A stretch of 63,134 nucleotides of DNA, from the NCBI GenBank assembly GCA_903910445.1, contig CAIVZR010000050.1:1-63134 (forward strand), in the 5' to 3' direction. The translations under genes and the position numbers were made by a program. This document shows, piece by piece, positions 1 to 63,134 of this stretch (its first letter is position 1; every line of letters starts with the position of its first letter). The notes beneath the pieces were generated by a model that saw only the letters and a program-made list of their open reading frames with translations, ran no database searches and was not told the DNA's origin. Source of the DNA: an uncultured Bacteroidota bacterium (GTDB lineage Bacteria > Bacteroidota > Bacteroidia > UKL13-3).

Positions 1-1
1 C

Positions 2-772
2 AATATCAGCAATGCCATGCATCGCTTCGCAGGCAACGATACCGAGCGTTTACAAGCCTTTCAGGAGCTCCTGGATGATGAACATATCGATGCCATTTGG
101 TTGGCTCGCGGGGGCTATGGAAACGTACGCATCGTCAATTCTTTGATTTGGGATCAGTTTTTAAAACATCCCAAATGGCTTATTGGGTTTAGTGATTTCA
201 CCTATATACACTCCAAATTGAATCATTTGAGTGTGGCGAGTATCCACGCTTGTACGTTTGTTCAAATACAAAAATTTGGACTGGCACATGAGAATGTCAT
301 CACAGCGCTCGAAACCTTACAGAATCAGGCCAGCAAATACACTTTCGCTTCACACCCACAAAACCGCATGGGACAAGCTTCAGGAACCCTTGTTGGTGGA
401 AACTTGAGCTTGATTTGTAATTCCATTGGCACGGCAACGCAACTCAGTACAGAAGGATACATTTTGATGCTCGAAGATTGTGATGAATATGCATACCATT
501 ACGATCGCATGTTGCATCAATTGAAACGGGCTGGCATGCTCCAAGGATTAAAGGGCTTAATCATAGGGCAAAGCACTTTCAATCCCGACCCTGATGAAAT
601 TGATTTCGGTTATACTTTACCCGAAATGGTGATGAATTTATGCAAAGAATTTAATTACCCCATTTGCTTTGAGGCCCCTTTTGGACATACTGAAAAAAAT
701 TATGCATTGGTATTGAATCATGGAATCAGCTTGACAGTAAGCGATTCAGAGGTCAGTATCTCTCAACAATAA
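2..772 (+). CDS. LD-carboxypeptidase (peptidase S66), 5' end outside window
   Basis: Probable LD-carboxypeptidase (MccF/LdcA family). Such enzymes remove the terminal D-amino acid from muropeptide stem tetrapeptides during murein recycling, or act as self-immunity hydrolases. The reading frame is open to the left edge, so the true start lies outside; the first in-frame ATG here (17) is internal. Visible family signatures are FAGNDTER, ARGGYG and GFSDFT, the last containing the probable nucleophile Ser. LEDCDEY holds the probable catalytic Glu and APFGHTEKN the probable catalytic His. The complete Ser-Glu-His set is present, so the visible part looks functional. The family is a confident call; the substrate is inferred. 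Confidence 0.9.
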   Translation, partial: NISNAMHRFAGNDTERLQAFQELLDDEHIDAIWLARGGYGNVRIVNSLIWDQFLKHPKWLIGFSDFTYIHSKLNHLSVASIHACTFVQIQKFGLAHENVITALETLQNQASKYTFASHPQNRMGQASGTLVGGNLSLICNSIGTATQLSTEGYILMLEDCDEYAYHYDRMLHQLKRAGMLQGLKGLIIGQSTFNPDPDEIDFGYTLPEMVMNLCKEFNYPICFEAPFGHTEKNYALVLNHGISLTVSDSEVSISQQ

Positions 773-776
773 ATCT

Positions 777-785
777 TAATTTCGC
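777..785 (+). promoter_or_regulatory. -7 promoter element (TAATTTCGC)
   Basis: Match to the Bacteroidota TAnnTTTG/TAnnTTCG -7 box, 43 nt before the start of the flippase-like gene at 828. It implies that gene is transcribed independently of the upstream peptidase gene. Confidence 0.5.
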
Positions 786-827
786 CACCTATCGTCGAAT
801 TGTTTTTTTATCAATTCGATTCACTTC

Positions 828-2081
828 ATGAAACGCATTCTAGGGCAAAATCTAATTATCACGGTCATTTCCAAAACACTCTCGTTTTTGGCAGCATTTT
901 ACGTGATAAAAATTTTGAGCAAGGAAGATTATGCCATGTATAACCGGTTGCTGGTGATGCTTACCTTCCTACCTTATTTTGAAATCGCCATCAGCCGCGG
1001 GTTCTTCATAGAGTATCCTAAAAGTTTACATAATAAAACCAAGGAAGAAAGTGAGCAATTGTTTCTTAATTATTCGATTTTTATTTTGGTTTCATACCTG
1101 ATATTAGGCGCTGTGATTTTTATTCAAGATATCCCTCAAAGCCTTTCCTTCTGCGCCATTGTATTCGGTCAGTTTTTGTTCACCAAATTTATTGAAGTGG
1201 CATTCACCTATTATAATAGCCATCTTAAGTTGCAGCAAATGCTCAATATCAAGTATGTGACTGATATTGTAACACCACTCATCACCATTGCGCTGGTGTT
1301 CGCTTTTCAAAAGGCATGGAGTGTATTTGCTGCACAAACTTTGGTGTATGCATGCATCATTATTTTTCTGATTTTCAAGAACAAGATTCATACTTCTACA
1401 GTAAAATTTAGCATGCCATTGTTTAATCGAAATATTAAGTTCCTGTTCACTGCCGGATTGCTAATTCATATCACAGGCTGGTTAGATATTGCCTTGTTGA
1501 ATTGCGATAAAATCTTCATGACGAATATAGTTACTAATGCCGATACAACGGCCAACTATTGCTTTGCTTGGAATATTGCCAATTTCATTTTCATCATAGG
1601 AGCGAGTATCGTGGGGCCTTATTCACAATATTTATTCAAGGACCTGGCCACCCAGAAATTTGAAGAAGCAGCATTACTCATCAGAAAATTAAACAAGCAA
1701 TTGCTAATTTTAATGGGGGTGTGTTTGATTGGTGCACTCGTATGTTTCCCTGTACTGATTGGATTTAAATCATACGAGAAATACAATTCAACCTATCCTA
1801 TCTTCTCCTTACTCATTTTTGGAAATGCCGCATTTGCCTTCATGGGAATTTATAAATATTATATCAATGCCATGAAATTAAACTCGTGGATGCTGGTACT
1901 CGAAATAATATTACTTGGTACGGCTGGACTGGTATTTTGGTTTTTATACACGCAAGGATATGCCCTCCATTATTTTGCATTGAGTTATACCATCATACAA
2001 CTCCTTTTCTTTGCTGCATTGTTATTCAAGGTGAAACAAAACATCTCCACACATCGCTTAACTGCTATCGCAACAAAATAA
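828..2081 (+). CDS. Polysaccharide flippase-like membrane protein (MATE/Wzx superfamily)
   Basis: 417-residue integral membrane protein resembling polysaccharide or lipopolysaccharide biosynthesis flippases (Wzx/RfbX-type). It begins with an amphipathic stretch followed by AAFYVIKILSKEDYAMYN, the typical first-helix and loop region of these proteins, and has about 12 hydrophobic segments along its length. The family moves undecaprenyl-linked oligosaccharides across the inner membrane. No glycan cluster is adjacent, so the substrate cannot be inferred. It ends 10 nt before the 3' end of the convergent amidohydrolase gene. Family assignment rests on topology and the N-terminal motif; there are no catalytic residues to check. 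Confidence 0.75.
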   Translation: MKRILGQNLIITVISKTLSFLAAFYVIKILSKEDYAMYNRLLVMLTFLPYFEIAISRGFFIEYPKSLHNKTKEESEQLFLNYSIFILVSYLILGAVIFIQDIPQSLSFCAIVFGQFLFTKFIEVAFTYYNSHLKLQQMLNIKYVTDIVTPLITIALVFAFQKAWSVFAAQTLVYACIIIFLIFKNKIHTSTVKFSMPLFNRNIKFLFTAGLLIHITGWLDIALLNCDKIFMTNIVTNADTTANYCFAWNIANFIFIIGASIVGPYSQYLFKDLATQKFEEAALLIRKLNKQLLILMGVCLIGALVCFPVLIGFKSYEKYNSTYPIFSLLIFGNAAFAFMGIYKYYINAMKLNSWMLVLEIILLGTAGLVFWFLYTQGYALHYFALSYTIIQLLFFAALLFKVKQNISTHRLTAIATK

Positions 2082-2090
2082 ATAATACGA

Positions 2091-5048
2091 TTATTTTATC
2101 TCTCCATCGCAACCCATCAATACTTGTGGGCGACTCACGCCTGCATTGGGTTTCTCACCATTGCGTATGGCTTCATTCATTTTTGAAATAAACATGGCCC
2201 GCAGCTGAGAATTAGTTTTTTCACTTTCGGCTTGTGCGTTATAATCAAAATAGATACTGCCATCCACCATCGTGTACAAAGGCTTGGCATAAATGCTTAA
2301 AGGCATATCACTCCATAAAACGAGGTCGGCATCCTTTCCAATTTTAATGCTTCCAACTCTTTGATCGATATGCAACATTTTGGCTGGATTCAAAGTGCAA
2401 AGTTTCAATGCTTCTTCAGCAGTCAAGCCACCGTATTTCATGGCCTTAGCAGCCTCCTGGTTGAGTCGGCGCGCCATCTCTGCATCGTCGCTATTCACTG
2501 CAACATTGAGTCCCGCACGCGTCATAAGTGCGCTATTATAAGGAATGGCATCATACACTTCGAACTTATATGCCCACCAGTCGGCGAAGGTGCTTGCATT
2601 GGCGCCATGGGCTTTCATTTTGTCGGCTACCTTGTATCCTTCTAAGATATGGGTGAAGGTATTCACTGTGAATCCCATGCTATCGCCTACATGCATGAGC
2701 ATATTGATTTCACTTTGAACATAACTATGACAAGTAATAAATCTTTTCTTATTCAAAATTTCTACCAGGGCATCCAGTTCTAAATCGCGACGAGGAGCGG
2801 GTCCTACACCTTTATAATTTTTCCATTGTAGTTCATACGTCTTGGCTCTTCCAAATGCATCATACATCACTTGCTCCACGCCCATGCGGGTTTGCGGGAA
2901 TCGTACAGTTTGCCTGTCGCCCCAGTTACTTTGCTTTACATTTTCACCCAATGCAAATTTGATAAAACCATCCCAGCCTTCAAACTTCATTTGCTCAGCA
3001 TTCTTACCCCAGCGCAATTTGATTAATTGTGTTTGTCCGCCAATAGCATTGGCACTTCCATGCAATAAATGCGAAGTAGTAACACCACCGGCCAACTGAC
3101 GATAGATATTAATGTCTTCGGGATAGACCACATCACCAATACGTACTTCGCTGGTAACACTTTGCGTGCCTTCATTCACATCACCCGAAATGGCAATATG
3201 TGAATGTTCGTCGATGATACCCGGTGTTAAATGAAAGCCTGTGCCATCAATAATTTTTGTTTGAGCAGGCGCGGTAATATTTTTTCCAATCTGCGCTATC
3301 TTTCCATTAACAACCAACAGATCAGCTTGAGATAAGACACCTGTTGATTCGTTGGTCCATACTGTAGCATTCTTTATTAAAATATTTTGTGCTGCTGGCA
3401 ATTTATTATTTCCAAAATCGGTGAATGGATACACCAATGCATTCATTGGAATGGAGTCGATACTGCGTGCTGGGGTATTCTTTATTTCGAGGTATGGTGA
3501 TTTCTGAATGGCTTCCCAGCTCAGGTTTTCAGCACCGATATTACCATTCCCTTTGAACTTGTGTTGTGCATTATCGTACCATCCGCTCAATACATATTTG
3601 AGATGATTGATTTCAAAAACAATGGAATACAAATTCCCTTCCTTCTCAATTTTGGCATCTACTGAATCACCTTGGAATATTTTTGCTTTTGGCTGACTGG
3701 CACTGGTGCCGCCAATATTCATGGTCATTGAATTATTGCCCACATTGAGCTGATATACTCCTCTGATTTCAGGTGTATTCATATCATTCAACACGAGCGA
3801 TGTACCACGCACCCAGCTCTCATAAATGATGGTATTATTATCGAAGATATTTCCTGAGCTTATAAAAAAGTTGGCGAGCATTCCTGCTTTCAAACTTCCA
3901 ACCGCTTCGCTTATATTTAATAAAGCGGCAGGACCTTGGGTAAGTCCTTTGAGGGCATCCTGCTCTGGCAATCCGCGTTGTACTGCTTTTCTTAAATTAG
4001 ATAAAAAGGTGGTTGCATCGCATCCATCACTTGTGATACAAAATGGAATATTATTTTGCTGCAAGTAAAATAAATTGCTTGGAGCATAGTACCAGTGCAT
4101 CATATCGGTGGTACTAATTTGTTGTTCATCGAAGGCATCTTCTGTACGAAATGGTGCAGGGAAATTCACAGGAACGATGAATGTTGCTTGTGCTGCTTTC
4201 ATCTCCGCGATGCGCTGATATTCGCTCCCGTCGGTTTTGATGATATATTGTATTTTAAATTCATCTCCAATTTTATCGGCTCTGAGTACGTTCCATTTAT
4301 CGCCAGCTTCAAAAAACTGAGGCAAATTTTGTTGCTCGTTGAAAGCTTTTAATGATAAGTCGGTTTGCTCCGATTGTAATTTATACCATTGCGCATCGTA
4401 GTATGTTTGTCGCAATAAAACAATGCTCCCCATGAGGCTCGATGGATAATCCTGAGAACTACTTCCTTTATTAAAACTATAATTAGCTCCAGCTTTCTGT
4501 TTGATGATTTCTTCATTTTCACGGGCATGTCCGAGCGTTACCACTGTGCCAGTACCTCTTGCTATACCATCATGCTGAAATGTATATACCGCTCCGAATC
4601 CCGCCATGCGCAGGCCATCAGCAGCTTTCTCATCCTTCGAAAAAACGGTAACGGCATCAGCCTCTGGGCGAATGGCTTCATTCCAGCAATAGGCCCCTTT
4701 TTTATTGCTGATATATTGAGGGCGGCCACCATTGCCTTCGCGTTTCACATCGGGCATTCCGTAATTAGAGAATGCATCGATGAAGGCAGGGTAAATAATT
4801 TTACCAGAGCAATTTATTTCTACGGCCTCTTTAGGTAATGCAGTATTGGTGCCGATACTAATAATCTTATCAGCTTTCACCAACATGGTTGCATTCTCTA
4901 CACGCGTATTATAACTAGTATAGATGGTAGCATGGGTAAATGCGTAAAGGGTATTGATTTCATTCTTCACACCATTCACTGGAAAGGTTGTTTGTGAATT
5001 TGCATGAAAAGTAATAATCAATAAGGTCAGACAAAGTAGAATACGCAT
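2091..5048 (-). CDS. Secreted two-domain amidohydrolase (imidazolonepropionase-like)
   Basis: 985-residue exported metal-dependent hydrolase with a Sec signal peptide of about 19 residues. It holds two tandem amidohydrolase modules. In the N-terminal half the usual HxH after the PGFID-type strand is replaced (PAFIDAFSNYG), so that half looks catalytically dead. The C-terminal half, from about residue 560, keeps GIIDEHSHIAISG (HxH), CHSY, THILEGYK and NSDDAE, the likely metal ligands of the TIM-barrel hydrolase, and ends with the GKDADLVLW beta-sandwich motif. The family hydrolyses C-N bonds in cyclic amides or dipeptides; the substrate is unknown. The window encodes a second, degenerate relative at 22614-23894. 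Confidence 0.85.
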   Translation of the reverse strand: MRILLCLTLLIITFHANSQTTFPVNGVKNEINTLYAFTHATIYTSYNTRVENATMLVKADKIISIGTNTALPKEAVEINCSGKIIYPAFIDAFSNYGMPDVKREGNGGRPQYISNKKGAYCWNEAIRPEADAVTVFSKDEKAADGLRMAGFGAVYTFQHDGIARGTGTVVTLGHARENEEIIKQKAGANYSFNKGSSSQDYPSSLMGSIVLLRQTYYDAQWYKLQSEQTDLSLKAFNEQQNLPQFFEAGDKWNVLRADKIGDEFKIQYIIKTDGSEYQRIAEMKAAQATFIVPVNFPAPFRTEDAFDEQQISTTDMMHWYYAPSNLFYLQQNNIPFCITSDGCDATTFLSNLRKAVQRGLPEQDALKGLTQGPAALLNISEAVGSLKAGMLANFFISSGNIFDNNTIIYESWVRGTSLVLNDMNTPEIRGVYQLNVGNNSMTMNIGGTSASQPKAKIFQGDSVDAKIEKEGNLYSIVFEINHLKYVLSGWYDNAQHKFKGNGNIGAENLSWEAIQKSPYLEIKNTPARSIDSIPMNALVYPFTDFGNNKLPAAQNILIKNATVWTNESTGVLSQADLLVVNGKIAQIGKNITAPAQTKIIDGTGFHLTPGIIDEHSHIAISGDVNEGTQSVTSEVRIGDVVYPEDINIYRQLAGGVTTSHLLHGSANAIGGQTQLIKLRWGKNAEQMKFEGWDGFIKFALGENVKQSNWGDRQTVRFPQTRMGVEQVMYDAFGRAKTYELQWKNYKGVGPAPRRDLELDALVEILNKKRFITCHSYVQSEINMLMHVGDSMGFTVNTFTHILEGYKVADKMKAHGANASTFADWWAYKFEVYDAIPYNSALMTRAGLNVAVNSDDAEMARRLNQEAAKAMKYGGLTAEEALKLCTLNPAKMLHIDQRVGSIKIGKDADLVLWSDMPLSIYAKPLYTMVDGSIYFDYNAQAESEKTNSQLRAMFISKMNEAIRNGEKPNAGVSRPQVLMGCDGEIK

Positions 5049-5272
5049 AGGATATATTTTGAGGAGGCAATTTATTGAAAATTGTCAAATATAATTTATT
5101 GTATTTTTCTTTCAATTTTGAGCGATGTACCTTTTACATCCTACCCCCTATTTCATTCAATAAATTATTCATAAAAAGAAGACACTTCAAGATTTTTTTG
5201 TGTAAAAATAAATTAATGTAAAAATGACACAAAAGCCTAAATCACCTCATTTATTGAATCGATATTTTCACG

Positions 5273-5280
5273 TATATTTG
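5273..5280 (+). promoter_or_regulatory. -7 promoter element (TATATTTG)
   Basis: Exact TAnnTTTG match 31 nt before the ATG of the large T9SS protein (5312). The preceding 260 nt between the divergent amidohydrolase and this gene is AT-rich and shows no other gene. Confidence 0.6.
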
Positions 5281-5311
5281 TACGTTCACCTATAGTTTAA
5301 TCGTTACATTT

Positions 5312-8300
5312 ATGAGGCTAAGAATTGTTTACCTATTCTTTATTATTTCTTTTTTTAATTTTTATAGTTGTTCGCTCGACAAAAACCTGAATGGGTCGAA
5401 TTATCAAGGTGAAACCGAAACGGATGAGCCAGAGGCTATGTTGCGATGGGAATACAATAGAGTAAAAGATCCTAAAACGGGACTAGTTCCTAAACAAAAT
5501 TTAGTTGATGCTTATAATGATTTTCAAAGACGTCAGGTTTATCAAACAGAAGCTGCTGTTACAGGCATTAACTGGACCGAGCGCGGACCTTATAATATTG
5601 GAGGCCGAACACGTGCTATTATTTTCGATAAAAAAGATGTAACCAATAAAACCGTTTGGGCTGCTTCTGTTGGAGGAGGACTTTTCAAGTGCACCGATAT
5701 TGATGCGACTACTCCAACCTGGACCAAGACCAATGACTTCTTCTCAAATTTAGCGATTACTTGTATTGCTCAAAATCCAACCTATCCTGATACCATGTAT
5801 TTTGGTACTGGTGAAACTTTTGGTAACGCGGATGGTATTGCAGGTGCAGGCATTTGGAGAAGCGTTGACAATGGAGTAAACTGGACCCAATTATCGGCCA
5901 CCACTGGGTTTTTGGGGGTATCTAGATTAGCAGTGAGTAGCACAGGTGTAATTTACGCTTCACTTGCTTCGCACTTTTTTGCTGGAGGTACTGGAGGATT
6001 ATATAAGTCAACGGATGGAGGCGTTACCTTTACTCCATTTTTAACCACTAGTACTACCCCAGCCTGCGGAAGCAATACTGGGCGTGATGTTAAGATTGCA
6101 GCGAATGGAGATATCTACTATTCGTGTAATGCACAAGTGTGGAAATATAAAAAGTTAACCAGCACCTGGTCGAATATAACCCCTGCAGGTACCTTTCAAA
6201 GAATTGAAATAGCTTGTGCTCCCAGTGATTCAAACTACGTTTATATTTTATGTCAAGGGGCTGGAATAACCCTTGGTGGTTTTTATACATCAACCAATTC
6301 GGGAACTTCATGGACTAGCAATACATTACCACTAATTTACGATCAGAATACAACCAACAATCAGGAGTTTACCCGAGGACAAGCTTGGTATGATTTATCC
6401 ATCGCTGTGCAACCTGATACTGCTACCATTGTATACTTAGGTGCGATTGATTATGTGAAGTCGAAAGATGCAGGTGCAACTTATAAGCAAATAACAGCAT
6501 GGTCATTATTCAATATGCCTGGTGCAGCCAATTTAGGTTCTAATCAGGTAATGCATTCCGATCATCATGCACTAGTATTTAAACCTGGTAATACCTCGTA
6601 TGCTTTGTTTGGTTGCGATGGGGGTTTGTATAAATCAACCAATATGCGCAATACATGGCCCACACAGCCTACCGTTGCCACTATCAATACCAACTTTAGT
6701 GTTACCGAGTTTTATTCATGCGCTATTGCAAATACCGCCTCTTCAAGTAATTTACTGGGAGGTGCACAAGATAATGGATCAATAAAAATAAACGCCCCTG
6801 GAGTTGCCTCAGGAACTGCTGTTTCGGGTGGTGATGGTTGTTATGTTTTCATTGATCAAAACAATAGTAATAATCAAATTACATCTTACGTTTATAATAA
6901 CTTTTATATGTCCACGAATGCAACCACATTTAATACCCTAACAGGTTCTAATAATACTGGTTCATTTGTAAATCCAAGTGACCTTGATGGCACCAATGAT
7001 ATTTTATATTCCTATGCTGGCACAAGTACGTTGGCACGATGGACTAATGTATTTGGTGCTGTTTCAAGAACCAACTTAACAGTTTCTGGAGTAGGTACCA
7101 TAACGCATATAAAAGTATCATCAAATAACCCAACTACAATTTATTTAGGAAATAGTTCAGGGTCTGTATATCGCATCACTGGTGCAAATACTGCCACTTC
7201 ACCAATTACTCCAACATTACTCAACGCGTCGAGCTTCTCCGGAAATATTTCTTGTATCGATGTACGTAAATGCACCGCCGCTACTGATGATACTATCTTG
7301 GTAACCCAATCGAGTTACAACTTAAGTAATAGTGTATTGGTTACTGTAAATGGAACCTCTGGAACACCTACCTGGACAAACATTGACAATACCGCTTCCT
7401 TGCCTAATATCCCTGTTAACGGATGTCTTTTTGCACCTACTTCGTTGTCGAAAGAAGTATTGCTAGCTACCGAAATGGGAGTTTATACTTGTGATAATAT
7501 TTACGCAGGCACCCCTGTATGGGGTCAAAGTGTAACAGGACTTGCCAATGTACGAGTAAATATGTTGCACATGCGAAGTGCTGACAGTGTTATTGTTGCA
7601 GCTAGTTTTGGCAGAGGACTATTTACAACGGATAAATACACAGCCCCAGTTGCAAATTTTGCCGCCGATAAAACAGTGACCTATATTAACGGAGTTGTTA
7701 CATTTACAGATGGAAGTTTAGGCGCAAATAGCTGGGCCTGGGATTTTGACAATAATGGCAGCACTGATGCCACTGCCCAGAATCCAACATGGTCATATGG
7801 TATGTCAGGTTACAAAACTGTGAAGCTTACCATTAATGGTAGCTATAGCAAAACCATGACTAATTATATTCAAGTGCTGCCCAATAATGGGGTACCATAT
7901 ACCACTGCACAGGGTGGCGATTTTGAATCAAATGCTTCTGATTTTGGAGCAACCCTTATTAATGGTACAAGTTGGGAGAGAGGCAACTCAGTGGTCGCTG
8001 GAAAAAGCGGAGTTCAATCGGGAAGCAATGCATGGGTAACAGGCCTCACAGCAACAGCATATTCTGACAACAATGAAACCTACCTCTATACTCCTAATTT
8101 TAATTTATATGGTACGACAACCGACTCCATAAAATTTTATTTAAAAAACGCATTTGAAATAGGATATGATGGGGTGCGTGTAGAGTACTCCACCGATTAT
8201 GGCAACACCTGGACTCCCTTAAGTACTACCACAGCTGCTAACTGGTATGATTATGCCAATAGTTCAGCAACTACTGCATTTCCACTGAATCAGGCATATT

Positions 8301-9508
8301 TCAATTCAAACCGAACTACTTATACGCTGGTGAAATATCCAATCACTGCACTCGCAGGAAATAAAAGTGTCGCATTTCGATTTGCATTTAAGAGCGACGT
8401 TAATACGAATGCTGCAGGATGCGCAGTCGATAATTTCGAAATCACCTCAACCGTAACTACTACAGCGAATTATTTTGTTGAAACCACCGCCCTTTCCAAA
8501 TCGGAAAATTTTGGGCCGAGTGAAACGGATACTTTTTATTCAGCCAATGGAAAAATTATCGCTATTCTAAAAAATAATTCTACTCACGATTATGGACTTA
8601 CAACCGTAACCATCGATAATGCTGGCACTGGTGCCATCAACTATAGCACGAATACCGCTGCATCAAAACGATTGTTTCAAAAAACCATCACCATCGTTCC
8701 TACCACCAACAATACCTCAGGTAACTATACTGCCACCCTATACTACGATGCTTCCGAGCTTTCTGGCTGGAGAAGCGTTACTGGAAATGGATTTACCAAT
8801 GCCAATATTTTAAAATGCCCAACAAATATTGCAAGTGGTACGATTGCTAATGGTGTGTATGGAACAGGCACTACCAAAGCAAGCTATGGAGCATCCGACT
8901 CGTCGATTACCGCCACCTTTGCTACTGGATTTTCCGGATTTGGTAGCGGAGCCGATATCACCATATTACCGGTAGACTTAATTTCATTCAATGCCATCAA
9001 AAATAATAATGATGTTAATTTGGATTGGAAAACCGCTTCTGAAATTAATAATTCAGGATTTGATATTGAGCGTAGCTTCGATGGGCGCAGTTGGACTAAA
9101 ATTTCATTCGTAAAGGGATTTGGCAACAGTGCAATACAACATAATTATCAATTCATTGACTTGAATGCATTTGAATATGCTGGCACGATTTACTACCGAT
9201 TAAAACAAATTGATTATAATGGTGTGTTTAAGTATAGTAATATCAAGTTGGTGAAGAATACCCCAATAGCAGAAACAGTAAATCTTTCACCTCAACCTTC
9301 AAAGGGAATTTTGCAAGTTCAAACTTCGCTTACGAAAGGGTTTAGTTATCAAGTTTTATCGGCCGAAGGAAGAATTCTAGCTCAGGGTAGCAGTAAGTCA
9401 AACCAAACAAGCATTGATCTTAGTACAATTCCTGCAGGTACCTATTATTTAAAAATTAGCGATAATCAACAAACCTTAAGTACAAAATCGTTTATAAAAG
9501 TTGATTAA
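5312..9508 (+). CDS. Large T9SS-secreted beta-propeller protein with PKD domain
   Basis: 1398-residue exported protein. A hydrophobic leader ends near residue 20 with a Cys (FYSCS) that could be lipidated, although the lipobox is weak. From about residue 88 (WTERGPYNIGGRTR) it carries repeated BNR/sortilin-like blades such as GLYKSTDGGVTF, ending with SFGRGLFTTD, as in glycosidase-like propellers. A PKD-type domain follows at about 780-860 (WAWDFDNNGSTD), then a jelly-roll-like region. The last ~75 residues form a type A T9SS sorting domain (LSPQPSKG, AGTYYLKI). Such proteins are exported through the type IX system and anchored or released at the surface. The ligand or substrate is unknown. 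Confidence 0.85.
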   Translation: MRLRIVYLFFIISFFNFYSCSLDKNLNGSNYQGETETDEPEAMLRWEYNRVKDPKTGLVPKQNLVDAYNDFQRRQVYQTEAAVTGINWTERGPYNIGGRTRAIIFDKKDVTNKTVWAASVGGGLFKCTDIDATTPTWTKTNDFFSNLAITCIAQNPTYPDTMYFGTGETFGNADGIAGAGIWRSVDNGVNWTQLSATTGFLGVSRLAVSSTGVIYASLASHFFAGGTGGLYKSTDGGVTFTPFLTTSTTPACGSNTGRDVKIAANGDIYYSCNAQVWKYKKLTSTWSNITPAGTFQRIEIACAPSDSNYVYILCQGAGITLGGFYTSTNSGTSWTSNTLPLIYDQNTTNNQEFTRGQAWYDLSIAVQPDTATIVYLGAIDYVKSKDAGATYKQITAWSLFNMPGAANLGSNQVMHSDHHALVFKPGNTSYALFGCDGGLYKSTNMRNTWPTQPTVATINTNFSVTEFYSCAIANTASSSNLLGGAQDNGSIKINAPGVASGTAVSGGDGCYVFIDQNNSNNQITSYVYNNFYMSTNATTFNTLTGSNNTGSFVNPSDLDGTNDILYSYAGTSTLARWTNVFGAVSRTNLTVSGVGTITHIKVSSNNPTTIYLGNSSGSVYRITGANTATSPITPTLLNASSFSGNISCIDVRKCTAATDDTILVTQSSYNLSNSVLVTVNGTSGTPTWTNIDNTASLPNIPVNGCLFAPTSLSKEVLLATEMGVYTCDNIYAGTPVWGQSVTGLANVRVNMLHMRSADSVIVAASFGRGLFTTDKYTAPVANFAADKTVTYINGVVTFTDGSLGANSWAWDFDNNGSTDATAQNPTWSYGMSGYKTVKLTINGSYSKTMTNYIQVLPNNGVPYTTAQGGDFESNASDFGATLINGTSWERGNSVVAGKSGVQSGSNAWVTGLTATAYSDNNETYLYTPNFNLYGTTTDSIKFYLKNAFEIGYDGVRVEYSTDYGNTWTPLSTTTAANWYDYANSSATTAFPLNQAYFNSNRTTYTLVKYPITALAGNKSVAFRFAFKSDVNTNAAGCAVDNFEITSTVTTTANYFVETTALSKSENFGPSETDTFYSANGKIIAILKNNSTHDYGLTTVTIDNAGTGAINYSTNTAASKRLFQKTITIVPTTNNTSGNYTATLYYDASELSGWRSVTGNGFTNANILKCPTNIASGTIANGVYGTGTTKASYGASDSSITATFATGFSGFGSGADITILPVDLISFNAIKNNNDVNLDWKTASEINNSGFDIERSFDGRSWTKISFVKGFGNSAIQHNYQFIDLNAFEYAGTIYYRLKQIDYNGVFKYSNIKLVKNTPIAETVNLSPQPSKGILQVQTSLTKGFSYQVLSAEGRILAQGSSKSNQTSIDLSTIPAGTYYLKISDNQQTLSTKSFIKVD

Positions 9509-9597
9509 TTCCTAGATTAATCTCAGATAAAAAATACTTTCCGATTATTTCAATAATTCTAGGCTCTTATCCTGATGCATTCAATGAAAAATTAGCG

Positions 9598-9606
9598 TAC
9601 TTTTGC
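9598..9606 (+). promoter_or_regulatory. -7 promoter element (TACTTTTGC)
   Basis: Perfect TAnnTTTGC box 59 nt before the SCO-like gene at 9665. Confidence 0.6.
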
Positions 9607-9664
9607 GCCGAAAATTCCCTGTTTATGGGAATCCATTTAAATCTCGCATTAGTATATTTTCATT

Positions 9665-10315
9665 ATGTATAAGTTTCTTTTAGGTATGAGCCTCGCTGGT
9701 ATTTTGGGCTTCTCTTCATGCACATCTAAACCAGCAAAACTCCCAATTTATGGCAATCGTGAAGCGTCGGTAAAGATGGTAGATGGAAAGGAAGTCGTAG
9801 ATACTATTTATCAAACCATCCCTCCTTTCTCTTTTGTGGATCAGGATAGTAATATCATCACCAACGAAACTTATAAAGGAAAAATTTATATCGCCGATTT
9901 TGTATTTTTATCGTGCGGAAGTATCTGTCCTAAGATGAATGTTCAAATGCAACGCCTTTATGATAAATACGCCTCAAATCCAGATATAATTTTTCTTACG
10001 CATACCATCGACCCGGAACGTGATACCATCGCCCGAATTAAGAAATTCATGAAGGCCCACAAAGCCGAAACAGCCAAATGGCATTTTGTACGCGGTACCC
10101 CAGAGGAAGTTCTTACAATCGCCAATAAAGGTTACTTCTCCATTGCTTACAAGGATTCGGTAAATGCTGAACCAGGTGCTGAGTATCAACATGAGGGCTG
10201 GTTTGTGCTGGTTGACAAGCAACAACGCATCCGCTCCATGAGAGATGGAACCGACCAATTTGAAGTGGATAAACTGATTAAAGATATCGAATTACTACTC
10301 CTGGAAAAGGAATAG
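9665..10315 (+). CDS. SCO1/SenC/PrrC family thioredoxin-fold lipoprotein
   Basis: 216-residue SCO family protein, normally a copper chaperone or thiol reductase needed for CuA assembly in cytochrome c oxidase. A signal peptide ends in GFSSC, a plausible lipobox Cys19, so the protein is probably anchored in the periplasm. The SCO copper motif CxxxC is present at Cys84 and Cys88 (SCGSICPKM), and the distal His appears in EYQHEGWF, one strand before the family's usual position. LTHTIDPERDT matches the conserved segment after the motif. It is transcribed alone; no oxidase genes are in the window. Confidence 0.88.
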   Translation: MYKFLLGMSLAGILGFSSCTSKPAKLPIYGNREASVKMVDGKEVVDTIYQTIPPFSFVDQDSNIITNETYKGKIYIADFVFLSCGSICPKMNVQMQRLYDKYASNPDIIFLTHTIDPERDTIARIKKFMKAHKAETAKWHFVRGTPEEVLTIANKGYFSIAYKDSVNAEPGAEYQHEGWFVLVDKQQRIRSMRDGTDQFEVDKLIKDIELLLLEKE

Positions 10316-10414
10316 AAGGCGATAATTTAAGTGGAATGATTCTGAACTTCAATTTGGTTTCATTTCACCCGTAAAATCACCCTTTCGAATACCCATAAAT
10401 GCACGAAAATTCCC

Positions 10415-10423
10415 TACTTTCGC
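10415..10423 (+). promoter_or_regulatory. -7 promoter element (TACTTTCGC)
   Basis: TAnnTTCGC box 25 nt before the S46 peptidase start codon, giving a very short 5' leader. Confidence 0.55.
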
Positions 10424-10447
10424 GCCTCTTAATTCCATTATTTTATT

Positions 10448-12610
10448 ATGAAGATTTTCACTACCCTGTTGCTTATTTGCACCTTTTTATTTTCTAAAGC
10501 ATCCAATCCGCCCGACGAAGGGATGTGGTTACCTATTTTGTTAGGCAATAACCAAACAGAAATGATGGCACATGGCTGCAAGCTTACTGCCGAACAAATA
10601 TACAGTATCAATAATTCCAGCATGAAAGATGCCATCGTATGGTTTGGTGGAGGCTGTACTGGAGAAGTAATGAGTAATGAAGGATTGGTATTTACCAACC
10701 ACCATTGCGGTTATGGAAGTATCAACGAGTTACGTTTCAATAAAGGCAAAGAACATGATTTATTGGTTGATGGATATTGGGCAAAAAGCAAATCGGAAGA
10801 AATTGCTGCACCGAGTTTATCTGTTGCCTTTGTTCGCGAGATGAGAGATATCACCGATATCGTTTTAGAAAAACTAAAGGGAGTGAGCGAGGCCGATCGT
10901 GCTGCAAAGCTTCAAGCAATTTATAAAACCATCACCACCGAAGCCACCAAAGACAATGGATACGAAGGTTTGGTACGTGAGTTTTTTAGCGGTAATGCCT
11001 ATTACCTCTTTTTGATGGAACGTTATACCGATATACGATTGGTAGGAACACCACCGTGGAGCATTGGTAAATTTGGTGGCGAAACCGACAACTGGATGTG
11101 GCCTCGTCATACTGGCGATTTCAGTGTATGGCGTATCTATGCAAATAAAGATAATAAACCTGCAAAATATGCTGCTGATAATGTTCCATACCATCCAAAG
11201 CATTCATTACCTATAAGTATCAAAGGATACAAGCCTGGCGATTTTACCATGATCATGGGATTCCCTGGATCTACCCGCCGTTATGAATTTTCAAGAGGCA
11301 TTCAATACCGCACCGATATATTCGATCCACATGCTGTGACCGAACGTAAAATTCGTTTGGATGAATGGAAAGTAGCCATGAACGAATCGAAAGAGAATAA
11401 CCAAAAATTGAACGCCACTTGGGCTTCCATCGCCAACTACTGGAAAAATTGGGATGGTGAAAAACGTGATTTGCTGAAGAACAATACCTACGAAACAAAG
11501 AAAGCACAAGAAGCTGAATTTGAAAAATGGGCTGCCAATAAACCTGAGTATGCTAATTTGATAAAGGATATGAATGCATTGTATGATGGTTATATGCCTA
11601 TTGCAATTCAAATTCCATTGACTTTAAATGAAGGATTGTTAGCTCCGAAAATTAGTGGAATAGCATTCACATTAGTAGCACTCGATACTATGTTTACGAA
11701 GAATGATACTGCTGGAATTCGCAAATTGGTGAACCAATTAAAGGCGAGCGACTCTACAATCTATAGCACCTATATTCAAAGTGCCGACCAACGCATCTTT
11801 GCGCGTTTATTAGATTACTATTATACCAATTGCCCTAAAGAGCAACGCTTAGCTTTTGTTGATCAAATCATTGCCAAATACAAAGGAAAAACTACCCTCG
11901 AAAGTTTCCAAAAATATGCTGCGGTGGTTTATTCAAAATCATTGTTTGCTTCGAAAGAAAAGTTTGATGCATTCCTTGCAAACCCTACCATGAAGAAGCT
12001 TCGTAAGGACATGGCATACATACATATCTCAGCTATTTACAGTAACTATCTTCAAAAATACAAACCAACTATTGATAATTTCAATGCACAGTACTCTGCC
12101 TTAAATCGCCTTTATATCAAAGGTTTGATGGAAATGCAAAAGGGCAAAGCATTCTATCCAGATGCAAACTCTACCTTGCGTTTAACTTATGGTGCCATCG
12201 AAGATTACGATCCGAAAGATGGAGTGAACTATAAATATTATACTACCCTCGATGGTGCAATGGAAAAATATATTCCAGGAAATGAAGAATTCGATTTGCC
12301 TAAGGAATTAATCACCCTTTACAAGAATAAAGATTATGGTCGCTATGCTTTGAAAGACGGTCATTTGCCAGTGGCCTTCTTAACCAATAATGATATTACC
12401 GGTGGTAACAGCGGTAGCCCTGTATTGAATGGCAACGGGGAGCTTATTGGATTGGCATTCGATGGTAACTGGGAAGCCATGAGTGGCAACTATAATTTCG
12501 ATTCAAAATTAAAACGTACTATTTGTGTAGATGTACGTTATGTATTATTTTGCATCGATAAATTAGGCGGCGCTTCTAATATCATCAACGAATTAAATAT
12601 TGTACAATAA
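10448..12610 (+). CDS. S46 family dipeptidyl-peptidase (DPP7/DPP11-like)
   Basis: 720-residue exported serine exopeptidase of family S46, which is largely found in Bacteroidota and releases N-terminal dipeptides in the periplasm. It has a signal peptide of about 19 residues and then the canonical mature start with PPDEGMW. TNHHCGYG contains the catalytic His (about residue 86), TGDFSVWRIY the family Asp region, and GGNSGSPVL the nucleophile Ser655. The length matches known DPP7 and DPP11 (about 710-720). Whether it prefers hydrophobic (DPP7) or acidic (DPP11) P1 residues depends on a residue that needs an alignment. The DUF4920 gene follows 27 nt later and is probably co-transcribed. Confidence 0.93.
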   Translation: MKIFTTLLLICTFLFSKASNPPDEGMWLPILLGNNQTEMMAHGCKLTAEQIYSINNSSMKDAIVWFGGGCTGEVMSNEGLVFTNHHCGYGSINELRFNKGKEHDLLVDGYWAKSKSEEIAAPSLSVAFVREMRDITDIVLEKLKGVSEADRAAKLQAIYKTITTEATKDNGYEGLVREFFSGNAYYLFLMERYTDIRLVGTPPWSIGKFGGETDNWMWPRHTGDFSVWRIYANKDNKPAKYAADNVPYHPKHSLPISIKGYKPGDFTMIMGFPGSTRRYEFSRGIQYRTDIFDPHAVTERKIRLDEWKVAMNESKENNQKLNATWASIANYWKNWDGEKRDLLKNNTYETKKAQEAEFEKWAANKPEYANLIKDMNALYDGYMPIAIQIPLTLNEGLLAPKISGIAFTLVALDTMFTKNDTAGIRKLVNQLKASDSTIYSTYIQSADQRIFARLLDYYYTNCPKEQRLAFVDQIIAKYKGKTTLESFQKYAAVVYSKSLFASKEKFDAFLANPTMKKLRKDMAYIHISAIYSNYLQKYKPTIDNFNAQYSALNRLYIKGLMEMQKGKAFYPDANSTLRLTYGAIEDYDPKDGVNYKYYTTLDGAMEKYIPGNEEFDLPKELITLYKNKDYGRYALKDGHLPVAFLTNNDITGGNSGSPVLNGNGELIGLAFDGNWEAMSGNYNFDSKLKRTICVDVRYVLFCIDKLGGASNIINELNIVQ

Positions 12611-12637
12611 CCATAAAATTAAAATCAAATTTCAAAA

Positions 12638-13174
12638 ATGAAAAAGTTATTACTTATTGCAACTATCGCTTTCGGATTTGCAGCTTGCAACCAAAGCACT
12701 ACCGAGAATGCTAAACCTTCCGATACATTAGCCAATAAAATGGAAGATAAGATGGCATCTAAAGATAAAGTATATGGCAAATCTTTCGACTATTCGTCGC
12801 CAGCAAAACTCACCGAATTAATGAAAGATGCTGCGAAATTAGATACCACTAAAGACTATGCTATCGAAGCCTCTGTAACTACAGTATGTCAAAAAGCAGG
12901 ATGCTGGTTTAGAGCTGATGATGGAAATGGTGGAGATGTATTTGTGAAAATCATCACTGAAGATGAGAAAGCGGAAGAAGTTGGAATTCCAATGACAACG
13001 CCTGCTGGAACCAACCTTATTTTTTATGGTACACCAAAGTATCGTGAAGTGAGTGTGAAAACACAAAAACATTATTTAGAAGATGCTGGAAAACCACAAT
13101 CAGAAATCGATGCAATTACCAAACCTATCATGGCCTGGAGATTCTTCGCTACTGGTGTTGTAATCAAAGGATAA
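12638..13174 (+). CDS. DUF4920 family lipoprotein
   Basis: 178-residue secreted lipoprotein: the signal peptide ends in FAACN with the lipidated Cys at 17. After a low-complexity Asp/Lys-rich linker, the folded part carries the family hallmark CQKAGCWF (C-x4-C) and ends in FFATGVVIKG. These features match DUF4920, a domain of unknown function in Bacteroidota that resembles an OB-like fold binding a metal or small ligand. It starts 27 nt after the S46 peptidase and is followed by a strong terminator, so the two genes form one unit. The function is unknown. Confidence 0.8.
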   Translation: MKKLLLIATIAFGFAACNQSTTENAKPSDTLANKMEDKMASKDKVYGKSFDYSSPAKLTELMKDAAKLDTTKDYAIEASVTTVCQKAGCWFRADDGNGGDVFVKIITEDEKAEEVGIPMTTPAGTNLIFYGTPKYREVSVKTQKHYLEDAGKPQSEIDAITKPIMAWRFFATGVVIKG

Positions 13175-13187
13175 TTCAACCCAATTA

Positions 13188-13224
13188 TAAAAAAGGCGGC
13201 CCGTTATTCGGACTGCCTTTTTTT
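13188..13224 (+). terminator. Intrinsic terminator after the DUF4920 gene
   Basis: Stem of GGCGGCCCG with CGGACTGCC (one C-A mismatch, one G-T pair), loop TTATT, followed by seven T. An A-run on the 5' side pairs with the T-run. Confidence 0.85.
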
Positions 13225-13316
13225 ATGCCCGAAATTTTCTTCTTCGGAGTTTATTTCAGAAGGTATGATCGCTATCTCACCTGACCAAAATCAGTCATTC
13301 CTTCGATGCAGAATTC

Positions 13317-13324
13317 TAGCTTTG
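13317..13324 (+). promoter_or_regulatory. -7 promoter element (TAGCTTTG)
   Basis: TAnnTTTG match lying after a possible ATG (13306) and six nt before the next in-frame ATG (13330). This argues that translation begins at 13330 on a nearly leaderless mRNA. Confidence 0.5.
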
Positions 13325-13329
13325 TAATA

Positions 13330-14937
13330 ATGCAAAACAATATTTCTTCTCTGTTAAAAGAGCTTCGAATGATTGCTACCGTTTACGACGGGCAACAGGC
13401 CAATCATAAAATTCAGTTATTACAATCGTTAAAAAAGCTAACTACATTAACTGCGAAGCAATGGTTGGAATACAATGACCTCTTGCTTTTCATGGTATCA
13501 CACCCAGAGAATGAAATTCATGAACAAGCAATACAAGGAGCTATCAGGGCATTCAACCAAAAGATAAATAATTCAACAGAAGCGGTGCGCGATAATTTGC
13601 GCGACAGTGGCATTCTTCATACGCAAATTGTAACTCGCTTCACCCACGATTTATTATCATGGCTCATCACCGATAACGATTGTAAGGTAGTATTGGATTC
13701 GTTTGATAAAAAAGGAACAGAACTCAACGAACTATTGCGACTTACCTTACCAACTATTGAACATGAGGAAACGATGGCTGGTAAAAGCAATGAAGAACTA
13801 TTCGAGACCCTCGGGGTGAAACCCGCCAAGAGACTGGAATTCCTATTGGATGAATTCAATCATTTCAACGAACATGGTTTGCTGAAAGATCATTTATGGG
13901 ATGCCATGAAAGTGTATGTAAGCATCTATTTAAAAAATGTTGAATCAACGAAATCAGGGAATCGATTTTTGAATGCCCCCATATTTTATCAATCGCAAAT
14001 CATAAAAAAATTCGACCATCATGCCCTGCTCTCTCAACCATTGCCTACCCCCACAAAACTTGATAATAAAAAGCAGGAAGCCTTGATAAAATGTATTCGT
14101 CGTTCCTTGCTGCTTACCATACGCGAAACCGACCCAACAACATACTTGCATGAAGCATCCTTACGATACTATGAGCTGGAAAGAGGCGTGGCCATTGCCA
14201 TCTACGGCATGCCTGCATCGCGTCAGCTCGCATTGCAATCTTATATTGGTTATACACTTTTTAAAAATGGTTTCCCTGTAGCTTATGGTGGTAGCTGGAT
14301 TTTTGGTCGTGCTGCCCTCTTTGGTATCAATATCTTTGATCCATATAGAGGGGGCGAATCGGGCATGCTCATGTGCCAACTTTTGCGGGTGTATCGCATG
14401 GCATTTGGTGTTGATTATTTTGAGGTAGAGCCCTATCAATACGGCAAAGACAATCCGGATGGAATACAATCTGGCGCCTTTTGGTTCTATCATCGCTTTG
14501 GATTTCAGCCAGTAGATAAAGAATTGAATATACTCGCACATAAGGAGTCAGAGAAAATAAAATCAAAGAAAGGTTATCGCAGCAGCGAGCAAGTATTAGA
14601 TCGTTTTACAGAGAGTAATATTGCCTTGCATTTGTCGGGAAACAAACCCATACGCATCAACGATATTGCACCAAAGATAACCGCCATGATTTCAAAACGT
14701 TTTCATGCCAGCAGAGTGCAGGCCATGAAAGAATGCAGTGCGATACTTAAGCAGAAACTGGGGACTGCGCAAAGATTTAACGAAGAAGAAAAAATTGCAT
14801 TTAAGGAGATTGCGCTCCTGGCAGAGTATCTGAATATTAACGATACAAAGCAATTGGATTTGTGCTTACAATTAATACGAACCAAGCCCAATAACCCTTA
14901 TCTTTATAATGAACTCCTGAAAAAATTAATAGGGTAA
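13330..14937 (+). CDS. Uncharacterised conserved protein with GNAT-like core
   Basis: 535-residue cytosolic protein with no signal peptide. The first ~250 residues are helical. The middle (residues ~290-400) reads like a GNAT acyltransferase core: a beta-strand with AYGGSWIFGR, RGGESGMLMCQLLRVYR where an acetyl-CoA loop (Q/RxxGxG-like) would lie, a VDYFEVEPYQYG strand, then FWFYHRFGFQP, typical of GNAT motif B ends. The classical loop is altered to RGGESG, so catalysis is uncertain. The C-terminal ~130 residues are helical. ATG 13330 is preferred to 13306 because of the overlapping promoter box. The assignment is inference from pattern only. Confidence 0.6.
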   Translation: MQNNISSLLKELRMIATVYDGQQANHKIQLLQSLKKLTTLTAKQWLEYNDLLLFMVSHPENEIHEQAIQGAIRAFNQKINNSTEAVRDNLRDSGILHTQIVTRFTHDLLSWLITDNDCKVVLDSFDKKGTELNELLRLTLPTIEHEETMAGKSNEELFETLGVKPAKRLEFLLDEFNHFNEHGLLKDHLWDAMKVYVSIYLKNVESTKSGNRFLNAPIFYQSQIIKKFDHHALLSQPLPTPTKLDNKKQEALIKCIRRSLLLTIRETDPTTYLHEASLRYYELERGVAIAIYGMPASRQLALQSYIGYTLFKNGFPVAYGGSWIFGRAALFGINIFDPYRGGESGMLMCQLLRVYRMAFGVDYFEVEPYQYGKDNPDGIQSGAFWFYHRFGFQPVDKELNILAHKESEKIKSKKGYRSSEQVLDRFTESNIALHLSGNKPIRINDIAPKITAMISKRFHASRVQAMKECSAILKQKLGTAQRFNEEEKIAFKEIALLAEYLNINDTKQLDLCLQLIRTKPNNPYLYNELLKKLIG

Positions 14938-15069
14938 ATATCCCTTCACATCAAAACTTTATTTCTTGCCATTCTGATGGCTTGATTCTTAGAAAAATTC
15001 ATGAACAAACGTAACAAATTTTAGGAAGTTCAGGAATTAGCTTAACTTGCATGAACAAATTACTAATCG

Positions 15070-15648
15070 ATGGCTATTCTATTCCATGCTTCTGCGGCAG
15101 GTCAAGAGAGTATATTGGTTACTGAATCAAAGATTCATTTAAGTACACTCTTTCATCCTGAAATTAGTGACTTTGAAAAGTCACTTGAACATTCTCAGCC
15201 CGGAGAGTCAATACAGACGTGGGAAATGTCGGATATTACTGGTTTAACTTATCTTGAATCAGATTTGGAAGTGGTGAATGCGCTATCCAATAATCGGATT
15301 GTAAAATTAAAATTTGCTAACACCGAAAATTTAAAACTATATGTCCAGTACATTGCAACCATCCAAAATTTCAGTTCAAAGAAGCAACCCATAGATATTT
15401 TTCAAATGGTCGCATGGCAATTGCTATACATGGTGAGTTTTTTGCTTTTATCTTTTGTTGCAATTTATCAATCTATCAATAATGAATCCAAGAGCCTTCG
15501 TTGTCTTATTCCTGACTCGGTAGATTCTTCCTGGATTCGCATGGTTGCGATTGTTCTGGCCTCATTCGGTCTAGTCCTTGCCTTCTATTTTGCAGTAAGG
15601 GCCTGGAAAATTTACAAAAACCCACCATACAAAATTTGGTATAATTAA
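15070..15648 (+). CDS. Hypothetical membrane protein
   Basis: 192-residue protein that I do not recognise. Residues 1-~110 are soluble and mixed alpha/beta. Two hydrophobic segments follow, at about 117-137 (MVAWQLLYMVSFLLLSFVAIY) and about 155-175, with a short basic tail (WKIYKNPPYKIWYN). An in-frame stop at 15064 makes 15070 the earliest ATG. A TAACTTGC motif, one T short of a -7 box, lies at 15043-15050. It sits alone between the GNAT-like gene and the repeat region and has no informative neighbours. Confidence 0.55.
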   Translation: MAILFHASAAGQESILVTESKIHLSTLFHPEISDFEKSLEHSQPGESIQTWEMSDITGLTYLESDLEVVNALSNNRIVKLKFANTENLKLYVQYIATIQNFSSKKQPIDIFQMVAWQLLYMVSFLLLSFVAIYQSINNESKSLRCLIPDSVDSSWIRMVAIVLASFGLVLAFYFAVRAWKIYKNPPYKIWYN

Positions 15649-15710
15649 ATTTTAGGGACATAAAACCGCATCCTTCATAATTCAATTTTCAAATTATTAT
15701 TCGAATTAGA

Positions 15711-15814
15711 ATTTCCCATTGTATTCATGTCCTGTAAGGACATTTGGTGGGTAGCATCGATGTCCCCCTGAATTGATGTGCCGTAGGTACGTTTGAATGC
15801 AATGTGTTGAAGAA
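15711..15814 (+). repeat. Paired-hairpin direct repeat, copy A
   Basis: 104-bp unit, 88 of 104 positions identical by hand to copy B (16077-16180). It contains two 7-bp stems with 3-nt GTA loops at 15727-15743 (ATGTCCT/AGGACAT) and 15776-15792 (ATGTGCC/GGTACGT, two wobble pairs), 32 nt apart. The core is TTTGGTGGGTAGCA. No coding potential is evident. Confidence 0.85.
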
Positions 15815-15871
15815 TACGAAATCGTGAAATGATTATAGCATCTTGTATTCAAAAAATCTCATTCTATGTTC

Positions 15872-15999
15872 GCCGCAGTTGGTGCTGCGTGTTTGACATT
15901 GCACCAGCTTCATCAACGGCCAATCAATTAACTTCTCATTACGCCCAGTCGTTGGTGCCCTTCCGCACTACCAAACGCAAAACACGCAACAACGGCGGC
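15872..15999. repeat. Imperfect long inverted repeat between the two hairpin repeats
   Basis: The left arm (15872-15894) and right arm (15973-15999) are complementary over GCCGC, GTTG and TGCGTGTTT blocks, separated by small bulges. The unpaired centre is about 78 nt. It resembles a folded element with bulges, but I see no clear integron attC core sites. Confidence 0.6.
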
Positions 16000-16076
16000 T
16001 AGGGTATTTGTTCCCGAAGAAATATTATGGAAAAAAAATTTGATAATTCGAATTGATTAACAATTCTCAAACTATC

Positions 16077-16180
16077 ATTTCCACTTGTATTCATGTCCCT
16101 TAGGGATATTTGGTGGGTAGCACACAGGCCTCCCTGAATTGACGTGCCGTAGGTACGTTTGGATGTAAGGTGTTGAAGAA
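16077..16180 (+). repeat. Paired-hairpin direct repeat, copy B
   Basis: Second 104-bp copy. Stems lie at 16093-16109 (ATGTCCC-TTA-GGGATAT) and 16142-16158 (ACGTGCC-GTA-GGTACGT), again exactly 32 nt apart. Relative to copy A one pair changes T-A to C-G on both sides, and others change only between Watson-Crick and G-T pairs, so the structure is conserved. Confidence 0.85.
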
Positions 16181-16276
16181 AAAAATTCAAATCCCCCTCC
16201 AAAACCCCGCAAACCTTCCCAATTTAACTCCCTCGGAAATCTTTCGCCAAAGGCTGAGGATATGGGCATAAAGCCT

Positions 16277-16285
16277 TATTTTTGC
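16277..16285 (+). promoter_or_regulatory. -7 promoter element of uvrA (TATTTTTGC)
   Basis: Perfect TAnnTTTGC box 37 nt before the uvrA start codon. No TACTAAA-type operator of the kind found at dinB is present here. Confidence 0.6.
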
Positions 16286-16322
16286 AGCCCCATTTTAAAA
16301 TCTATTTATCTCAACTCATATC

Positions 16323-19205
16323 GTGGCTAAAAAGGCAACTAATAACGCAAATCAAACAGCGAATTTTATCGAAGAAGGCGTTTTGGAAGTGATTGGTGCG
16401 CGCGAACATAATTTAAAAAATGTCTCGGTCATCATCCCACGAAATCAACTGGTGGTAATCACCGGATTGAGTGGCAGTGGCAAGTCGTCACTAGCCTTCG
16501 ATACCATCTACGCCGAAGGACAACGCCGTTATATGGAAAGCTTCAATGCCTATGCTCGTCAGTTTATTGGCAATATGGAGCGCCCTGATGTAGATAAAAT
16601 AGAAGGCCTGAGCCCCGTTATTTCTATCGAACAAAAAACGGTGAGCAAGAACCCTCGCTCAACAGTAGGAACCATCACCGAAGTATACGATTTCCTCCGA
16701 TTACTCTACGCCCGCTGCGCCGATGCCTACAGCTTTGTGAGTGGTAAAAAAATGGAGCGTCTCTCAGAAGAACAAATCATCGATACCATTTTCTCCGACT
16801 ATTCAGGAAAGAAAATCATGCTCCTCGCCCCCGTTATCAAAGGGCGTAAAGGGCATTATCGCGAGCTCTTCGAACAAATTCGCAAACAAGGTTATAGCAA
16901 AGTTCGTGTTGATGGAGAAGTTCTTGATATCACACCAAAGATGCAAGTGGATCGTTATAAAATTCATGATATCGATATTGTTATCGACCGCATCGACATC
17001 GATGATTCTATGCGCCTGCGTCTCACCGAATCGGCGCGCAAGGCCCTGAAATCGGGTAACGGCACGTTTAGTGTGATGGACTCAAAATCGCAGGCCGTGC
17101 GTTTCTTTAGCAAGAACCTCATGGATGCGGAGAATGGGGTGGCTTACGATGAGCCCCAACCTAATACGTTTTCGTTTAACTCTCCCTATGGTAGCTGCCC
17201 TACGTGCGGCGGACTCGGTGAAATGGCCGCCATCGATGAGCATCAGGTGATTCCCGATCCTAAAATTAGTATTAACCGCGGAGGAATTGCTCCACTCGGT
17301 GAAGTGCGCGAAAACTGGACCTTCCAGCAACTTCGTGCTATTGCTAAGAAATATAAATTCTCTTTGGCAGACCCCATTGCAAAAATTCCTAAGCATGCCC
17401 TCGATATCATTTTGCATGGTAGCAATGGAGAAACCTTTGAAATAAATTACGAATACAATTCGGGATATAAACAATTATATAATTCGCCTTTCGAAGGGGT
17501 ATTGCCACTGCTTAAAAAACAGTTATCAGAAGCCACCAGCGATAGCCTTGCACAATGGGCTGAAGAGTTTGCCAGCATTGAACCCTGCTCCGAATGTCAT
17601 GGTGCCCGATTGAAAAAAGAGAGTCTGTTTTTCAAGATTGATGAGAAGAATATTGCGGAAGTAGCGCAGATGGAAATTTCGGTATTGCAGCAATGGGTAG
17701 CAACACTCGACAATTTATTTGATGCGAAAAGAAAAATCATCGCACTCGAAATATTAAAAGAAATAAAAACCAGAATTCAGTTTTTAACTGATGTAGGGTT
17801 ACACTATATCACTCTGAATGCACCCGCCAAAACCTTGAGTGGTGGCGAGGCACAGCGTATCCGACTGGCTACACAAATTGGTTCGCAACTCGTGGGTGTG
17901 ATGTATATTTTAGATGAGCCCAGCATTGGTTTACATCAGCGTGATAATGTGCGCTTGATTAACTCACTCAAAGCATTACGCGATTTAGGAAATAGTATTT
18001 TGGTGGTAGAACATGATCGTGATATGATGGAACACGCCGACCATATTATCGACATGGGACCGGGTGCAGGAGTGCATGGTGGACATATCATTGCCAACTT
18101 GCCGGCAGCACAATTTTTAAAGAGTGATACCCTCACCGCACAATTCATCAATGGTAAGAAGCAAATTGTAATACCTGCGCAACGCCGCGCCGGCAATGGC
18201 GATATGCTTACCTTGAAAGGTTGTTCTGGTAATAATTTAAAAAATGTAGACGTATCGTTTCCACTCGGAAAATTCATTTGTGTAACGGGCGTGAGTGGTA
18301 GCGGCAAATCATCACTCATCAACGAAACACTCTATCCAATACTGAACGAATACTTTTATAATTCAAGAAAGAAACCTTTACCCTTCAAAAAAATTGAAGG
18401 ATTAAAGCATCTCGATAAAGTAATTGAAATTGATCAGAGCCCAATTGGACGCACCCCAAGAAGCAACCCGGCGACGTATGTTGGGGTATTTACGGATGTG
18501 CGCAATTTGTTTGCGGAATTGCCCGAATCAAAAATCAGAGGGTACAAGCCTGGTAGATTTTCATTCAATGTAAAAGGCGGACGCTGTGAAACTTGCGAGG
18601 GTGGCGGCTTACGCAAGATTGAGATGAACTTCTTACCTGATGTATATGTTACTTGCGAAACATGCAATGGCAAGCGCTATAATCGCGAAACGCTGGAAGT
18701 AAAATATAGAGGCAAAACCATCAGTGATGTGCTCGATATGAGTATAGAAGAAGCCGTTAATTTCTTCGAGAACATGCCTCATATCCTTCGTAAAATTCAA
18801 ACGCTGCACGATGTTGGTTTAGATTATATCACTTTGGGCCAGCAAAGCACCACCTTGAGTGGAGGCGAGGCACAACGTGTGAAACTGGCAACGGAGCTGA
18901 GTAAAAAAGATACTGGGAAAACATTTTATATTTTAGATGAACCCACTACCGGACTTCATTTTGAGGATATCCGCGTTTTGCTCGATGTACTACAACGCCT
19001 GGTAGAAAAGGGAAATACCGTACTAGTTATCGAACATAATTTAGATGTTGTGAAAGTAGCCGACTGGATTATCGACCTGGGCCCTGAAGGCGGTAAAGGG
19101 GGTGGCACCATCCTTTGCGAAGGCACACCAGAGCAAGTGGCCAAAAACAAAAAAAGCTTCACTGCCGAATTCCTGAAAATTGAACTTGACAGGGCGAAGA
19201 ATTAA
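16323..19205 (+). CDS. uvrA: Excinuclease ABC subunit A (UvrA)
   Basis: 960-residue damage-recognition ATPase of nucleotide excision repair, which loads UvrB on distorted DNA. It has two ABC modules: Walker A GLSGSGKS at ~48-55 and GVSGSGKS at ~656-663, with LSGGEAQR signatures and LDEPSIGLH and LDEPTTGLH Walker B regions in each half. Zinc sites are CSECHGARLK and the paired CETCEGGG and CETCNGKRYN, with CPTCGGLG near residue 290. Length and motif order are those of a complete UvrA. The start is GTG at 16323, 37 nt after a good -7 box. The gene is transcribed alone, converging on the glycosyltransferase operon. Confidence 0.98.
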   Translation: MAKKATNNANQTANFIEEGVLEVIGAREHNLKNVSVIIPRNQLVVITGLSGSGKSSLAFDTIYAEGQRRYMESFNAYARQFIGNMERPDVDKIEGLSPVISIEQKTVSKNPRSTVGTITEVYDFLRLLYARCADAYSFVSGKKMERLSEEQIIDTIFSDYSGKKIMLLAPVIKGRKGHYRELFEQIRKQGYSKVRVDGEVLDITPKMQVDRYKIHDIDIVIDRIDIDDSMRLRLTESARKALKSGNGTFSVMDSKSQAVRFFSKNLMDAENGVAYDEPQPNTFSFNSPYGSCPTCGGLGEMAAIDEHQVIPDPKISINRGGIAPLGEVRENWTFQQLRAIAKKYKFSLADPIAKIPKHALDIILHGSNGETFEINYEYNSGYKQLYNSPFEGVLPLLKKQLSEATSDSLAQWAEEFASIEPCSECHGARLKKESLFFKIDEKNIAEVAQMEISVLQQWVATLDNLFDAKRKIIALEILKEIKTRIQFLTDVGLHYITLNAPAKTLSGGEAQRIRLATQIGSQLVGVMYILDEPSIGLHQRDNVRLINSLKALRDLGNSILVVEHDRDMMEHADHIIDMGPGAGVHGGHIIANLPAAQFLKSDTLTAQFINGKKQIVIPAQRRAGNGDMLTLKGCSGNNLKNVDVSFPLGKFICVTGVSGSGKSSLINETLYPILNEYFYNSRKKPLPFKKIEGLKHLDKVIEIDQSPIGRTPRSNPATYVGVFTDVRNLFAELPESKIRGYKPGRFSFNVKGGRCETCEGGGLRKIEMNFLPDVYVTCETCNGKRYNRETLEVKYRGKTISDVLDMSIEEAVNFFENMPHILRKIQTLHDVGLDYITLGQQSTTLSGGEAQRVKLATELSKKDTGKTFYILDEPTTGLHFEDIRVLLDVLQRLVEKGNTVLVIEHNLDVVKVADWIIDLGPEGGKGGGTILCEGTPEQVAKNKKSFTAEFLKIELDRAKN

Positions 19206-19228
19206 AAAGAAAATTTAGAGTTTTATTA

Positions 19229-20182
19229 TTACTCCCAGCCTAAGCGCTGTGCGATATTGTATGCATTGCGGTCGCCCCCATTGCGTGATACCAGCTCCCC
19301 AAGAAATCCTGCGATAAATAAAATCACGCCAATGATTAACATGGTAAGTGCAATATAGAACGAAGGTTTTTGCACGAGGGTACGAGAGAACTCGGTATAT
19401 AAAAACACTTTCTCATAAATCAACCACAAGGTAGCAAAAAATCCAACCAGGAACGATAAGGTTCCCATCACTCCAAAAAAGTGCATGGGGCGTTTTCCAA
19501 ATTTACCCATGAAGAAAATCGTAAGCAAATCGAGGAACCCATTCACGAAGCGTTCCAGTCCAAACTTCGTGGTACCGTATTTACGCGCACGATGTTCAAC
19601 AACCTGCTCTCCTATCTTTTTAAAACCGGCCCACTTGGCAATCACAGGGATATAACGATGCATCTCTCCATATACTTCAATGCTTTTCACCACCTCCCTA
19701 CGATAGGCTTTGAGCCCACAATTAAAATCGTGTAGCTTGATGCCACTCATCGACTGGGTTGCGAAATTGAATAATTTTGAAGGGATGTTTTTTGTTAGTG
19801 CATTATCATATCGTTTCTTTTTCCAGCCACTCACCAAATCATAACGCTCATTCATAATCTTTTTGAAGAGTGCAGGAATTTCATCCGGGCTATCCTGCAA
19901 ATCGGCATCCATGGTGATGACCACATCGCCTTCGGCAGCAGCAAATCCCACATTGAGGGCCGCCGATTTACCATAGTTCCTCCTAAAACGAATTCCTTTA
20001 GTATTCGGGTCTTTATCACGCAAGCCGCTAATTACTTTCCAGCTATCGTCGGTACTGCCGTCATCTATGAAAATGATTTCATACGATAAATTATTTTGTG
20101 TACAAACGCGCGCCAGCCACTCGTGTAATTCGGGTAGCGATTCACTTTCATTCAACAGCGGTATAACAACAGATATATTCAA
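19229..20182 (-). CDS. Family 2 glycosyltransferase, DPM1/GtrB-like
   Basis: 317-residue membrane-associated GT2. It likely transfers a sugar from a nucleotide donor to polyprenyl phosphate on the cytoplasmic face. The N-terminal GT-A fold has VVIPLLNESESL, FIDDGSTDDSW and MDADLQDSPDEI (the DxD-type metal/donor site). VEHRARKYGTTKFG is the conserved basic motif of this subfamily. The C-terminal ~90 residues form two transmembrane helices (LSFLVGFFATLWLIYEKV and FYIALTMLIIGVILFIAGFL). It is the last gene of a three-gene reverse-strand unit, 12 nt after the DUF4199 gene. The lipid or sugar substrate is not determined. Confidence 0.9.
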   Translation of the reverse strand: MNISVVIPLLNESESLPELHEWLARVCTQNNLSYEIIFIDDGSTDDSWKVISGLRDKDPNTKGIRFRRNYGKSAALNVGFAAAEGDVVITMDADLQDSPDEIPALFKKIMNERYDLVSGWKKKRYDNALTKNIPSKLFNFATQSMSGIKLHDFNCGLKAYRREVVKSIEVYGEMHRYIPVIAKWAGFKKIGEQVVEHRARKYGTTKFGLERFVNGFLDLLTIFFMGKFGKRPMHFFGVMGTLSFLVGFFATLWLIYEKVFLYTEFSRTLVQKPSFYIALTMLIIGVILFIAGFLGELVSRNGGDRNAYNIAQRLGWE

Positions 20183-20194
20183 GTAGCTAATTTA

Positions 20195-20752
20195 TTATTC
20201 AAACGAATTGGGGTCGTTTTTCTTTACAAATGCAGAGATAAGCAAAGAGAAAAGGAAACAAATAAAAACACTTCCAACAAATACGATGAGTGACATCATG
20301 GGTGGCGACATAAACTTGCGTGCCATACTCAAACTCATTTCTATTTGGTCTTCACTCATTTCGGAATTGCGTTCCAACATTTTATCGCGAGCAATAGACA
20401 TCGCCTTATCAACAAAATCGGCAGGCATCAAAAACTGAAAAATAATGAATGCGGTAAGCGCTGAGATGATTCCATAGAATACACCAATCAAAGTGCCTAA
20501 CCCCAGGCCTCTTCCATATTTCATATAACCTCCAAGTTCTTTATCACGGTGTTGTTGCAAAGCCATCACCAATACAAAAATGATCAGAGCATACATCCCA
20601 TATTGAATAAGTTTTGCAAACATCGATTCCGAGTTTTCAGGATTGAAACCACCCACCATATAATTGATGAGAGAAGTTGCAATACCTACTACTCCTAAGA
20701 TTGCGCCCCAGCGCATGGCGGTTGGTACAGGGGATACGGGTTGATTTTCCAT
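20195..20752 (-). CDS. DUF4199 domain membrane protein
   Basis: 185-residue protein of the Bacteroidota-specific DUF4199 family, function unknown. The topology shows four hydrophobic helices: two near residues 14-65, one at ~85-107 beginning after YMKYGRGLGLGTLIG (a family motif), and one at ~150-175, with a soluble helical loop (KAMSIARDKMLERNSEMSEDQ) between. It lies between an unknown gene and the GT2 gene on the same strand. DUF4199 genes are often found next to such GT2 genes in Bacteroidota, which suggests an accessory role in the envelope, but this is inference. Confidence 0.85.
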   Translation of the reverse strand: MENQPVSPVPTAMRWGAILGVVGIATSLINYMVGGFNPENSESMFAKLIQYGMYALIIFVLVMALQQHRDKELGGYMKYGRGLGLGTLIGVFYGIISALTAFIIFQFLMPADFVDKAMSIARDKMLERNSEMSEDQIEMSLSMARKFMSPPMMSLIVFVGSVFICFLFSLLISAFVKKNDPNSFE

Positions 20753-20785
20753 TTTAGTGTATGAGTTAGTTAAGGTGTTTGATTT

Positions 20786-21418
20786 TTAATTGATAGTGGT
20801 GAATCCATTCAAAGCAGCGTATGCCGCCAGTTGAAAATGGGTGAAATGACTCAAATCGATTTTGGTTTTATTTTCTACTCCGTAAAAATACAACATCAAG
20901 GGCAAAAATAAATCCTTCATGTCGGAGTCGGCCGATAGGCTCTCGGAAATTTTCAAGATGGTTTCTTCATCACTCTCCACGGCTTCCTGATGCTTGATGA
21001 TATCTTCATAGATGCGGTGTTCATCTTGAAATTCATCTTCGTGTACCAATAAGAAATCTTCTAAGAAAGTATTCAAGTTGGCGGTCATATCATCATCCTT
21101 ACATTCTTGCAAGAACAAAAACATATTCAATAATTCACTGCCTCTATCAAGGGTACTCTCTTCAATGGTTTCCCATTCTTCACTATCGAAAAAAGCTTCC
21201 CGGTCGGTGCTCTGTGCAATAGCGTTCATGATGAGCAAATCGACCAATATTTCACTAATCGATTTGATTTTATAGTGCTCTACGGTATCGTCGAGACGTT
21301 TCAGCTTGTCGGCAAAGGGATGCTCTGAAGAAAAGATATTCATCACCTCGGCTCTGACATTCAATTGTCGTTCACCAGCAAATATGCTCTCTAAAGCGTT
21401 TCGTATGGGCTTATGCAT
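20786..21418 (-). CDS. Uncharacterised acidic helical protein
   Basis: 210-residue cytosolic protein that I cannot assign. It is almost wholly alpha-helical by composition and strongly acidic in its middle (for example EDFLLVHEDEFQDEH and HQEAVESDEET), with no signal peptide or membrane segment. The start is a normal ATG. It is the first gene of the reverse-strand unit leading through DUF4199 to the GT2 gene (33 nt and 12 nt gaps), and it is divergent from the MBL hydrolase gene. No function is proposed. Confidence 0.6.
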   Translation of the reverse strand: MHKPIRNALESIFAGERQLNVRAEVMNIFSSEHPFADKLKRLDDTVEHYKIKSISEILVDLLIMNAIAQSTDREAFFDSEEWETIEESTLDRGSELLNMFLFLQECKDDDMTANLNTFLEDFLLVHEDEFQDEHRIYEDIIKHQEAVESDEETILKISESLSADSDMKDLFLPLMLYFYGVENKTKIDLSHFTHFQLAAYAALNGFTTIN

Positions 21419-21499
21419 TTAAATTTAGTTCAATAATACTATTTTATTTCAGGGTTTGCAAGCATTAAAATGTACCCACATCACCTCTGATTTGTTTGT

Positions 21500-21508
21500 T
21501 ACTTTTGC
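21500..21508 (+). promoter_or_regulatory. -7 promoter element (TACTTTTGC)
   Basis: Perfect match 45 nt before ATG 21553. The longer reading frame beginning with TTG at 21496 would start inside or before this promoter, so the downstream ATG is chosen. Confidence 0.6.
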
Positions 21509-21552
21509 GGGCAAACCTAATAAATCATTTCAACTATACCACATCAAAACAC

Positions 21553-22551
21553 ATGTGTGCGAAAAAAAAATATATCACCTCCAATCCCGACTTACCCATC
21601 ATCAAAACCGGCTGGACCCAAAACCCAATGGATAATGCGGGCTTATACCGCAATTTGTATGAGCGATCGGAGCGCGATTTCAAGGATTTATTCAAATGGC
21701 AGTTTGGTGAAAAGCCCCATAAAGCGGAGAAGAAAACGGAATCCTTCGCGCATACCGTCATCTCTAATAATACCTTCTTATCGAATAAAAATGAGGGCAT
21801 CATTTGGCTGGGACATGCGAGCTTTCTCATTCATTGCAATGGCTTGCGCATCCTCACCGACCCCATATTTTGGGCTATGCCAGGCCTGAAGCGACTCACT
21901 GCCATGCCCTGCCTGCCAACAGAATTAGTCGATATCGATATCATCCTTCTCTCACATAATCATCGCGACCATGCTGATGAGCGAAGCATGAAACTTGTAT
22001 GCCAGCAGAATCCGAAAGCCACGATACTCACCGGTTTGCAAATTGGAAACCTATTGAGAAGCTGGGGTATTCAAAACCCTATTCAAGAGGCGGGATGGTA
22101 TCAGCAATACCATACTCCCGGAATTCGTATCAGCTACTTGCCTGCAAAGCACTGGAATAGGCGTTTTCTGTGGGATTTAAACACGATGCTTTGGGGAAGC
22201 TTCATGATTGAAGGAACGAAGAATACCATTTTCTTTGGTGCCGATAGTGGCTACGATGCCCATTTTACGGAGCTTCCCAGCCTGTTCGAGAAAATTGATA
22301 TCAGCATTTTAGGATGTGGCGCTTACAAGCCCGAATGGTTTATGAGCACCAGTCACAAGAGCCCGATTGAAGCTGTTCAGGCATTTCATGATACGAAGGC
22401 ACATACATTCATACCCATGCATATTGGCACTTTCGACTTAAGCGACGAACCCTTGAGTGAGCCCTTTCGCTTATTGAAAAAATATGAAGCAGAAAGCGTG
22501 GTGCAAGGCAAATTACGCGTACTCGATATTGGAGAAACGATGGTACTTTAA
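21553..22551 (+). CDS. MBL-fold metallohydrolase, NAPE-PLD/UlaG-like
   Basis: 332-residue metallo-beta-lactamase fold hydrolase. It has the family metal sites: HASFLIHCNG, RILTDPIF (Asp), SHNHRDHAD (HxHxDH-type dinuclear zinc motif), FGADSGYD and MHIGTFDL. The combination of WLGHASFL, TDPIF and HIGTFDL near the C-terminus is typical of the NAPE-PLD-like (L-ascorbate lactonase/phosphodiesterase) branch. It has no signal peptide and is probably cytosolic. The substrate in bacteria is generally unknown for this branch. ATG 21553 follows a promoter box by 45 nt. Confidence 0.9.
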   Translation: MCAKKKYITSNPDLPIIKTGWTQNPMDNAGLYRNLYERSERDFKDLFKWQFGEKPHKAEKKTESFAHTVISNNTFLSNKNEGIIWLGHASFLIHCNGLRILTDPIFWAMPGLKRLTAMPCLPTELVDIDIILLSHNHRDHADERSMKLVCQQNPKATILTGLQIGNLLRSWGIQNPIQEAGWYQQYHTPGIRISYLPAKHWNRRFLWDLNTMLWGSFMIEGTKNTIFFGADSGYDAHFTELPSLFEKIDISILGCGAYKPEWFMSTSHKSPIEAVQAFHDTKAHTFIPMHIGTFDLSDEPLSEPFRLLKKYEAESVVQGKLRVLDIGETMVL

Positions 22552-22613
22552 TCGCTTAAAGAATCGCTTGTTTACTCCTTAAAATTATTATCTTTCCAAA
22601 AAATATATTCTAC

Positions 22614-23894
22614 ATGCATCGCATTTTATTTTTCATTTTGGCTTTTGGATTAACGTTTGGGTTTGCACAAAATCCGAGTCCTGCGCCTGCACAATCGGTT
22701 CCCGTTATCATTAAAAATGCTACCATACATACGGGTACCGGACAAGTCATTGAAAAAGGCACCCTCGTTTTTGAAAATGGAAAAATAACTTATGTAGGAG
22801 TGGAAGATAAAAATATTGCCAATGCCAAAGTAATTGATGCCACTGGGAAGCACGTGTATCCTGGGTTTATTGCTCCCAATAATTATATCGGTTTAAACGA
22901 AATAGAAATGGTGCGCTCCACCCTCGATTATTCGGAGGTGGGTGATATCAACCCGAATGTGCGCAGCCTGATTGCTTACAATACCGATTCGAAAATTATT
23001 CCAGCCATACGTGTCAATGGTGTATTGCTTTCTCAATGCACCCCTCAAGGTGGCATTGTAAGTGGAAGCAGCAGCCTCGTACAACTCGATGCATGGAACT
23101 GGCAAGATGCAGCGTATAAAACAGATGAGGGCATACATATGAATTACCCGGAGTTTGCGCCCTATGGAGCTACTGCCGATGAAATAAAACGCTATCAGGA
23201 TTATGATAAAAAACAATTGGAACTCATCGAAAAATTAATGTCGGATGCCTACTCCTATTCATTAGAAACAACCCATACAGCAACCAATGCAAAATTGGAA
23301 AGCATGAAAGGCTTGTTTAATAAGAGCAAAACATTGTATTTGCATGTCGATTATATTAAAGGAATTATTCATGCCATACAGTACTTTAAAAAATACCCTG
23401 TAAACATTGTATTGGTGGGGGCTGCCGACTGTTATCAGGCCCTCGACCTGATTAAAGAAAATAAAATTTCCATCATTCTAAACAATACGCACCGCCTTCC
23501 CAATCGGAGTCAGGAAGCCATTGATATGCCATATAAAACTGCTGCCCTCTTACAAAAGGCAGGCATTAAATATTGCTTATGTACCAATGGAGGATGGCAG
23601 GTACGCAACTTGCCATTCATGGCAGGAACCACGGTAGGTTATGGCATTACCAAAGAAGAAGCATTGCAAAGTATCACTAAAAATACCGCAGAGATTTTAG
23701 GTATCGATAAAACCACCGGCACCCTCGAATTGGGAAAAGATGCAAATCTATTCATCAGTAATGGCGATGCATTGGATATGCAGGGCAATGTATTGGTATT
23801 CGCATTTATTCAAGGAAGAGAAATTAGTTTAGATAATTCTCAAAAACAATTGAATAAAAAATATGCAGAGAAGTATGGGGTGAAGGGGGAGTAA
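22614..23894 (+). CDS. Secreted amidohydrolase-like protein, metal ligands missing
   Basis: 426-residue exported protein with a Sec signal peptide (~residues 1-18, ending FAQ). It has the overall amidohydrolase frame: VIIKNATIHTGTG, HVYPGFIAP, and the C-terminal TGTLELGKDANLFIS sandwich motif. The HxH that normally follows PGFID is replaced by APNNYIG. No THxxEG-like or SDD-like ligands are visible later, and a CTNGGW replaces the usual Asp region. It resembles the inactive N-terminal module of the 985-residue protein at 2091-5048, so it is probably a pseudoenzyme or needs another metal arrangement. It converges on menE with only 7 nt between them. Confidence 0.75.
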   Translation: MHRILFFILAFGLTFGFAQNPSPAPAQSVPVIIKNATIHTGTGQVIEKGTLVFENGKITYVGVEDKNIANAKVIDATGKHVYPGFIAPNNYIGLNEIEMVRSTLDYSEVGDINPNVRSLIAYNTDSKIIPAIRVNGVLLSQCTPQGGIVSGSSSLVQLDAWNWQDAAYKTDEGIHMNYPEFAPYGATADEIKRYQDYDKKQLELIEKLMSDAYSYSLETTHTATNAKLESMKGLFNKSKTLYLHVDYIKGIIHAIQYFKKYPVNIVLVGAADCYQALDLIKENKISIILNNTHRLPNRSQEAIDMPYKTAALLQKAGIKYCLCTNGGWQVRNLPFMAGTTVGYGITKEEALQSITKNTAEILGIDKTTGTLELGKDANLFISNGDALDMQGNVLVFAFIQGREISLDNSQKQLNKKYAEKYGVKGE

Positions 23895-23901
23895 AGTATT
23901 C

Positions 23902-24984
23902 TTACTTCTTCAAGACTTTCTCTGCACTTCCCTTGCGATCAATCTTGCCCGAACTGGTGAATTCGAGTTGGGTGGTGAAATAAATATGTTGTGGTATCTC
24001 TACTTTTTCTAATTGATCTTTCAATTCATTTTTGAACTCTTCCATAGTACTTGCGTCCCATGGTTCGCTTTCGATAATCACCATCAAAGCCTCTCCCAGT
24101 CGGTCGTCGGGCTGGTGGTAAGCACAATACGAATAGAAATTCATTTTTAAATTGGTGAGTGCTTTATCAATGGCACTTTCCACTTTCTCCAATTCAATTT
24201 TAATGCCCCCGCTATTCACAATATTATCCGTACGCCCTAAAACTACAAAACGGTTTTCACCTTGCATTTCAATACGATCGTGGGTAAGGAGTGCCTCATG
24301 AAACGGGGTATGTATCACCGCACAAGCTTCTTCGTTTAGGGTAATTGCAACGCCTGGCAAACAAGTAAAATACGATGTTGCTTGTACTCCATTGATTCGT
24401 TGCAATGCAATATGAGAAGCCGTTTCCGTCATGCCATAACCAAAATAAACTTTAGTAGTGAGAGGTTGCAAAGCCTGTGTTAACGATGGGTTGAGGGCAG
24501 CACCTCCAAGTAAGAGGGTATCAATTTTGTTAAGTGCATCGAGTTGATGCTGCTGCTGCAAATAATGTATTTGCATGGGCACCATCGATGCAAAATCGTA
24601 ATGTGTTGCTTGTGCATTTTCAAATGGATTGGAAGATGGTATCACCACTTCTAAGCTCATGCCCAATTCGAAGGCACGCGCCAGCATCATTTTTCCGCCT
24701 GTTTTGTTCGCATCAATACAATGCAATACATGCATTCCCTTTTTTAATTGTAATGCTTGCGCGGTATTCCCAATACTCCATAACATCAATTCCCGAGTCC
24801 ATGGTATTGTTTTGGGTGCTCCCGTACTACCGGAAGTTTGAATGGTAAATAAATATTGATTGGTGAACCAGGCTTTGGAAAACGCAAGGATACCGAGGCT
24901 ATACGAACTAAAACCAACAGCTGGTTCGTAGTCGACCAGCGATGCATAGTCGATTTTTTTATTCTCGAGAATTAGAAAGCTCAC
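23902..24984 (-). CDS. menE: AMP-binding CoA ligase, probable o-succinylbenzoate-CoA ligase (MenE)
   Basis: About 360 residues of the adenylate-forming superfamily. It is short, as Bacteroidota MenE proteins are. Motifs are TSGSTGAPKTI (P-loop), YGMTETASH (adenine site), VLGRTDNIVNSGGIKIEL (hinge, A8) and a C-terminal TSSGKIDRK with the catalytic Lys. MenE activates o-succinylbenzoate in menaquinone synthesis. No other men gene is visible, so the exact substrate is inferred. The start is uncertain: a TTG at 24999 lies directly against a TATTTTCG promoter box, and GTG 24984 is the next usable codon. It is transcribed toward the degenerate amidohydrolase. Confidence 0.78.
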   Translation of the reverse strand: MSFLILENKKIDYASLVDYEPAVGFSSYSLGILAFSKAWFTNQYLFTIQTSGSTGAPKTIPWTRELMLWSIGNTAQALQLKKGMHVLHCIDANKTGGKMMLARAFELGMSLEVVIPSSNPFENAQATHYDFASMVPMQIHYLQQQHQLDALNKIDTLLLGGAALNPSLTQALQPLTTKVYFGYGMTETASHIALQRINGVQATSYFTCLPGVAITLNEEACAVIHTPFHEALLTHDRIEMQGENRFVVLGRTDNIVNSGGIKIELEKVESAIDKALTNLKMNFYSYCAYHQPDDRLGEALMVIIESEPWDASTMEEFKNELKDQLEKVEIPQHIYFTTQLEFTSSGKIDRKGSAEKVLKK

Positions 24985-24987
24985 ATG

Positions 24988-24995
24988 CGAAAATA
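24988..24995 (-). promoter_or_regulatory. -7 promoter element (TATTTTCG) of menE
   Basis: TAnnTTCG box on the minus strand. The TTG codon at 24999 precedes it, so translation must begin later, at or near GTG 24984, on a nearly leaderless transcript. Confidence 0.5.
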
Positions 24996-25055
24996 GCAAA
25001 GAGATAATAGAAAAGATAACCTAATTATTTTAGGCTTCCTTAAGAGTAGGAGAAT

Positions 25056-26972
25056 TTATTTCCCTTTGCCTTGCAATATTTCTTCTACCACACCGGGGTC
25101 GAGCAAGGTGGTGGTATCACCCAAATTTTGTGTCTCCCCTTCTGCAATTTTGCGAAGGATACGACGCATAATTTTTCCGCTGCGTGTTTTTGGCAATCCG
25201 CTAACAAACTGAATGGTATCGGGCTTCGCAATCGCACCAATGAGTCGGGAAACCGTTTGCAAAATATCCTGACGAACCAGGTTATGATCATGCGCTCCTT
25301 CTGCATAAATTACATACGCATAGATACCTTGTCCTTTGATATCGTGAGGGAAACCTACCACAGCGCTTTCAATCACGCCAGCGTGCATATTGATGGCGTT
25401 CTCTACTTCGGCAGTACCAATGCGGTGACCGCTTACATTCAATACATCATCTACGCGGCCCGTGATACGATAGTTTCCAATTGCATCGCGTGTGGCTCCA
25501 TCGCCAGTAAAATATAAATTAGGGTAGGCAGTGAAATACGTGGTACGACAACGTTCATGATCGCCATAGGTAGTGCGAATAATTCCGGGCCATGGTTGCT
25601 TGATACATAAATTTCCTGATGCTTCCGGAGTGGTGATCTCCTCCCCTTTCTCATCCATGATTACTGGCAAAATTCCAGGCATCGGCAAGGAAGCTACCGA
25701 AGGTATTCCTGGAGTAATATCCGCCATATTGCTAATCATCACACCCCCAGTTTCTGTTTGCCACCACGTATCTACAATAGGGCATTTTTTCTTGCCAATA
25801 TTTTCGTTGTACCAGTGCCATGCTTCTTCGTTGATGGGTTCGCCCACAGTGCCTAAAACACGCAAACTTTCGAGGCTCTTGCCTTGCAATGGTCCTAGTC
25901 CAAAACTCATTAACGAGCGGATGGCAGTAGGTGCAGTATATAAAATATTTACCTGATACTTATCTATGATATCCCAGAAACGGCCTGCATTAGGGAAGGT
26001 AGGAATGCCTTCAAACATAAGGGAAGTACCACCTGCACTTAACGGACCGTAAACAATATAACTATGGCCTGTGATCCAGCCAATATCGGCAGTACAGAAA
26101 AATACTTCGCCCGGACGATAGTTGAATGTATTGATGAAAGTATAGTTGGCCCATACCATATAACCTGCACAAGTATGCACTACTCCTTTCGGCTTTCCAG
26201 TAGAGCCGCTGGTATATAAAATAAACAAGGGATCTTCCGCATCCATCTCTTCTGCTTTGCAGTCGGGATTACCTTGTGTTTCTACTTTCTTCACTTCATC
26301 TTCCCACCACACATCGCGGCCTTTAATCATACTCACTGGCTGGCGGGTACGTGTAAGCACGATGGTGCGTTTCACAAACGGACAAGCTATCAAGGCATCA
26401 TCAATCACTTCCTTTAATGCAATGGCTTTAGCCCCTCTGAAGGCTCCATCACAGGTGATGATAAATTCGGCATGCGCATCTTGCAAACGATCGGCAATGC
26501 TTTGCGCACTAAAGCCACCAAAGATTACTGAGTGCACTGCACCAATGCGTGCGCAAGCCAAAACAGCGATAGCCAATTCGGGCACCATGCCCATATAAAT
26601 ACAAACGCGGTCGCCTTTTTTTACGCCGTTATTTTTTAGCACATTAGAAAACTGACATACTTTAAAATGCAATTCTTTATACGTGAGTATGCGATGATGT
26701 TCTTCTGTATCGTTGCTTTCCCAAATGAGTGCGGGGGTATTTGCATTCGCTATCAAATGCCTATCGAGACAGTTTTCGGTGATATTTAATTTTGCGCCTC
26801 CAAACCAGGTTACCTTGGGTTCGGTGAAATTCCAATCGAGCACCTTATCCCATTTTTTTCTCCAAGTAAAATTCTTTGCAACGGTATCCCAAAATGCTTC
26901 AGGATGTTCTATACTTGTTTTGTAAGCAATATCATATTGCGCTCTCGATGAAATTTGATGTGGGTAAGACAT
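25056..26972 (-). CDS. acs: Acetyl-CoA synthetase
   Basis: 638-residue AMP-forming acetate-CoA ligase, the expected length for Acs. Motifs in order are YTSGSTGKPKGV (P-loop), VNILYTAPTAIRSLM, DTWWQTETGG (acetyl-AMP pocket with the Trp that limits the acyl chain to acetate), YFTGDGA, RVDDVLNVSGHRIGTAEVE, and KTRSGKIMRR near the end. The last contains the catalytic Lys that is acetylated for regulation in the family. It activates acetate to acetyl-CoA in the cytosol. It is transcribed alone, upstream of menE on the same strand with a ~70-nt gap. Confidence 0.97.
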   Translation of the reverse strand: MSYPHQISSRAQYDIAYKTSIEHPEAFWDTVAKNFTWRKKWDKVLDWNFTEPKVTWFGGAKLNITENCLDRHLIANANTPALIWESNDTEEHHRILTYKELHFKVCQFSNVLKNNGVKKGDRVCIYMGMVPELAIAVLACARIGAVHSVIFGGFSAQSIADRLQDAHAEFIITCDGAFRGAKAIALKEVIDDALIACPFVKRTIVLTRTRQPVSMIKGRDVWWEDEVKKVETQGNPDCKAEEMDAEDPLFILYTSGSTGKPKGVVHTCAGYMVWANYTFINTFNYRPGEVFFCTADIGWITGHSYIVYGPLSAGGTSLMFEGIPTFPNAGRFWDIIDKYQVNILYTAPTAIRSLMSFGLGPLQGKSLESLRVLGTVGEPINEEAWHWYNENIGKKKCPIVDTWWQTETGGVMISNMADITPGIPSVASLPMPGILPVIMDEKGEEITTPEASGNLCIKQPWPGIIRTTYGDHERCRTTYFTAYPNLYFTGDGATRDAIGNYRITGRVDDVLNVSGHRIGTAEVENAINMHAGVIESAVVGFPHDIKGQGIYAYVIYAEGAHDHNLVRQDILQTVSRLIGAIAKPDTIQFVSGLPKTRSGKIMRRILRKIAEGETQNLGDTTTLLDPGVVEEILQGKGK

Positions 26973-27116
26973 GGGGAAAGAATAAAAGATTAAATGGTGT
27001 TTAATAACGCTGTTCGCAATTTATATAAAATTGTGAAAAATGAAAATTTATGAGATATGACTTTCATCCTTTTTTATACAATGCAGTAAGTAAATAGAAT
27101 CTTAATTCAATATTCC

Positions 27117-27124
27117 TATATTTG
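27117..27124 (+). promoter_or_regulatory. -7 promoter element (TATATTTG)
   Basis: Exact TAnnTTTG match 32 nt before the ATG at 27157, in the divergent interval between acs and the hypothetical membrane gene. Confidence 0.55.
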
Positions 27125-27156
27125 GAAATCACTTTATTTCAAATATTTATAATTTC

Positions 27157-27801
27157 ATGACCCATAATATCGAAAAGATTATCATTTGGAAGTTTGTGAC
27201 TTCTTGGATTTTATGGATTGTGGTTTTTGTTTCATTTTTTGTCTTCTTTCTCGATTGGGAATTACTAAGCTATCCTAAATTCACGTTCTTCTTAGTATTT
27301 GCATCTATCATCCTTTTGGGTCTATTTGTAGCATTAAAATTCGCCAAATTACGCACTTCTATACTATTAAATAATGAATCGTTACAGTTCGACAATGTTA
27401 TATTCCACCTGGCTGATTTAGATGGTTATTTTATTGATCGAGAAACACCCATATTTATTCAATTGGTGATTAAAACCAAGGGAGAGATTTACAAAATTAC
27501 GAGTGTAAATTTCGGAGCAAGTGGTAATGAATTTGAAAATTTTCTTGTCGATTTTAAGGATAAAGTATTTATGGCAAACCAGAATATTCAAATATTGGGC
27601 TATTATGATATCTATGTTAAACAAAAGAAAATGGCATCAAGATTTTTCGTCATTGCTACAATCCTAGTATCCTTACTTAATATCACTTATATCTACTTTA
27701 TATTTCATGATCATTGGCCTATGAACTGGAAGCTAGTCGCGCTGGGCGCGTTTTACCTGAGCATACTCGGTTTTCAATTAAGGAATTCGAAAAGAAAATA
27801 A
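27157..27801 (+). CDS. Hypothetical four-helix membrane protein
   Basis: 214-residue inner-membrane protein that I do not recognise. There are two hydrophobic hairpin segments at about residues 12-65, a soluble beta-rich stretch at ~70-160 (LADLDGYFIDRETPIF) that reads like a PH-like or DUF domain following paired helices, and two further helices at ~165-205. The basic C-terminus ends in RNSKRK. It is a single gene facing the convergent glycosyltransferase. The arrangement of helix pairs around a beta-rich loop resembles bacterial PH-like membrane proteins, but this is only a resemblance. Confidence 0.55.
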   Translation: MTHNIEKIIIWKFVTSWILWIVVFVSFFVFFLDWELLSYPKFTFFLVFASIILLGLFVALKFAKLRTSILLNNESLQFDNVIFHLADLDGYFIDRETPIFIQLVIKTKGEIYKITSVNFGASGNEFENFLVDFKDKVFMANQNIQILGYYDIYVKQKKMASRFFVIATILVSLLNITYIYFIFHDHWPMNWKLVALGAFYLSILGFQLRNSKRK

Positions 27802-27819
27802 TTAGACAGAAGCGACACC

Positions 27820-28938
27820 CTACCATTTTTTATTCTTCACAAACAATGTCTTCACTCCCAGAATGAGGTAATAAAACATATATAGGAAGTCGAAGAAGAG
27901 CAAGCCCCACCATAAGCTGAAACATTGTAGTTTCTTCATGATGGGACCGAAAATACTGTATTGGAATATCATGCGAATTCCAAAAGCACTCAATGCATAC
28001 CAGCGGGTGGCTTCGAAGCATAGGAGTGGGATGGTGATGGCATAAGTTAAGATATGCGTTACACTAAAAATCCCTAACCAATATTTGAATTTCTTTTTGT
28101 ACACCTTGCCTGTGCTCAAATGACGGCTCTTCTGCTGCCAAAATTCTGGCCATGTTTTTTTGGCTTCGGTGATGGTGAATGCTTCGGGATGAATTTCAAT
28201 GGCGGTATTGCTCGCATTGGCAGTTTCATTCACAAACAAATCATCATCTCCACTCAATAAATGATTATGACTTGCAAATCCTTTGTATGCAAAAAACAAA
28301 CTCTTACGGTAACTCAGGTTTCGTCCCACACCCATATAAGGCATTTTGGCCAAGGCATAACTCAAATATTGCATGCCCGTATAAAAAGTCTCAAAGCGAA
28401 CAAAACGATTCAGCATGCCTGCATCGCGGCGGTAAGGCGAATATCCCAAAACCAAATGTTTATCGGGCGTATACGGCTGTTGCATGAGCTGCAACCATTG
28501 ATTGCTGGCAGGTTCGCAATCGGCATCGGTGAGTAATAATAACTCGTATTTGGCGGCTTTAATAGCCAGGGTCAAAACAAACTTCTTACCTTTTGGATAG
28601 CGTTCATTCTCCACATATTTCACTTCACGCAAATGCGGATATTGCTCAGAAAGTTCAGCCAGCAATTCGGAAGTGCCGTCCCAGCTATTATCATTGGCAA
28701 CAATCACCTCGTAATTGGGATAGTCCTGTTGCAAAATCAAAGGCAAATTGCGTCGTAAATTTTCCACCTCATTGCGCGCGCAAATGATGATGGTAACGGG
28801 TTCCGACTTATGAATGGGAGGTGGAGGATTTTTATAGAAAGCCAAGCGCAGAAAGAGAAATATATAGTACAATAACTGCACTACCACCACAAAAAACAGC
28901 AGGTAAAGTATATAAAATAAAATCGCGTTGAGTTCCAT
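27820..28938 (-). CDS. Membrane-bound family 2 glycosyltransferase
   Basis: 372-residue processive-type GT2. An N-terminal transmembrane helix (residues ~5-30) precedes the GT-A domain, with VTIIICARNEVENL, VIVANDNSWDGTSELL, LLLTDADCEPAS (DxD-like DAD) and the downstream SGDDDLFVNETA and QKSRHLSTGK motifs (Q/RxxRW-like position). Two or three C-terminal helices follow. This architecture is typical of envelope polysaccharide synthases; the product is unknown. The first ATG at 28965 lies just before a TATTTTCG promoter box (28952-28959), so ATG 28938 is taken as the start. Confidence 0.85.
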   Translation of the reverse strand: MELNAILFYILYLLFFVVVVQLLYYIFLFLRLAFYKNPPPPIHKSEPVTIIICARNEVENLRRNLPLILQQDYPNYEVIVANDNSWDGTSELLAELSEQYPHLREVKYVENERYPKGKKFVLTLAIKAAKYELLLLTDADCEPASNQWLQLMQQPYTPDKHLVLGYSPYRRDAGMLNRFVRFETFYTGMQYLSYALAKMPYMGVGRNLSYRKSLFFAYKGFASHNHLLSGDDDLFVNETANASNTAIEIHPEAFTITEAKKTWPEFWQQKSRHLSTGKVYKKKFKYWLGIFSVTHILTYAITIPLLCFEATRWYALSAFGIRMIFQYSIFGPIMKKLQCFSLWWGLLFFDFLYMFYYLILGVKTLFVKNKKW

Positions 28939-28951
28939 TATAAAAGAATCG

Positions 28952-28959
28952 CGAAAATA
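28952..28959 (-). promoter_or_regulatory. -7 promoter element (TATTTTCG)
   Basis: Minus-strand box lying 14 nt before ATG 28938 and after the apparent ATG at 28965. It decides the start of the glycosyltransferase gene. Confidence 0.55.
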
Positions 28960-29095
28960 ACACATTCACCTTTTTAAACGGTGGGGAATTAATCAACATA
29001 ATTTGATTTTAGGAACCCCTTTTTTTTCGTTCTTTTGTATCCAATAGTAAAAACCATTGGAATTCTTTCAAAAAAAATACAATTAAACATTCACT

Positions 29096-30298
29096 ATGCG
29101 CAGTGCTTTTCTTCTTCTGAGTTTTTTATTCTGGCTCCCAGGCTGGTCTCAGCAGGTGAAAGATTCCTTGCATTGCGATTGCAGTACCCCACAAAATATT
29201 CCCATTTACAAGAAACACCACCACCCTGCCCCTTCCGGACATGGTGCTGTCTTTGAATTTGAGCACAATGGAATGCAAAATGGGAAATACTTCGACAAGG
29301 AGCATAATACTGTATGGTATTCGTTTACCATTCCCAATGATGGCACGCTCAACTTTGATTTGATTCCTGATACCGTGAAAGATGATTACGATTTCATCTT
29401 GTTTAAGCAAGGCGGACGAGGTACTTGCGATAGCATCAAAAACAAAACATTAAGTCCGGTACGGGCCAATATATCGCATAATGGCCCCGGTACCAAAGGA
29501 GTTACGGGGTTGTCGGCAACGGCCCGCTTCGATTACAATAAGCCCGGCGCCCACGATCATTATAGCAAATCGTTGCCTGTAAAGGCGGGCGACCGTTACC
29601 TTTTGGTGGTGGATAATGTTTACCAAAAAGGAAAAGCACATACCCTTAAATTTTATTTCGATTTCAAATTACAAGGCATTGTGCTCGATTCGGTGGGCAA
29701 TAAACCCCTCACTGCCACGGTGGTATTGAGCGATTTAAAGAGCAATGCCGTAATCAAGGAAACACAAAGCGATTCATTGAATAAAGGTCAGTTTTCAATT
29801 CCTGTGCAACTTATTGATACTTTGCGCTGGAGCTTAAGCATCAGTGCTCCAGGATATTTCAGCGAGAATATTGTACTCACTCAAAATAGCATTACCGCTT
29901 TATTGCAACGCCCACGCACTTTTAAGTTGCGTAAAATTGAAAAGAATAAAAGCTTTGCATTGAAGGATATCAATTTCTTTCCCAATAAAGATATTTTCCG
30001 TCCTACCTCGGCACCTGCTTTGCAAAATTTATTGAATGTGATGATGGATAATCCTACCTTGAAAATTCTCATCGAAGGGCATACCAATTACGACCCAAAT
30101 ACCTCCAAAGAACTCGATTTAAAACTCTCCGAATCGAGGGCAGTGGCAGTGAAGAAATACTTGGCCGATCATGGCATCGACAATGCACGCATTGCCACTC
30201 GAGGTTATGGAAGTACTCGCATGATTTACCCCATGCCACGCACCCCCGAGCAACAACAGCAAAATATGCGCGTGGAAATTAAGATTGAAGATTACTAA
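29096..30298 (+). CDS. OmpA family outer-membrane/peptidoglycan-binding protein
   Basis: 400-residue exported protein with a signal peptide (~residues 1-19). Residues ~45-190 form a beta-sandwich resembling a PPC/jelly-roll domain (TVWYSFTIPNDGTLNFDL, YDFILFKQGGRGTC). A short carboxypeptidase-regulatory-like Ig module follows (~190-265, GIVLDSVGNKPLTATVVL). The C-terminus (~290-400) is an OmpA domain: LKILIEGHTNYDPNT, LSESRAVAVKKYL, ARIATRGYGS. It binds peptidoglycan in the periplasm and may tether the outer membrane, as do related gliding/T9SS accessory lipoproteins. A precise role is not shown. Confidence 0.88.
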   Translation: MRSAFLLLSFLFWLPGWSQQVKDSLHCDCSTPQNIPIYKKHHHPAPSGHGAVFEFEHNGMQNGKYFDKEHNTVWYSFTIPNDGTLNFDLIPDTVKDDYDFILFKQGGRGTCDSIKNKTLSPVRANISHNGPGTKGVTGLSATARFDYNKPGAHDHYSKSLPVKAGDRYLLVVDNVYQKGKAHTLKFYFDFKLQGIVLDSVGNKPLTATVVLSDLKSNAVIKETQSDSLNKGQFSIPVQLIDTLRWSLSISAPGYFSENIVLTQNSITALLQRPRTFKLRKIEKNKSFALKDINFFPNKDIFRPTSAPALQNLLNVMMDNPTLKILIEGHTNYDPNTSKELDLKLSESRAVAVKKYLADHGIDNARIATRGYGSTRMIYPMPRTPEQQQQNMRVEIKIEDY

Positions 30299-30382
30299 TC
30301 GCGATAGGTGGTTTTTTAGTTTTTATTTTTTTGCAACCGTCTTCGATTTTTTTGTCTATACAAAAAAAGATTTCCCCTACTT

Positions 30383-32341
30383 ATGAAACATTTTAAAAAA
30401 CTTTGCCTACTCCTGCTCTTGATTCTTAATATCTATAGCTATGCAGGAAACATTTATGGAAGCGATATATTTTGGAAAAGATTAAGCACCGATACCTTTC
30501 AGGTACAATTCACTATTTATTCCGATTGCAGTAAACCCCTCGATAGCATTCACCCTATCATCAGTGCACTGAATTGTTCTCCATCGAATAATTTTAAATT
30601 TAGCAATCCCATTTCACATAGCACAACAGATGTAACACCTCGCTGTTTTCCTCACGAATATTCTAAGTGTGATGCAAAAGCCAATATCAATTATGGTATC
30701 ACAGAAAATATTTTCACCTATATCTTATTCATTGGAGATAATAATAATTGTTGTTGGTACACCCTCTCTATCGTAGGATTGGTGCGCGATTCGGCATTGT
30801 CCAATGGCAATGCCAATGGCAGTTTCGAAACAGAAGTTACGCTCAATCGATGCATTGCAACCAATATCGAAAGTGTGAGATTTTATAATAAACCAATCCA
30901 TCTTTCTTTTAAAAATAGCGATATCGGTTATAACCATGGTGTTTTTCAAGCCAGTAACGATTCCATGTCATATCGACTGGCAAATCCAGCCAATCAAAAC
31001 TATGTTAGCCCATATACTGCAACCTATCCTCTGGCTTGCCTCGGTGGAAATGTGAAGCCCTCAGGAACCCTTCCATATCAGGGGTTTGGAATTGATAGCA
31101 TCACTGGGGATATTCTTTTTCATCCTTTAATTAATGGCTATTACATTTTACGTGTGGAAGCAAAACAATGGAAAAAGATACAAGGGGTTTATACCTTGGT
31201 AGCTATCACTAATCGGGAATTGATGTTCTTAGTAAAAGACAAACCCGTTAATCATGTTCCCAATCTATCTGCTCCAAAGAGTTTCGTTTTATTTGAAGGT
31301 CATAATTTATGTTTCACTATTACTACCAATGATTCGGATGCATTAGATACCACGCGTGTTTACTGGAATAATCATTTTGCAAACGCCACCTTTTCAACCT
31401 CTAATGGGAACGGGAAGCATGCAACAGGCGATTTTTGCTGGACCCCAAGTATTACGGATACGAGCTGCACCCCTTATATCTTGAAGTTTTACGCATACGA
31501 CGACCATTGTTATGGGAATGCCATGGGCACAATATCAGTGAGCATCATCGTGAAACCTCATATCCGTGCCGTTCGTCAATTCACGAAAATAAATTGTCAT
31601 ACCTATCAATTCAAAATCGAACCCGAACCTCGCAATCCTTGTTATGGCGATTCGGCGTATACCGTTAGTTGGTATGAGCCCAAATTATTAGGGGCGGGTT
31701 CCCCCAACAAGTTAATTAGCAATCTCGATTCGATTCGTTACGACTTTAGCACCGGGGGAACTTATGTCATACGCTCATTGATTTCCTCCGAAGGGCATCC
31801 GAACACCTATTACGATACCCAAATTGTTGATTTTTTTGCAGCAGCACAAATCCTCAATAACGATTCAACCATTCAGGCTCAGGATACTGTATTACTGGTG
31901 GCAACTACAAATAATGCAACCTCAAATAATAAATACCAGTGGTGGGCACAAGGCAAACTAATCGATACAACATCCACGATTAAAGTATATCCTGCAATTA
32001 GCACCACCTATACTTTAATTAATAAATCGCTCTCCGAACCATGCGACGTGGTTTCTGATGCTGTTACTTTAATCGTGAATGGAACAACTGGAATTGACAA
32101 TAAAATTTCAGTAACGGCAACCGTTCTGAATCCTATCCAAGGCACGCTCAGCATAATGAATGATGGTTATCAAGAAATGAAATTGTATTCACTCGATGGG
32201 AAGCTTTTGCAAACAGAAAGACTTCAGCATGGTAAAAATAATTTCGATGTTCAATCATTGCCAACAGGTATTTATATTTTGCAATTAGCTAATGAAGATA
32301 CTACGAGACGCTGGAAAATAATTAAAACCAATAACCAGTAG
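30383..32341 (+). CDS. T9SS-secreted protein with Ig/PKD-like repeats
   Basis: 652-residue exported protein. It has a signal peptide (~1-21), then a domain rich in Cys and aromatic residues opening with the WKRLSTDTFQVQFTIYSDC pattern, common at the N-terminus of large gliding-associated Bacteroidota surface proteins. Several beta-sandwich repeats follow (LFEGHNLCFTITTNDSDALD, IIVKPHIRAV). The C-terminal ~75 residues are a T9SS type A sorting domain (MKLYSLDGKLLQT, LPTGIYILQL). It is likely anchored at or released from the cell surface. It has no enzymatic motif and starts 84 nt after the OmpA gene on the same strand. Confidence 0.8.
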   Translation: MKHFKKLCLLLLLILNIYSYAGNIYGSDIFWKRLSTDTFQVQFTIYSDCSKPLDSIHPIISALNCSPSNNFKFSNPISHSTTDVTPRCFPHEYSKCDAKANINYGITENIFTYILFIGDNNNCCWYTLSIVGLVRDSALSNGNANGSFETEVTLNRCIATNIESVRFYNKPIHLSFKNSDIGYNHGVFQASNDSMSYRLANPANQNYVSPYTATYPLACLGGNVKPSGTLPYQGFGIDSITGDILFHPLINGYYILRVEAKQWKKIQGVYTLVAITNRELMFLVKDKPVNHVPNLSAPKSFVLFEGHNLCFTITTNDSDALDTTRVYWNNHFANATFSTSNGNGKHATGDFCWTPSITDTSCTPYILKFYAYDDHCYGNAMGTISVSIIVKPHIRAVRQFTKINCHTYQFKIEPEPRNPCYGDSAYTVSWYEPKLLGAGSPNKLISNLDSIRYDFSTGGTYVIRSLISSEGHPNTYYDTQIVDFFAAAQILNNDSTIQAQDTVLLVATTNNATSNNKYQWWAQGKLIDTTSTIKVYPAISTTYTLINKSLSEPCDVVSDAVTLIVNGTTGIDNKISVTATVLNPIQGTLSIMNDGYQEMKLYSLDGKLLQTERLQHGKNNFDVQSLPTGIYILQLANEDTTRRWKIIKTNNQ

Positions 32342-32410
32342 ATAGTAAGTTCGCCCTCCCCCATTTGTAAAATTTTACTTACCCATGCGGTGATGTCATT
32401 GCAATAGTGC

Positions 32411-32418
32411 TACCTTTG
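32411..32418 (+). promoter_or_regulatory. -7 promoter element (TACCTTTG)
   Basis: Perfect box 18 nt before ATG 32437. A GTG at 32407 upstream in the same frame is excluded because the box follows it. Confidence 0.6.
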
Positions 32419-32436
32419 AGAAAACAAGTCATCGTC

Positions 32437-32700
32437 ATGAAAATATTTTTTACCTTTTTCGTTCTTTGTTTGTTAAGCATCGCTGCCAAAGCGCAAATGA
32501 ATACCGATACCATTGCCAGCGCCCCAATAAAAGTTTCAGGATACGATCAGCGTGTCAATCAATCTCATGATCACCTGCATCCTAAGTTTCCCAATCTGGC
32601 CAACCCAGGAACACCGGGCTACGAGGTAGATGGAACAGTGTATCATAGCGAAGCCATCATCAACCGCCATGCCCTCACCATCAACGATTTGATTAAATAG
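32437..32700 (+). CDS. Small secreted protein of unknown function
   Basis: 87-residue predicted secreted protein with a clear signal peptide (~residues 1-19, ending AKAQ). The mature part of ~68 residues is rich in His, Asn and Pro (NQSHDHLHPKFPN), then PGYEVDGTVYHSE and a short C-terminal helix. I recognise no domain. The His cluster could bind a metal, but this is a guess. It has its own promoter and lies upstream of hmgA with a 167-nt gap, so it is probably not part of that unit. Confidence 0.6.
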   Translation: MKIFFTFFVLCLLSIAAKAQMNTDTIASAPIKVSGYDQRVNQSHDHLHPKFPNLANPGTPGYEVDGTVYHSEAIINRHALTINDLIK

Positions 32701-32832
32701 TTGATTGGAGATAGCTTAAATGCCAAACGATTTCAATTGCCTTTACAGATAGTTCATGATTGGTATGATTGTGACTTGAAATTTTAGCTACCCCTCACGG
32801 ATAGAAACTTCTGTGCGTACCATAAATTATTT

Positions 32833-32841
32833 TATTTTTGC
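32833..32841 (+). promoter_or_regulatory. -7 promoter element of hmgA (TATTTTTGC)
   Basis: Perfect TAnnTTTGC 26 nt before ATG 32868. The TTG inside this box (32838) opens a longer frame that should not be used. Confidence 0.6.
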
Positions 32842-32867
32842 TTCAAACATTCACAGTTCCATTACTC

Positions 32868-34025
32868 ATGTCATTTTATTATACTTTGGGCAGTATTCCT
32901 GCCAAGCGACATACGCAATTTAGAAAACCCGATGGCTCCCTTTACTCTGAAGAATTGGTAAGCACCGAAGGATTCAGCAGTATCTACAGTTTGGTATATC
33001 ATTGCCATCCACCTACATTAGTTAAAGATATTGGAAAAGAATATTCTGTGAAACCCACAGCGGCCTTGGAGCATAACCTTCAAAACCGCTCCTTCCTTAC
33101 GTTTCAAACGGCCCCCGAAGACGATTATTTGGAGTCGCGCAAGGTGCTCTTGTTTAATAAGGATTTATACATGAGTGCTGCTGCACCTCGCAAAAGCATG
33201 ACGGATTATTTTTACAAAAATGCAGATGCGGATGAAGTGATTTTTGTTCATGAAGGAAGTGGTACTCTCAAAACATTATACGGAGAGATTCCTTTTGAAT
33301 ATGGAGATTACCTGGTGGTACCACGAGGAATCATTTATCAGATGGAATTTAACGATGAGAAAAACCGTTTGATGATTATCGAAAGCTTTTCACCTATTCG
33401 TGCACCCAAGCGCTATACCAACGACCACGGGCAATTGCTCGAGCACTCGCCTTACTGTGAGCGCGATATCAAATTGCCACGCAACCTTCAAACCCACGAT
33501 ACGCTGGGCGATTTCAAGGTGCTCATCAAAAAACAAGATCATATTTATCCTTATACTTTAGGTGCACATCCTTTTGGTGCCATTGGTTGGGATGGATTTC
33601 AATACCCTTTCGGATTTAGTATTCATAATTACGAACCCATTACAGGTCGCGTACACATGCCACCTCCAATACATCAAACATTTGAAGGACATAATTTCGT
33701 AATCTGCTCCTTTGTGCCACGCATGTACGATTACCATCCTCAAAGCATTCCGGCTCCATACAATCACAGTAATGTAGATAGTGATGAAGTTTTATATTAT
33801 GTAGATGGCGATTTTATGAGCCGCAAACATGTTGAACGTGGCATGATTTCATTGCATCCAAAAGGCATTCCGCATGGACCACATCCAGGTACTGTTGAGA
33901 AGAGTATTGGCAAAACCGAAACGAAGGAGCTGGCCGTGATGATTGATCCGTTCTATCCATTGATGATTACGCAAGATGCAATGCAATGCGAAGACCCTGG
34001 ATACTATAAAACTTGGGTGAAATAA
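32868..34025 (+). CDS. hmgA: Homogentisate 1,2-dioxygenase
   Basis: 385-residue cupin-type Fe(II) dioxygenase that opens the ring of homogentisate to maleylacetoacetate in tyrosine and phenylalanine breakdown. The N-terminal signature YTLGSIPAKRHTQFRK and the central DEVIFVHEGSGTL, EYGDYLVVPRG and HMPPPIHQTFEG belong to the family. The C-terminal half holds DEVLYYVDGDF and LHPKGIPHGPHPG, with the His/Glu residues expected to bind iron. The length fits bacterial members from Bacteroidota, which are shorter than the human enzyme. No other tyrosine catabolism gene lies next to it, so the pathway is inferred from the enzyme alone. Confidence 0.93.
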   Translation: MSFYYTLGSIPAKRHTQFRKPDGSLYSEELVSTEGFSSIYSLVYHCHPPTLVKDIGKEYSVKPTAALEHNLQNRSFLTFQTAPEDDYLESRKVLLFNKDLYMSAAAPRKSMTDYFYKNADADEVIFVHEGSGTLKTLYGEIPFEYGDYLVVPRGIIYQMEFNDEKNRLMIIESFSPIRAPKRYTNDHGQLLEHSPYCERDIKLPRNLQTHDTLGDFKVLIKKQDHIYPYTLGAHPFGAIGWDGFQYPFGFSIHNYEPITGRVHMPPPIHQTFEGHNFVICSFVPRMYDYHPQSIPAPYNHSNVDSDEVLYYVDGDFMSRKHVERGMISLHPKGIPHGPHPGTVEKSIGKTETKELAVMIDPFYPLMITQDAMQCEDPGYYKTWVK

Positions 34026-34040
34026 AATATTCAATCAACT

Positions 34041-35879
34041 CTAATTTACATTGATACCCACACCAAACATATAATACATGCCCGAATGGCTATATTTTGG
34101 GAAGTCGGTGACCGGGCGCTTCTTTGTAAAAATCCACGATTTATTTGAAATATCTGCAGTGTAGTTGGCTTCTGCTGTGATATAGAATTCATCGCTTGGA
34201 AATACCTTTATATTCAAACCTGAATTAAATACGAATGCATAGTTTGTATACATCTTGGTAATTTCTGTTTTTGAGAACGAGAAGGAATCTTGCAAGAATT
34301 TTTGGAAAGTATAATTCACATCGGCAAAGGCACCGCCATAACCTACATAAGGAGCCACTACTAAGTACTTTCCGAGATTAAAATTATACCCAAAATTATT
34401 ATAAACGAGCATCTTTGAAAACTTCACATCAATACTATCGTTAATAGCACGCGTGGGCGTTGATACACCAAAGGAAGCTCCAATATTGAAAGTGAAATTA
34501 TTATACGCAATGCCTGTTCCTCTCATATTCACCAAATACATGTTCGAGGCATAATCCGTTCCCAATCGGTTGTTGATTGCTGGCATATTCTCTTCATTCT
34601 TCATGATTAATCCAAGCTCGAAGGCAGCCATATCTCGGGTATTTTTCCTTTCCTTTTTTGTATTCGTCTTCGATGCCATCTTCTCCTCTTGCTCCTTCGA
34701 GCTGTTCATATTGATGGCAAAATTATATTTATGGGTGAGTTGCGGATATAAAGCAGAATCCAGGGTAGTGAGCCACATCTTCGCATCTTTAAAAGAGTTG
34801 GCTAACTCATACATTTCGGGTACTGGACCATTCTTGGTGGTGCGATCCTCTTCATATACCAAAGCAATACAAGTAATTTTATCAAGCAAGGTGGTATCAT
34901 CCTCAATGAGCCTGTTTACAAACGAGCGATAATTATAATATCCTGCGTCTTTATTTTGAACGCAACGCGCAATATGCATTCGTCCGAACTGACCATAGTA
35001 TCGCACCCCAGGAATTGCCAGTAACGCTTTCACATTTTTGTAAATTATTTCTTCTCGGTACAGATAGCTTTGCAAGGTATTATCATCACTATACTTATCC
35101 CATCGACGGTAGTCGTAGAGCAATTGTATCACTTTTTCAAACTGGGCATAATCCGATTTAAGGTAAGCCTGATAGTAGGTTTTTTTTCTTTCAAAAGTAT
35201 TGATGATTTCCTTAAGAGATGTTTCTACCGCTTGATATTTTTCATAGGAATAGCGGCCATCGCGGTAGTTGCTAGAGTAGTAATAGTCGATAGGACGATC
35301 GACGAAATAATTGGCGCTATCGAAATTAAAAAAATAACGAGCTGCCATACTTTTGATGGTTTCTATTTCGAGTAAGATGGAATCGTTGGTGGGCAATGCC
35401 GCGGGCACCAGTTTATCGAGCAAGAGAATGGATGAGGAGAAAGTGCGTTCCACATCGACCCCATGTATAGTAACCTGCTGATCGGCAGGTAGACTATTAT
35501 TTAAAATACGGATGGAATCGAATAAGATATAATAAGGGTAAGAAGTGAGGGCATACATTTGCTTGCGATACGAAGTATCTCCATGAATATAACGGTTGGT
35601 GATTTCAGAGAGCGCATACCCTTGTTCGATTAAATAATCTTTCACCTGATATTCCTTATTTAAAAAGCGCAGGAAATGCAATTCGTTGGTGCGATTCAAA
35701 CGGATATAACTGTGATTCTCCCCCGTAAGAATGAGTTTCGATTTTTTAAAGTCGGCATTCAAGGAAGCATGAGCATTCAGTTCTTCGGCTTGCAAGTTAA
35801 TTTTTTCGGGGGGTTGGGCCGATGCACTACCAAACCATCCAGCACAAAAAATGAATAGAAATAAAAGAAAACGATTCAT
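34041..35879 (-). CDS. Erythromycin-esterase-like protein fused to a beta-barrel-like domain
   Basis: 612-residue exported protein. The signal peptide ends near residue 21. Residues ~40-370 resemble the EreA/ChaN (TIKI) fold: LILTGENHSYIRLN, DYLIEQGY, VTIHGVDVERTFSS and YYGQFGRMHIARC, matching the conserved Glu/His motifs of erythromycin esterase-like proteins. A Lys/Glu-rich linker (KEQEEKMASKTNTKKERK, ~400-420) leads to a C-terminal region with alternating aromatic strands (NFTFNIGASFGV, APYVGYGGAFADVNYTF, EFYITAEANYTADISN) ending GVGINVN, which resembles an outer-membrane beta-barrel. The fusion is unusual. The activity and the barrel topology are inferred. Confidence 0.6.
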   Translation of the reverse strand: MNRFLLFLFIFCAGWFGSASAQPPEKINLQAEELNAHASLNADFKKSKLILTGENHSYIRLNRTNELHFLRFLNKEYQVKDYLIEQGYALSEITNRYIHGDTSYRKQMYALTSYPYYILFDSIRILNNSLPADQQVTIHGVDVERTFSSSILLLDKLVPAALPTNDSILLEIETIKSMAARYFFNFDSANYFVDRPIDYYYSSNYRDGRYSYEKYQAVETSLKEIINTFERKKTYYQAYLKSDYAQFEKVIQLLYDYRRWDKYSDDNTLQSYLYREEIIYKNVKALLAIPGVRYYGQFGRMHIARCVQNKDAGYYNYRSFVNRLIEDDTTLLDKITCIALVYEEDRTTKNGPVPEMYELANSFKDAKMWLTTLDSALYPQLTHKYNFAINMNSSKEQEEKMASKTNTKKERKNTRDMAAFELGLIMKNEENMPAINNRLGTDYASNMYLVNMRGTGIAYNNFTFNIGASFGVSTPTRAINDSIDVKFSKMLVYNNFGYNFNLGKYLVVAPYVGYGGAFADVNYTFQKFLQDSFSFSKTEITKMYTNYAFVFNSGLNIKVFPSDEFYITAEANYTADISNKSWIFTKKRPVTDFPKYSHSGMYYMFGVGINVN

Positions 35880-36143
35880 GTAATTTGGGTTTAAAATTTC
35901 GTTCTTCGTAATTATTGACCACCGTATAAAAAGGGCATTATGCTATGCATTTTGAAGAGCCAACCGCCTTAATCCAATGGATACCCCGCTTGACTTTGAG
36001 AAAAGGCCTATATAATGTCGTATTGTAGCGAATATAGTGCTTTTAGAGACTTAAAAATTCTTTAAAAAAGATTTTGTTTTTTATCAGTTTTTTTTTATTT
36101 ATTTGCGCCCTTAAAATTTAAAGTAATAAATTAAAGATATACT

Positions 36144-36365
36144 ATGTACTGGACACTCGAATTAGCCTCTTATTTAGATGACGCACCGTGGCCTGCCACT
36201 AAAGATGAACTGATAGATTTCGCCATCAGAAGTGGTGCCCCGTTGGAAGTTATTGAAAACCTTCAAGAACTCGAAGATGATGGTGAACCCTTTGAAACCA
36301 TCGAAGAAGTATGGCCCGACTACCCAACGCCGGAAGACTATTTCTTTAACGAAGACGAATTATAA
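36144..36365 (+). CDS. DUF2795-like small acidic protein
   Basis: 73-residue acidic protein matching the small DUF2795 family, with the motif WPATKDELIDFAIRSGAPLEVIENLQ forming a compact helical fold and a tail rich in Glu, Asp and Pro. The function is not known. It is followed directly by an intrinsic terminator at 36371-36403. The preceding 264 nt (35880-36143) is AT-rich, contains a long T-run just upstream, and shows no other gene. Confidence 0.8.
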   Translation: MYWTLELASYLDDAPWPATKDELIDFAIRSGAPLEVIENLQELEDDGEPFETIEEVWPDYPTPEDYFFNEDEL

Positions 36366-36370
36366 TCACT

Positions 36371-36403
36371 AAAACCCTTTCGAAATGCCGGAAGGGTTTT
36401 TTT
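36371..36403 (+). terminator. Intrinsic terminator after the DUF2795 gene
   Basis: AAAACCCTT pairs with AAGGGTTTT, extended inward by a T-G and a C-G pair, with a T-run at its end. It begins 5 nt after the stop codon. Confidence 0.8.
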
Positions 36404-36555
36404 ATTTTATCGGTGGGCAAAAGCGCCATCACCCTGACTGCCATGGCATTAGCGGGCCATGATTACTCGGCAATCTGCTCCATTTTAATAATACTTCCAG
36501 CCCATTCCAATTAAATAGTGTATCTTTACGTATTATTATAATACAATACAATTAA

Positions 36556-36750
36556 ATGTCACAACAAGGTACAGTAAAATTTTTTAACGATGAAAAAGGT
36601 TTCGGATTCATCACACCTTCAACAGGTGGTAGCGAAATATTTGTTCACACTTCAGGCTTAATCGACAAGGTTCGTGAAAACGACAAGGTTAGTTACGACG
36701 TAGAACAGGGTAAAAAAGGCCCGAATGCAGTAAATGTAAAACAAGCGTAA
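36556..36750 (+). CDS. Cold-shock domain protein (CspA family)
   Basis: 64-residue single-domain cold-shock protein, a five-strand OB-fold RNA/ssDNA chaperone. RNP1 is KGFGFIT (residues ~14-20) and RNP2 is IFVHTSGL (~28-35). The conserved KFFNDEKGFGF and C-terminal KGPNAVNV are intact. The 5' region is A/T-rich with a near-consensus TATCTTTA upstream, and a terminator follows. It is transcribed alone. Confidence 0.96.
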   Translation: MSQQGTVKFFNDEKGFGFITPSTGGSEIFVHTSGLIDKVRENDKVSYDVEQGKKGPNAVNVKQA

Positions 36751-36772
36751 GCATTTTATATAACCTATGATT

Positions 36773-36807
36773 ATCCTCCTGCCTGCTAAGGCAGGGGGAT
36801 TTTTTTT
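36773..36807 (+). terminator. Intrinsic terminator after the cold-shock gene
   Basis: 11-bp stem (ATCCTCCTGCC with GGCAGGGGGAT, one T-G pair), 6-nt loop TGCTAA, then eight T. Confidence 0.9.
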
Positions 36808-36819
36808 GCCCGATTTGTT

Positions 36820-36828
36820 TAGATTTGC
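36820..36828 (+). promoter_or_regulatory. -7 promoter element (TAGATTTGC)
   Basis: Exact TAnnTTTGC box 8 nt before ATG 36837 of the frameshifted GNAT gene; the intact promoter is consistent with recent or artefactual disruption. Confidence 0.55.
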
Positions 36829-36836
36829 TTTTCTAC

Positions 36837-37408
36837 ATGGATACCTTATCATTTAATACCATTGAAACCGAACGCCTCATTTTGCACGAAATGACACCAC
36901 CTGTTTTTCATACGCTCTTTGGTGGATCGGTGAGTGAACCTGCACTCATGCATGTCTTCGGATTTCATACCCAGGAAGAGCTCGATGTTCAAAGAGCAAA
37001 ATACCATCAAGGGATGGCTACCTTCAATAAATCTTTTTATACTATTACCTAACCGAGAAAGTAGGTGGTAGAAATATTGGATGGTGTGGTTTTCATACCT
37101 GGTACTTACAACACCGCCGTGCCGAACTTGGCTATGGAATCACCGTGGAAACAGAGAAGGGCAAAGGGCTCATGAGTGAAGCGCTAAAACCTATCATGCA
37201 TCAAGGTTTCAAGGTGATGAACCTGCAGCGTGTGGAAGCATTTGCAAGCCCAAGAAATGAGCCTTCTGTAAAATTATTAAAGAACCTTGGCTTTGTTAAT
37301 GAAGGACTGATGCGCAAACATTTTTTTGTGAATGATGTATATGAAGACTCCGCCGTTTTTTCATTGTTAGATACTGAATATGATGCACAAATCAATCAAA
37401 GCCGATAA
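36837..37408 (+). pseudogene. GNAT N-acetyltransferase (RimJ/RimL-like) with a 1-nt frameshift
   Basis: The protein reads correctly from ATG 36837 (TIETERLILHEM, a RimJ-type start) to about 37035, then hits a stop. The conserved remainder continues in another frame: YYLTEKVGGRNIGWCGFHTW, ELGYGITVETEKGKGLMSEA, then SVKLLKNLGFVNEG. Restoring one T in the 5-T run at 37034-37038 joins both parts into one ~190-residue acetyltransferase. No classical -1 slippery heptamer in frame is present, so a real mutation or a base-call error is more likely than programmed shifting. The 3' stop overlaps the next start (TAATG). Confidence 0.85.
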
Positions 37409-37710
37409 TGAAAATAATTGCACATACCACCAAATGCCTGCAATGCAATACATGGAATACAGGTGTTGATTATTGCGTTCATTGCAATTCATTAATCAAT
37501 GCGAAGATGCTGGAAGAACTGGCTCAGGAAGAGAAGAAGAAAGCGTATGCCAACCGCCCAAAATCGTCGGCCGACCGCACTCTGGAGCGAATTAAGAATT
37601 CACAAAACTGGTTTGTAAAAGGTTGCTATATCGTGTTTCATTCGATATGGCTGGCCTTCGTTTCTATCGTTACATTTTTAATGGCGTTGGTAGCACTCTC
37701 TCCCGGATGA
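37408..37710 (+). CDS. Small zinc-ribbon protein with C-terminal membrane helix
   Basis: 100-residue protein of unknown function. The N-terminal part holds two CxxC knuckles (CLQCNTW and CVHCNSL), a likely zinc ribbon. A Lys/Glu-rich helix follows (ELAQEEKKKAYANRPK), and the last ~30 residues form one transmembrane helix. Its start overlaps the frameshifted GNAT stop (TAATG), and its stop overlaps the next start (ATGA), so these genes are translationally coupled. A single-pass tail-anchored zinc-ribbon protein is the best structural description. Confidence 0.65.
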   Translation: MKIIAHTTKCLQCNTWNTGVDYCVHCNSLINAKMLEELAQEEKKKAYANRPKSSADRTLERIKNSQNWFVKGCYIVFHSIWLAFVSIVTFLMALVALSPG

Positions 37711-38096
37711 AAATGAAGCATTATATATTCCTCGTGGGGTTGATTGTATATCTCATTCAACTTCAATTCAAATGGCATCATCAGTATCTGCCGCATTGGA
37801 TCAATGATTATTTGGCCGATTTGTTATGCATCCCACTATTGCTATCCACCACGCTTTTTGTATTACGCCGCATAAAAAAATCACCGCAATTAAATCTTAC
37901 CCCCGCAATGATTTTTTTCACTTGTGCTTATGTGAGTTTTGCTTTTGAATTTTTATTGCCACGTATTTCAACACGTTATACTTCTGATATTTTAGATGTG
38001 GTGGCATACTTCGTTGGTGGGTTTGGATATTATATTGTTCCAATTATCTATCATAAATATTCAAATCACATAGCGAATAAGCAGATCGGTTTTTAA
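37707..38096 (+). CDS. Small four-helix membrane protein (VanZ-like topology)
   Basis: 129-residue membrane protein with four hydrophobic segments (~5-20, 33-55, 68-88 and 100-120). The short loop ISTRYTSDILDVVAYFVGG between helices three and four is reminiscent of VanZ-like proteins. I would not go further than that. ATG 37707 overlaps the upstream TGA; the upstream extension from 37623 runs inside the previous gene and is rejected. The stop overlaps the ATG 38096 of the next frame. Confidence 0.55.
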   Translation: MKMKHYIFLVGLIVYLIQLQFKWHHQYLPHWINDYLADLLCIPLLLSTTLFVLRRIKKSPQLNLTPAMIFFTCAYVSFAFEFLLPRISTRYTSDILDVVAYFVGGFGYYIVPIIYHKYSNHIANKQIGF

Positions 38097-38108
38097 TGTT
38101 TCATCAAT

Positions 38109-38117
38109 TACCTTTGC
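38109..38117 (+). promoter_or_regulatory. -7 promoter element (TACCTTTGC)
   Basis: Perfect TAnnTTTGC match 20 nt before ATG 38138. It argues that the GNAT gene has its own promoter and starts at 38138, not at 38096. Confidence 0.55.
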
Positions 38118-38137
38118 AATCAAACAATAACGAAACC

Positions 38138-38749
38138 ATGCCTTGGATACCTAACCCCACTGTACTTTCCGGACAACTCGTAGATCTTATTCCGCTCAAC
38201 GAAAGTCATTTTGATGAATTATTTGCTGCCACTTCCAATCAGCGAATTTGGGAATTCTATACTGGCAACTGGTCGGTAAGAAAGCGCTTTGAAGAAATTC
38301 ATTTTGGCACCATGGCGCAACGTGATGCAGGCAAAGAATATCCCTTTGTGATTGTACTGCGTGCAACACAAAAAATTATTGGAGGGACGCGTTTTCTTGA
38401 TATTGTAGATGCTGATCAACGCCTGGAAATTGGAGGCACCTGGCTGATGCCCGAGTACTGGGCCAGTGCCATTAACTTCGATTGCAAATTGGCATTGCTT
38501 GCTTTTAGTTTTGAAGTATTAGGAGCGCATCGCGTGCAACTCAAAACACAACATAATAATATTCGTTCCCGAAAAGCCATCGAAAAAATTGGTGGCATTT
38601 ATGAAGGTGTCATTCGAGAGCACATGCTGAAAGACGATGGCACGTTTCGCAGCTCTGCCTATTTCAGTATCCTGCAGCACGAATGGCCGAATGCAAAAAT
38701 TGCCTTGCAAGAAAAACTTCGATTGAAGATGGAAGCGGGCAAACAATAG
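38138..38749 (+). CDS. GNAT family N-acetyltransferase (RimL-like)
   Basis: 203-residue acetyl-CoA-dependent N-acetyltransferase. It shows the family order: VDLIPLNESHFDELF at the N-terminus, IIGGTRFLDIV (beta-4 strand), RLEIGGTWLMPEYWASAIN (beta strand and acetyl-CoA loop), LGAHRVQLKTQHNNIRSRKAIEKIGGIYEG (motif B, typical of RimJ/RimL). The substrate is unknown; RimL-type enzymes acetylate protein N-termini or small molecules. The longer frame from ATG 38096 is possible, but the promoter box at 38109-38117 makes 38138 more likely. Confidence 0.88.
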   Translation: MPWIPNPTVLSGQLVDLIPLNESHFDELFAATSNQRIWEFYTGNWSVRKRFEEIHFGTMAQRDAGKEYPFVIVLRATQKIIGGTRFLDIVDADQRLEIGGTWLMPEYWASAINFDCKLALLAFSFEVLGAHRVQLKTQHNNIRSRKAIEKIGGIYEGVIREHMLKDDGTFRSSAYFSILQHEWPNAKIALQEKLRLKMEAGKQ

Positions 38750-38760
38750 CTCAGAAATTC

Positions 38761-39519
38761 CTATTTCTTTTTAATTCCTTCAATTTCTACACGCATGCTG
38801 CGAAGCATGGTCATGATGCTATCCAGATTTAATTCATCTTCCTTCTTATCGCTAATATTGAGGTTACATACGAACTCCCAAATTTCGAGTACATCTCCAA
38901 ACTTCACCGCAAAAGGTTCATAGTTTTTATTATCCGAATGCAGGTGTAATTCGTTGCCTTCAACCATCACCCTTTTATACACCACCCCTTCTGTTTTGGT
39001 AACTAAAATATAGGTCCGCCCATTGCGAATGGATTTGAGCGACTCCACAAATTTTCCAATCACATAGCAACCATCGCGCAGTGGAGGCATCGAATCGCCT
39101 TTGATAATAAAGGCACGGTGCTTTCCAATGATACGAAATGGCAGGCTCATGATTGGGAGCTTCTCAATATACTCGGGGTCGGCATAGCCATTGAGGTAAC
39201 CCGCCGATGCGCGCACGGTAACAACCTCCACCTGATCGTTATTCTCCCGATCCACCATGATGGGAAACAGGATGCGGTTCTCTCCTACTTTGATAAATGA
39301 ATCGCCATTGAACTTACTCAAGTCGGCCTTGATTAAAGCATCTACAGCAATATGAAATAAATTAGAAATGCGAATCAGCACATCGATGGGCGGATCGCAA
39401 CGCTCCTCTTCATAAGAGCCAATACGTGCCCGGGAGATATCGAGCTTGAGGGCGAGCTGTTCCTGCGACCATTTTTTGATGGTGCGCAAATGGCGGATGT
39501 TCTTTGAAACTTTACTCAT
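38761..39519 (-). CDS. LexA-like repressor: XRE helix-turn-helix plus S24 self-cleaving domain
   Basis: 252-residue transcription regulator. Residues ~6-60 are an XRE HTH (LRTIKKWSQEQLALKLDISRA). Residues ~95-215 are an S24/LexA-like peptidase domain: a potential cleavage bond Ala106-Gly107 in VRASAGYLNGY, nucleophile Ser143 in GDSMPPL, and Lys182 in VVYKRV. The 36-39-residue spacing fits LexA/UmuD/CI proteins, which self-cleave when RecA is activated. Its promoter is flanked by two TACTAAA-type palindromes also found before dinB, so it probably represses itself and dinB. The first operator overlaps the ATG. The short C-terminal ~35 residues are coiled-coil-like. The RecA response is inferred. 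Confidence 0.85.
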   Translation of the reverse strand: MSKVSKNIRHLRTIKKWSQEQLALKLDISRARIGSYEEERCDPPIDVLIRISNLFHIAVDALIKADLSKFNGDSFIKVGENRILFPIMVDRENNDQVEVVTVRASAGYLNGYADPEYIEKLPIMSLPFRIIGKHRAFIIKGDSMPPLRDGCYVIGKFVESLKSIRNGRTYILVTKTEGVVYKRVMVEGNELHLHSDNKNYEPFAVKFGDVLEIWEFVCNLNISDKKEDELNLDSIMTMLRSMRVEIEGIKKK

Positions 39520-39535
39520 ACTAAAATATTTAGTA
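39519..39535. promoter_or_regulatory. Repressor operator 1 (TACTAAA-ATA-TTTAGTA)
   Basis: Perfect 7-bp-arm palindrome overlapping the start codon of the LexA-like repressor gene. The identical 17-base string CATACTAAAATATTTAG also occurs at 52112-52128. Confidence 0.75.
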
Positions 39536-39543
39536 CAAACCTA
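39536..39543 (-). promoter_or_regulatory. -7 promoter element of the repressor gene (TAGGTTTG)
   Basis: Exact TAnnTTTG box on the minus strand lying precisely between operators 1 and 2, 16 nt before the ATG. A bound repressor would cover the promoter and the transcription start. Confidence 0.65.
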
Positions 39544-39558
39544 CTAAATTATTTGGTA
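39542..39558. promoter_or_regulatory. Repressor operator 2 (TACTAAA-TTA-TTTGGTA)
   Basis: Second palindrome with one arm mismatch, centred 23 bp from operator 1, the same spacing as the pair before dinB. Confidence 0.7.
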
Positions 39559-39647
39559 TTTTTCAAAACTTGAATAAAAATAATTTTAAAATTTTTTAAG
39601 GCAGGGATGCGAATGCCTTTCAGAAACATATAGTACGCTTAGCTATC

Positions 39648-40508
39648 TTATTTTTTAGCGTTCTCTACCGCTTCAAAGAAATCAAATACCATTGGAAGTG
39701 CCGTACCCCAGAATTTGAAATCGTGCCCCGCTCCCTCCACAAATAGGCTTTGAGTTTTCGGATGCGCTGCTTTCATTTTCTCTGCCATTTTTTGCGATTG
39801 TGCAAATTGCACCACCTTATCATTGCGCCCATGACCAATAAAAACGGGAATCGTAATCGAATCGGATACGGCATATAAATTATCGTCATGCATCCAGCGC
39901 GATTTATATTTTTCAAAAGGACCATAAACAGAGGTCATCAAATAATCGCGTGGCATGCCTGCCTGATTGAAATCTCCACTCAGGCTGGCGGCAGCTATAA
40001 ATACTTTAGGGCATTTCCAGGCACAATATACCGCGCCTCTTCCACCAGTTGATAATCCCAATACCATATTCGTTTGTCCGGGCAATAATATCTGATACTT
40101 CTTTTGAATCGCCGGTAAGAAGGTATCTATTAGCCAAGTCCCTGTTTTTTCCTTTCGAGCTTCTGGGGTGGTTTCGGGATAAAAATGGGTCGCATAAATA
40201 CTTCGTTTCATTTCTGGAAGTATCAGCAATAAATGATGTTGTTTGGCGTATGCACGCAAGTTGGTTTCGAGTAACCATCGATGCCTTTCAAAGTCCCAGC
40301 CTGGCAATACCAGTAGGTTCGCTATTGGGGTATTTCCCTCGAATGAATCCTTCACCAATGTCACCGGCATTCCGGCAATGGTATCTTCTTTCAAACCCCA
40401 AAATGATTCAATCCTTGCCGACTGCTGTTCGTGCACAGGCATTGGCTTTGGAGCGAGGTTGCCACCACAGCCAATCATCACCAGTAAAAGAACACCATAC
40501 TTTAGCAT
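39648..40508 (-). CDS. Alpha/beta-hydrolase, esterase-D-like lipoprotein
   Basis: 286-residue exported hydrolase. The signal peptide has a lipobox-like MIGCG, so it is probably lipid-anchored in the periplasm. The catalytic triad of the alpha/beta fold is visible: Ser in GLSTGGRGA (nucleophile elbow GxSxG), Asp in GHGRNDKVV and His in GAGHDFKFW. LVLPGWDFERHRWLL is the usual oxyanion region. The family resembles secreted esterases/feruloyl-type or poly-hydroxyalkanoate hydrolases; the substrate is unknown. It is divergent from the aminotransferase gene, with promoters back-to-back. Confidence 0.85.
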   Translation of the reverse strand: MLKYGVLLLVMIGCGGNLAPKPMPVHEQQSARIESFWGLKEDTIAGMPVTLVKDSFEGNTPIANLLVLPGWDFERHRWLLETNLRAYAKQHHLLLILPEMKRSIYATHFYPETTPEARKEKTGTWLIDTFLPAIQKKYQILLPGQTNMVLGLSTGGRGAVYCAWKCPKVFIAAASLSGDFNQAGMPRDYLMTSVYGPFEKYKSRWMHDDNLYAVSDSITIPVFIGHGRNDKVVQFAQSQKMAEKMKAAHPKTQSLFVEGAGHDFKFWGTALPMVFDFFEAVENAKK

Positions 40509-40515
40509 ACTGGGG

Positions 40516-40523
40516 CAAAGGTA
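40516..40523 (-). promoter_or_regulatory. -7 promoter element (TACCTTTG) of the esterase gene
   Basis: Exact minus-strand box 7 nt before ATG 40508, so the transcript is probably nearly leaderless. It lies 25 bp from the plus-strand box of the aminotransferase. Confidence 0.55.
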
Positions 40524-40547
40524 AAAGGATTAATGCGCTATTTTTTG

Positions 40548-40555
40548 TATTTTCG
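40548..40555 (+). promoter_or_regulatory. -7 promoter element (TATTTTCG) of the aminotransferase gene
   Basis: TAnnTTCG box 29 nt before ATG 40585. The TTG at 40564 between box and ATG would extend the frame but lies at the expected transcript start and is not used. Confidence 0.5.
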
Positions 40556-40584
40556 CGCGCCTTTTGGGCACCTTTATCCAGTCT

Positions 40585-41724
40585 ATGAAACCTATCCGAA
40601 TGGTCGATCTCGAAACTCAATACGGGAAGATCAAAACTGAAATTGATACTGCCATTGCGGCGGTTATTCAGTCGATGGTTTTTATTAAAGGTCCCGAAGT
40701 AGCTCGTCTGGAAAAACAACTCGCCGAATACCTTCAAGTAAAGCATGTGATTGCATGCGCCAATGGCACCGATGCCTTGCAGATTGCGATGATGGCCCTC
40801 GACCTAAAACCTGGGGATGAAGTAATCACCGCCTGTTTCACTTATGCCGCCACCGCCGAAGTGATTGCTTTACTAAAACTCAAACCCGTTTTGGTGGATG
40901 TCGACCCCGATACTTTCAACCTCGATATTGAAGCCGTAAAGAAAGCCATCACCTCAAAAACCAAAGCCATTGTACCGGTTCATTTGTTTGGGCAATGCGC
41001 CGATATGGAGCCATTACTTGCTTTGGCTGCCAGGCACCAACTTCACATCATTGAAGATGCTGCCCAAGCCATTGGTGCCGAATATGTTTTTGGAGATGGT
41101 AGCATCAAGAAAGCGGGAACGATGGGAAACATCGGAACGCTCTCTTTTTTTCCAAGCAAAAATTTAGGATGCTTTGGAGATGGAGGAGCCATCTTAGTAA
41201 ACGATGATGCGCTCGCTGCAAAAATTCGTCGCATTGCCAACCACGGTCAGTCGAGCTTATACCAGCATGATGAGGTAGGTGTGAACTCCCGCCTGGATGC
41301 CATACAAGCAGCCATACTGCTGGTTAAATTGCCGCATCTAAATACATATAATCAGGCACGCCAAAAAGCTGCTGATTATTATGATGCCCAGTTTAAAAAT
41401 CATCCCAATATTAAAATACCTATGCGAGCTGCACATCGCTCCCATACATTTCATCAATACACCCTGCAACTAAAGGGTATTGATCGCGATGCATTGAAAG
41501 CGTACTTGAAGCAACTCGAAATTCCAAACACGGTGTATTACCCGATGCCGTTGAATACGCAAAAAGCTTATTTGCAAGAAGGCGATTTTACCGTAACACA
41601 AAAACTATGTGATACCGTGCTTTCTTTGCCGATGCATAGCGAATTGGAAATGGAACAACTGGAATATATCACCCAACACATACTTAAATTTTTAAAAGAT
41701 CAAACTTTAATACCATCAATATGA
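40585..41724 (+). CDS. DegT/DnrJ/EryC1/StrS sugar aminotransferase, WbpE-like
   Basis: 379-residue PLP-dependent aminotransferase acting on a nucleotide-sugar ketone. CANGTDALQIAMMAL (PLP phosphate site), ACFTYAATAEVI, HLFGQCADMEP, EDAAQAIGAEY and SFFPSKNLGCFGDGG (Schiff-base Lys in the SKN) are all present. The overall pattern is closest to WbpE, the enzyme making UDP-2-acetamido-3-amino-sugars. Its stop overlaps the ugd start (ATGA), so the two are coupled and presumably feed an amino- or uronic-acid sugar into surface glycans. The sugar itself is inferred. Confidence 0.9.
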   Translation: MKPIRMVDLETQYGKIKTEIDTAIAAVIQSMVFIKGPEVARLEKQLAEYLQVKHVIACANGTDALQIAMMALDLKPGDEVITACFTYAATAEVIALLKLKPVLVDVDPDTFNLDIEAVKKAITSKTKAIVPVHLFGQCADMEPLLALAARHQLHIIEDAAQAIGAEYVFGDGSIKKAGTMGNIGTLSFFPSKNLGCFGDGGAILVNDDALAAKIRRIANHGQSSLYQHDEVGVNSRLDAIQAAILLVKLPHLNTYNQARQKAADYYDAQFKNHPNIKIPMRAAHRSHTFHQYTLQLKGIDRDALKAYLKQLEIPNTVYYPMPLNTQKAYLQEGDFTVTQKLCDTVLSLPMHSELEMEQLEYITQHILKFLKDQTLIPSI

Positions 41725-43040
41725 ATATCGCAGTCGTAGGAACCGGATATGTAGGATTGGTTTCAGGCACTTGTTTTGCCGAAACCGGTAACAATGTAAT
41801 TTGCGTTGATATCGACATCAACAAAGTTACCAAACTTAGCAACGGAGAAATTACCATTTATGAACCTGGATTGGAAGTGCTCTTCAAACGCAATTTGAAA
41901 GAGGGTCGTTTGAAATTCACTACTTCCTTGAGTGATGGTATCAAAGATGCTCAAATAATTTTCCTTGCCTTACCTACGCCTCCGGGAGAAGATGGCAGTG
42001 CCGATTTAAAATATGTATTGGGCGTTGCCAACGACTTGGGCAATATACTTACCGATTACAAAGTAATTGTAGATAAGAGCACCGTGCCAGTAGGTACCGC
42101 AGATAAAGTGCATGCTGCCATTGCAAAAAATATTAAATGTGATTTTGATGTGGTGAGTAACCCCGAATTTTTAAGAGAAGGGGTGGCTGTGGAAGATTTC
42201 ATGAAGCCCGACCGCGTGGTGATTGGAACCAGCAGCGAGCGCGCCAAAAAACTCATGAACGAATTATATGCACCGTTTGTTCGTCAGGGCAATCCCGTAA
42301 TATTTATGGATGAGAAATCGGCGGAGCTTACCAAGTATGCTGCCAATAGTTTTCTGGCTGTGAAGATTTCATTCATGAATGAGATTGCACGTATCTGCGA
42401 ATTGTTAGGAGCCGATGTTGATATGGTTCGTAAAGGAATTGGCACCGATGATCGTATTGGAAAACGTTTCTTGTTTTCGGGTATTGGATATGGTGGAAGC
42501 TGCTTCCCTAAAGACGTTCATGCGTTGGTGAAATCATCGGAAGAGGTGAATTATGATTTCGAAATCTTGAAAGCCGTGATGCATGTGAACGAAGAACAGA
42601 AAGTATTTTTGATTCCTAAGATCTTGAAATATTTTGGAAACAACGTCAAAGGAAAACATTTTGCTTTGTGGGGATTGGCCTTCAAACCCAATACCGACGA
42701 TATTCGTGAGGCACCTGCCTTGTATATCATCGATGCCTTATTAAATGCTGGTGCCACGGTAAGGGCCTTCGACCCAGAAGCCATGAAGAACGTAAAAGGA
42801 GTTATTGGAGATAAAATTACTTATGCCGATAAAATGTACGATGCCTTAGAAGGTGCCGATGCCTTGATTATCGCAACCGAGTGGAATGAATTCCGAACTC
42901 CTGACTTTGGAAAGATAGGCTCAATGTTGAAAGGCAAAATTATTTTTGATGGAAGAAATTTATTCGAAAATAATATCATGGAAAGTATCGGATTCCATTA
43001 CGAAAGTGTAGGTCGTCAGCCTGTAAGCAACAGAGTGTAA
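41721..43040 (+). CDS. ugd: UDP-glucose 6-dehydrogenase (UDP-hexose dehydrogenase)
   Basis: 439-residue NAD-dependent dehydrogenase oxidising UDP-glucose to UDP-glucuronate. The N-terminal Rossmann motif GTGYVGLVSG and EPGLEVLF are present. GGSCFPKDVHALV contains the thiohemiacetal Cys, and the dimerisation-helix and C-terminal DIREAPALYIIDALL segments are present. The length is typical of bacterial Ugd. It overlaps the DegT aminotransferase by 4 nt. WbpA-type UDP-GlcNAc dehydrogenases are close relatives; with a WbpE-like neighbour the substrate could be UDP-GlcNAc, but the standard Ugd motifs favour glucose. Confidence 0.92.
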   Translation: MNIAVVGTGYVGLVSGTCFAETGNNVICVDIDINKVTKLSNGEITIYEPGLEVLFKRNLKEGRLKFTTSLSDGIKDAQIIFLALPTPPGEDGSADLKYVLGVANDLGNILTDYKVIVDKSTVPVGTADKVHAAIAKNIKCDFDVVSNPEFLREGVAVEDFMKPDRVVIGTSSERAKKLMNELYAPFVRQGNPVIFMDEKSAELTKYAANSFLAVKISFMNEIARICELLGADVDMVRKGIGTDDRIGKRFLFSGIGYGGSCFPKDVHALVKSSEEVNYDFEILKAVMHVNEEQKVFLIPKILKYFGNNVKGKHFALWGLAFKPNTDDIREAPALYIIDALLNAGATVRAFDPEAMKNVKGVIGDKITYADKMYDALEGADALIIATEWNEFRTPDFGKIGSMLKGKIIFDGRNLFENNIMESIGFHYESVGRQPVSNRV

Positions 43041-43111
43041 GAATCATTTTACAGAATCAACGTAAGTTATAAAAAAAGAAAAAGTATTTTTGAACCACTA
43101 AAACAAGTTAT

Positions 43112-44212
43112 ATGTCAGATACACAAGCCTTATTAAATACAGCCCTTACCGCTTTACATACCCAATTAGGTGCTAAGATGGTACCTTTTGCAGGATATAA
43201 TATGCCAGTATTATATACCAATTTGATTGAAGAACATAACGCAGTGCGCAATAGCGTGGGGGTGTTTGATGTTAGCCATATGGGTGAATTTTATATTAAA
43301 GGCGAACGTGCCCTCGACCTATTACAATATGTTACGAGCAATGATGTAAGTAAATTATTTGATGGTAAGGTTCAATACAGTTGCTTGCCTAATAACGAAG
43401 GTGGTATTGTAGACGACTTATTAGTGTATCGCGCCAATGCCAACGAATACTATTTGGTAGTGAATGCAAGCAATATTGAAAAAGACTGGAACTGGATTAG
43501 CGAACAAAATAAAAAATTTGGTTGCGAGATGACCAACTTGAGTAACGACTATAGCTTACTCGCAGTGCAAGGTCCGAATGCACAAAAAGTACTTCAAAAA
43601 TTAACTGCCGAAAATCTGGATATGGAATACTATACCTGGAAAAATGGCATGATGGCTGGCGTTGATAATGTAATCATCTCTTGCACAGGTTATACCGGTG
43701 CTGGTGGTTATGAAATTTATATGTTGAATAAAGACGCTGAACATTTTTGGAATGCCATTATGGAAGCTGGTGCTGAGTTCGATATTAAACCTGCCGGATT
43801 GGGCGCCCGCGATACCTTACGCACAGAGATGGGATTTTGTTTATACGGTCACGATATCAACGATACCACATCACCTATTGAAGCGGGATTGGGCTGGATT
43901 ACCAAATTCACCAAAGAGTTTGTGATGAGCGATTATCACAAAAAAATAAAAGAGAATGGACCAGCAAAAAAATTGTGTGGATTCGAAATGATCGATCGTG
44001 GTATCCCTCGTCAGCACTATGTGATTGAAGATGTAAACGGTAATGTGATTGGTGAAGTAACCAGTGGAACACAATCGCCAACCCTCGGAAAAGCAATTGG
44101 CATGGGCTATGTAACGCCAGCATTTGCGAAAGAAGGAAGTGAAATCTATATCTTGATTCGCGACAAAAAATTAAAAGCATCGGTAGTAAAAATGCCGTTC
44201 TTGAAAAAATAA
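43112..44212 (+). CDS. gcvT: Glycine cleavage system T protein (aminomethyltransferase)
   Basis: 366-residue tetrahydrofolate-dependent aminomethyltransferase. It takes the aminomethyl group from lipoylated H protein and gives methylene-THF and ammonia. The family pattern is complete: GAKMVPFAGYNMPVLY, VFDVSHMGEF, YSCLPNNEGGIVDDLLVY, TGYTGAGGYEIY, and GLGARDTLRTEMGFCLYGHDI, with the conserved catalytic Asp/Arg. The length matches bacterial GcvT. Neither gcvH nor gcvP is adjacent, so it is encoded apart from its partners. It starts 71 nt after ugd, with A/T-rich sequence between. Confidence 0.97.
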   Translation: MSDTQALLNTALTALHTQLGAKMVPFAGYNMPVLYTNLIEEHNAVRNSVGVFDVSHMGEFYIKGERALDLLQYVTSNDVSKLFDGKVQYSCLPNNEGGIVDDLLVYRANANEYYLVVNASNIEKDWNWISEQNKKFGCEMTNLSNDYSLLAVQGPNAQKVLQKLTAENLDMEYYTWKNGMMAGVDNVIISCTGYTGAGGYEIYMLNKDAEHFWNAIMEAGAEFDIKPAGLGARDTLRTEMGFCLYGHDINDTTSPIEAGLGWITKFTKEFVMSDYHKKIKENGPAKKLCGFEMIDRGIPRQHYVIEDVNGNVIGEVTSGTQSPTLGKAIGMGYVTPAFAKEGSEIYILIRDKKLKASVVKMPFLKK

Positions 44213-44255
44213 TAAACTTAAATTAAATCTTTTTACACTTTAAATAATTACAATT

Positions 44256-44732
44256 ATGTACGATTACTTATTAATGCTTCACAACCTTTTTCGTTGGTTA
44301 GTTTTATTCATTGCCATCTATACCCTCTATATCAATTTTGTGGGCTGGAAAAACGCTAAAACTTATACCCGACGTGATAAGGTAATGAATAGCACCTTTG
44401 TAGGCATGCTCGATTTACAATTAATCATTGGGCTGCTTTTATATTTTGTGTTTAGTCCAACCACCAAACTTGCTTTCAGTGATATGCGCTATGCGATGCA
44501 TAACCCTGAATTACGCTTTTATGCGGTAGAACATATTGCAGGTATGGTGATTGCAATCATCATCGCACATATTGGTGGTGCATTATCAAAACGTTCAAAA
44601 AGCGATACCCACAAATTTCGTAAAGCATTCATCTTTTTTGGAATTGCTTTATTGTTGATCTTGTTGAGTCTGCCATTCACCTTCCATGGTGGAGCACGCC
44701 CATTGAATCCTTTTGATCACGTGGGAATGTAA
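44256..44732 (+). CDS. Small four-helix membrane protein, unknown function
   Basis: 158-residue membrane protein with four hydrophobic helices (~4-25, 48-70, 90-112, 120-145). It has conserved-looking residues at its ends (LMLHNLFRWLVLF, EHIAGMVIAIIIAHIGGA, HGGARPLNPF). The His residues in the first and third helices could be haem ligands, as in small cytochrome b-like proteins, but I cannot confirm it. It follows gcvT by 43 nt and may be co-transcribed. Its 3' end converges on the next gene at 44764. Confidence 0.65.
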   Translation: MYDYLLMLHNLFRWLVLFIAIYTLYINFVGWKNAKTYTRRDKVMNSTFVGMLDLQLIIGLLLYFVFSPTTKLAFSDMRYAMHNPELRFYAVEHIAGMVIAIIIAHIGGALSKRSKSDTHKFRKAFIFFGIALLLILLSLPFTFHGGARPLNPFDHVGM

Positions 44733-44763
44733 GCTGGCATTGATTGCCTTCTGAAAATAAATT

Positions 44764-45738
44764 CTACTTCTTATTTGGAATACTATCCGTTGGGGTGGGC
44801 TTCGGTTGTTCGTCGCGTGGCGGATGCAATTTCCTGTACTTTTTCGAACGCTCTTCTATATCATCATTCTTGGTTTTGATGGTTCCATTATCGAAGAGCA
44901 TTTCCTTTAAGTTCCAATAACCGTCTTTAAATTCGAAGTAATCGTAACTGCCATCGGGGAAATACAATTCATAGAATCCTAATGCTTTGGGAGTAAGCGG
45001 TGCCAAATGATCGAACACAATGTATTTCTTTTCTGCCTCAAAGGTGAGCACCATATTTTGAACTTCATTGCTATATTCAAATACCACACGGTTCATGATA
45101 TCGTTGGGGCCTACCTTAAAAATAGGTGCTCCAAAAACAACAGTCCCTTCCTGAAATCGAAGTACATCAATCACTTTCTTATTACTTTTTTTATTCGCCC
45201 CATTCCATCCAATTAAAGTATAACATGTTTCGTTCTTCACTTTCACGGGCAATATTTTATAATACAATGCACCCCACCAAAAGTTATTATCTACGGTAGT
45301 ATCTTCGGGGTGCTTAATTAACGGACCCGCATCGAAAAGTGGTATGAGGGTAACCCCCGTTTTGATATTGCGTTGTATGGCGCCATAAAAGCGATAAGAG
45401 TCGTCGTTGTTTCTCAGGTTCCAGGTAATAATACGAAAAGCATCATCGGGCGATTTTACGATGGATAATTGCTTGAGCGAGTCGAATGGGTAATTGAAAG
45501 ACCCTGGCAAACTAAGCGCCATCACCAGGTTGCGTATCAAACTATAGCAAGATGTTTTTCGGGTAGCAAAATCGGGCGATTCAATAATGGCTTCTGCCTG
45601 TCCTTGCATTTGAAGTTCCAGGTTTTTTAGTGAATCTAAGTTTTCGGGGGTAATGCCCTTGATAGGTTGCGCTTGTAAGGCTCCTGTGAGCAGCACCAAA
45701 AAGCTCACGATAACAAATTTCAAACGGAGTCGTTTCAT
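44764..45738 (-). CDS. Secreted hypothetical protein
   Basis: 324-residue predicted exported protein that I do not recognise. The signal peptide is ~23 residues (ending LQAQ). The rest is mixed alpha/beta with no catalytic motif; characteristic stretches are DDAFRIITWNLRNNDDSYRFYG and LTPKALGFYELYFPDGSYDYF. The C-terminal 45 residues are Lys/Pro-rich and likely disordered. ATG 45738 (or 45741) is chosen because the longer frame from 45849 would start before the TTTTCTTTGC promoter-like sequence near 45765. It is encoded after the AtpZ-like gene on the same strand. Confidence 0.65.
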   Translation of the reverse strand: MKRLRLKFVIVSFLVLLTGALQAQPIKGITPENLDSLKNLELQMQGQAEAIIESPDFATRKTSCYSLIRNLVMALSLPGSFNYPFDSLKQLSIVKSPDDAFRIITWNLRNNDDSYRFYGAIQRNIKTGVTLIPLFDAGPLIKHPEDTTVDNNFWWGALYYKILPVKVKNETCYTLIGWNGANKKSNKKVIDVLRFQEGTVVFGAPIFKVGPNDIMNRVVFEYSNEVQNMVLTFEAEKKYIVFDHLAPLTPKALGFYELYFPDGSYDYFEFKDGYWNLKEMLFDNGTIKTKNDDIEERSKKYRKLHPPRDEQPKPTPTDSIPNKK

Positions 45739-45793
45739 CATATATAACATCTGCATAACGATGCAAAGAAAAGGAATCGTATTTGAAGTGGTG

Positions 45794-46030
45794 TTAATTT
45801 TTGTTGCTCGTGCTTTTAAAAACAGGATAAAGCGCGCCAAACAAACCAATAAACATCCCCGATAAAATTCCTGCAGGAAATTTCCATTGAGTCCACTTAT
45901 CGAATTGATGCCCTAAATAAACGCAGATGAGTATGGTGGCCAGCATTTGAATGGCCAGTCCAGAGTATTTCGCGTAATCGCTCAGCGAGCTCTTTTTATT
46001 GTTGTTGTGGTGCGGAGGCTTTGGATCCAT
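45794..46030 (-). CDS. AtpZ/AtpI-like membrane protein
   Basis: 78-residue protein with two transmembrane helices (~25-45 and 52-72) and a charged His-rich N-terminus (PKPPHHNNNKKSS). The pattern is typical of AtpZ/AtpI-like proteins encoded near F-type ATP synthase operons, thought to help c-ring assembly or bring Mg2+. No atp genes are next to it in the window. The gene overlaps the 3' end of the bactofilin gene by 35 nt. ATG 46030 is chosen over TTG 46042. Confidence 0.75.
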   Translation of the reverse strand: MDPKPPHHNNNKKSSLSDYAKYSGLAIQMLATILICVYLGHQFDKWTQWKFPAGILSGMFIGLFGALYPVFKSTSNKN

Positions 46031-46418
46031 TTTGTTTGGCAACCTGATGTTCCAGTTCGCTATTCATTTTACAAGTCCCATTAAATTCGGCCCCATTCTC
46101 TACTATAATTTTCCCGACCACCAGGTCGCCATAAATTTTAGCGGTTCCTTTTAAGAATAGGCTCTCTGTAACTTGCACATTGCCGATTACCTTACCCGAG
46201 ATAACAGCATCGTTGGCAATGATATTGCCTTTCACTTCTCCACTATCGCCAATCACAACACGCGATTTACAATGCAAAGCGCCTATGACCATGCCTTCAA
46301 TACGCATGTCACCTTGCGACATAATATCTCCATTGATTTCGGTGCCTTTGGAGATGATATTAATTGAAACATTCGGGTCGAATGCTGCAGGCTTTTTGGT
46401 TGAATTGAATATTGCCAT
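45996..46418 (-). CDS. Bactofilin (polymer-forming cytoskeletal protein)
   Basis: 140-residue bactofilin. Residues ~20-125 are a series of six-residue beta-helix turns (for example GDIMSQGDMRIEGMVIG, VKGNIIANDAVISGKVIGNVQV, GDLVVGKIIVENGAEFNG), the right-handed beta-helix that polymerises into filaments and organises cell-wall or envelope proteins. The N-terminus, AIFNSTKKPAAF, is short and hydrophobic and may bind membrane. ATG 46418 is taken as the start, since the frame from 46499 has no support. Its 3' end overlaps the AtpZ-like gene. Confidence 0.93.
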   Translation of the reverse strand: MAIFNSTKKPAAFDPNVSINIISKGTEINGDIMSQGDMRIEGMVIGALHCKSRVVIGDSGEVKGNIIANDAVISGKVIGNVQVTESLFLKGTAKIYGDLVVGKIIVENGAEFNGTCKMNSELEHQVAKQNGSKASAPQQQ

Positions 46419-46588
46419 GGTATTTGTAATTTCAAATATCGTAATAATCTGCTGATTGCCAAAATTTAGTTCCTTATAATATTTCGCAGCATTTTGCAAA
46501 AGAATCAGATGTTGAAGACCTAACGAAAATCATTTTAAAAAAATCTGTTTTATTTTTTTATTTGTTCCAAATGGTAAGAAAAAAAATA

Positions 46589-46596
46589 TATTTTTG
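46589..46596 (+). promoter_or_regulatory. -7 promoter element (TATTTTTG)
   Basis: Exact TAnnTTTG match 35 nt before the small acidic gene at 46632. Confidence 0.55.
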
Positions 46597-46631
46597 TTTA
46601 GTAATTAAATCAGCAATACAATTTTATCAGA

Positions 46632-46841
46632 ATGGAAAATTTAAAGAATCAACCTCACGGAAAACCAAAATCAAAGAAAGATTTTGATGAGGATGATGAG
46701 ATCATGGAAACGCAAGAAGACTATTCAGTAGTGGATGAAGATGACGACTATGTTGAGCCAAGTGGCCCTAAAAAAGAAGAATTGAAAAGTGCTGAATTCC
46801 TAATTCAGGACGATGACGACGACGAAGAAGAAGAGTTTTAA
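46632..46841 (+). CDS. Small highly acidic protein
   Basis: 69-residue protein of unknown function, dominated by Asp and Glu, with a Lys/Pro-rich N-terminus (NQPHGKPKSKKDF) and a final run of eleven acidic residues before a Phe. It is probably disordered. It has its own -7 box and a normal ATG, so it looks like a genuine gene. It could be a nucleoid- or ribosome-associated acidic tail protein, but nothing proves this. Confidence 0.6.
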   Translation: MENLKNQPHGKPKSKKDFDEDDEIMETQEDYSVVDEDDDYVEPSGPKKEELKSAEFLIQDDDDDEEEEF

Positions 46842-46863
46842 TTTCGTGATTACTTTATGCCGT

Positions 46864-47244
46864 TTATTTTTTCGGCGGCTCCCACAATTCTATTTTATTT
46901 TCTTCCGGATCAAGAATCCAGCCAAATTTGCCGAAGTCGCCTTCTTCCATGGCATCGAGTACTTGCACGCCCTCACTTCTCAACGCGGCAATCAATGCAT
47001 GTAAATCGTGTACAACAAAATTCAGCATGAATTGTTTATTCGATGGCGAAAAATATTGGGTATCTTCTTTCGTCGGACTCCATACGGTATAAGCTTCTCC
47101 CGTTTCTTCATCGGGTGCTCTCCAGTCGAATTTACAGCCCCAGTTTTCGGTCATCAGGCCTAAATGGTTTTTGTACCAGGTACGCAATGCTTCGGGGTCT
47201 TTGCTTTTAAAAAACACACCGCCAAGGGCTATTACTCTTTTCAT
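46864..47244 (-). CDS. VOC family protein (glyoxalase/bleomycin-resistance fold)
   Basis: 126-residue vicinal-oxygen-chelate protein made of paired beta-alpha-beta-beta-beta modules: GGVFFKSKDPEALRTWY at the start, FSPSNKQFMLNFVVHDL in the middle and GWILDPEENKIELWEPP at the end, where the final Glu is the usual metal ligand. The family covers glyoxalases, dioxygenases and resistance proteins; here the role is unknown. The gene has an exact -7 box only 4 nt before its ATG, so the mRNA is probably leaderless. Confidence 0.88.
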   Translation of the reverse strand: MKRVIALGGVFFKSKDPEALRTWYKNHLGLMTENWGCKFDWRAPDEETGEAYTVWSPTKEDTQYFSPSNKQFMLNFVVHDLHALIAALRSEGVQVLDAMEEGDFGKFGWILDPEENKIELWEPPKK

Positions 47245-47248
47245 AATA

Positions 47249-47256
47249 CAAATATA
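47249..47256 (-). promoter_or_regulatory. -7 promoter element (TATATTTG) of the VOC gene
   Basis: Exact box immediately upstream of ATG 47244, leaving almost no space for a 5' leader or a Shine-Dalgarno site. Confidence 0.55.
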
Positions 47257-47272
47257 TAGAATGTGAGGACAA

Positions 47273-50200
47273 CTATACGTGCGACAGAATTTGCATTCCT
47301 TCTACCGTATTCTTAATATTTCGCACGACCAAAATTAAATTCTTGGAAGTTTGTTTCATCTGGCAGCGTATGGGATTGGCTTGCACAAATTGCATGAAAC
47401 GCGAAAATTTCTCCGATGCAAAATATTCACTCTTGGGATTGCCAGGGAAATAACATTGCATAGACGATTGACGTATGGTGATTTTTTCTAAGCCCAATGC
47501 TTTACCTACCCATTTCAATCGCAGGGAGTCGGCGAGGGTATGCACCTGTGGTGGCAAGGTGCCAAATCGATCTTTCAATCGAGATAAAAATTTCTTTAGT
47601 TCTTCTTCTGCTTTCAATCCGCTGAGTTCACTATATAAGGCCAGTCGTTCGGCATTATTTCTAATATAATAATCGGGAATGAGCATCTCTTCATCGGTCT
47701 CCACGGTGCAATTGGCAGAGGTTTCACGAATCTTCGCAACCTCCTCGGTGAACAAGCCACTGAACTCATCGAGCTTTAATTCCTGAATGGCTTCATCCAA
47801 AATTTTATGATACATCTCAAAACCAATCTCTGCAATGAATCCACTTTGTTCGCCACCCAGCAAATTCCCGGCACCACGAATATCCAAATCGCGCATCGCC
47901 ACATTGAAGCCACTTCCCAGTTCCGAAAACTCTTCGATAGCACTCAGTCGCTTCTTGGCATCGTCGGTCATGGCACTGATGGATGGAACCAATAAATAAC
48001 AAAATGCTTTTTTATTACTTCGTCCCACACGGCCACGCATCTGGTGCGTATCGCTCAATCCAAACATATGCGCATTATTGATGATGATGGTATTCGCATT
48101 GCTAATATCCAGTCCCGCTTCAATAATGGTGGTAGCAACCAATACATCGTATTCGCCCTCCACAAATTTTATCATTACATTTTCGAGCTGCTCCCCTTCC
48201 ATCTGCCCGTGTGCCACATTCACACGTGCTCTCGGGCAAAGCCTGCGAATCATATTCGCAATATCTTCTATATCCTTCACCCGGTGATGCACAAAAAATA
48301 CTTGTCCGCCGCGACCAATTTCATAGTTGATGGCACCCTTAATTAATTCTGGAGTGAAGTTATGTAACTCCGTTGTTACCGGCTGCCTATTAGGAGGTGG
48401 CGTATTGATTACACTTAAATCGCGTGCACCCATGAGTGAGAAATGAAGGGTACGAGGGATGGGTGTTGCCGTGAGCGTGAGCGTATCTACATTTACTTTG
48501 CGTTCTTTCAATTTCTCTTTCGCTGCCACTCCAAATTTTTGCTCTTCATCAATAATCATCAATCCCAAATCTTTAAACTTCACATCCTTACTCACAATAC
48601 GATGCGTGCCAATGAGTATATCTACCTTGCCTTCGGCTACCTTTTGCAAAGTTTCTTTTTGTTCGCCTTTCGTTTTAAAACGATTCACATAATCAACAGT
48701 CACCGGAAAATCTTTGAATCGTTCCTTCATCGTTTTATAATGCTGATGTGCTAAGATGGTAGTAGGTACCAATATTGCTACCTGCTTACTATCGCATACC
48801 GCCTTAAAAGCCGCACGCATCGCCACTTCCGTCTTACCAAATCCAACATCACCACATACCAAACGATCCATAGGATGCGGGTTTTCCATATCGCGTTTTA
48901 CTTCTTCCGTCGATTTCGATTGATCGGGTGTATCCTCATACATGAAGGAGGCTTCGAGTTCCATCTGCATGTAGTTGTCGGGACTGTATTGAAACCCTGG
49001 CTCTGCCTTGCGTTTGGCATAGAGCAAAATCAGTTCACGAGCAATATCTTTTACCTTCTTCTTCGTGTTCTGTTTCATCTTCTCCCATACATCGCTGCCA
49101 ATCTTGTGTACGCGGGGCTCGGTTCCATCCTTACCAACGTACTTCGCAATCTTGTATAGTGAGTTGATACCAACAAAAAGCAAATCCCCATCGCGGTAGA
49201 TGAGCTTCACCACTTCCTGATTCACCCCATTGGGGTCTTTCATTTTGGCAAGTCCGGCAAACTTTCCAATACCATGATCGATATGCGTTACAAAATCTCC
49301 AGGTTGTAAATCGCGCAGCTCCTTTAACGTGAGTGCTTTCGATTTTGAAAATGTTTGTCGCGTTTTATAATTATAGTAACGATCAAAAATTTGATGTTCG
49401 GTATAGCAGGCTACACCCAGCTCATGATCGATGAAACCCTCGCTGATACCGTGATACAGCGGTTCGAACTTCACCTCCCGATCGATATCATGAAAGATGG
49501 TATAGAGACGCTCTACTTGTTTGGAAGTATCAGAAAAAACGAGGTTGAGAATATTTTCCGACTGATTTAATTTTAAGTTCTCGATGAGGAAATTAAAATT
49601 TTTATGAAATGTTGGCTGAGGTGAAATTTTAAATTCAAACTCCGTATGGTTCTTGAATAAGGGGCGGGTACCGAGTTCCAGCACATGAAATTTTTGCAAT
49701 GGGACCATGAACTCATCACCACCAATGAAGCTTTGAATGAACTCCGGCAGACTTTCAAATTTCTCCAGCAAGGTATCTTTCAGCGCACTCAATCCATCTT
49801 TAATATCCTTCCCATCCTTCAGCCATATCAAGGTATCGGGAGGAAGATAATCGAGGAGGGTACTAAACTGCTCATCCTCTTCCTTATTAATTTTAGGGAC
49901 AATATTGAGCCACATCACATCCTTATGTGAGAGCTGGGTGATGGGATCGAACTCCCTCAAACTTTCGATGGTATTGCCATTGAAATCGAGACGGTAAGGG
50001 TAATCGTGGGCATAGCTAAACACATCCACAATACCACCGCGAACGGCGTACTGCCCGGCTTCATATACGAAGTCGGTGCGTTCAAAATCCCAGAGGCTCA
50101 GTTGTTCCGATAGGGCATCCATATTCATCTCCTCATTCACTTTTATCTGGATGGTTTTATCGGTGAGTTTCTTTTTGGAGATAACCTTTTCGGCAATGGC

Positions 50201-50584
50201 TTCGGTATAGGTCACCACGAGGCTGGGGGTTCCTTCTTTCAGGCTTATTTCACCCAGGGCTTCGGTACGCAGATGCACCTTATTATTTTCATAATTTTCG
50301 GGATGCACTTCACGTTTGAAACTGCTATCGAGGAACAGCACTTTTTTCCCATCGCTCAGGCTTTCGAGGTCGGTATGAAAGTAGTGTGCTTCTTCTTTAG
50401 AAGCAAAAACGAAACAAAAATTACGGGGCTTTTGGTAGTATAAACTGGCAGAGAGCAGCGCTTTTGAAGAGCAAAACAATCCCTTGAGATGCAGACGTTG
50501 TGGGGTATATGCGTCGAGGCACCTTAATATATCTTTCGTCTTCTCTTGTGCAGCATATTGCTGCAGCAACTCAGCTATCTTCAC
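47273..50584 (-). CDS. mfd: Transcription-repair coupling factor (Mfd)
   Basis: 1103-residue DNA translocase that removes stalled RNA polymerase at lesions and recruits UvrA. The N-terminal UvrB-like region (residues ~1-350) comes first. The RNAP-interacting domain starts at about 430 with LQPGDFVTHIDHGIGKFAGL. Helicase motifs follow: GDVGFGKTEVAMRA (Walker A), IDEEQKFG (DEEQ), TATPIPRTLHFS, and MRGRVGRSNKKAF (motif VI). The C-terminal TRCF domain runs to the end (LKDRFGTLPPQV). The length is normal. The start is GTG, close after a TACCTTCG box. With uvrA it covers transcription-coupled excision repair. Confidence 0.98.
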   Translation of the reverse strand: MKIAELLQQYAAQEKTKDILRCLDAYTPQRLHLKGLFCSSKALLSASLYYQKPRNFCFVFASKEEAHYFHTDLESLSDGKKVLFLDSSFKREVHPENYENNKVHLRTEALGEISLKEGTPSLVVTYTEAIAEKVISKKKLTDKTIQIKVNEEMNMDALSEQLSLWDFERTDFVYEAGQYAVRGGIVDVFSYAHDYPYRLDFNGNTIESLREFDPITQLSHKDVMWLNIVPKINKEEDEQFSTLLDYLPPDTLIWLKDGKDIKDGLSALKDTLLEKFESLPEFIQSFIGGDEFMVPLQKFHVLELGTRPLFKNHTEFEFKISPQPTFHKNFNFLIENLKLNQSENILNLVFSDTSKQVERLYTIFHDIDREVKFEPLYHGISEGFIDHELGVACYTEHQIFDRYYNYKTRQTFSKSKALTLKELRDLQPGDFVTHIDHGIGKFAGLAKMKDPNGVNQEVVKLIYRDGDLLFVGINSLYKIAKYVGKDGTEPRVHKIGSDVWEKMKQNTKKKVKDIARELILLYAKRKAEPGFQYSPDNYMQMELEASFMYEDTPDQSKSTEEVKRDMENPHPMDRLVCGDVGFGKTEVAMRAAFKAVCDSKQVAILVPTTILAHQHYKTMKERFKDFPVTVDYVNRFKTKGEQKETLQKVAEGKVDILIGTHRIVSKDVKFKDLGLMIIDEEQKFGVAAKEKLKERKVNVDTLTLTATPIPRTLHFSLMGARDLSVINTPPPNRQPVTTELHNFTPELIKGAINYEIGRGGQVFFVHHRVKDIEDIANMIRRLCPRARVNVAHGQMEGEQLENVMIKFVEGEYDVLVATTIIEAGLDISNANTIIINNAHMFGLSDTHQMRGRVGRSNKKAFCYLLVPSISAMTDDAKKRLSAIEEFSELGSGFNVAMRDLDIRGAGNLLGGEQSGFIAEIGFEMYHKILDEAIQELKLDEFSGLFTEEVAKIRETSANCTVETDEEMLIPDYYIRNNAERLALYSELSGLKAEEELKKFLSRLKDRFGTLPPQVHTLADSLRLKWVGKALGLEKITIRQSSMQCYFPGNPKSEYFASEKFSRFMQFVQANPIRCQMKQTSKNLILVVRNIKNTVEGMQILSHV

Positions 50585-50590
50585 AGAATG

Positions 50591-50598
50591 CGAAGGTA
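50591..50598 (-). promoter_or_regulatory. -7 promoter element of mfd (TACCTTCG)
   Basis: TAnnTTCG box 6 nt before the GTG start of mfd, implying a nearly leaderless mRNA. Confidence 0.5.
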
Positions 50599-50762
50599 CG
50601 ATTTCGAATTGGAAGCGTTGGGAGAATTTGGGAAAAAGTACTTGGTTTTTGGTCTTTAGTAATTAGTAAATAGTAAATACAGCGAAAGGAATTAGGGTAA
50701 AGGGGTTAGTTATTCGAGATGTTTGCAGAATTCACTTCGCAATGGAATCTTAAACGGGTCCT

Positions 50763-50827
50763 AACTTTTCCAAAGTTTGAAACTTCGAGATATATTCGAT
50801 GATTCGTGATTGAACTTTGGAAAAGTT
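50763..50827. repeat. 15-bp inverted repeat with 35-nt loop
   Basis: AACTTTTCCAAAGTT at 50763-50777 is exactly complementary to AACTTTGGAAAAGTT at 50813-50827. No reading frame links the arms. It could be a transcribed hairpin or a mobile-element remnant. Confidence 0.75.
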
Positions 50828-50860
50828 TAAAGAGCATGGCAAGATTATTTATGCAGCATT

Positions 50861-50920
50861 ATTGCAAATCAAAGATTTGCTTACGCTTCCATGAAGTCGG
50901 AGGCTTCGCGGAGCCAGGCC
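50861..50920 (+). repeat. Paired-hairpin repeat of the GCAAATC family, copy 1
   Basis: Hairpin GCAAATC-AAA-GATTTGC at 50864-50880, then GAAGTC-GGA-GGCTTC at 50893-50907. It shares the plan of copy 2. Confidence 0.7.
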
Positions 50921-50958
50921 GGCAATTTTTTCTTAATAGGTATTGTAATTTGTACAGC

Positions 50959-51031
50959 GCTATTGCAAATCTTTGATTTGCAATAGCCACAATGAAGTCA
51001 GTAACTTCGCTGAGACGAAGCGATTCATTGT
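50959..51031 (+). repeat. Paired-hairpin repeat of the GCAAATC family, copy 2
   Basis: Perfect 13-bp stem with TTT loop at 50959-50987 (GCTATTGCAAATC with its complement), then GAAGT/ACTTC at 50994-51008, CTTCG/CGAAG at 51006-51021, and flanking ACAATGAA/TTCATTGT arms (50989-50996, 51024-51031). Confidence 0.75.
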
Positions 51032-51086
51032 ACACGATAAACTCAATGCTTATGAGCCTGGAATAACTTCTATTTCAATGGCGGTC

Positions 51087-51956
51087 TTAAAATGATCTCA
51101 CCGCCCGAACGTTCAGATTCAAACTTTTGATTTGTGACTGTTTAATCCCACCAGAACCAAAGTCTTCACACATAGCGAAACTTGCTAGTATATCGCTTGA
51201 ACTCCAATAAAATGCGTTATCAAATCCGCCAAGCATTACCCTCTTTTTATATAGCTCATGTAACTCATCAATAGTAGGTAAATACCAATCACTGTAATTT
51301 CCTATCACCAAATCTGAACACAATTTAGCAGCATATATTCCCTGATCTTGAATTTTTACAATATGATTCGTATTTGCAAAGCCAAAACCAATATTTGTTT
51401 CGGATGCACCTGTATATAAAGCAAATCCTATCCCCCATGGTATTCCCTTCGATTGATCGGTTGGTGCGGCAATAATTCCATGTAAATAGGTACTATCGTA
51501 ACCCTCATCTCCTGGTTTTAAAATATAGGCCACCGTTCCACCCTGATATTGACTACCAAGGAATAATGAATCCGTTTTAAATGTGACCGTATTGCCATAT
51601 CCTGTTCCTTCCTTACTGTAATTTCTGGCGTAGGCACGCAAGTAATAAACTGTATTCGGTAATAATCCAGTAATTATGCTTTGGAAGCTTCCTTTACCTG
51701 ATCCATTTTCTGTTTTACTATCGGCGATTGTAGGGTTATCTTTTACACTCCAGCATACTCCTTTTACTATTATATCACTTCCCCCATCCAAAGTAATTTT
51801 CCCACCGCAGATGGCTGAATCGAGTTTGATTGAGGTTACATCAGCAGTAGTTAATTTTGGAACCTGGCTCGAAACTTTCGTGCAACTATGAAAAGTAATT
51901 GAAATTAAGACAATGAGGATTGGTTGAAAAATGCTAAGTTTTATTTTTTGATTCAT
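51087..51956 (-). CDS. Lipoprotein with FN3-like and DUF1566 domains
   Basis: 289-residue probable lipoprotein. The signal ends in FHSC with lipidated Cys25. Residues ~33-130 form a fibronectin-type-III-like domain (LTTADVTSIKLDSAICGG, TGLLPNTVYYLRAYARNYSKEGTGYGN). The C-terminal region (~140-289) has the DUF1566 signature: GNYSDWYLPTIDELHELYKKR, then FDNAFYWSSSD. The family is common among paralogous surface lipoproteins of Bacteroidota and Fibrobacter. It probably sits on the outer membrane. It is an isolated gene next to the repeat region. Confidence 0.85.
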   Translation of the reverse strand: MNQKIKLSIFQPILIVLISITFHSCTKVSSQVPKLTTADVTSIKLDSAICGGKITLDGGSDIIVKGVCWSVKDNPTIADSKTENGSGKGSFQSIITGLLPNTVYYLRAYARNYSKEGTGYGNTVTFKTDSLFLGSQYQGGTVAYILKPGDEGYDSTYLHGIIAAPTDQSKGIPWGIGFALYTGASETNIGFGFANTNHIVKIQDQGIYAAKLCSDLVIGNYSDWYLPTIDELHELYKKRVMLGGFDNAFYWSSSDILASFAMCEDFGSGGIKQSQIKSLNLNVRAVRSF

Positions 51957-52113
51957 AACTGAGATTTTAGTTTTGCGAAGTAATATATTATATACGAAAA
52001 TAGCGATTCTTTTTATCTGCTATAAAAATAACTCCCTTCTCTTTCGCATTGCTATCTGTTTGTGATTTCTTTCCACCACATCACACACGTATTCCATTTT
52101 ATTTTTTTGCACA

Positions 52114-52130
52114 TACTAAAATATTTAGCA
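52114..52130. promoter_or_regulatory. dinB-side operator A (TACTAAA-ATA-TTTAGCA)
   Basis: Palindrome with 7-bp arms and one mismatch, first of a pair before dinB. It starts after CA, like the site at 39519, sharing 17 consecutive bases with it. Confidence 0.7.
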
Positions 52131-52136
52131 TAAAGA

Positions 52137-52153
52137 TACTAAAATATTTGGTA
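52137..52153. promoter_or_regulatory. dinB-side operator B (TACTAAA-ATA-TTTGGTA)
   Basis: Second palindrome, 23 bp centre-to-centre from operator A, the same distance as at the repressor gene. TAATTTTC at 52152-52159 is a weak -7 candidate overlapping this site. Confidence 0.7.
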
Positions 52154-52212
52154 ATTTTCAAACCCGAAAATAAAAAAATAAACACGCGAAAACGCAATCA
52201 ATTAATATCAAC

Positions 52213-53439
52213 ATGGATCGCAATATTGTACATATCGACCTCGACTCCTTCTTTGTATCGGTAGAACGACTCATTAATCCAAAACTCATTGGGAAGCCGG
52301 TGCTCGTAGGTGGCACCAGCGACCGGGGCGTTGTGGCCTCCTGCAGCTACGAGGCCCGGGCCTTCGGCGTGCACTCGGCCATGCCCATGAAAACGGCCAG
52401 GCAACTTTGTCCAGAAGCCATCATCGTACGCGGCGACTCGGGCGAGTACAGCAAATACTCCAATATCATTACCGATATCATCAGCGAAGATGTGCCCCTC
52501 TATGAGAAATCATCCATCGACGAATTCTATATCGACTTCACTGGCATGGATCGCTTCTTTGGCTGCTATAAAATGGCAACGGAACTCCGACAGCGCATCA
52601 TCCGTGAAACGAACCTCCCCATTTCGTTTGCGATGTCGGCCAACAAAACCGTCTCGAAAGTGGGAACAGGAGAAGCCAAACCCAACGGACAAAAAGAAAT
52701 TCCCTGGGGAACAGAAAAGGGTTTCTTAGCACCTTTATCCATTCGCAAAATTCCAATGGTGGGCGATAAAACATATCAGCTTCTTCGCGATATGGGCGTG
52801 CTTTGGATTCGTACCCTGCAAGATATGCCCATGGAACTGATGCAGCAAGTGCTGGGCGAAAATGGTGCCGTCATCTGGAAGAAAGCCAATGGCATCGACA
52901 ACTCGCCAGTGATCCCGTATTCCGAACGCAAATCCATCTCCACCGAACGCACCTTCGATAAAGATACCATTGATGTGAAAGCGCTCAAAGGAATTCTTAT
53001 TGGCATGACGGAGAAGCTCGCCTTCCAGTTGCGCGGCGAACAGAAACTCACTGCCTGCGTCACTACCAAAATTCGTTATTCCGATTTCAATACCTATACC
53101 ATGCAAGCCCGCATTCCATATACCTCCCTCGATCATGTACTGATAGAAAAGGTGAGTTCACTCTTCGATAAACTATATCAGAAACGAATGCTCATCCGAC
53201 TCATTGGCATTAAATTTAGTCACTTGATTCAGGGAGGATACCAGTTTAATATGTTTGAAGATACGGTGGAACAAGTGCAGCTATACCAGGCCATGGATAA
53301 GATGCGTAACCGCTATGGCAAGGATGCCGTAAACCGAGCGGCAGGCATGGATTTCAAGCCCCACGATTTCAATGCGTTCAATGGAATAAAACGATATGGT
53401 GCAGTGGAGCAAGAGAAGAAGAATCAAAATAAAAGATAA
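52213..53439 (+). CDS. dinB: Y-family DNA polymerase (DinB/Pol IV-type)
   Basis: 408-residue translesion polymerase. Motifs are HIDLDSFFVSVERL with the metal-binding Asp near residue 9, YSKYSNIITDIISEDVPLYEKSSIDEFYIDFTG with the second acidic pair near residue 103, and AMSANKTVSKVGTGEAKP (helix-hairpin-helix region). The little-finger domain ends in GGYQFNMFED, whose QFNMF matches the beta-clamp binding motif. The protein is ~55 residues longer than E. coli Pol IV at its C-terminus, like other Bacteroidota DinB. Two LexA-like operators precede it, so damage induction is likely. Confidence 0.96.
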   Translation: MDRNIVHIDLDSFFVSVERLINPKLIGKPVLVGGTSDRGVVASCSYEARAFGVHSAMPMKTARQLCPEAIIVRGDSGEYSKYSNIITDIISEDVPLYEKSSIDEFYIDFTGMDRFFGCYKMATELRQRIIRETNLPISFAMSANKTVSKVGTGEAKPNGQKEIPWGTEKGFLAPLSIRKIPMVGDKTYQLLRDMGVLWIRTLQDMPMELMQQVLGENGAVIWKKANGIDNSPVIPYSERKSISTERTFDKDTIDVKALKGILIGMTEKLAFQLRGEQKLTACVTTKIRYSDFNTYTMQARIPYTSLDHVLIEKVSSLFDKLYQKRMLIRLIGIKFSHLIQGGYQFNMFEDTVEQVQLYQAMDKMRNRYGKDAVNRAAGMDFKPHDFNAFNGIKRYGAVEQEKKNQNKR

Positions 53440-53483
53440 TGAATACACCACCACCCTGCTCATACAACTGCCAAGTGCTTTTT

Positions 53484-54323
53484 TTATTTCCCTTTTATTT
53501 TTTTGTTTTGCTGTGCCACTAGTTTTTTTGCTGAAATTGTACTTACTACTTTCTTGCCCGTTTTTTCTTCAATTGCTCTCCGGGTATTGCCCGCAATTGT
53601 ACCCCCTTGTTTTGCAATAATTTTATTTTGATCAAATGTTTTTGGCTTTTTTTCTTTGCTAATTTCTGTGGTGGTGGCTTCGGCAAGCATATTGAGTACC
53701 AATTCCAAATTGGTCATATTATCCCTAAGGTTTTCTTTTTTAAGGTCTTTGTGGTTTTTGTATTCTTTTACTGAAAGTCCACTCCACGCTTTGGTTATTT
53801 CATCAGTAAGTATCGCGTATTCTTGTCCTTTTTTTACGCCACGTTCATCCCATTCATCGGTGAGTTCTTTACGTACCTCAATGCTTTTCAATCGTTGGTT
53901 TATCCACTCTTTGCTATACCCTTTTTTAAGGTATGTTTCCATCAAGCGGTCAATGCCTATTTCGGGATCTTCTATTTCATCTAATCGTTCCCGGGCTACT
54001 TTTGCAATCCATAATTTAAAGGGTTCTGCTTTAGGTGATGGAACGGATTGAATTAAACGAAATAATTGCTCTGTCTCTGCAACATCAGTTTTGTAAAATT
54101 TACCATCAGTTGATTGCATTTTCAGTTGGTTACAGTTTGTAACCAACTCACTTCCTTCCTTTTTCAACCTCGATTTAAGCACTTTCCAATAGTTGTTTGG
54201 GTTAAGGCTGTCAGTAAGCACACCTATTACATCTACAATAGAAAAATACCATTTTTCTTCCTCTTCATTCCAAATACTTCGTACCTGCTTTTGCTCAAAT
54301 AATTTTATAGAAGTTGTTTTCAT
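53484..54323 (-). CDS. BRO-N domain protein (DinD/phage-antirepressor-like)
   Basis: 279-residue protein of the BRO/KilA-N-like family that includes phage antirepressors and relatives of DinD, an SOS-induced protein. The N-terminal domain (~1-120) has KLFEQKQVRSIWNEEEEKWYFS, VDVIGVLTDSLNPNNYW and TDVAETEQLFRLIQSVPSPK. The rest is helical with the highly conserved YLKKGYSKEWINQRLKSIE and EITKAWSGLSVKEYKNHKDL, and a basic C-terminal tail. It lies between dinB and dnaE but on the opposite strand. It has its own exact -7 box (54370-54377), 46 nt upstream. Its role here is unknown. Confidence 0.85.
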   Translation of the reverse strand: MKTTSIKLFEQKQVRSIWNEEEEKWYFSIVDVIGVLTDSLNPNNYWKVLKSRLKKEGSELVTNCNQLKMQSTDGKFYKTDVAETEQLFRLIQSVPSPKAEPFKLWIAKVARERLDEIEDPEIGIDRLMETYLKKGYSKEWINQRLKSIEVRKELTDEWDERGVKKGQEYAILTDEITKAWSGLSVKEYKNHKDLKKENLRDNMTNLELVLNMLAEATTTEISKEKKPKTFDQNKIIAKQGGTIAGNTRRAIEEKTGKKVVSTISAKKLVAQQNKKIKGK

Positions 54324-54369
54324 ATCGCTTTTTTTAGTTCATTTCTTAACCATGTATGTATTATTCCAA

Positions 54370-54377
54370 CAAATTTA
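54370..54377 (-). promoter_or_regulatory. -7 promoter element (TAAATTTG) of the BRO-N gene
   Basis: Exact TAnnTTTG match on the minus strand. No TACTAAA-type operator lies next to it. Confidence 0.55.
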
Positions 54378-54605
54378 ATTTTTTATCTCATTAAATACGA
54401 TTTACGATTGCAATTTCAAAGAAAACGAATAAAATCCATCCCGCCCCCATGCCATTGCTCAATCTTTTAGCCACAATTTTTTAGCAGGTATTTATTGCTT
54501 TGATCACTATTGTTCATAAACAAAAATGAATACGAGCGTACTTTGTAACATATATTCTTTAGTTGATGTCGTGAATCATTCAAGCCATCGGCAATCTTTA
54601 AACCC

Positions 54606-57560
54606 ATGCTCCTCAATTGCCATACCTACTACAGTTTTTGCTACGGCACGTTCTCTATTGAAGCGCTGCTGGAGGAGGTGCGCCGCAATGGGTATACCTC
54701 CTTTGCGCTTACCGATATCAATAATACTTCCGCCATACTCGATAGTGTACGCATGGCGCAAAAGCTCGGTATCAAGCCTGTTGCAGGCATCGACTTTCGC
54801 AATCAGGCACAACAACAATACATTGGCATTGCACGCAATAACGATGGCTTCAAAGAACTCAACGAACATCTCTCGTCACACCTGCACCACAATACGCCTT
54901 TCAATCCTATCGCTCCCGCATTCAATCATGCATTCATTGTGTACCCCTTGCATGCCTATCGCGGACACGCATTAAAAGATTATGAGTTCATTGGCATTGC
55001 TCCCAAAGACCTGCAGAATCTGCCTTTGCTGCCAGTACGACATCAGCTAAAAAAGATGGTGGTACTGCAAACTGCTACCTTCGCCAATAAGCGGCAATTC
55101 AATGCCCATCGCCTGCTGAGGGCCATCGATACCAATACCTTGCTTAGCAAACTCGCGCATGAGCAGCAGGCCAAAGGCACCGAGATGATGATGCCCATTG
55201 AAGCGCTCCTGAAAATGTATGAAGAATATCCGCAGCTACTCGTCAACACACAAAACCTCCTCGAGCAATGTAGTATTGATTTTGAATACGGGAAGCTCGC
55301 CAATAAAAATTTAAAACATTATACCTCCTCCATACCAACCGATGTGGCATTGCTTCGCAGCGAATGCATGAACGGACTTCATTACCGCTATCCCAATCCA
55401 TCGCAAGAGGTAATGCAGCGCATCGAAAAAGAACTCGATGTGATTACCCAGCTCAATTTCTCTTCCTACTTCTTAATCAATTGGGATATCATACGCTATG
55501 CCCAACATAAGAACTATTATTATGTGGGGCGAGGGAGTGGTGCAAATAGTATCGTAGCCTATATCCTGCGCATCACCGATGTTGATCCCATTGAACTCGA
55601 CCTGTACTTCGAGCGTTTCATTAATATGCACCGGCAAAATGCGCCCGACTTCGACATGGATTTTTCGTGGACCGACCGCGACGATATCACGCATTATATC
55701 TTTCATCGTTTTGGCTACGAACGCACTGCTTTGCTGGGTGCATACAATACCTTTCAGCACGATGCCGTGATTCGCGAACTGGGCAAAGTGTTTGGCATCC
55801 CGCCAGGAGAAATTGACCGGCTACAACGCGCCAACCGCTATCCCGATATCGACGAAACAGGGAAGCAGGTATTGCGCTATAGCAAATTCATCGAAGGGTT
55901 TCCGAGTCATCTTAGCATCCACTCGAGCGGCATCATCATCTCCGAAGCGCCCATCTCCTACTATACAGGAACGAATATGCCACCCAAAGGATATCCTACC
56001 ACACAATTCAGTATGCTCGAAGCTGAAGATATTGGATTGTACAAATTCGATATCCTGAGTCAGCGCGGATTGGGAAAAATAAAAGACTGTGTTGATCTCG
56101 TGAAAGAGAATAAGGAAATAGAAATCGACATCCATCAGGTGGCGGCTTTCAAACAGGATGAGGCGGTGAAAGCACTGCTGCGTAAAGGAAATACGATAGG
56201 ATGTTTTTATGTTGAATCGCCCGCCATGCGTATGTTGCTTGCCAAGCTGCGTGCCGACGATTACCTGCGACTGGTGGCCGCGAGTTCCATCATACGCCCT
56301 GGTGTAGCCAAGAGTGGGATGATGCGCGAATACATTGTGCGCTATCGCGATGAGCGCCTGCGTGAAAAAGCGAAGCTGGCACTTCCCGAGCTGTATCACT
56401 TGCTGGAAGAGACTTACGGCGTGATGGTGTATCAGGAAGATGTGATAAAAATTGCGCATCTCTTCGCGGGGTTGAGTTTGGCCGAGGCCGATTACCTGCG
56501 CCGGGGCATGTCGTGGAAGTTTAAAAAGCGTAATGAATTTGAACTGGTGCGGGAGAAATTTTTTGTGAACTGCCGAAAGAAAGGATACCAGGAAAATCTC
56601 ATTCTCAATATCTGGACACAGATTGAAAGCTTTGCCAATTTTGCATTTTCCAAGGGGCACTCGGCAAGCTATGCGGTAGAAAGTTATCAGGCATTATATC
56701 TCAAAGCCTACTACCCACTCGAGTATATGGTGGCCACACTCAATAACGGGGGCGGCTATTATCGCAAGGAATTATACATTCATGAGGCACGGATGCATGG
56801 CGCACAAATTATTTTACCATGCATCAATAATAGCACAGCACTGAGTACCATTCAAGGAAATAAAATTTATTTGGGGCTGGGCATGGTTGGTGAGCTCGAG
56901 CATCATAGCATCGAACAAATTATGGAAGAACGCCAGCGGGCAGGTGCCTTTCGCAACCTCGACGATTTCGTGCGGCGCGTGCCCTTATCGATAGAGCAGA
57001 TGCGGCTCCTGATACGTGCGGGTACGTTTCAGTTTACAGGCCGAAAGAAGAAAGAACTGCTTTGGGAAATTCATGCGATGCTGCAGCCTGCCAAAGCACC
57101 GAAGCAGGTAGCGGAGCTGTTTGAAATAGAAATAAAAAAATGGGCCTTGCCCGAACTTACCGATACCTTTATTGATGCTGCTTTTGATGAGATGGCGTTG
57201 TTTGGATTCTCACTCATATCCCCATTTGAGTTATTGCAAGATCCGATGCCGAGTGCACTGAAGTCGGAAGATTTAAAAAAATATATTCGCAAAAACGTGA
57301 GTATCGTAGGGTATCTCATCACTGTAAAACCCACCCGTACTTCCAAGGGAGAGCAAATGTATTTTGGCACCTTCATCGATAAAGATGGGTATTGGATTGA
57401 TACCGTACATTTCCCTCCCAGTGCCAAGCAGTACCCTTTCATGGGGCCGGGCTGCTATTTGCTCAAAGGCAAGGTGGTGGAAGAATACGACTTCATCAGT
57501 ATGGAAGTGGCCTCCATGAAACGCTTGCCCATGGTGGATCGGGAGAAAGCCGTGGTGTGA
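54606..57560 (+). CDS. dnaE: DNA polymerase III alpha subunit homologue, short (DnaE2-like)
   Basis: 984-residue C-family polymerase, shorter than the replicative DnaE. The PHP domain starts at once (LLNCHTYYSFCYGTFSIEALL) but lacks the HxH and the usual LTDHG (LTDINN instead), so metal-dependent proofreading is unlikely. The catalytic motif is PDFDMDFSWTDRDD at ~347-360, with GRGSGANS upstream and the SKGHSASYAVESYQ region downstream. An OB domain ends the protein (VSIVGYLITVKPT); no clear tau-binding tail is seen. Together with dinB these features suggest an error-prone polymerase pair. The start is a normal ATG; TACTTTG at 54539-54545 is a near -7 box. Confidence 0.93.
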   Translation: MLLNCHTYYSFCYGTFSIEALLEEVRRNGYTSFALTDINNTSAILDSVRMAQKLGIKPVAGIDFRNQAQQQYIGIARNNDGFKELNEHLSSHLHHNTPFNPIAPAFNHAFIVYPLHAYRGHALKDYEFIGIAPKDLQNLPLLPVRHQLKKMVVLQTATFANKRQFNAHRLLRAIDTNTLLSKLAHEQQAKGTEMMMPIEALLKMYEEYPQLLVNTQNLLEQCSIDFEYGKLANKNLKHYTSSIPTDVALLRSECMNGLHYRYPNPSQEVMQRIEKELDVITQLNFSSYFLINWDIIRYAQHKNYYYVGRGSGANSIVAYILRITDVDPIELDLYFERFINMHRQNAPDFDMDFSWTDRDDITHYIFHRFGYERTALLGAYNTFQHDAVIRELGKVFGIPPGEIDRLQRANRYPDIDETGKQVLRYSKFIEGFPSHLSIHSSGIIISEAPISYYTGTNMPPKGYPTTQFSMLEAEDIGLYKFDILSQRGLGKIKDCVDLVKENKEIEIDIHQVAAFKQDEAVKALLRKGNTIGCFYVESPAMRMLLAKLRADDYLRLVAASSIIRPGVAKSGMMREYIVRYRDERLREKAKLALPELYHLLEETYGVMVYQEDVIKIAHLFAGLSLAEADYLRRGMSWKFKKRNEFELVREKFFVNCRKKGYQENLILNIWTQIESFANFAFSKGHSASYAVESYQALYLKAYYPLEYMVATLNNGGGYYRKELYIHEARMHGAQIILPCINNSTALSTIQGNKIYLGLGMVGELEHHSIEQIMEERQRAGAFRNLDDFVRRVPLSIEQMRLLIRAGTFQFTGRKKKELLWEIHAMLQPAKAPKQVAELFEIEIKKWALPELTDTFIDAAFDEMALFGFSLISPFELLQDPMPSALKSEDLKKYIRKNVSIVGYLITVKPTRTSKGEQMYFGTFIDKDGYWIDTVHFPPSAKQYPFMGPGCYLLKGKVVEEYDFISMEVASMKRLPMVDREKAVV

Positions 57561-57597
57561 TTGTTACATATGATTACCAAGGTATTTACTTGTGATT

Positions 57598-58128
57598 TTA
57601 TAACCACTCTTCCCTAGTTATTTTCAGCCAATCGCAAGGAATATCATGCCATTGAAATGATTCCACATAGTGTAATCCGCATTTCTCCAATGCCTTTCTA
57701 GATGCAATATTTTCGATGTTCACGGTGCCAATTATTTCCGTAAGGTGCAGCACTTCAAACCCATATTTAATAGCTGCTTTGGCCGATTCTGTAGCATAGC
57801 CTTTGCCCCAATATTTTGGAATTAAACGATACCCTACATCGTAGAAATTGATTTGATTGTTTTCCATTTCTGTATTTAATTTCAAACCACTCCAGCCAAT
57901 AAAGGCACCCGACGATTTCTCAATAGCAGCCCAGCGACCGATGCCGTTATCTAAATATTGTTGTTGCACTTTTTTTATCACTTCCCTCGATTGATCGATG
58001 GTTTTCACTGGGTCGTTGCCCAAGTATTTATGCACCTCGGGGTTGGAGTCCAACTCAAACATGGCTTCATCATCGGTGGTAAGAAAGGCTCTTAAAATGA
58101 GTCGGTCGGTTTCAATTTGTTTAATCAT
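57598..58128 (-). CDS. GNAT family N-acetyltransferase
   Basis: 176-residue acetyltransferase of the RimJ/RimL type: IETDRLILRAF (N-terminal strand), SSGAFIGWSGLKL, YDVGYRLIPKYWGKGYATESAKAA (acetyl-CoA P-loop with GKGYA), VNIENIASRKALEKCGLHYVE (motif B). The catalytic core looks complete, so it is probably active. The substrate is unknown. It converges on dnaE and is unrelated in context. Confidence 0.92.
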   Translation of the reverse strand: MIKQIETDRLILRAFLTTDDEAMFELDSNPEVHKYLGNDPVKTIDQSREVIKKVQQQYLDNGIGRWAAIEKSSGAFIGWSGLKLNTEMENNQINFYDVGYRLIPKYWGKGYATESAKAAIKYGFEVLHLTEIIGTVNIENIASRKALEKCGLHYVESFQWHDIPCDWLKITREEWL

Positions 58129-58453
58129 TTATATAATTTAATCCCTCGATTTGTTTAATAATTTGCGAACACTTGAGATGATTTCTGAGTAGGGATTTTG
58201 TTAGCATCTGTTGTGTTTGAATACAGTTTGGCGAACGAATTTAATACATTTAATCCTTTTATAATTCAATAAAAAATGCGTTGAAAGATACCCGATGTTT
58301 ATAATTTACACGGCAATGCATATCCGAATTTAAATATATTTGTTTGCTGTTCAATTGTTAGCTGCGGTTGGCACTTATAGTTGAATAGAAATCGAAATGT
58401 TTCGATTAAACAAAAACCCTTAACGATAACAACGGTAAATTAGAATTTATTTT
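58129..58453. other. Gene-free AT-rich interval
   Basis: 325 nt with no credible gene. It holds a TATATTTG -7-like box at 58335-58342 and a perfect palindrome (AATCGAAA-TG-TTTCGATT) at 58390-58407, about 45 nt before the S4 gene. Confidence 0.7.
58390..58407. repeat. Short palindrome upstream of the S4 gene
   Basis: AATCGAAA-TG-TTTCGATT, two perfect 8-bp arms. It could be an operator or an RNA hairpin; no second copy was seen. Confidence 0.5.
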
Positions 58454-58660
58454 ATGGAAGAATTCCAGTTAAAAGGAGCATATATTGAATTGATGGCATT
58501 ACTTAAACTCAAAGGTATTGCGGAGTCGGGAGGGCAAGCAGGGATGATCATCACCGAAGGTTATATCAAGCGCAATGGGGAAGTAGAATTTCGCAAACGA
58601 GCTAAATTGGTTGCAGGAGATATCATTCAATTTGAAAATAAAAAAATAAAAATAGTTTAA
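58454..58660 (+). CDS. S4-domain RNA-binding protein (YbcJ/YaaA-like)
   Basis: 68-residue protein consisting of one S4 domain, as in YbcJ-type RNA-binding proteins associated with ribosomes. ELMALLKLKGIAESGGQAGMIITEGYIKRNGE is the S4 alpha-L motif and VAGDIIQFENKKIKIV ends the fold. Sequence and length agree with the family. It lies 4 nt before the next gene, so the two are probably co-transcribed. The RNA target is unknown. Confidence 0.9.
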   Translation: MEEFQLKGAYIELMALLKLKGIAESGGQAGMIITEGYIKRNGEVEFRKRAKLVAGDIIQFENKKIKIV

Positions 58661-58664
58661 ATCA

Positions 58665-59219
58665 GTGTCACAAAATTCTATGTTTGATCCAGAGAGTAGC
58701 TATGTAAATCTGAGCATTCGTGAAACCCAACTCACCGATACAGAGGCACTCTTTCCTATTTTCAATGATGCAGAAACAGTGAAGTACACCAATTTCAAGG
58801 TTTATGATACCAAAGAAAAATTTCAAGAGTTTCTGCATGGCTTTATTAATTTAAACCAAGGCGAACCCTTGCAAATGGGCCCCTTTTGTATTCTATGTAA
58901 TCATCAACCCATTGGATTATGCGGTATGCAACAACAGGAAATCAAAGACGGAAGCACAGAGTTATGGTATATTTTACATCCCCAATATTGGGGCAAAGGA
59001 CTCACTAAAAAAGCCGTAGAACTATTGATTTTAAAGGCTTTGAATAGTCAGGAGCTTAAAATAATCAATGCAACAGCGGTTACTAAAAACACCGCAAGCT
59101 GGAAAATATTGGAGAGTTTTGGTTTTCATAGAACCGAAGAAAGAAAACGTGGATTCCAGAAAGAGTCGTTGATAGCCGATTTGTATAGCTATGTGTTGAA
59201 AACAAAAACCTCAAAATAA
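58665..59219 (+). CDS. GNAT family N-acetyltransferase
   Basis: 184-residue acetyltransferase similar to the RimJ/RimL group: VNLSIRETQLTDTEALFPIF, GPFCILCNHQPIGLCGMQ, STELWYILHPQYWGKGLTKKA (acetyl-CoA loop), NATAVTKNTASWKILESFGF (motif B). The reading frame could begin with GTG 58665 or ATG 58680, which lies 15 nt later; GTG gives the shorter gap to the S4 gene. The substrate is unknown. Confidence 0.85.
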   Translation: MSQNSMFDPESSYVNLSIRETQLTDTEALFPIFNDAETVKYTNFKVYDTKEKFQEFLHGFINLNQGEPLQMGPFCILCNHQPIGLCGMQQQEIKDGSTELWYILHPQYWGKGLTKKAVELLILKALNSQELKIINATAVTKNTASWKILESFGFHRTEERKRGFQKESLIADLYSYVLKTKTSK

Positions 59220-59260
59220 ATTTCCCTCCAATACCTTTGGTACTTTAAAACCCAACCATT

Positions 59261-59470
59261 ATGGAAGTAAGAGATAGCAACGGAAACATTCTGAGCGAAG
59301 GCGATTCAGTAATTATTATTAAATCATTGCCTGTAAAAGGAACCCCAAAAGGCATTAAGCAAGGCACTGTGGTAAAGAATATCCGACTCACCGACAGCGA
59401 ACATGAAATTGAAGGAAAGGTGGAGAAAACGATGATGGTACTTAAAACCATGTTCGTGAAGAAGGCCTAA
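59261..59470 (+). CDS. PhnA-like domain protein lacking the zinc ribbon
   Basis: 69-residue protein matching the C-terminal domain of PhnA/YjdM: VRDSNGNILSEGDSVIIIKSLPVKG, then KQGTVVKNIRLTDSEHEIEGKV, ending MMVLKTMFVKKA. The family's usual N-terminal CxxC zinc ribbon is absent, and the protein starts cleanly at an ATG. The name comes from a historical link with phosphonate use, but the function of this domain is unclear. Confidence 0.85.
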   Translation: MEVRDSNGNILSEGDSVIIIKSLPVKGTPKGIKQGTVVKNIRLTDSEHEIEGKVEKTMMVLKTMFVKKA

Positions 59471-59565
59471 ATTTTACTCCTTCAATCGTTACAAACGGTA
59501 ATCGACTTTGCATTTTCATTGCTTCTTGTGTAAGCAATATCTAAACAATTATTCCTCCATTTTTC

Positions 59566-60135
59566 ATGTCACCCATCCATCGACATTTCATGATTCACAA
59601 GCCTTTCGGGTATTTGAGTCAGTTTGTATGTGTGCTGAAAAAGAAAAAGTTATTGGGTGAACTTCATGATTTCCCTGAAGGTATCATGGCCATTGGCCGA
59701 CTCGATGAAGATAGTGAAGGACTCCTACTGCTCACCACCGATGGCATGATGAGTGAAATCATTCGAAGCAAAACGATGGAGAAAGAATACTATGCCTTGG
59801 TTGATGGATTGATTACAGATGATGCCATTGAACAATTACAAAATGGGGTTGAAATTGGTGTTCGAAACCATAAATATCAAACCCTTCCGTGTAAAGTATT
59901 TCGAGTGCCCACCCCTCCCGATTTTCCGCCACGCACCAAGCGCATTCGCGACGACCGACATGGACCCAGCTGTTGGATTTCGATTACACTTACCGAAGGA
60001 AAAATAAGGCAAGTGCGTAAAATGACTGCTGCTGTTGGGTTTCCAACCCTTCGATTATTTCGAGTACGCATCGGAGATATTTATTTAGGCGATATGAAAG
60101 CGGGTGAAGTTAGAGAAGTAGCGCGCTTCGTGTGA
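59566..60135 (+). CDS. Pseudouridine synthase (RluE/RsuA family)
   Basis: 189-residue RNA pseudouridine synthase. The catalytic Asp lies in GRLDEDSEGLLLLT (~residues 43-56). MIHKPFGYLSQF near the N-terminus, MEKEYYALVDG, PPRTKRIRDDRHGP and EGKIRQVRKMTAAVGFPTLRL match RluE-type enzymes that modify 23S rRNA. It lacks an N-terminal S4 domain, as RluE does. The start ATG 59566 is the longest; 59590 is an alternative. The target uridine is inferred only from family resemblance. Confidence 0.92.
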   Translation: MSPIHRHFMIHKPFGYLSQFVCVLKKKKLLGELHDFPEGIMAIGRLDEDSEGLLLLTTDGMMSEIIRSKTMEKEYYALVDGLITDDAIEQLQNGVEIGVRNHKYQTLPCKVFRVPTPPDFPPRTKRIRDDRHGPSCWISITLTEGKIRQVRKMTAAVGFPTLRLFRVRIGDIYLGDMKAGEVREVARFV

Positions 60136-60268
60136 AACTTGAAATTAAGATTTTCTTTTTTTTATCGCTTTTTTTGAGAAGAAATCAAGTACAAAATTGT
60201 AATACTCCAGTGAAGTTTTATATTTATTTTGCATGCGATTCAAAAGCAAAAAAAATCCTGACCCTGTT

Positions 60269-60721
60269 ATGAGTACTCCAAAATTTATTACAAACACAAC
60301 TACATTTAACGCAGTAGCAACCATCGTATGGGATGCATTGGTAAATCCAGAAAAAACTAAAATTTATATGTTTGGATGCGTAACTGTTTCCGACTGGAAA
60401 CCAGGAAGCGAACTAATATGGAGGGGGCATTATGAAGGAAAGGATATGGTATTTGTTAAAGGGCATATCGTTGAAATTGTACCCTATCAAAAATTGGTTT
60501 ACACGGTATTCGATCCAAACTCCACCATGGAAGATATTCCAGCCAATTACCTAACGGTTAGTTACATTTTAAAAGAAGAACAAGGAGTAACTACACTCAC
60601 AGTAACACAAGGCGATTATAGTACAGTGGCAGATGGAGAACGACGTTATCAGGAATCGTATAATGGAGGTGAAGGATGGAATCCAATTTTGGAAGCCATC
60701 AAAAAAATGATAGAGAATTAA
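60269..60721 (+). CDS. SRPBCC (AHSA1-like) domain protein
   Basis: 150-residue START-like/AHSA1 protein: NAVATIVWDALVNPEKTKIYMFG (first helix), DWKPGSELIWRGHYEG, VEIVPYQKLVYTVFDP, and a C-terminal helix with YNGGEGWNPILEAIKKMIEN. This fold forms a hydrophobic ligand pocket; many members are small-molecule-binding or stress-related proteins. ATG 60269 is preferred, as the frame from 60233 begins right at a TATTTTGC promoter-like element (60225-60232). The ligand is unknown. Confidence 0.88.
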   Translation: MSTPKFITNTTTFNAVATIVWDALVNPEKTKIYMFGCVTVSDWKPGSELIWRGHYEGKDMVFVKGHIVEIVPYQKLVYTVFDPNSTMEDIPANYLTVSYILKEEQGVTTLTVTQGDYSTVADGERRYQESYNGGEGWNPILEAIKKMIEN

Positions 60722-60743
60722 GTCGGTCTTGTTATAGCCTTGT

Positions 60744-61316
60744 TTAACGGGCTTCCCAGGCTTTGGCAACCTCGTCGAGTTCGTTATAAAATTCTTCTCC
60801 GAACTTACGCACGATACCATCTTTTACAAATTTATAAATGGGTACTTGCAATTCCTTTCCAAGTTTGCATGCATCACTACAAATTTTCCATTTATGGTAA
60901 TTTAAGGCAGTGTAGTTTTTCAAACGCTCAACACGAATGGGATACAGGTGGCAGCTTACGGGCTTTTTCCAGTCGATTTCACCTTTATTGTAAGCCTCTT
61001 CGTAGGCACATTTTAGGACCTTTTTTTCATCATAAAATACAAATACACATTCGCCTGTTGCGTGGTAGTTGGTTACTAGTTCATAATCATCATCGCGTTT
61101 CCAAAATCCTTCCTTCTTAATTTTATCTTGCGATTTTTTAGGCAGGTACGGCATCACCGCGTTGAGATGTTGTTCCATTGCTGGCAGCTCATCGGCATCC
61201 AATGGAGCCCCGGTATCACCCGCTTTGCAGCATTCCCCCTTGCATTTATCGAGGTTGCAAACGAAATTTTTTTCGATTACATCTTCACTTATTAAATAAC
61301 CTCTTAACTCTAACAT
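60744..61316 (-). CDS. DUF3109 family cysteine-rich protein
   Basis: 190-residue protein of the DUF3109 family, found widely in Bacteroidota. The N-terminal CNLDKCKGECCKAGDTGAPL and the later KCAYEEAYNKGEIDWKKPVSCHLYPIRV and CSDACKLGKEL contain conserved Cys residues that could hold an Fe-S cluster or zinc. The function is unknown. It is the last gene of a reverse-strand group of three (lpxA, ABC ATPase, DUF3109), 12 nt after the ABC gene. Confidence 0.85.
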   Translation of the reverse strand: MLELRGYLISEDVIEKNFVCNLDKCKGECCKAGDTGAPLDADELPAMEQHLNAVMPYLPKKSQDKIKKEGFWKRDDDYELVTNYHATGECVFVFYDEKKVLKCAYEEAYNKGEIDWKKPVSCHLYPIRVERLKNYTALNYHKWKICSDACKLGKELQVPIYKFVKDGIVRKFGEEFYNELDEVAKAWEAR

Positions 61317-61328
61317 AATTGAAATTAA

Positions 61329-61946
61329 TTATTTGTATTCGTCGATTCGAATCACCTCCTTACAGAAACCATATTCACGGGCATCATTGCTTGATACAAT
61401 CACCAATCGATCTTTCGCAAATTTTTCTATTGCACCTAAATAAAGATCCACGCCACGCTGATCCAGGTTTTGCGTAGGCTCATCTACCATCAGTACTGCG
61501 CTATCGGTACAAAATGCCAAGGCCAGTTTAACCCGTTGCTTATTACCACTACTCAGGTATTTGATGGGTTTATGCATTTCATTTTCTAATTGAAATGTGG
61601 TAACAATTTCTTCGGTATCTTTTATGAGCATGGGCTTAAGTTTCGAGTGAAACACAATATGCTCGGCTACGGTATATTCTTCGATGAGTTCCATAAACGG
61701 AGATGCCATACTGCAAAAAGAGAAATGTTGTTCTTCGTCGACTACCATATCGTTATGGCGAAATACTGTTTTGCCTTGAGAAGGCATCATGTATCCGCAG
61801 AGGATTTGCAATAACGTACTCTTGCCACTCCCATTAGAGCCGGTTACGGCATAGGCATTGCCTTGGGTGAATTGGTAATTAAAATTTTTGAAAACAAAGC
61901 GGCGCAAAAATTTTTTACTCAGATTTTCTGCTTCTATATATAGCAT
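61329..61946 (-). CDS. ABC transporter ATP-binding protein
   Basis: 205-residue ABC ATPase: Walker A GSNGSGKST (~residues 36-44), Q-loop region around FCSMASPF, signature LSSGNKQRVKLA (variant LSSGN instead of LSGGQ), Walker B AVLMVDEPTQNLD and SSNDAREY, where Asn/Asp replaces the usual H-loop His. It is a stand-alone subunit with no permease gene beside it, as in CcmA-like proteins. It lies 20 nt after lpxA and 12 nt before DUF3109. The transported substrate is unknown. Confidence 0.9.
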   Translation of the reverse strand: MLYIEAENLSKKFLRRFVFKNFNYQFTQGNAYAVTGSNGSGKSTLLQILCGYMMPSQGKTVFRHNDMVVDEEQHFSFCSMASPFMELIEEYTVAEHIVFHSKLKPMLIKDTEEIVTTFQLENEMHKPIKYLSSGNKQRVKLALAFCTDSAVLMVDEPTQNLDQRGVDLYLGAIEKFAKDRLVIVSSNDAREYGFCKEVIRIDEYK

Positions 61947-61966
61947 TTTTGCTCCGTACGATAATA

Positions 61967-62749
61967 TTATTTGAATGAATAGCCTTTCATAATTCCTCGG
62001 CTTGAATCCTGAATGAAACTAATAATCTCGTCGCGTTCAGGAGAGGTTGGCATTTCTGCTTCTATAATTTTCAATGCCTTGGAAGTATTGTGTTTGCGCA
62101 AGTACAGGTTTCTATAAATTTCTTGAATTTCAGCAATTTTTTCGCTGGTGAAGCCACGACGGCGCAATCCAATACTATTTACCCCTTCATAGCTTAATGG
62201 CTCGCGGGCTGCTTTGATAAAAGGCGGAACATCCATACGTACCAGTGATCCACCAGAAACCATGGAATGAGAACCGATATTAACGAACTGGTGAACAGCA
62301 GTTAAACCGCCAATGATAGCCCAGTCGGCGATGGTAACATGACCAGCCAACTGCACGGCATTGGCCAAAATGCAATTGTTCCCAATCACGCAATCGTGTG
62401 CTACATGCACATAAGCCATGAGCAGGCAGTTATTCCCAATAACAGTTTTCTGGCGCTCGTTGGTGCCTCTGTTAATGGTTACACACTCTCTGATGGTAGT
62501 ATTGTCGCCTATGACTGCGGTGGTGTCCTCTCCGCCAAATTTCAAATCTTGAGGGATTGCTGAGATCACCGCTCCCGGGAAAATCTTACAGTTTTTGCCT
62601 ATTCGCGCGCCTTCCATAATGGTGACATGCGAACCAATCCATGTGCCATCCTCAATGACTACATTTTTTTCAATATTCACAAAGGGTTCAATGACAACGT
62701 TCTTTGCCACTCTAGCTTGAGGATCTACATACGATAAAGGTTGGTTCAT
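61967..62749 (-). CDS. lpxA: UDP-N-acetylglucosamine acyltransferase (LpxA)
   Basis: 260-residue cytosolic acyltransferase, the first step of lipid A synthesis, putting a 3-hydroxyacyl chain on UDP-GlcNAc. The left-handed beta-helix of hexapeptide repeats begins at residue ~5, and HVAHDCVIGNN contains the catalytic His. The C-terminal helical domain has NSIGLRRRGFTSEKIAEIQEIY. The length matches LpxA (~262). It heads a reverse-strand operon with an ABC ATPase and a DUF3109 gene. The lpxC and fabZ genes are not adjacent in the window. Confidence 0.97.
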   Translation of the reverse strand: MNQPLSYVDPQARVAKNVVIEPFVNIEKNVVIEDGTWIGSHVTIMEGARIGKNCKIFPGAVISAIPQDLKFGGEDTTAVIGDNTTIRECVTINRGTNERQKTVIGNNCLLMAYVHVAHDCVIGNNCILANAVQLAGHVTIADWAIIGGLTAVHQFVNIGSHSMVSGGSLVRMDVPPFIKAAREPLSYEGVNSIGLRRRGFTSEKIAEIQEIYRNLYLRKHNTSKALKIIEAEMPTSPERDEIISFIQDSSRGIMKGYSFK

Positions 62750-62934
62750 GAAGTATAACTTTGGTTTGCAATATTAAGAAAATAAAATGCATTGCCCCTC
62801 TTTTTGTAAAGGATATTTTAGTGTACAAACCCGCGCTTATCAACACAAAATATAACCGATGCCTTCTTTCGCATATCTACAGCATTTTTAACCTTTACAA
62901 AATAATTCGAAAGTAATCTCGTTATTACATTACC

Positions 62935-63134
62935 ATGAAGCAGCGCCTGAGTTTAATAATCCTTTTACAGCTTGTTTTAATAGGAACAAGCTTCGCCCAA
63001 AAAACCCTTCTGTATACCGATGCCCTCAAAATATATCACGATGCGGATGAGCTATTTAGTAAGGAGAAATATGGTTCGGCTGATGAACTTTTTACAGAAG
63101 TAGCCACCCAAACAACCGATATTGTTTTAAAAAC
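62935..63134 (+). CDS. Probable TPR protein, start of gene only
   Basis: The final 200 nt encode a signal peptide (~residues 1-20, ending FAQ) and the first helices of what looks like a tetratricopeptide repeat (KIYHDADELFSKEKYGSADELF). The frame stays open to the window edge. Large TPR-rich exported proteins of this type are common in Bacteroidota. It is divergent from lpxA, with a 185-nt gap. Confidence 0.7.
   Translation, partial: MKQRLSLIILLQLVLIGTSFAQKTLLYTDALKIYHDADELFSKEKYGSADELFTEVATQTTDIVLK

What the first reader, a model, noticed from the sequence alone, without database searches (positions are those of the whole stretch)
52112..52153. The same operator pair, with identical 23-bp spacing, lies upstream of dinB
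TACTAAA-ATA-TTTAGCA (52114-52130) and TACTAAA-ATA-TTTGGTA (52137-52153) repeat the repressor-gene operators in sequence, order, orientation and spacing. 17 consecutive bases (52112-52128) are identical to 39517-39533, and similarity continues into a TTTTCAAA segment after each pair. I saw no other pair in the window. This strongly suggests a regulon joining the LexA-like repressor to the Y-family polymerase.
Basis: partly seen in the sequence, partly recalled or inferred. Interest (0 to 1): 0.85.

Follow-up and report, generated by a model that had tools for sequence, protein, structure and literature searches.

The report
Duplicated SOS operator pair at dinB
A pair of binding sites for the cell's DNA-damage repressor sits in front of an error-prone DNA polymerase gene; it is a copy of the pair in front of the repressor's own gene, left behind when two genes that once shared a control region were pulled 12 kb apart, so the polymerase very probably stays switched off until DNA is damaged.

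Summary
Two 17-bp palindromes, 23 bp centre to centre, lie at 52114-52153 upstream of dinB and at 39519-39558 at the start of an HTH_3-S24 repressor gene. They match at 35 of 40 bases, and no other such pair exists in the 3.43-Mb genome. The sites fit CTAA-N5-TTAG, the published motif of the Bacteroidetes 'non-canonical LexA' (PMC8565304). The repressor is the genome's only S24 protein, and its Ala-Gly cleavage site and Ser-Lys dyad are invariant among relatives. Of 25 perfect sites in the genome, only five are intergenic: repressor, dinB, recA, a SplB-like radical SAM gene and a topoisomerase IV/gyrase B gene, all published regulon genes. Two things go beyond the papers read. (1) The 23-bp spacing is nearly invariant at the repressor promoter in about 80 relatives. 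(2) In relatives, repressor and dinB are adjacent, divergent and share one pair; here a 12-kb block separates them and each kept a copy. The same happened independently in a second genus. This explains the shared orientation, and shows a self-contained repressor-polymerase unit becoming a dispersed regulon. Binding and induction are inferred.

The parts
38761..39519 (-). S24 repressor (HTH_3 + Peptidase_S24, 252 aa), non-canonical LexA; scissile A106-G107, S143/K182 dyad, C-terminal extra helix
   Evidence: Pfam; invariant residues in 15 and 37 relatives; only S24 protein in the genome; model with CI-like N-domain and LexA/CI C-domain
39519..39535 (.). operator 1 of the repressor gene, TACTAAAATATTTAGTA; overlaps the predicted transcription start and the first base of the ATG
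   Evidence: conserved in relatives
39536..39543 (-). -7 element TAGGTTTG of the repressor promoter, in the spacer between the operators
   Evidence: fits Bacteroidota consensus TANNTTTG (PMC6847099); relatives of the family that keep the motif all end in TTG here
39542..39558 (.). operator 2 of the repressor gene, TACTAAATTATTTGGTA; lies between -7 and -33
   Evidence: sequence; consensus TTTG/TANNTTTG
39571..52111 (.). about 12.5-kb segment (esterase, DegT, UDP-glucose dehydrogenase, GcvT, bactofilin, AtpI-like, Mfd, lipoprotein) that separates repressor and dinB here; absent between them in relatives
   Evidence: synteny in G024, G032, G014, G018
52112..52162 (.). duplicated control region; matches the single intergenic region of G024 at 94% over 49 bp, as does the repressor side (47 bp)
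52114..52130 (.). operator 1 at dinB, TACTAAAATATTTAGCA
52131..52138 (-). decayed relic of the repressor's -7 element (TATCTTTA; near-invariant final G lost)
   Evidence: repressor copy reads TAGGTTTG, unsplit relatives TATGTTTG/TACGTTTG
52137..52153 (.). operator 2 at dinB, TACTAAAATATTTGGTA
52152..52159 (+). candidate -7 element of dinB, TAATTTTC (5 of the 6 defined bases of TANNTTTG; no convincing -33)
   Evidence: inference from sequence; relatives with dinB only 71-79 bp away require the start site here
52213..53439 (+). dinB, Y-family DNA polymerase IV, 408 aa
   Evidence: PF00817/PF11799, one NCBIfam DNA polymerase IV model over its cut-off
53484..54323 (-). Bro-N domain gene inserted antisense between dinB and dnaE2
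   Evidence: PF02498; absent between the two genes in relatives
54606..57560 (+). DnaE-type polymerase III alpha subunit, dinB's downstream neighbour in relatives; no operator of its own here

Best explanation
The element is an SOS operator pair. The single S24 repressor of this uncultured Bacteroidota (a non-canonical LexA with a phage CI-like DNA-binding domain) binds the pair as two dimers, one per 17-bp palindrome, 23 bp apart, and blocks dinB. At its own gene the matching pair encloses the -7 box, with operator 2 between -33 and -7 and operator 1 over the start site and start codon, so it represses itself. On DNA damage, RecA filaments trigger cleavage of the repressor at Ala106-Gly107 by its Ser143/Lys182 dyad. 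This would release dinB, the repressor gene and, through single sites, recA, a SplB-like radical SAM gene and a type II topoisomerase B gene. The pair at dinB is a duplicate. The ancestor had repressor and dinB(-dnaE2) back to back sharing one pair; a rearrangement put about 12.5 kb between them and each gene kept one copy of the roughly 50-bp control region. At dinB the two operators were kept while the now useless repressor -7 box decayed. Shown here: sequence, conservation, synteny, homology, genome-wide scan. Inferred: binding, cooperativity, cleavage, induction.
For: Paired motif only at these two genes in the genome; 35/40 identity far above random. Only one S24 protein in the genome. 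Cleavage and catalytic residues invariant. Five intergenic perfect sites, all at published regulon genes (with PMC8565304). Repressor-dinB divergent neighbours with one shared pair in G024, G032, G014, G034, G018, G035 and others. Synteny shows the insertion between conserved flanks. G024's single intergenic region matches both sides here at 94% (E 6e-17 and 1e-15). Self-similarity of 70 distinct repressor upstream regions peaks only at 23 bp (57% of loci with 9/12 or better; at most 6% at any other spacing). Between this genome and G037 the dinB pair has 0 differences in 40 columns against 22 in 220 in the flanks. Between the two copies, 0 of 16 half-site bases differ against 9 of 39 others. 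Independent second case in G022. Published EMSA and mitomycin C induction for the CTAA-N5-TTAG repressor of P. actiniarum DSM 19842, with polymerases the most strongly induced.
Against: No binding or expression data for this organism. The motif as a whole is not enriched in the genome (25 matches against 69 for the reversed control); only the intergenic subset is telling. dinB's own promoter is only weakly recognisable. Spacing is 22 bp in two genera with a drifted motif (read) and 34 bp at umuDC in another, so 23 bp is not absolute. Selection estimates rest on few sites. The remnant of the repressor start codon at dinB (CAT) is not conserved in G037.
Confidence: 0.87

Rival explanations
1. 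The dinB pair arose by convergent point mutation or by transfer of dinB with its own operators, not by duplication of a shared control region.
For: Short sites can arise by mutation; recA and others carry independently placed single sites.
Against: Both sides match the one intergenic region of G024 at 94% over 47-49 bp including spacer and flank; same + strand order; conserved outer synteny; in G022 homology of the two sides runs about 290 bp.
Confidence: 0.06
2. The 23-bp spacing reflects only promoter geometry (both sites must flank the -7 box), not contact between two bound dimers; the repressor binds the two sites independently.
For: In the repressor promoter the -7 box fills the spacer exactly; single sites serve recA, radical SAM and topoisomerase genes.
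Against: The spacing is kept at dinB in G000, G037 and G022 where the repressor -7 box has decayed; the umuDC pair in genus g2 is 34 bp, one helical turn more; a CI-like repressor on 17-bp sites with a 6-bp gap resembles lambda OR (own knowledge of lambda spacing).
Confidence: 0.35
3. The dinB pair is a non-functional relic of the duplicated repressor promoter and dinB is expressed without regard to the repressor.
For: dinB promoter is weak by consensus; duplication alone would leave a pair.
Against: 0 of 16 half-site changes against 9 of 39 elsewhere in the duplicate; no change in the pair between G000 and G037 against 10% in flanks; operators kept in two independent splits while the -7 box was lost.
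Confidence: 0.08
4. Another, unrelated repressor of the HTH_3 type uses these sites.
For: HTH_3 proteins are common and the scan was for S24 domains only.
Against: The sites sit on the start of the S24 repressor gene in most of about 80 relatives and drift with it; the same motif was shown by EMSA to bind a family member.
Confidence: 0.04

Closest known systems
Non-canonical LexA of Bacteroidetes, CTAA-N5-TTAG group (Sanchez-Osuna et al. 2021, PMC8565304)
   Same: HTH_3 + S24 architecture, Ala-Gly and Ser-Lys residues, motif, self-regulation, control of dinB, recA, splB and topoisomerase IV, multiple sites in some promoters, extra C-terminal helix
   Different: The main text does not discuss a fixed spacing of site pairs or the separation of a shared control region; its two tested species (P. 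actiniarum, S. agarivorans) are from other lineages
Elizabethkingia anophelis SOS regulator with an oppositely transcribed error-prone polymerase gene (PMC8565304, Figure 8)
   Same: repressor and polymerase genes in opposite orientation and both induced by mitomycin C
   Different: motif TTAC-N5-GTAA; genes still adjacent
FddR of Francisella, fddR-dinB divergent units (PMC13148647)
   Same: phage-type S24 repressor with divergent dinB; authors propose that regulons grow from such self-contained units
   Different: motif GTG-N11-CAC, separate S24 clade; there modules accumulate, here one module split and its operators were duplicated
Lambda CI with OR1-OR3
   Same: CI-like helical N-domain, 17-bp operators in tandem with a 6-bp gap, S24 C-domain
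   Different: not a phage; two sites, not three; cooperativity untested here; lambda spacing is from own knowledge

Membership tests
Bacteroidetes non-canonical LexA (CTAA-N5-TTAG group) | HTH_3 N-terminal domain plus S24 peptidase domain | tested here: met
   PF01381 and PF00717 above cut-off; fold hits to lambda-type repressors and LexA (model of modest confidence)
Bacteroidetes non-canonical LexA (CTAA-N5-TTAG group) | Ala-Gly scissile bond and Ser-Lys dyad | tested here: met
   A106, G107, S143, K182 invariant
Bacteroidetes non-canonical LexA (CTAA-N5-TTAG group) | CTAA-N5-TTAG sites in its own promoter and in SOS gene promoters | tested here: met
   repressor, dinB, recA, radical SAM, type II topoisomerase B
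Bacteroidetes non-canonical LexA (CTAA-N5-TTAG group) | extra C-terminal helix absent from LexA and CI | tested here: inconclusive
   helix 232-241 predicted but pLDDT below 50; conserved sequence LNLxSIMxMLRSM
Bacteroidetes non-canonical LexA (CTAA-N5-TTAG group) | falls in that clade of the S24 tree | not tested
   published tree sequences were not fetched; placement rests on motif and architecture
Bacteroidetes non-canonical LexA (CTAA-N5-TTAG group) | DNA-damage induction and RecA-dependent cleavage | not testable with these tools
   needs culture and protein
Canonical LexA (winged HTH, COG1974) | LexA-type winged HTH DNA-binding domain | tested here: not met
   N-domain is HTH_3; closest single-domain folds of the N-domain are P22 c2 and SinR-type
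Lambda CI-type cooperative tandem operators | 17-bp operators with fixed short spacing | tested here: met
   23-bp peak over 70 distinct upstream regions
Lambda CI-type cooperative tandem operators | pairwise cooperative binding | not testable with these tools
   needs binding assays

The most novel reading that the evidence does not exclude
A self-contained divergent unit (repressor and polymerase sharing one operator pair) has been turned into a dispersed regulon by duplicating its control region as the genes separated, independently in two genera. After the split the operators and their spacing persist while the redundant promoter box decays. The near-fixed 23-bp spacing through motif drift points to cooperative CI-style repression as the conserved core of the SOS switch in this part of the Bacteroidota.
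Probability: 0.6. Interest if true: 0.62.

Novelty: new member of a known kind. Interest (0 to 1): 0.5.

Why it matters
How a repressor that controls only its neighbour becomes the head of a scattered network is an open question for SOS evolution; PMC13148647 proposes that S24 regulons grow from self-contained divergent units. Here close relatives with the unit intact and two independent lineages with the unit split, each keeping a copied operator pair, show one such step directly, and it can be placed on a tree and tested. The spacing result suggests that the Bacteroidota SOS repressor kept a phage-like way of binding, which is easy to test.

Tried and rejected
First single-site pattern (TACTAAANNNTTTRGTA, 2 mismatches) gave 170 hits, fewer than its control, and was uninformative; its three extra 1-mismatch sites (C6, C25, C62) are not at SOS genes. 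Considered that dinB's pair carries a repressor gene fragment: no detectable gene remnant in G000, only about 10 similar bases, and the CAT is not conserved in G037. Tested whether dnaE2 has its own operator: none found. The second dinB-like polymerase (C3:67458) has no site. Class-wide scan for pairs: rare and of mixed spacing, so 23 bp is a feature of repressor orthologues of this group rather than shown for the whole class. Order-level search returned the same 64 genomes as the family. The last whole-genome search went to the Bro-N gene, so the origin of the 12-kb block was not traced. Searches failed on input errors and were repeated or dropped.

Full report
Observation. Both pairs are 17-bp sites 23 bp apart, the 17-base identity is exact, and the 40-bp blocks match at 35 of 40 bases, against at most 28 in 100 randomised windows. 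In the 3.43-Mb genome the paired pattern occurs only at these two places.

One correction. The pairs have the same orientation on the + strand, but the repressor gene is transcribed leftward and dinB rightward. Relative to the genes they are therefore opposite. This detail turned out to be the key to the history.

Genes. The repressor (38761-39519, minus) has HTH_3 and S24 domains and is the only S24 protein of the genome. Ala106-Gly107, Ser143 and Lys182 are invariant in alignments of 15 and 37 relatives. A model of modest confidence (mean pLDDT 63; N-domain mostly above 80) resembles lambda/186/P22 repressors at the N-terminus and LexA and CI at the C-terminus. dinB (52213-53439) is a DNA polymerase IV.

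Known system. Sanchez-Osuna et al. 2021 (PMC8565304) described non-canonical LexA proteins in Bacteroidetes: HTH_3 plus S24, motif CTAA-N5-TTAG, binding shown by EMSA, induction by mitomycin C, with error-prone polymerases most strongly induced. The regulon includes recA, dinB, umuDC, splB and topoisomerase IV, and several promoters hold two or more sites. All four sites here fit CTAA-N5-TT(A/G)G.

Regulon in this genome. RCTAANNNNNTTAGY matches 25 places (reversed control 69, so the motif is not enriched overall). Twenty lie inside open reading frames. The five in intergenic DNA are at the repressor, dinB, recA (about 90 bp upstream), a PA0069/SplB-type radical SAM gene (about 71 bp) and a topoisomerase IV/gyrase B gene (about 167 bp). 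Five of five at genes of the published regulon is strong independent support. Whether the topoisomerase is ParE or GyrB was not settled. Only repressor and dinB have pairs.

Promoter anatomy. On the repressor strand, TTTG (39564-39567), 20 bp, TAGGTTTG (39536-39543) fits the Bacteroidota consensus TTTG/TANNTTTG with a start 4-5 nt downstream (PMC6847099). Operator 2 lies between the boxes, the -7 box fills the spacer, and operator 1 covers the predicted start site and touches the ATG. dinB's promoter is less clear; TAATTTTC at the edge of operator 2 is the best -7 candidate, and in relatives where dinB begins 71-79 bp from the repressor start the promoter must lie here.

Spacing. In most of the 80 relatives fetched by sequence, the repressor start region carries the same arrangement. 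A scan that compares operator 1 with all upstream offsets from 10 to 60 bp over 70 distinct regions has one peak, at 23 bp (57% of loci with at least 9 of 12 outer bases shared, at most 6% at any other offset). The spacing holds while the motif drifts from CTAA to CTAT or CTAC half-sites. Exceptions: 22 bp in genera g10 and g14 with a further drifted motif (read by eye), and 34 bp, about one helical turn more, at umuDC in genus g2. Outside the family, pairs found by pattern are rare with mixed spacing. I read the spacing as a sign of contacts between adjacent dimers, as in lambda, but promoter geometry alone remains possible.

History. In the unsplit members of the family, repressor and dinB are divergent neighbours sharing one operator pair, and dnaE follows dinB, about 16 bp away in G018. 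Gene order in G014 is OmpA, HGD, cold-shock gene, repressor, dinB, dnaE, RluE-like. The window has the same outer order, but about 12.5 kb (esterase to lipoprotein, including mfd) lies between repressor and dinB, and a Bro-N gene between dinB and dnaE. G037, a near relative, shows the same split. G024's single intergenic region matches both edges at 94% over 47-49 bp. So the roughly 50-bp control region was duplicated as the genes parted. This accounts for the shared + strand orientation and the shared TTTTCAAA, which holds the repressor -33 box.

After the split. At dinB the repressor -7 box decayed (TATCTTTA, without the near-invariant final G), whereas the half-sites show 0 of 16 changes against 9 of 39 elsewhere in the copy, and the pair shows none between G000 and G037 against 10% in the flanks. 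Each comparison is small, but they agree.

Independent repeat. In G022 (another genus) repressor and dinB are 100 kb apart. dinB has its own pair at 23 bp, the two sides are homologous over about 290 bp including some 26 bp of the repressor's 5' end, and the repressor -7 box is lost at dinB. Its sister G011 is unsplit. This fits duplication of the unit followed by loss of one gene from each copy.

Verdict. The observation and the regulon are right. As a system it is a new member of a known kind. New relative to the papers read are the near-fixed pair spacing and the recurrent splitting of the repressor-dinB unit with a copied operator pair, which bears on the proposal in PMC13148647 that S24 regulons grow from self-contained divergent units. 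Supplementary tables of PMC8565304 were not readable here, so the spacing may be recorded there. Binding, cooperativity, cleavage and induction in this organism are inference.

Noticed in passing
53484-54323 (minus): Bro-N domain gene antisense between dinB and dnaE2, in this genome and G037; very close to phage family phrog_15286 and weakly to anti-repressor Ant. Bro-N proteins of phages can be antirepressors, so a link to the CI-like repressor is conceivable but untested.
   Followed up: partly
54324-54605: No operator upstream of dnaE2, which in relatives follows dinB directly; the Bro-N insertion may have uncoupled it from damage control.
   Followed up: partly
L109 1501-1547; L111 1501-1547: umuDC operon of genus g2 carries an operator pair at 34 bp centre to centre, 23 bp plus about one helical turn.
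   Followed up: partly
L048, L049 and L051, upstream of the repressor gene: Genera g10 and g14 have a drifted motif (GCTTA-N5-GTAGC) with 22-bp spacing and the two sites inverted relative to each other.
   Followed up: no
L146 and L147: Independent separation of repressor and dinB by 100 kb in G022 with a second operator pair at dinB and about 290 bp of shared control region.
   Followed up: yes
L230: Second Y-family polymerase of the genome (353 aa, MNRKIIHIDMDAFFASVEQ) without any operator, presumably not under this repressor.
   Followed up: partly
36825-37408, 38096-38749, 57598-58128, 58665-59219: Several GNAT acetyltransferase-like genes lie around the repressor and dinB regions; those near the repressor are absent from the same place in close relatives.
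   Followed up: no
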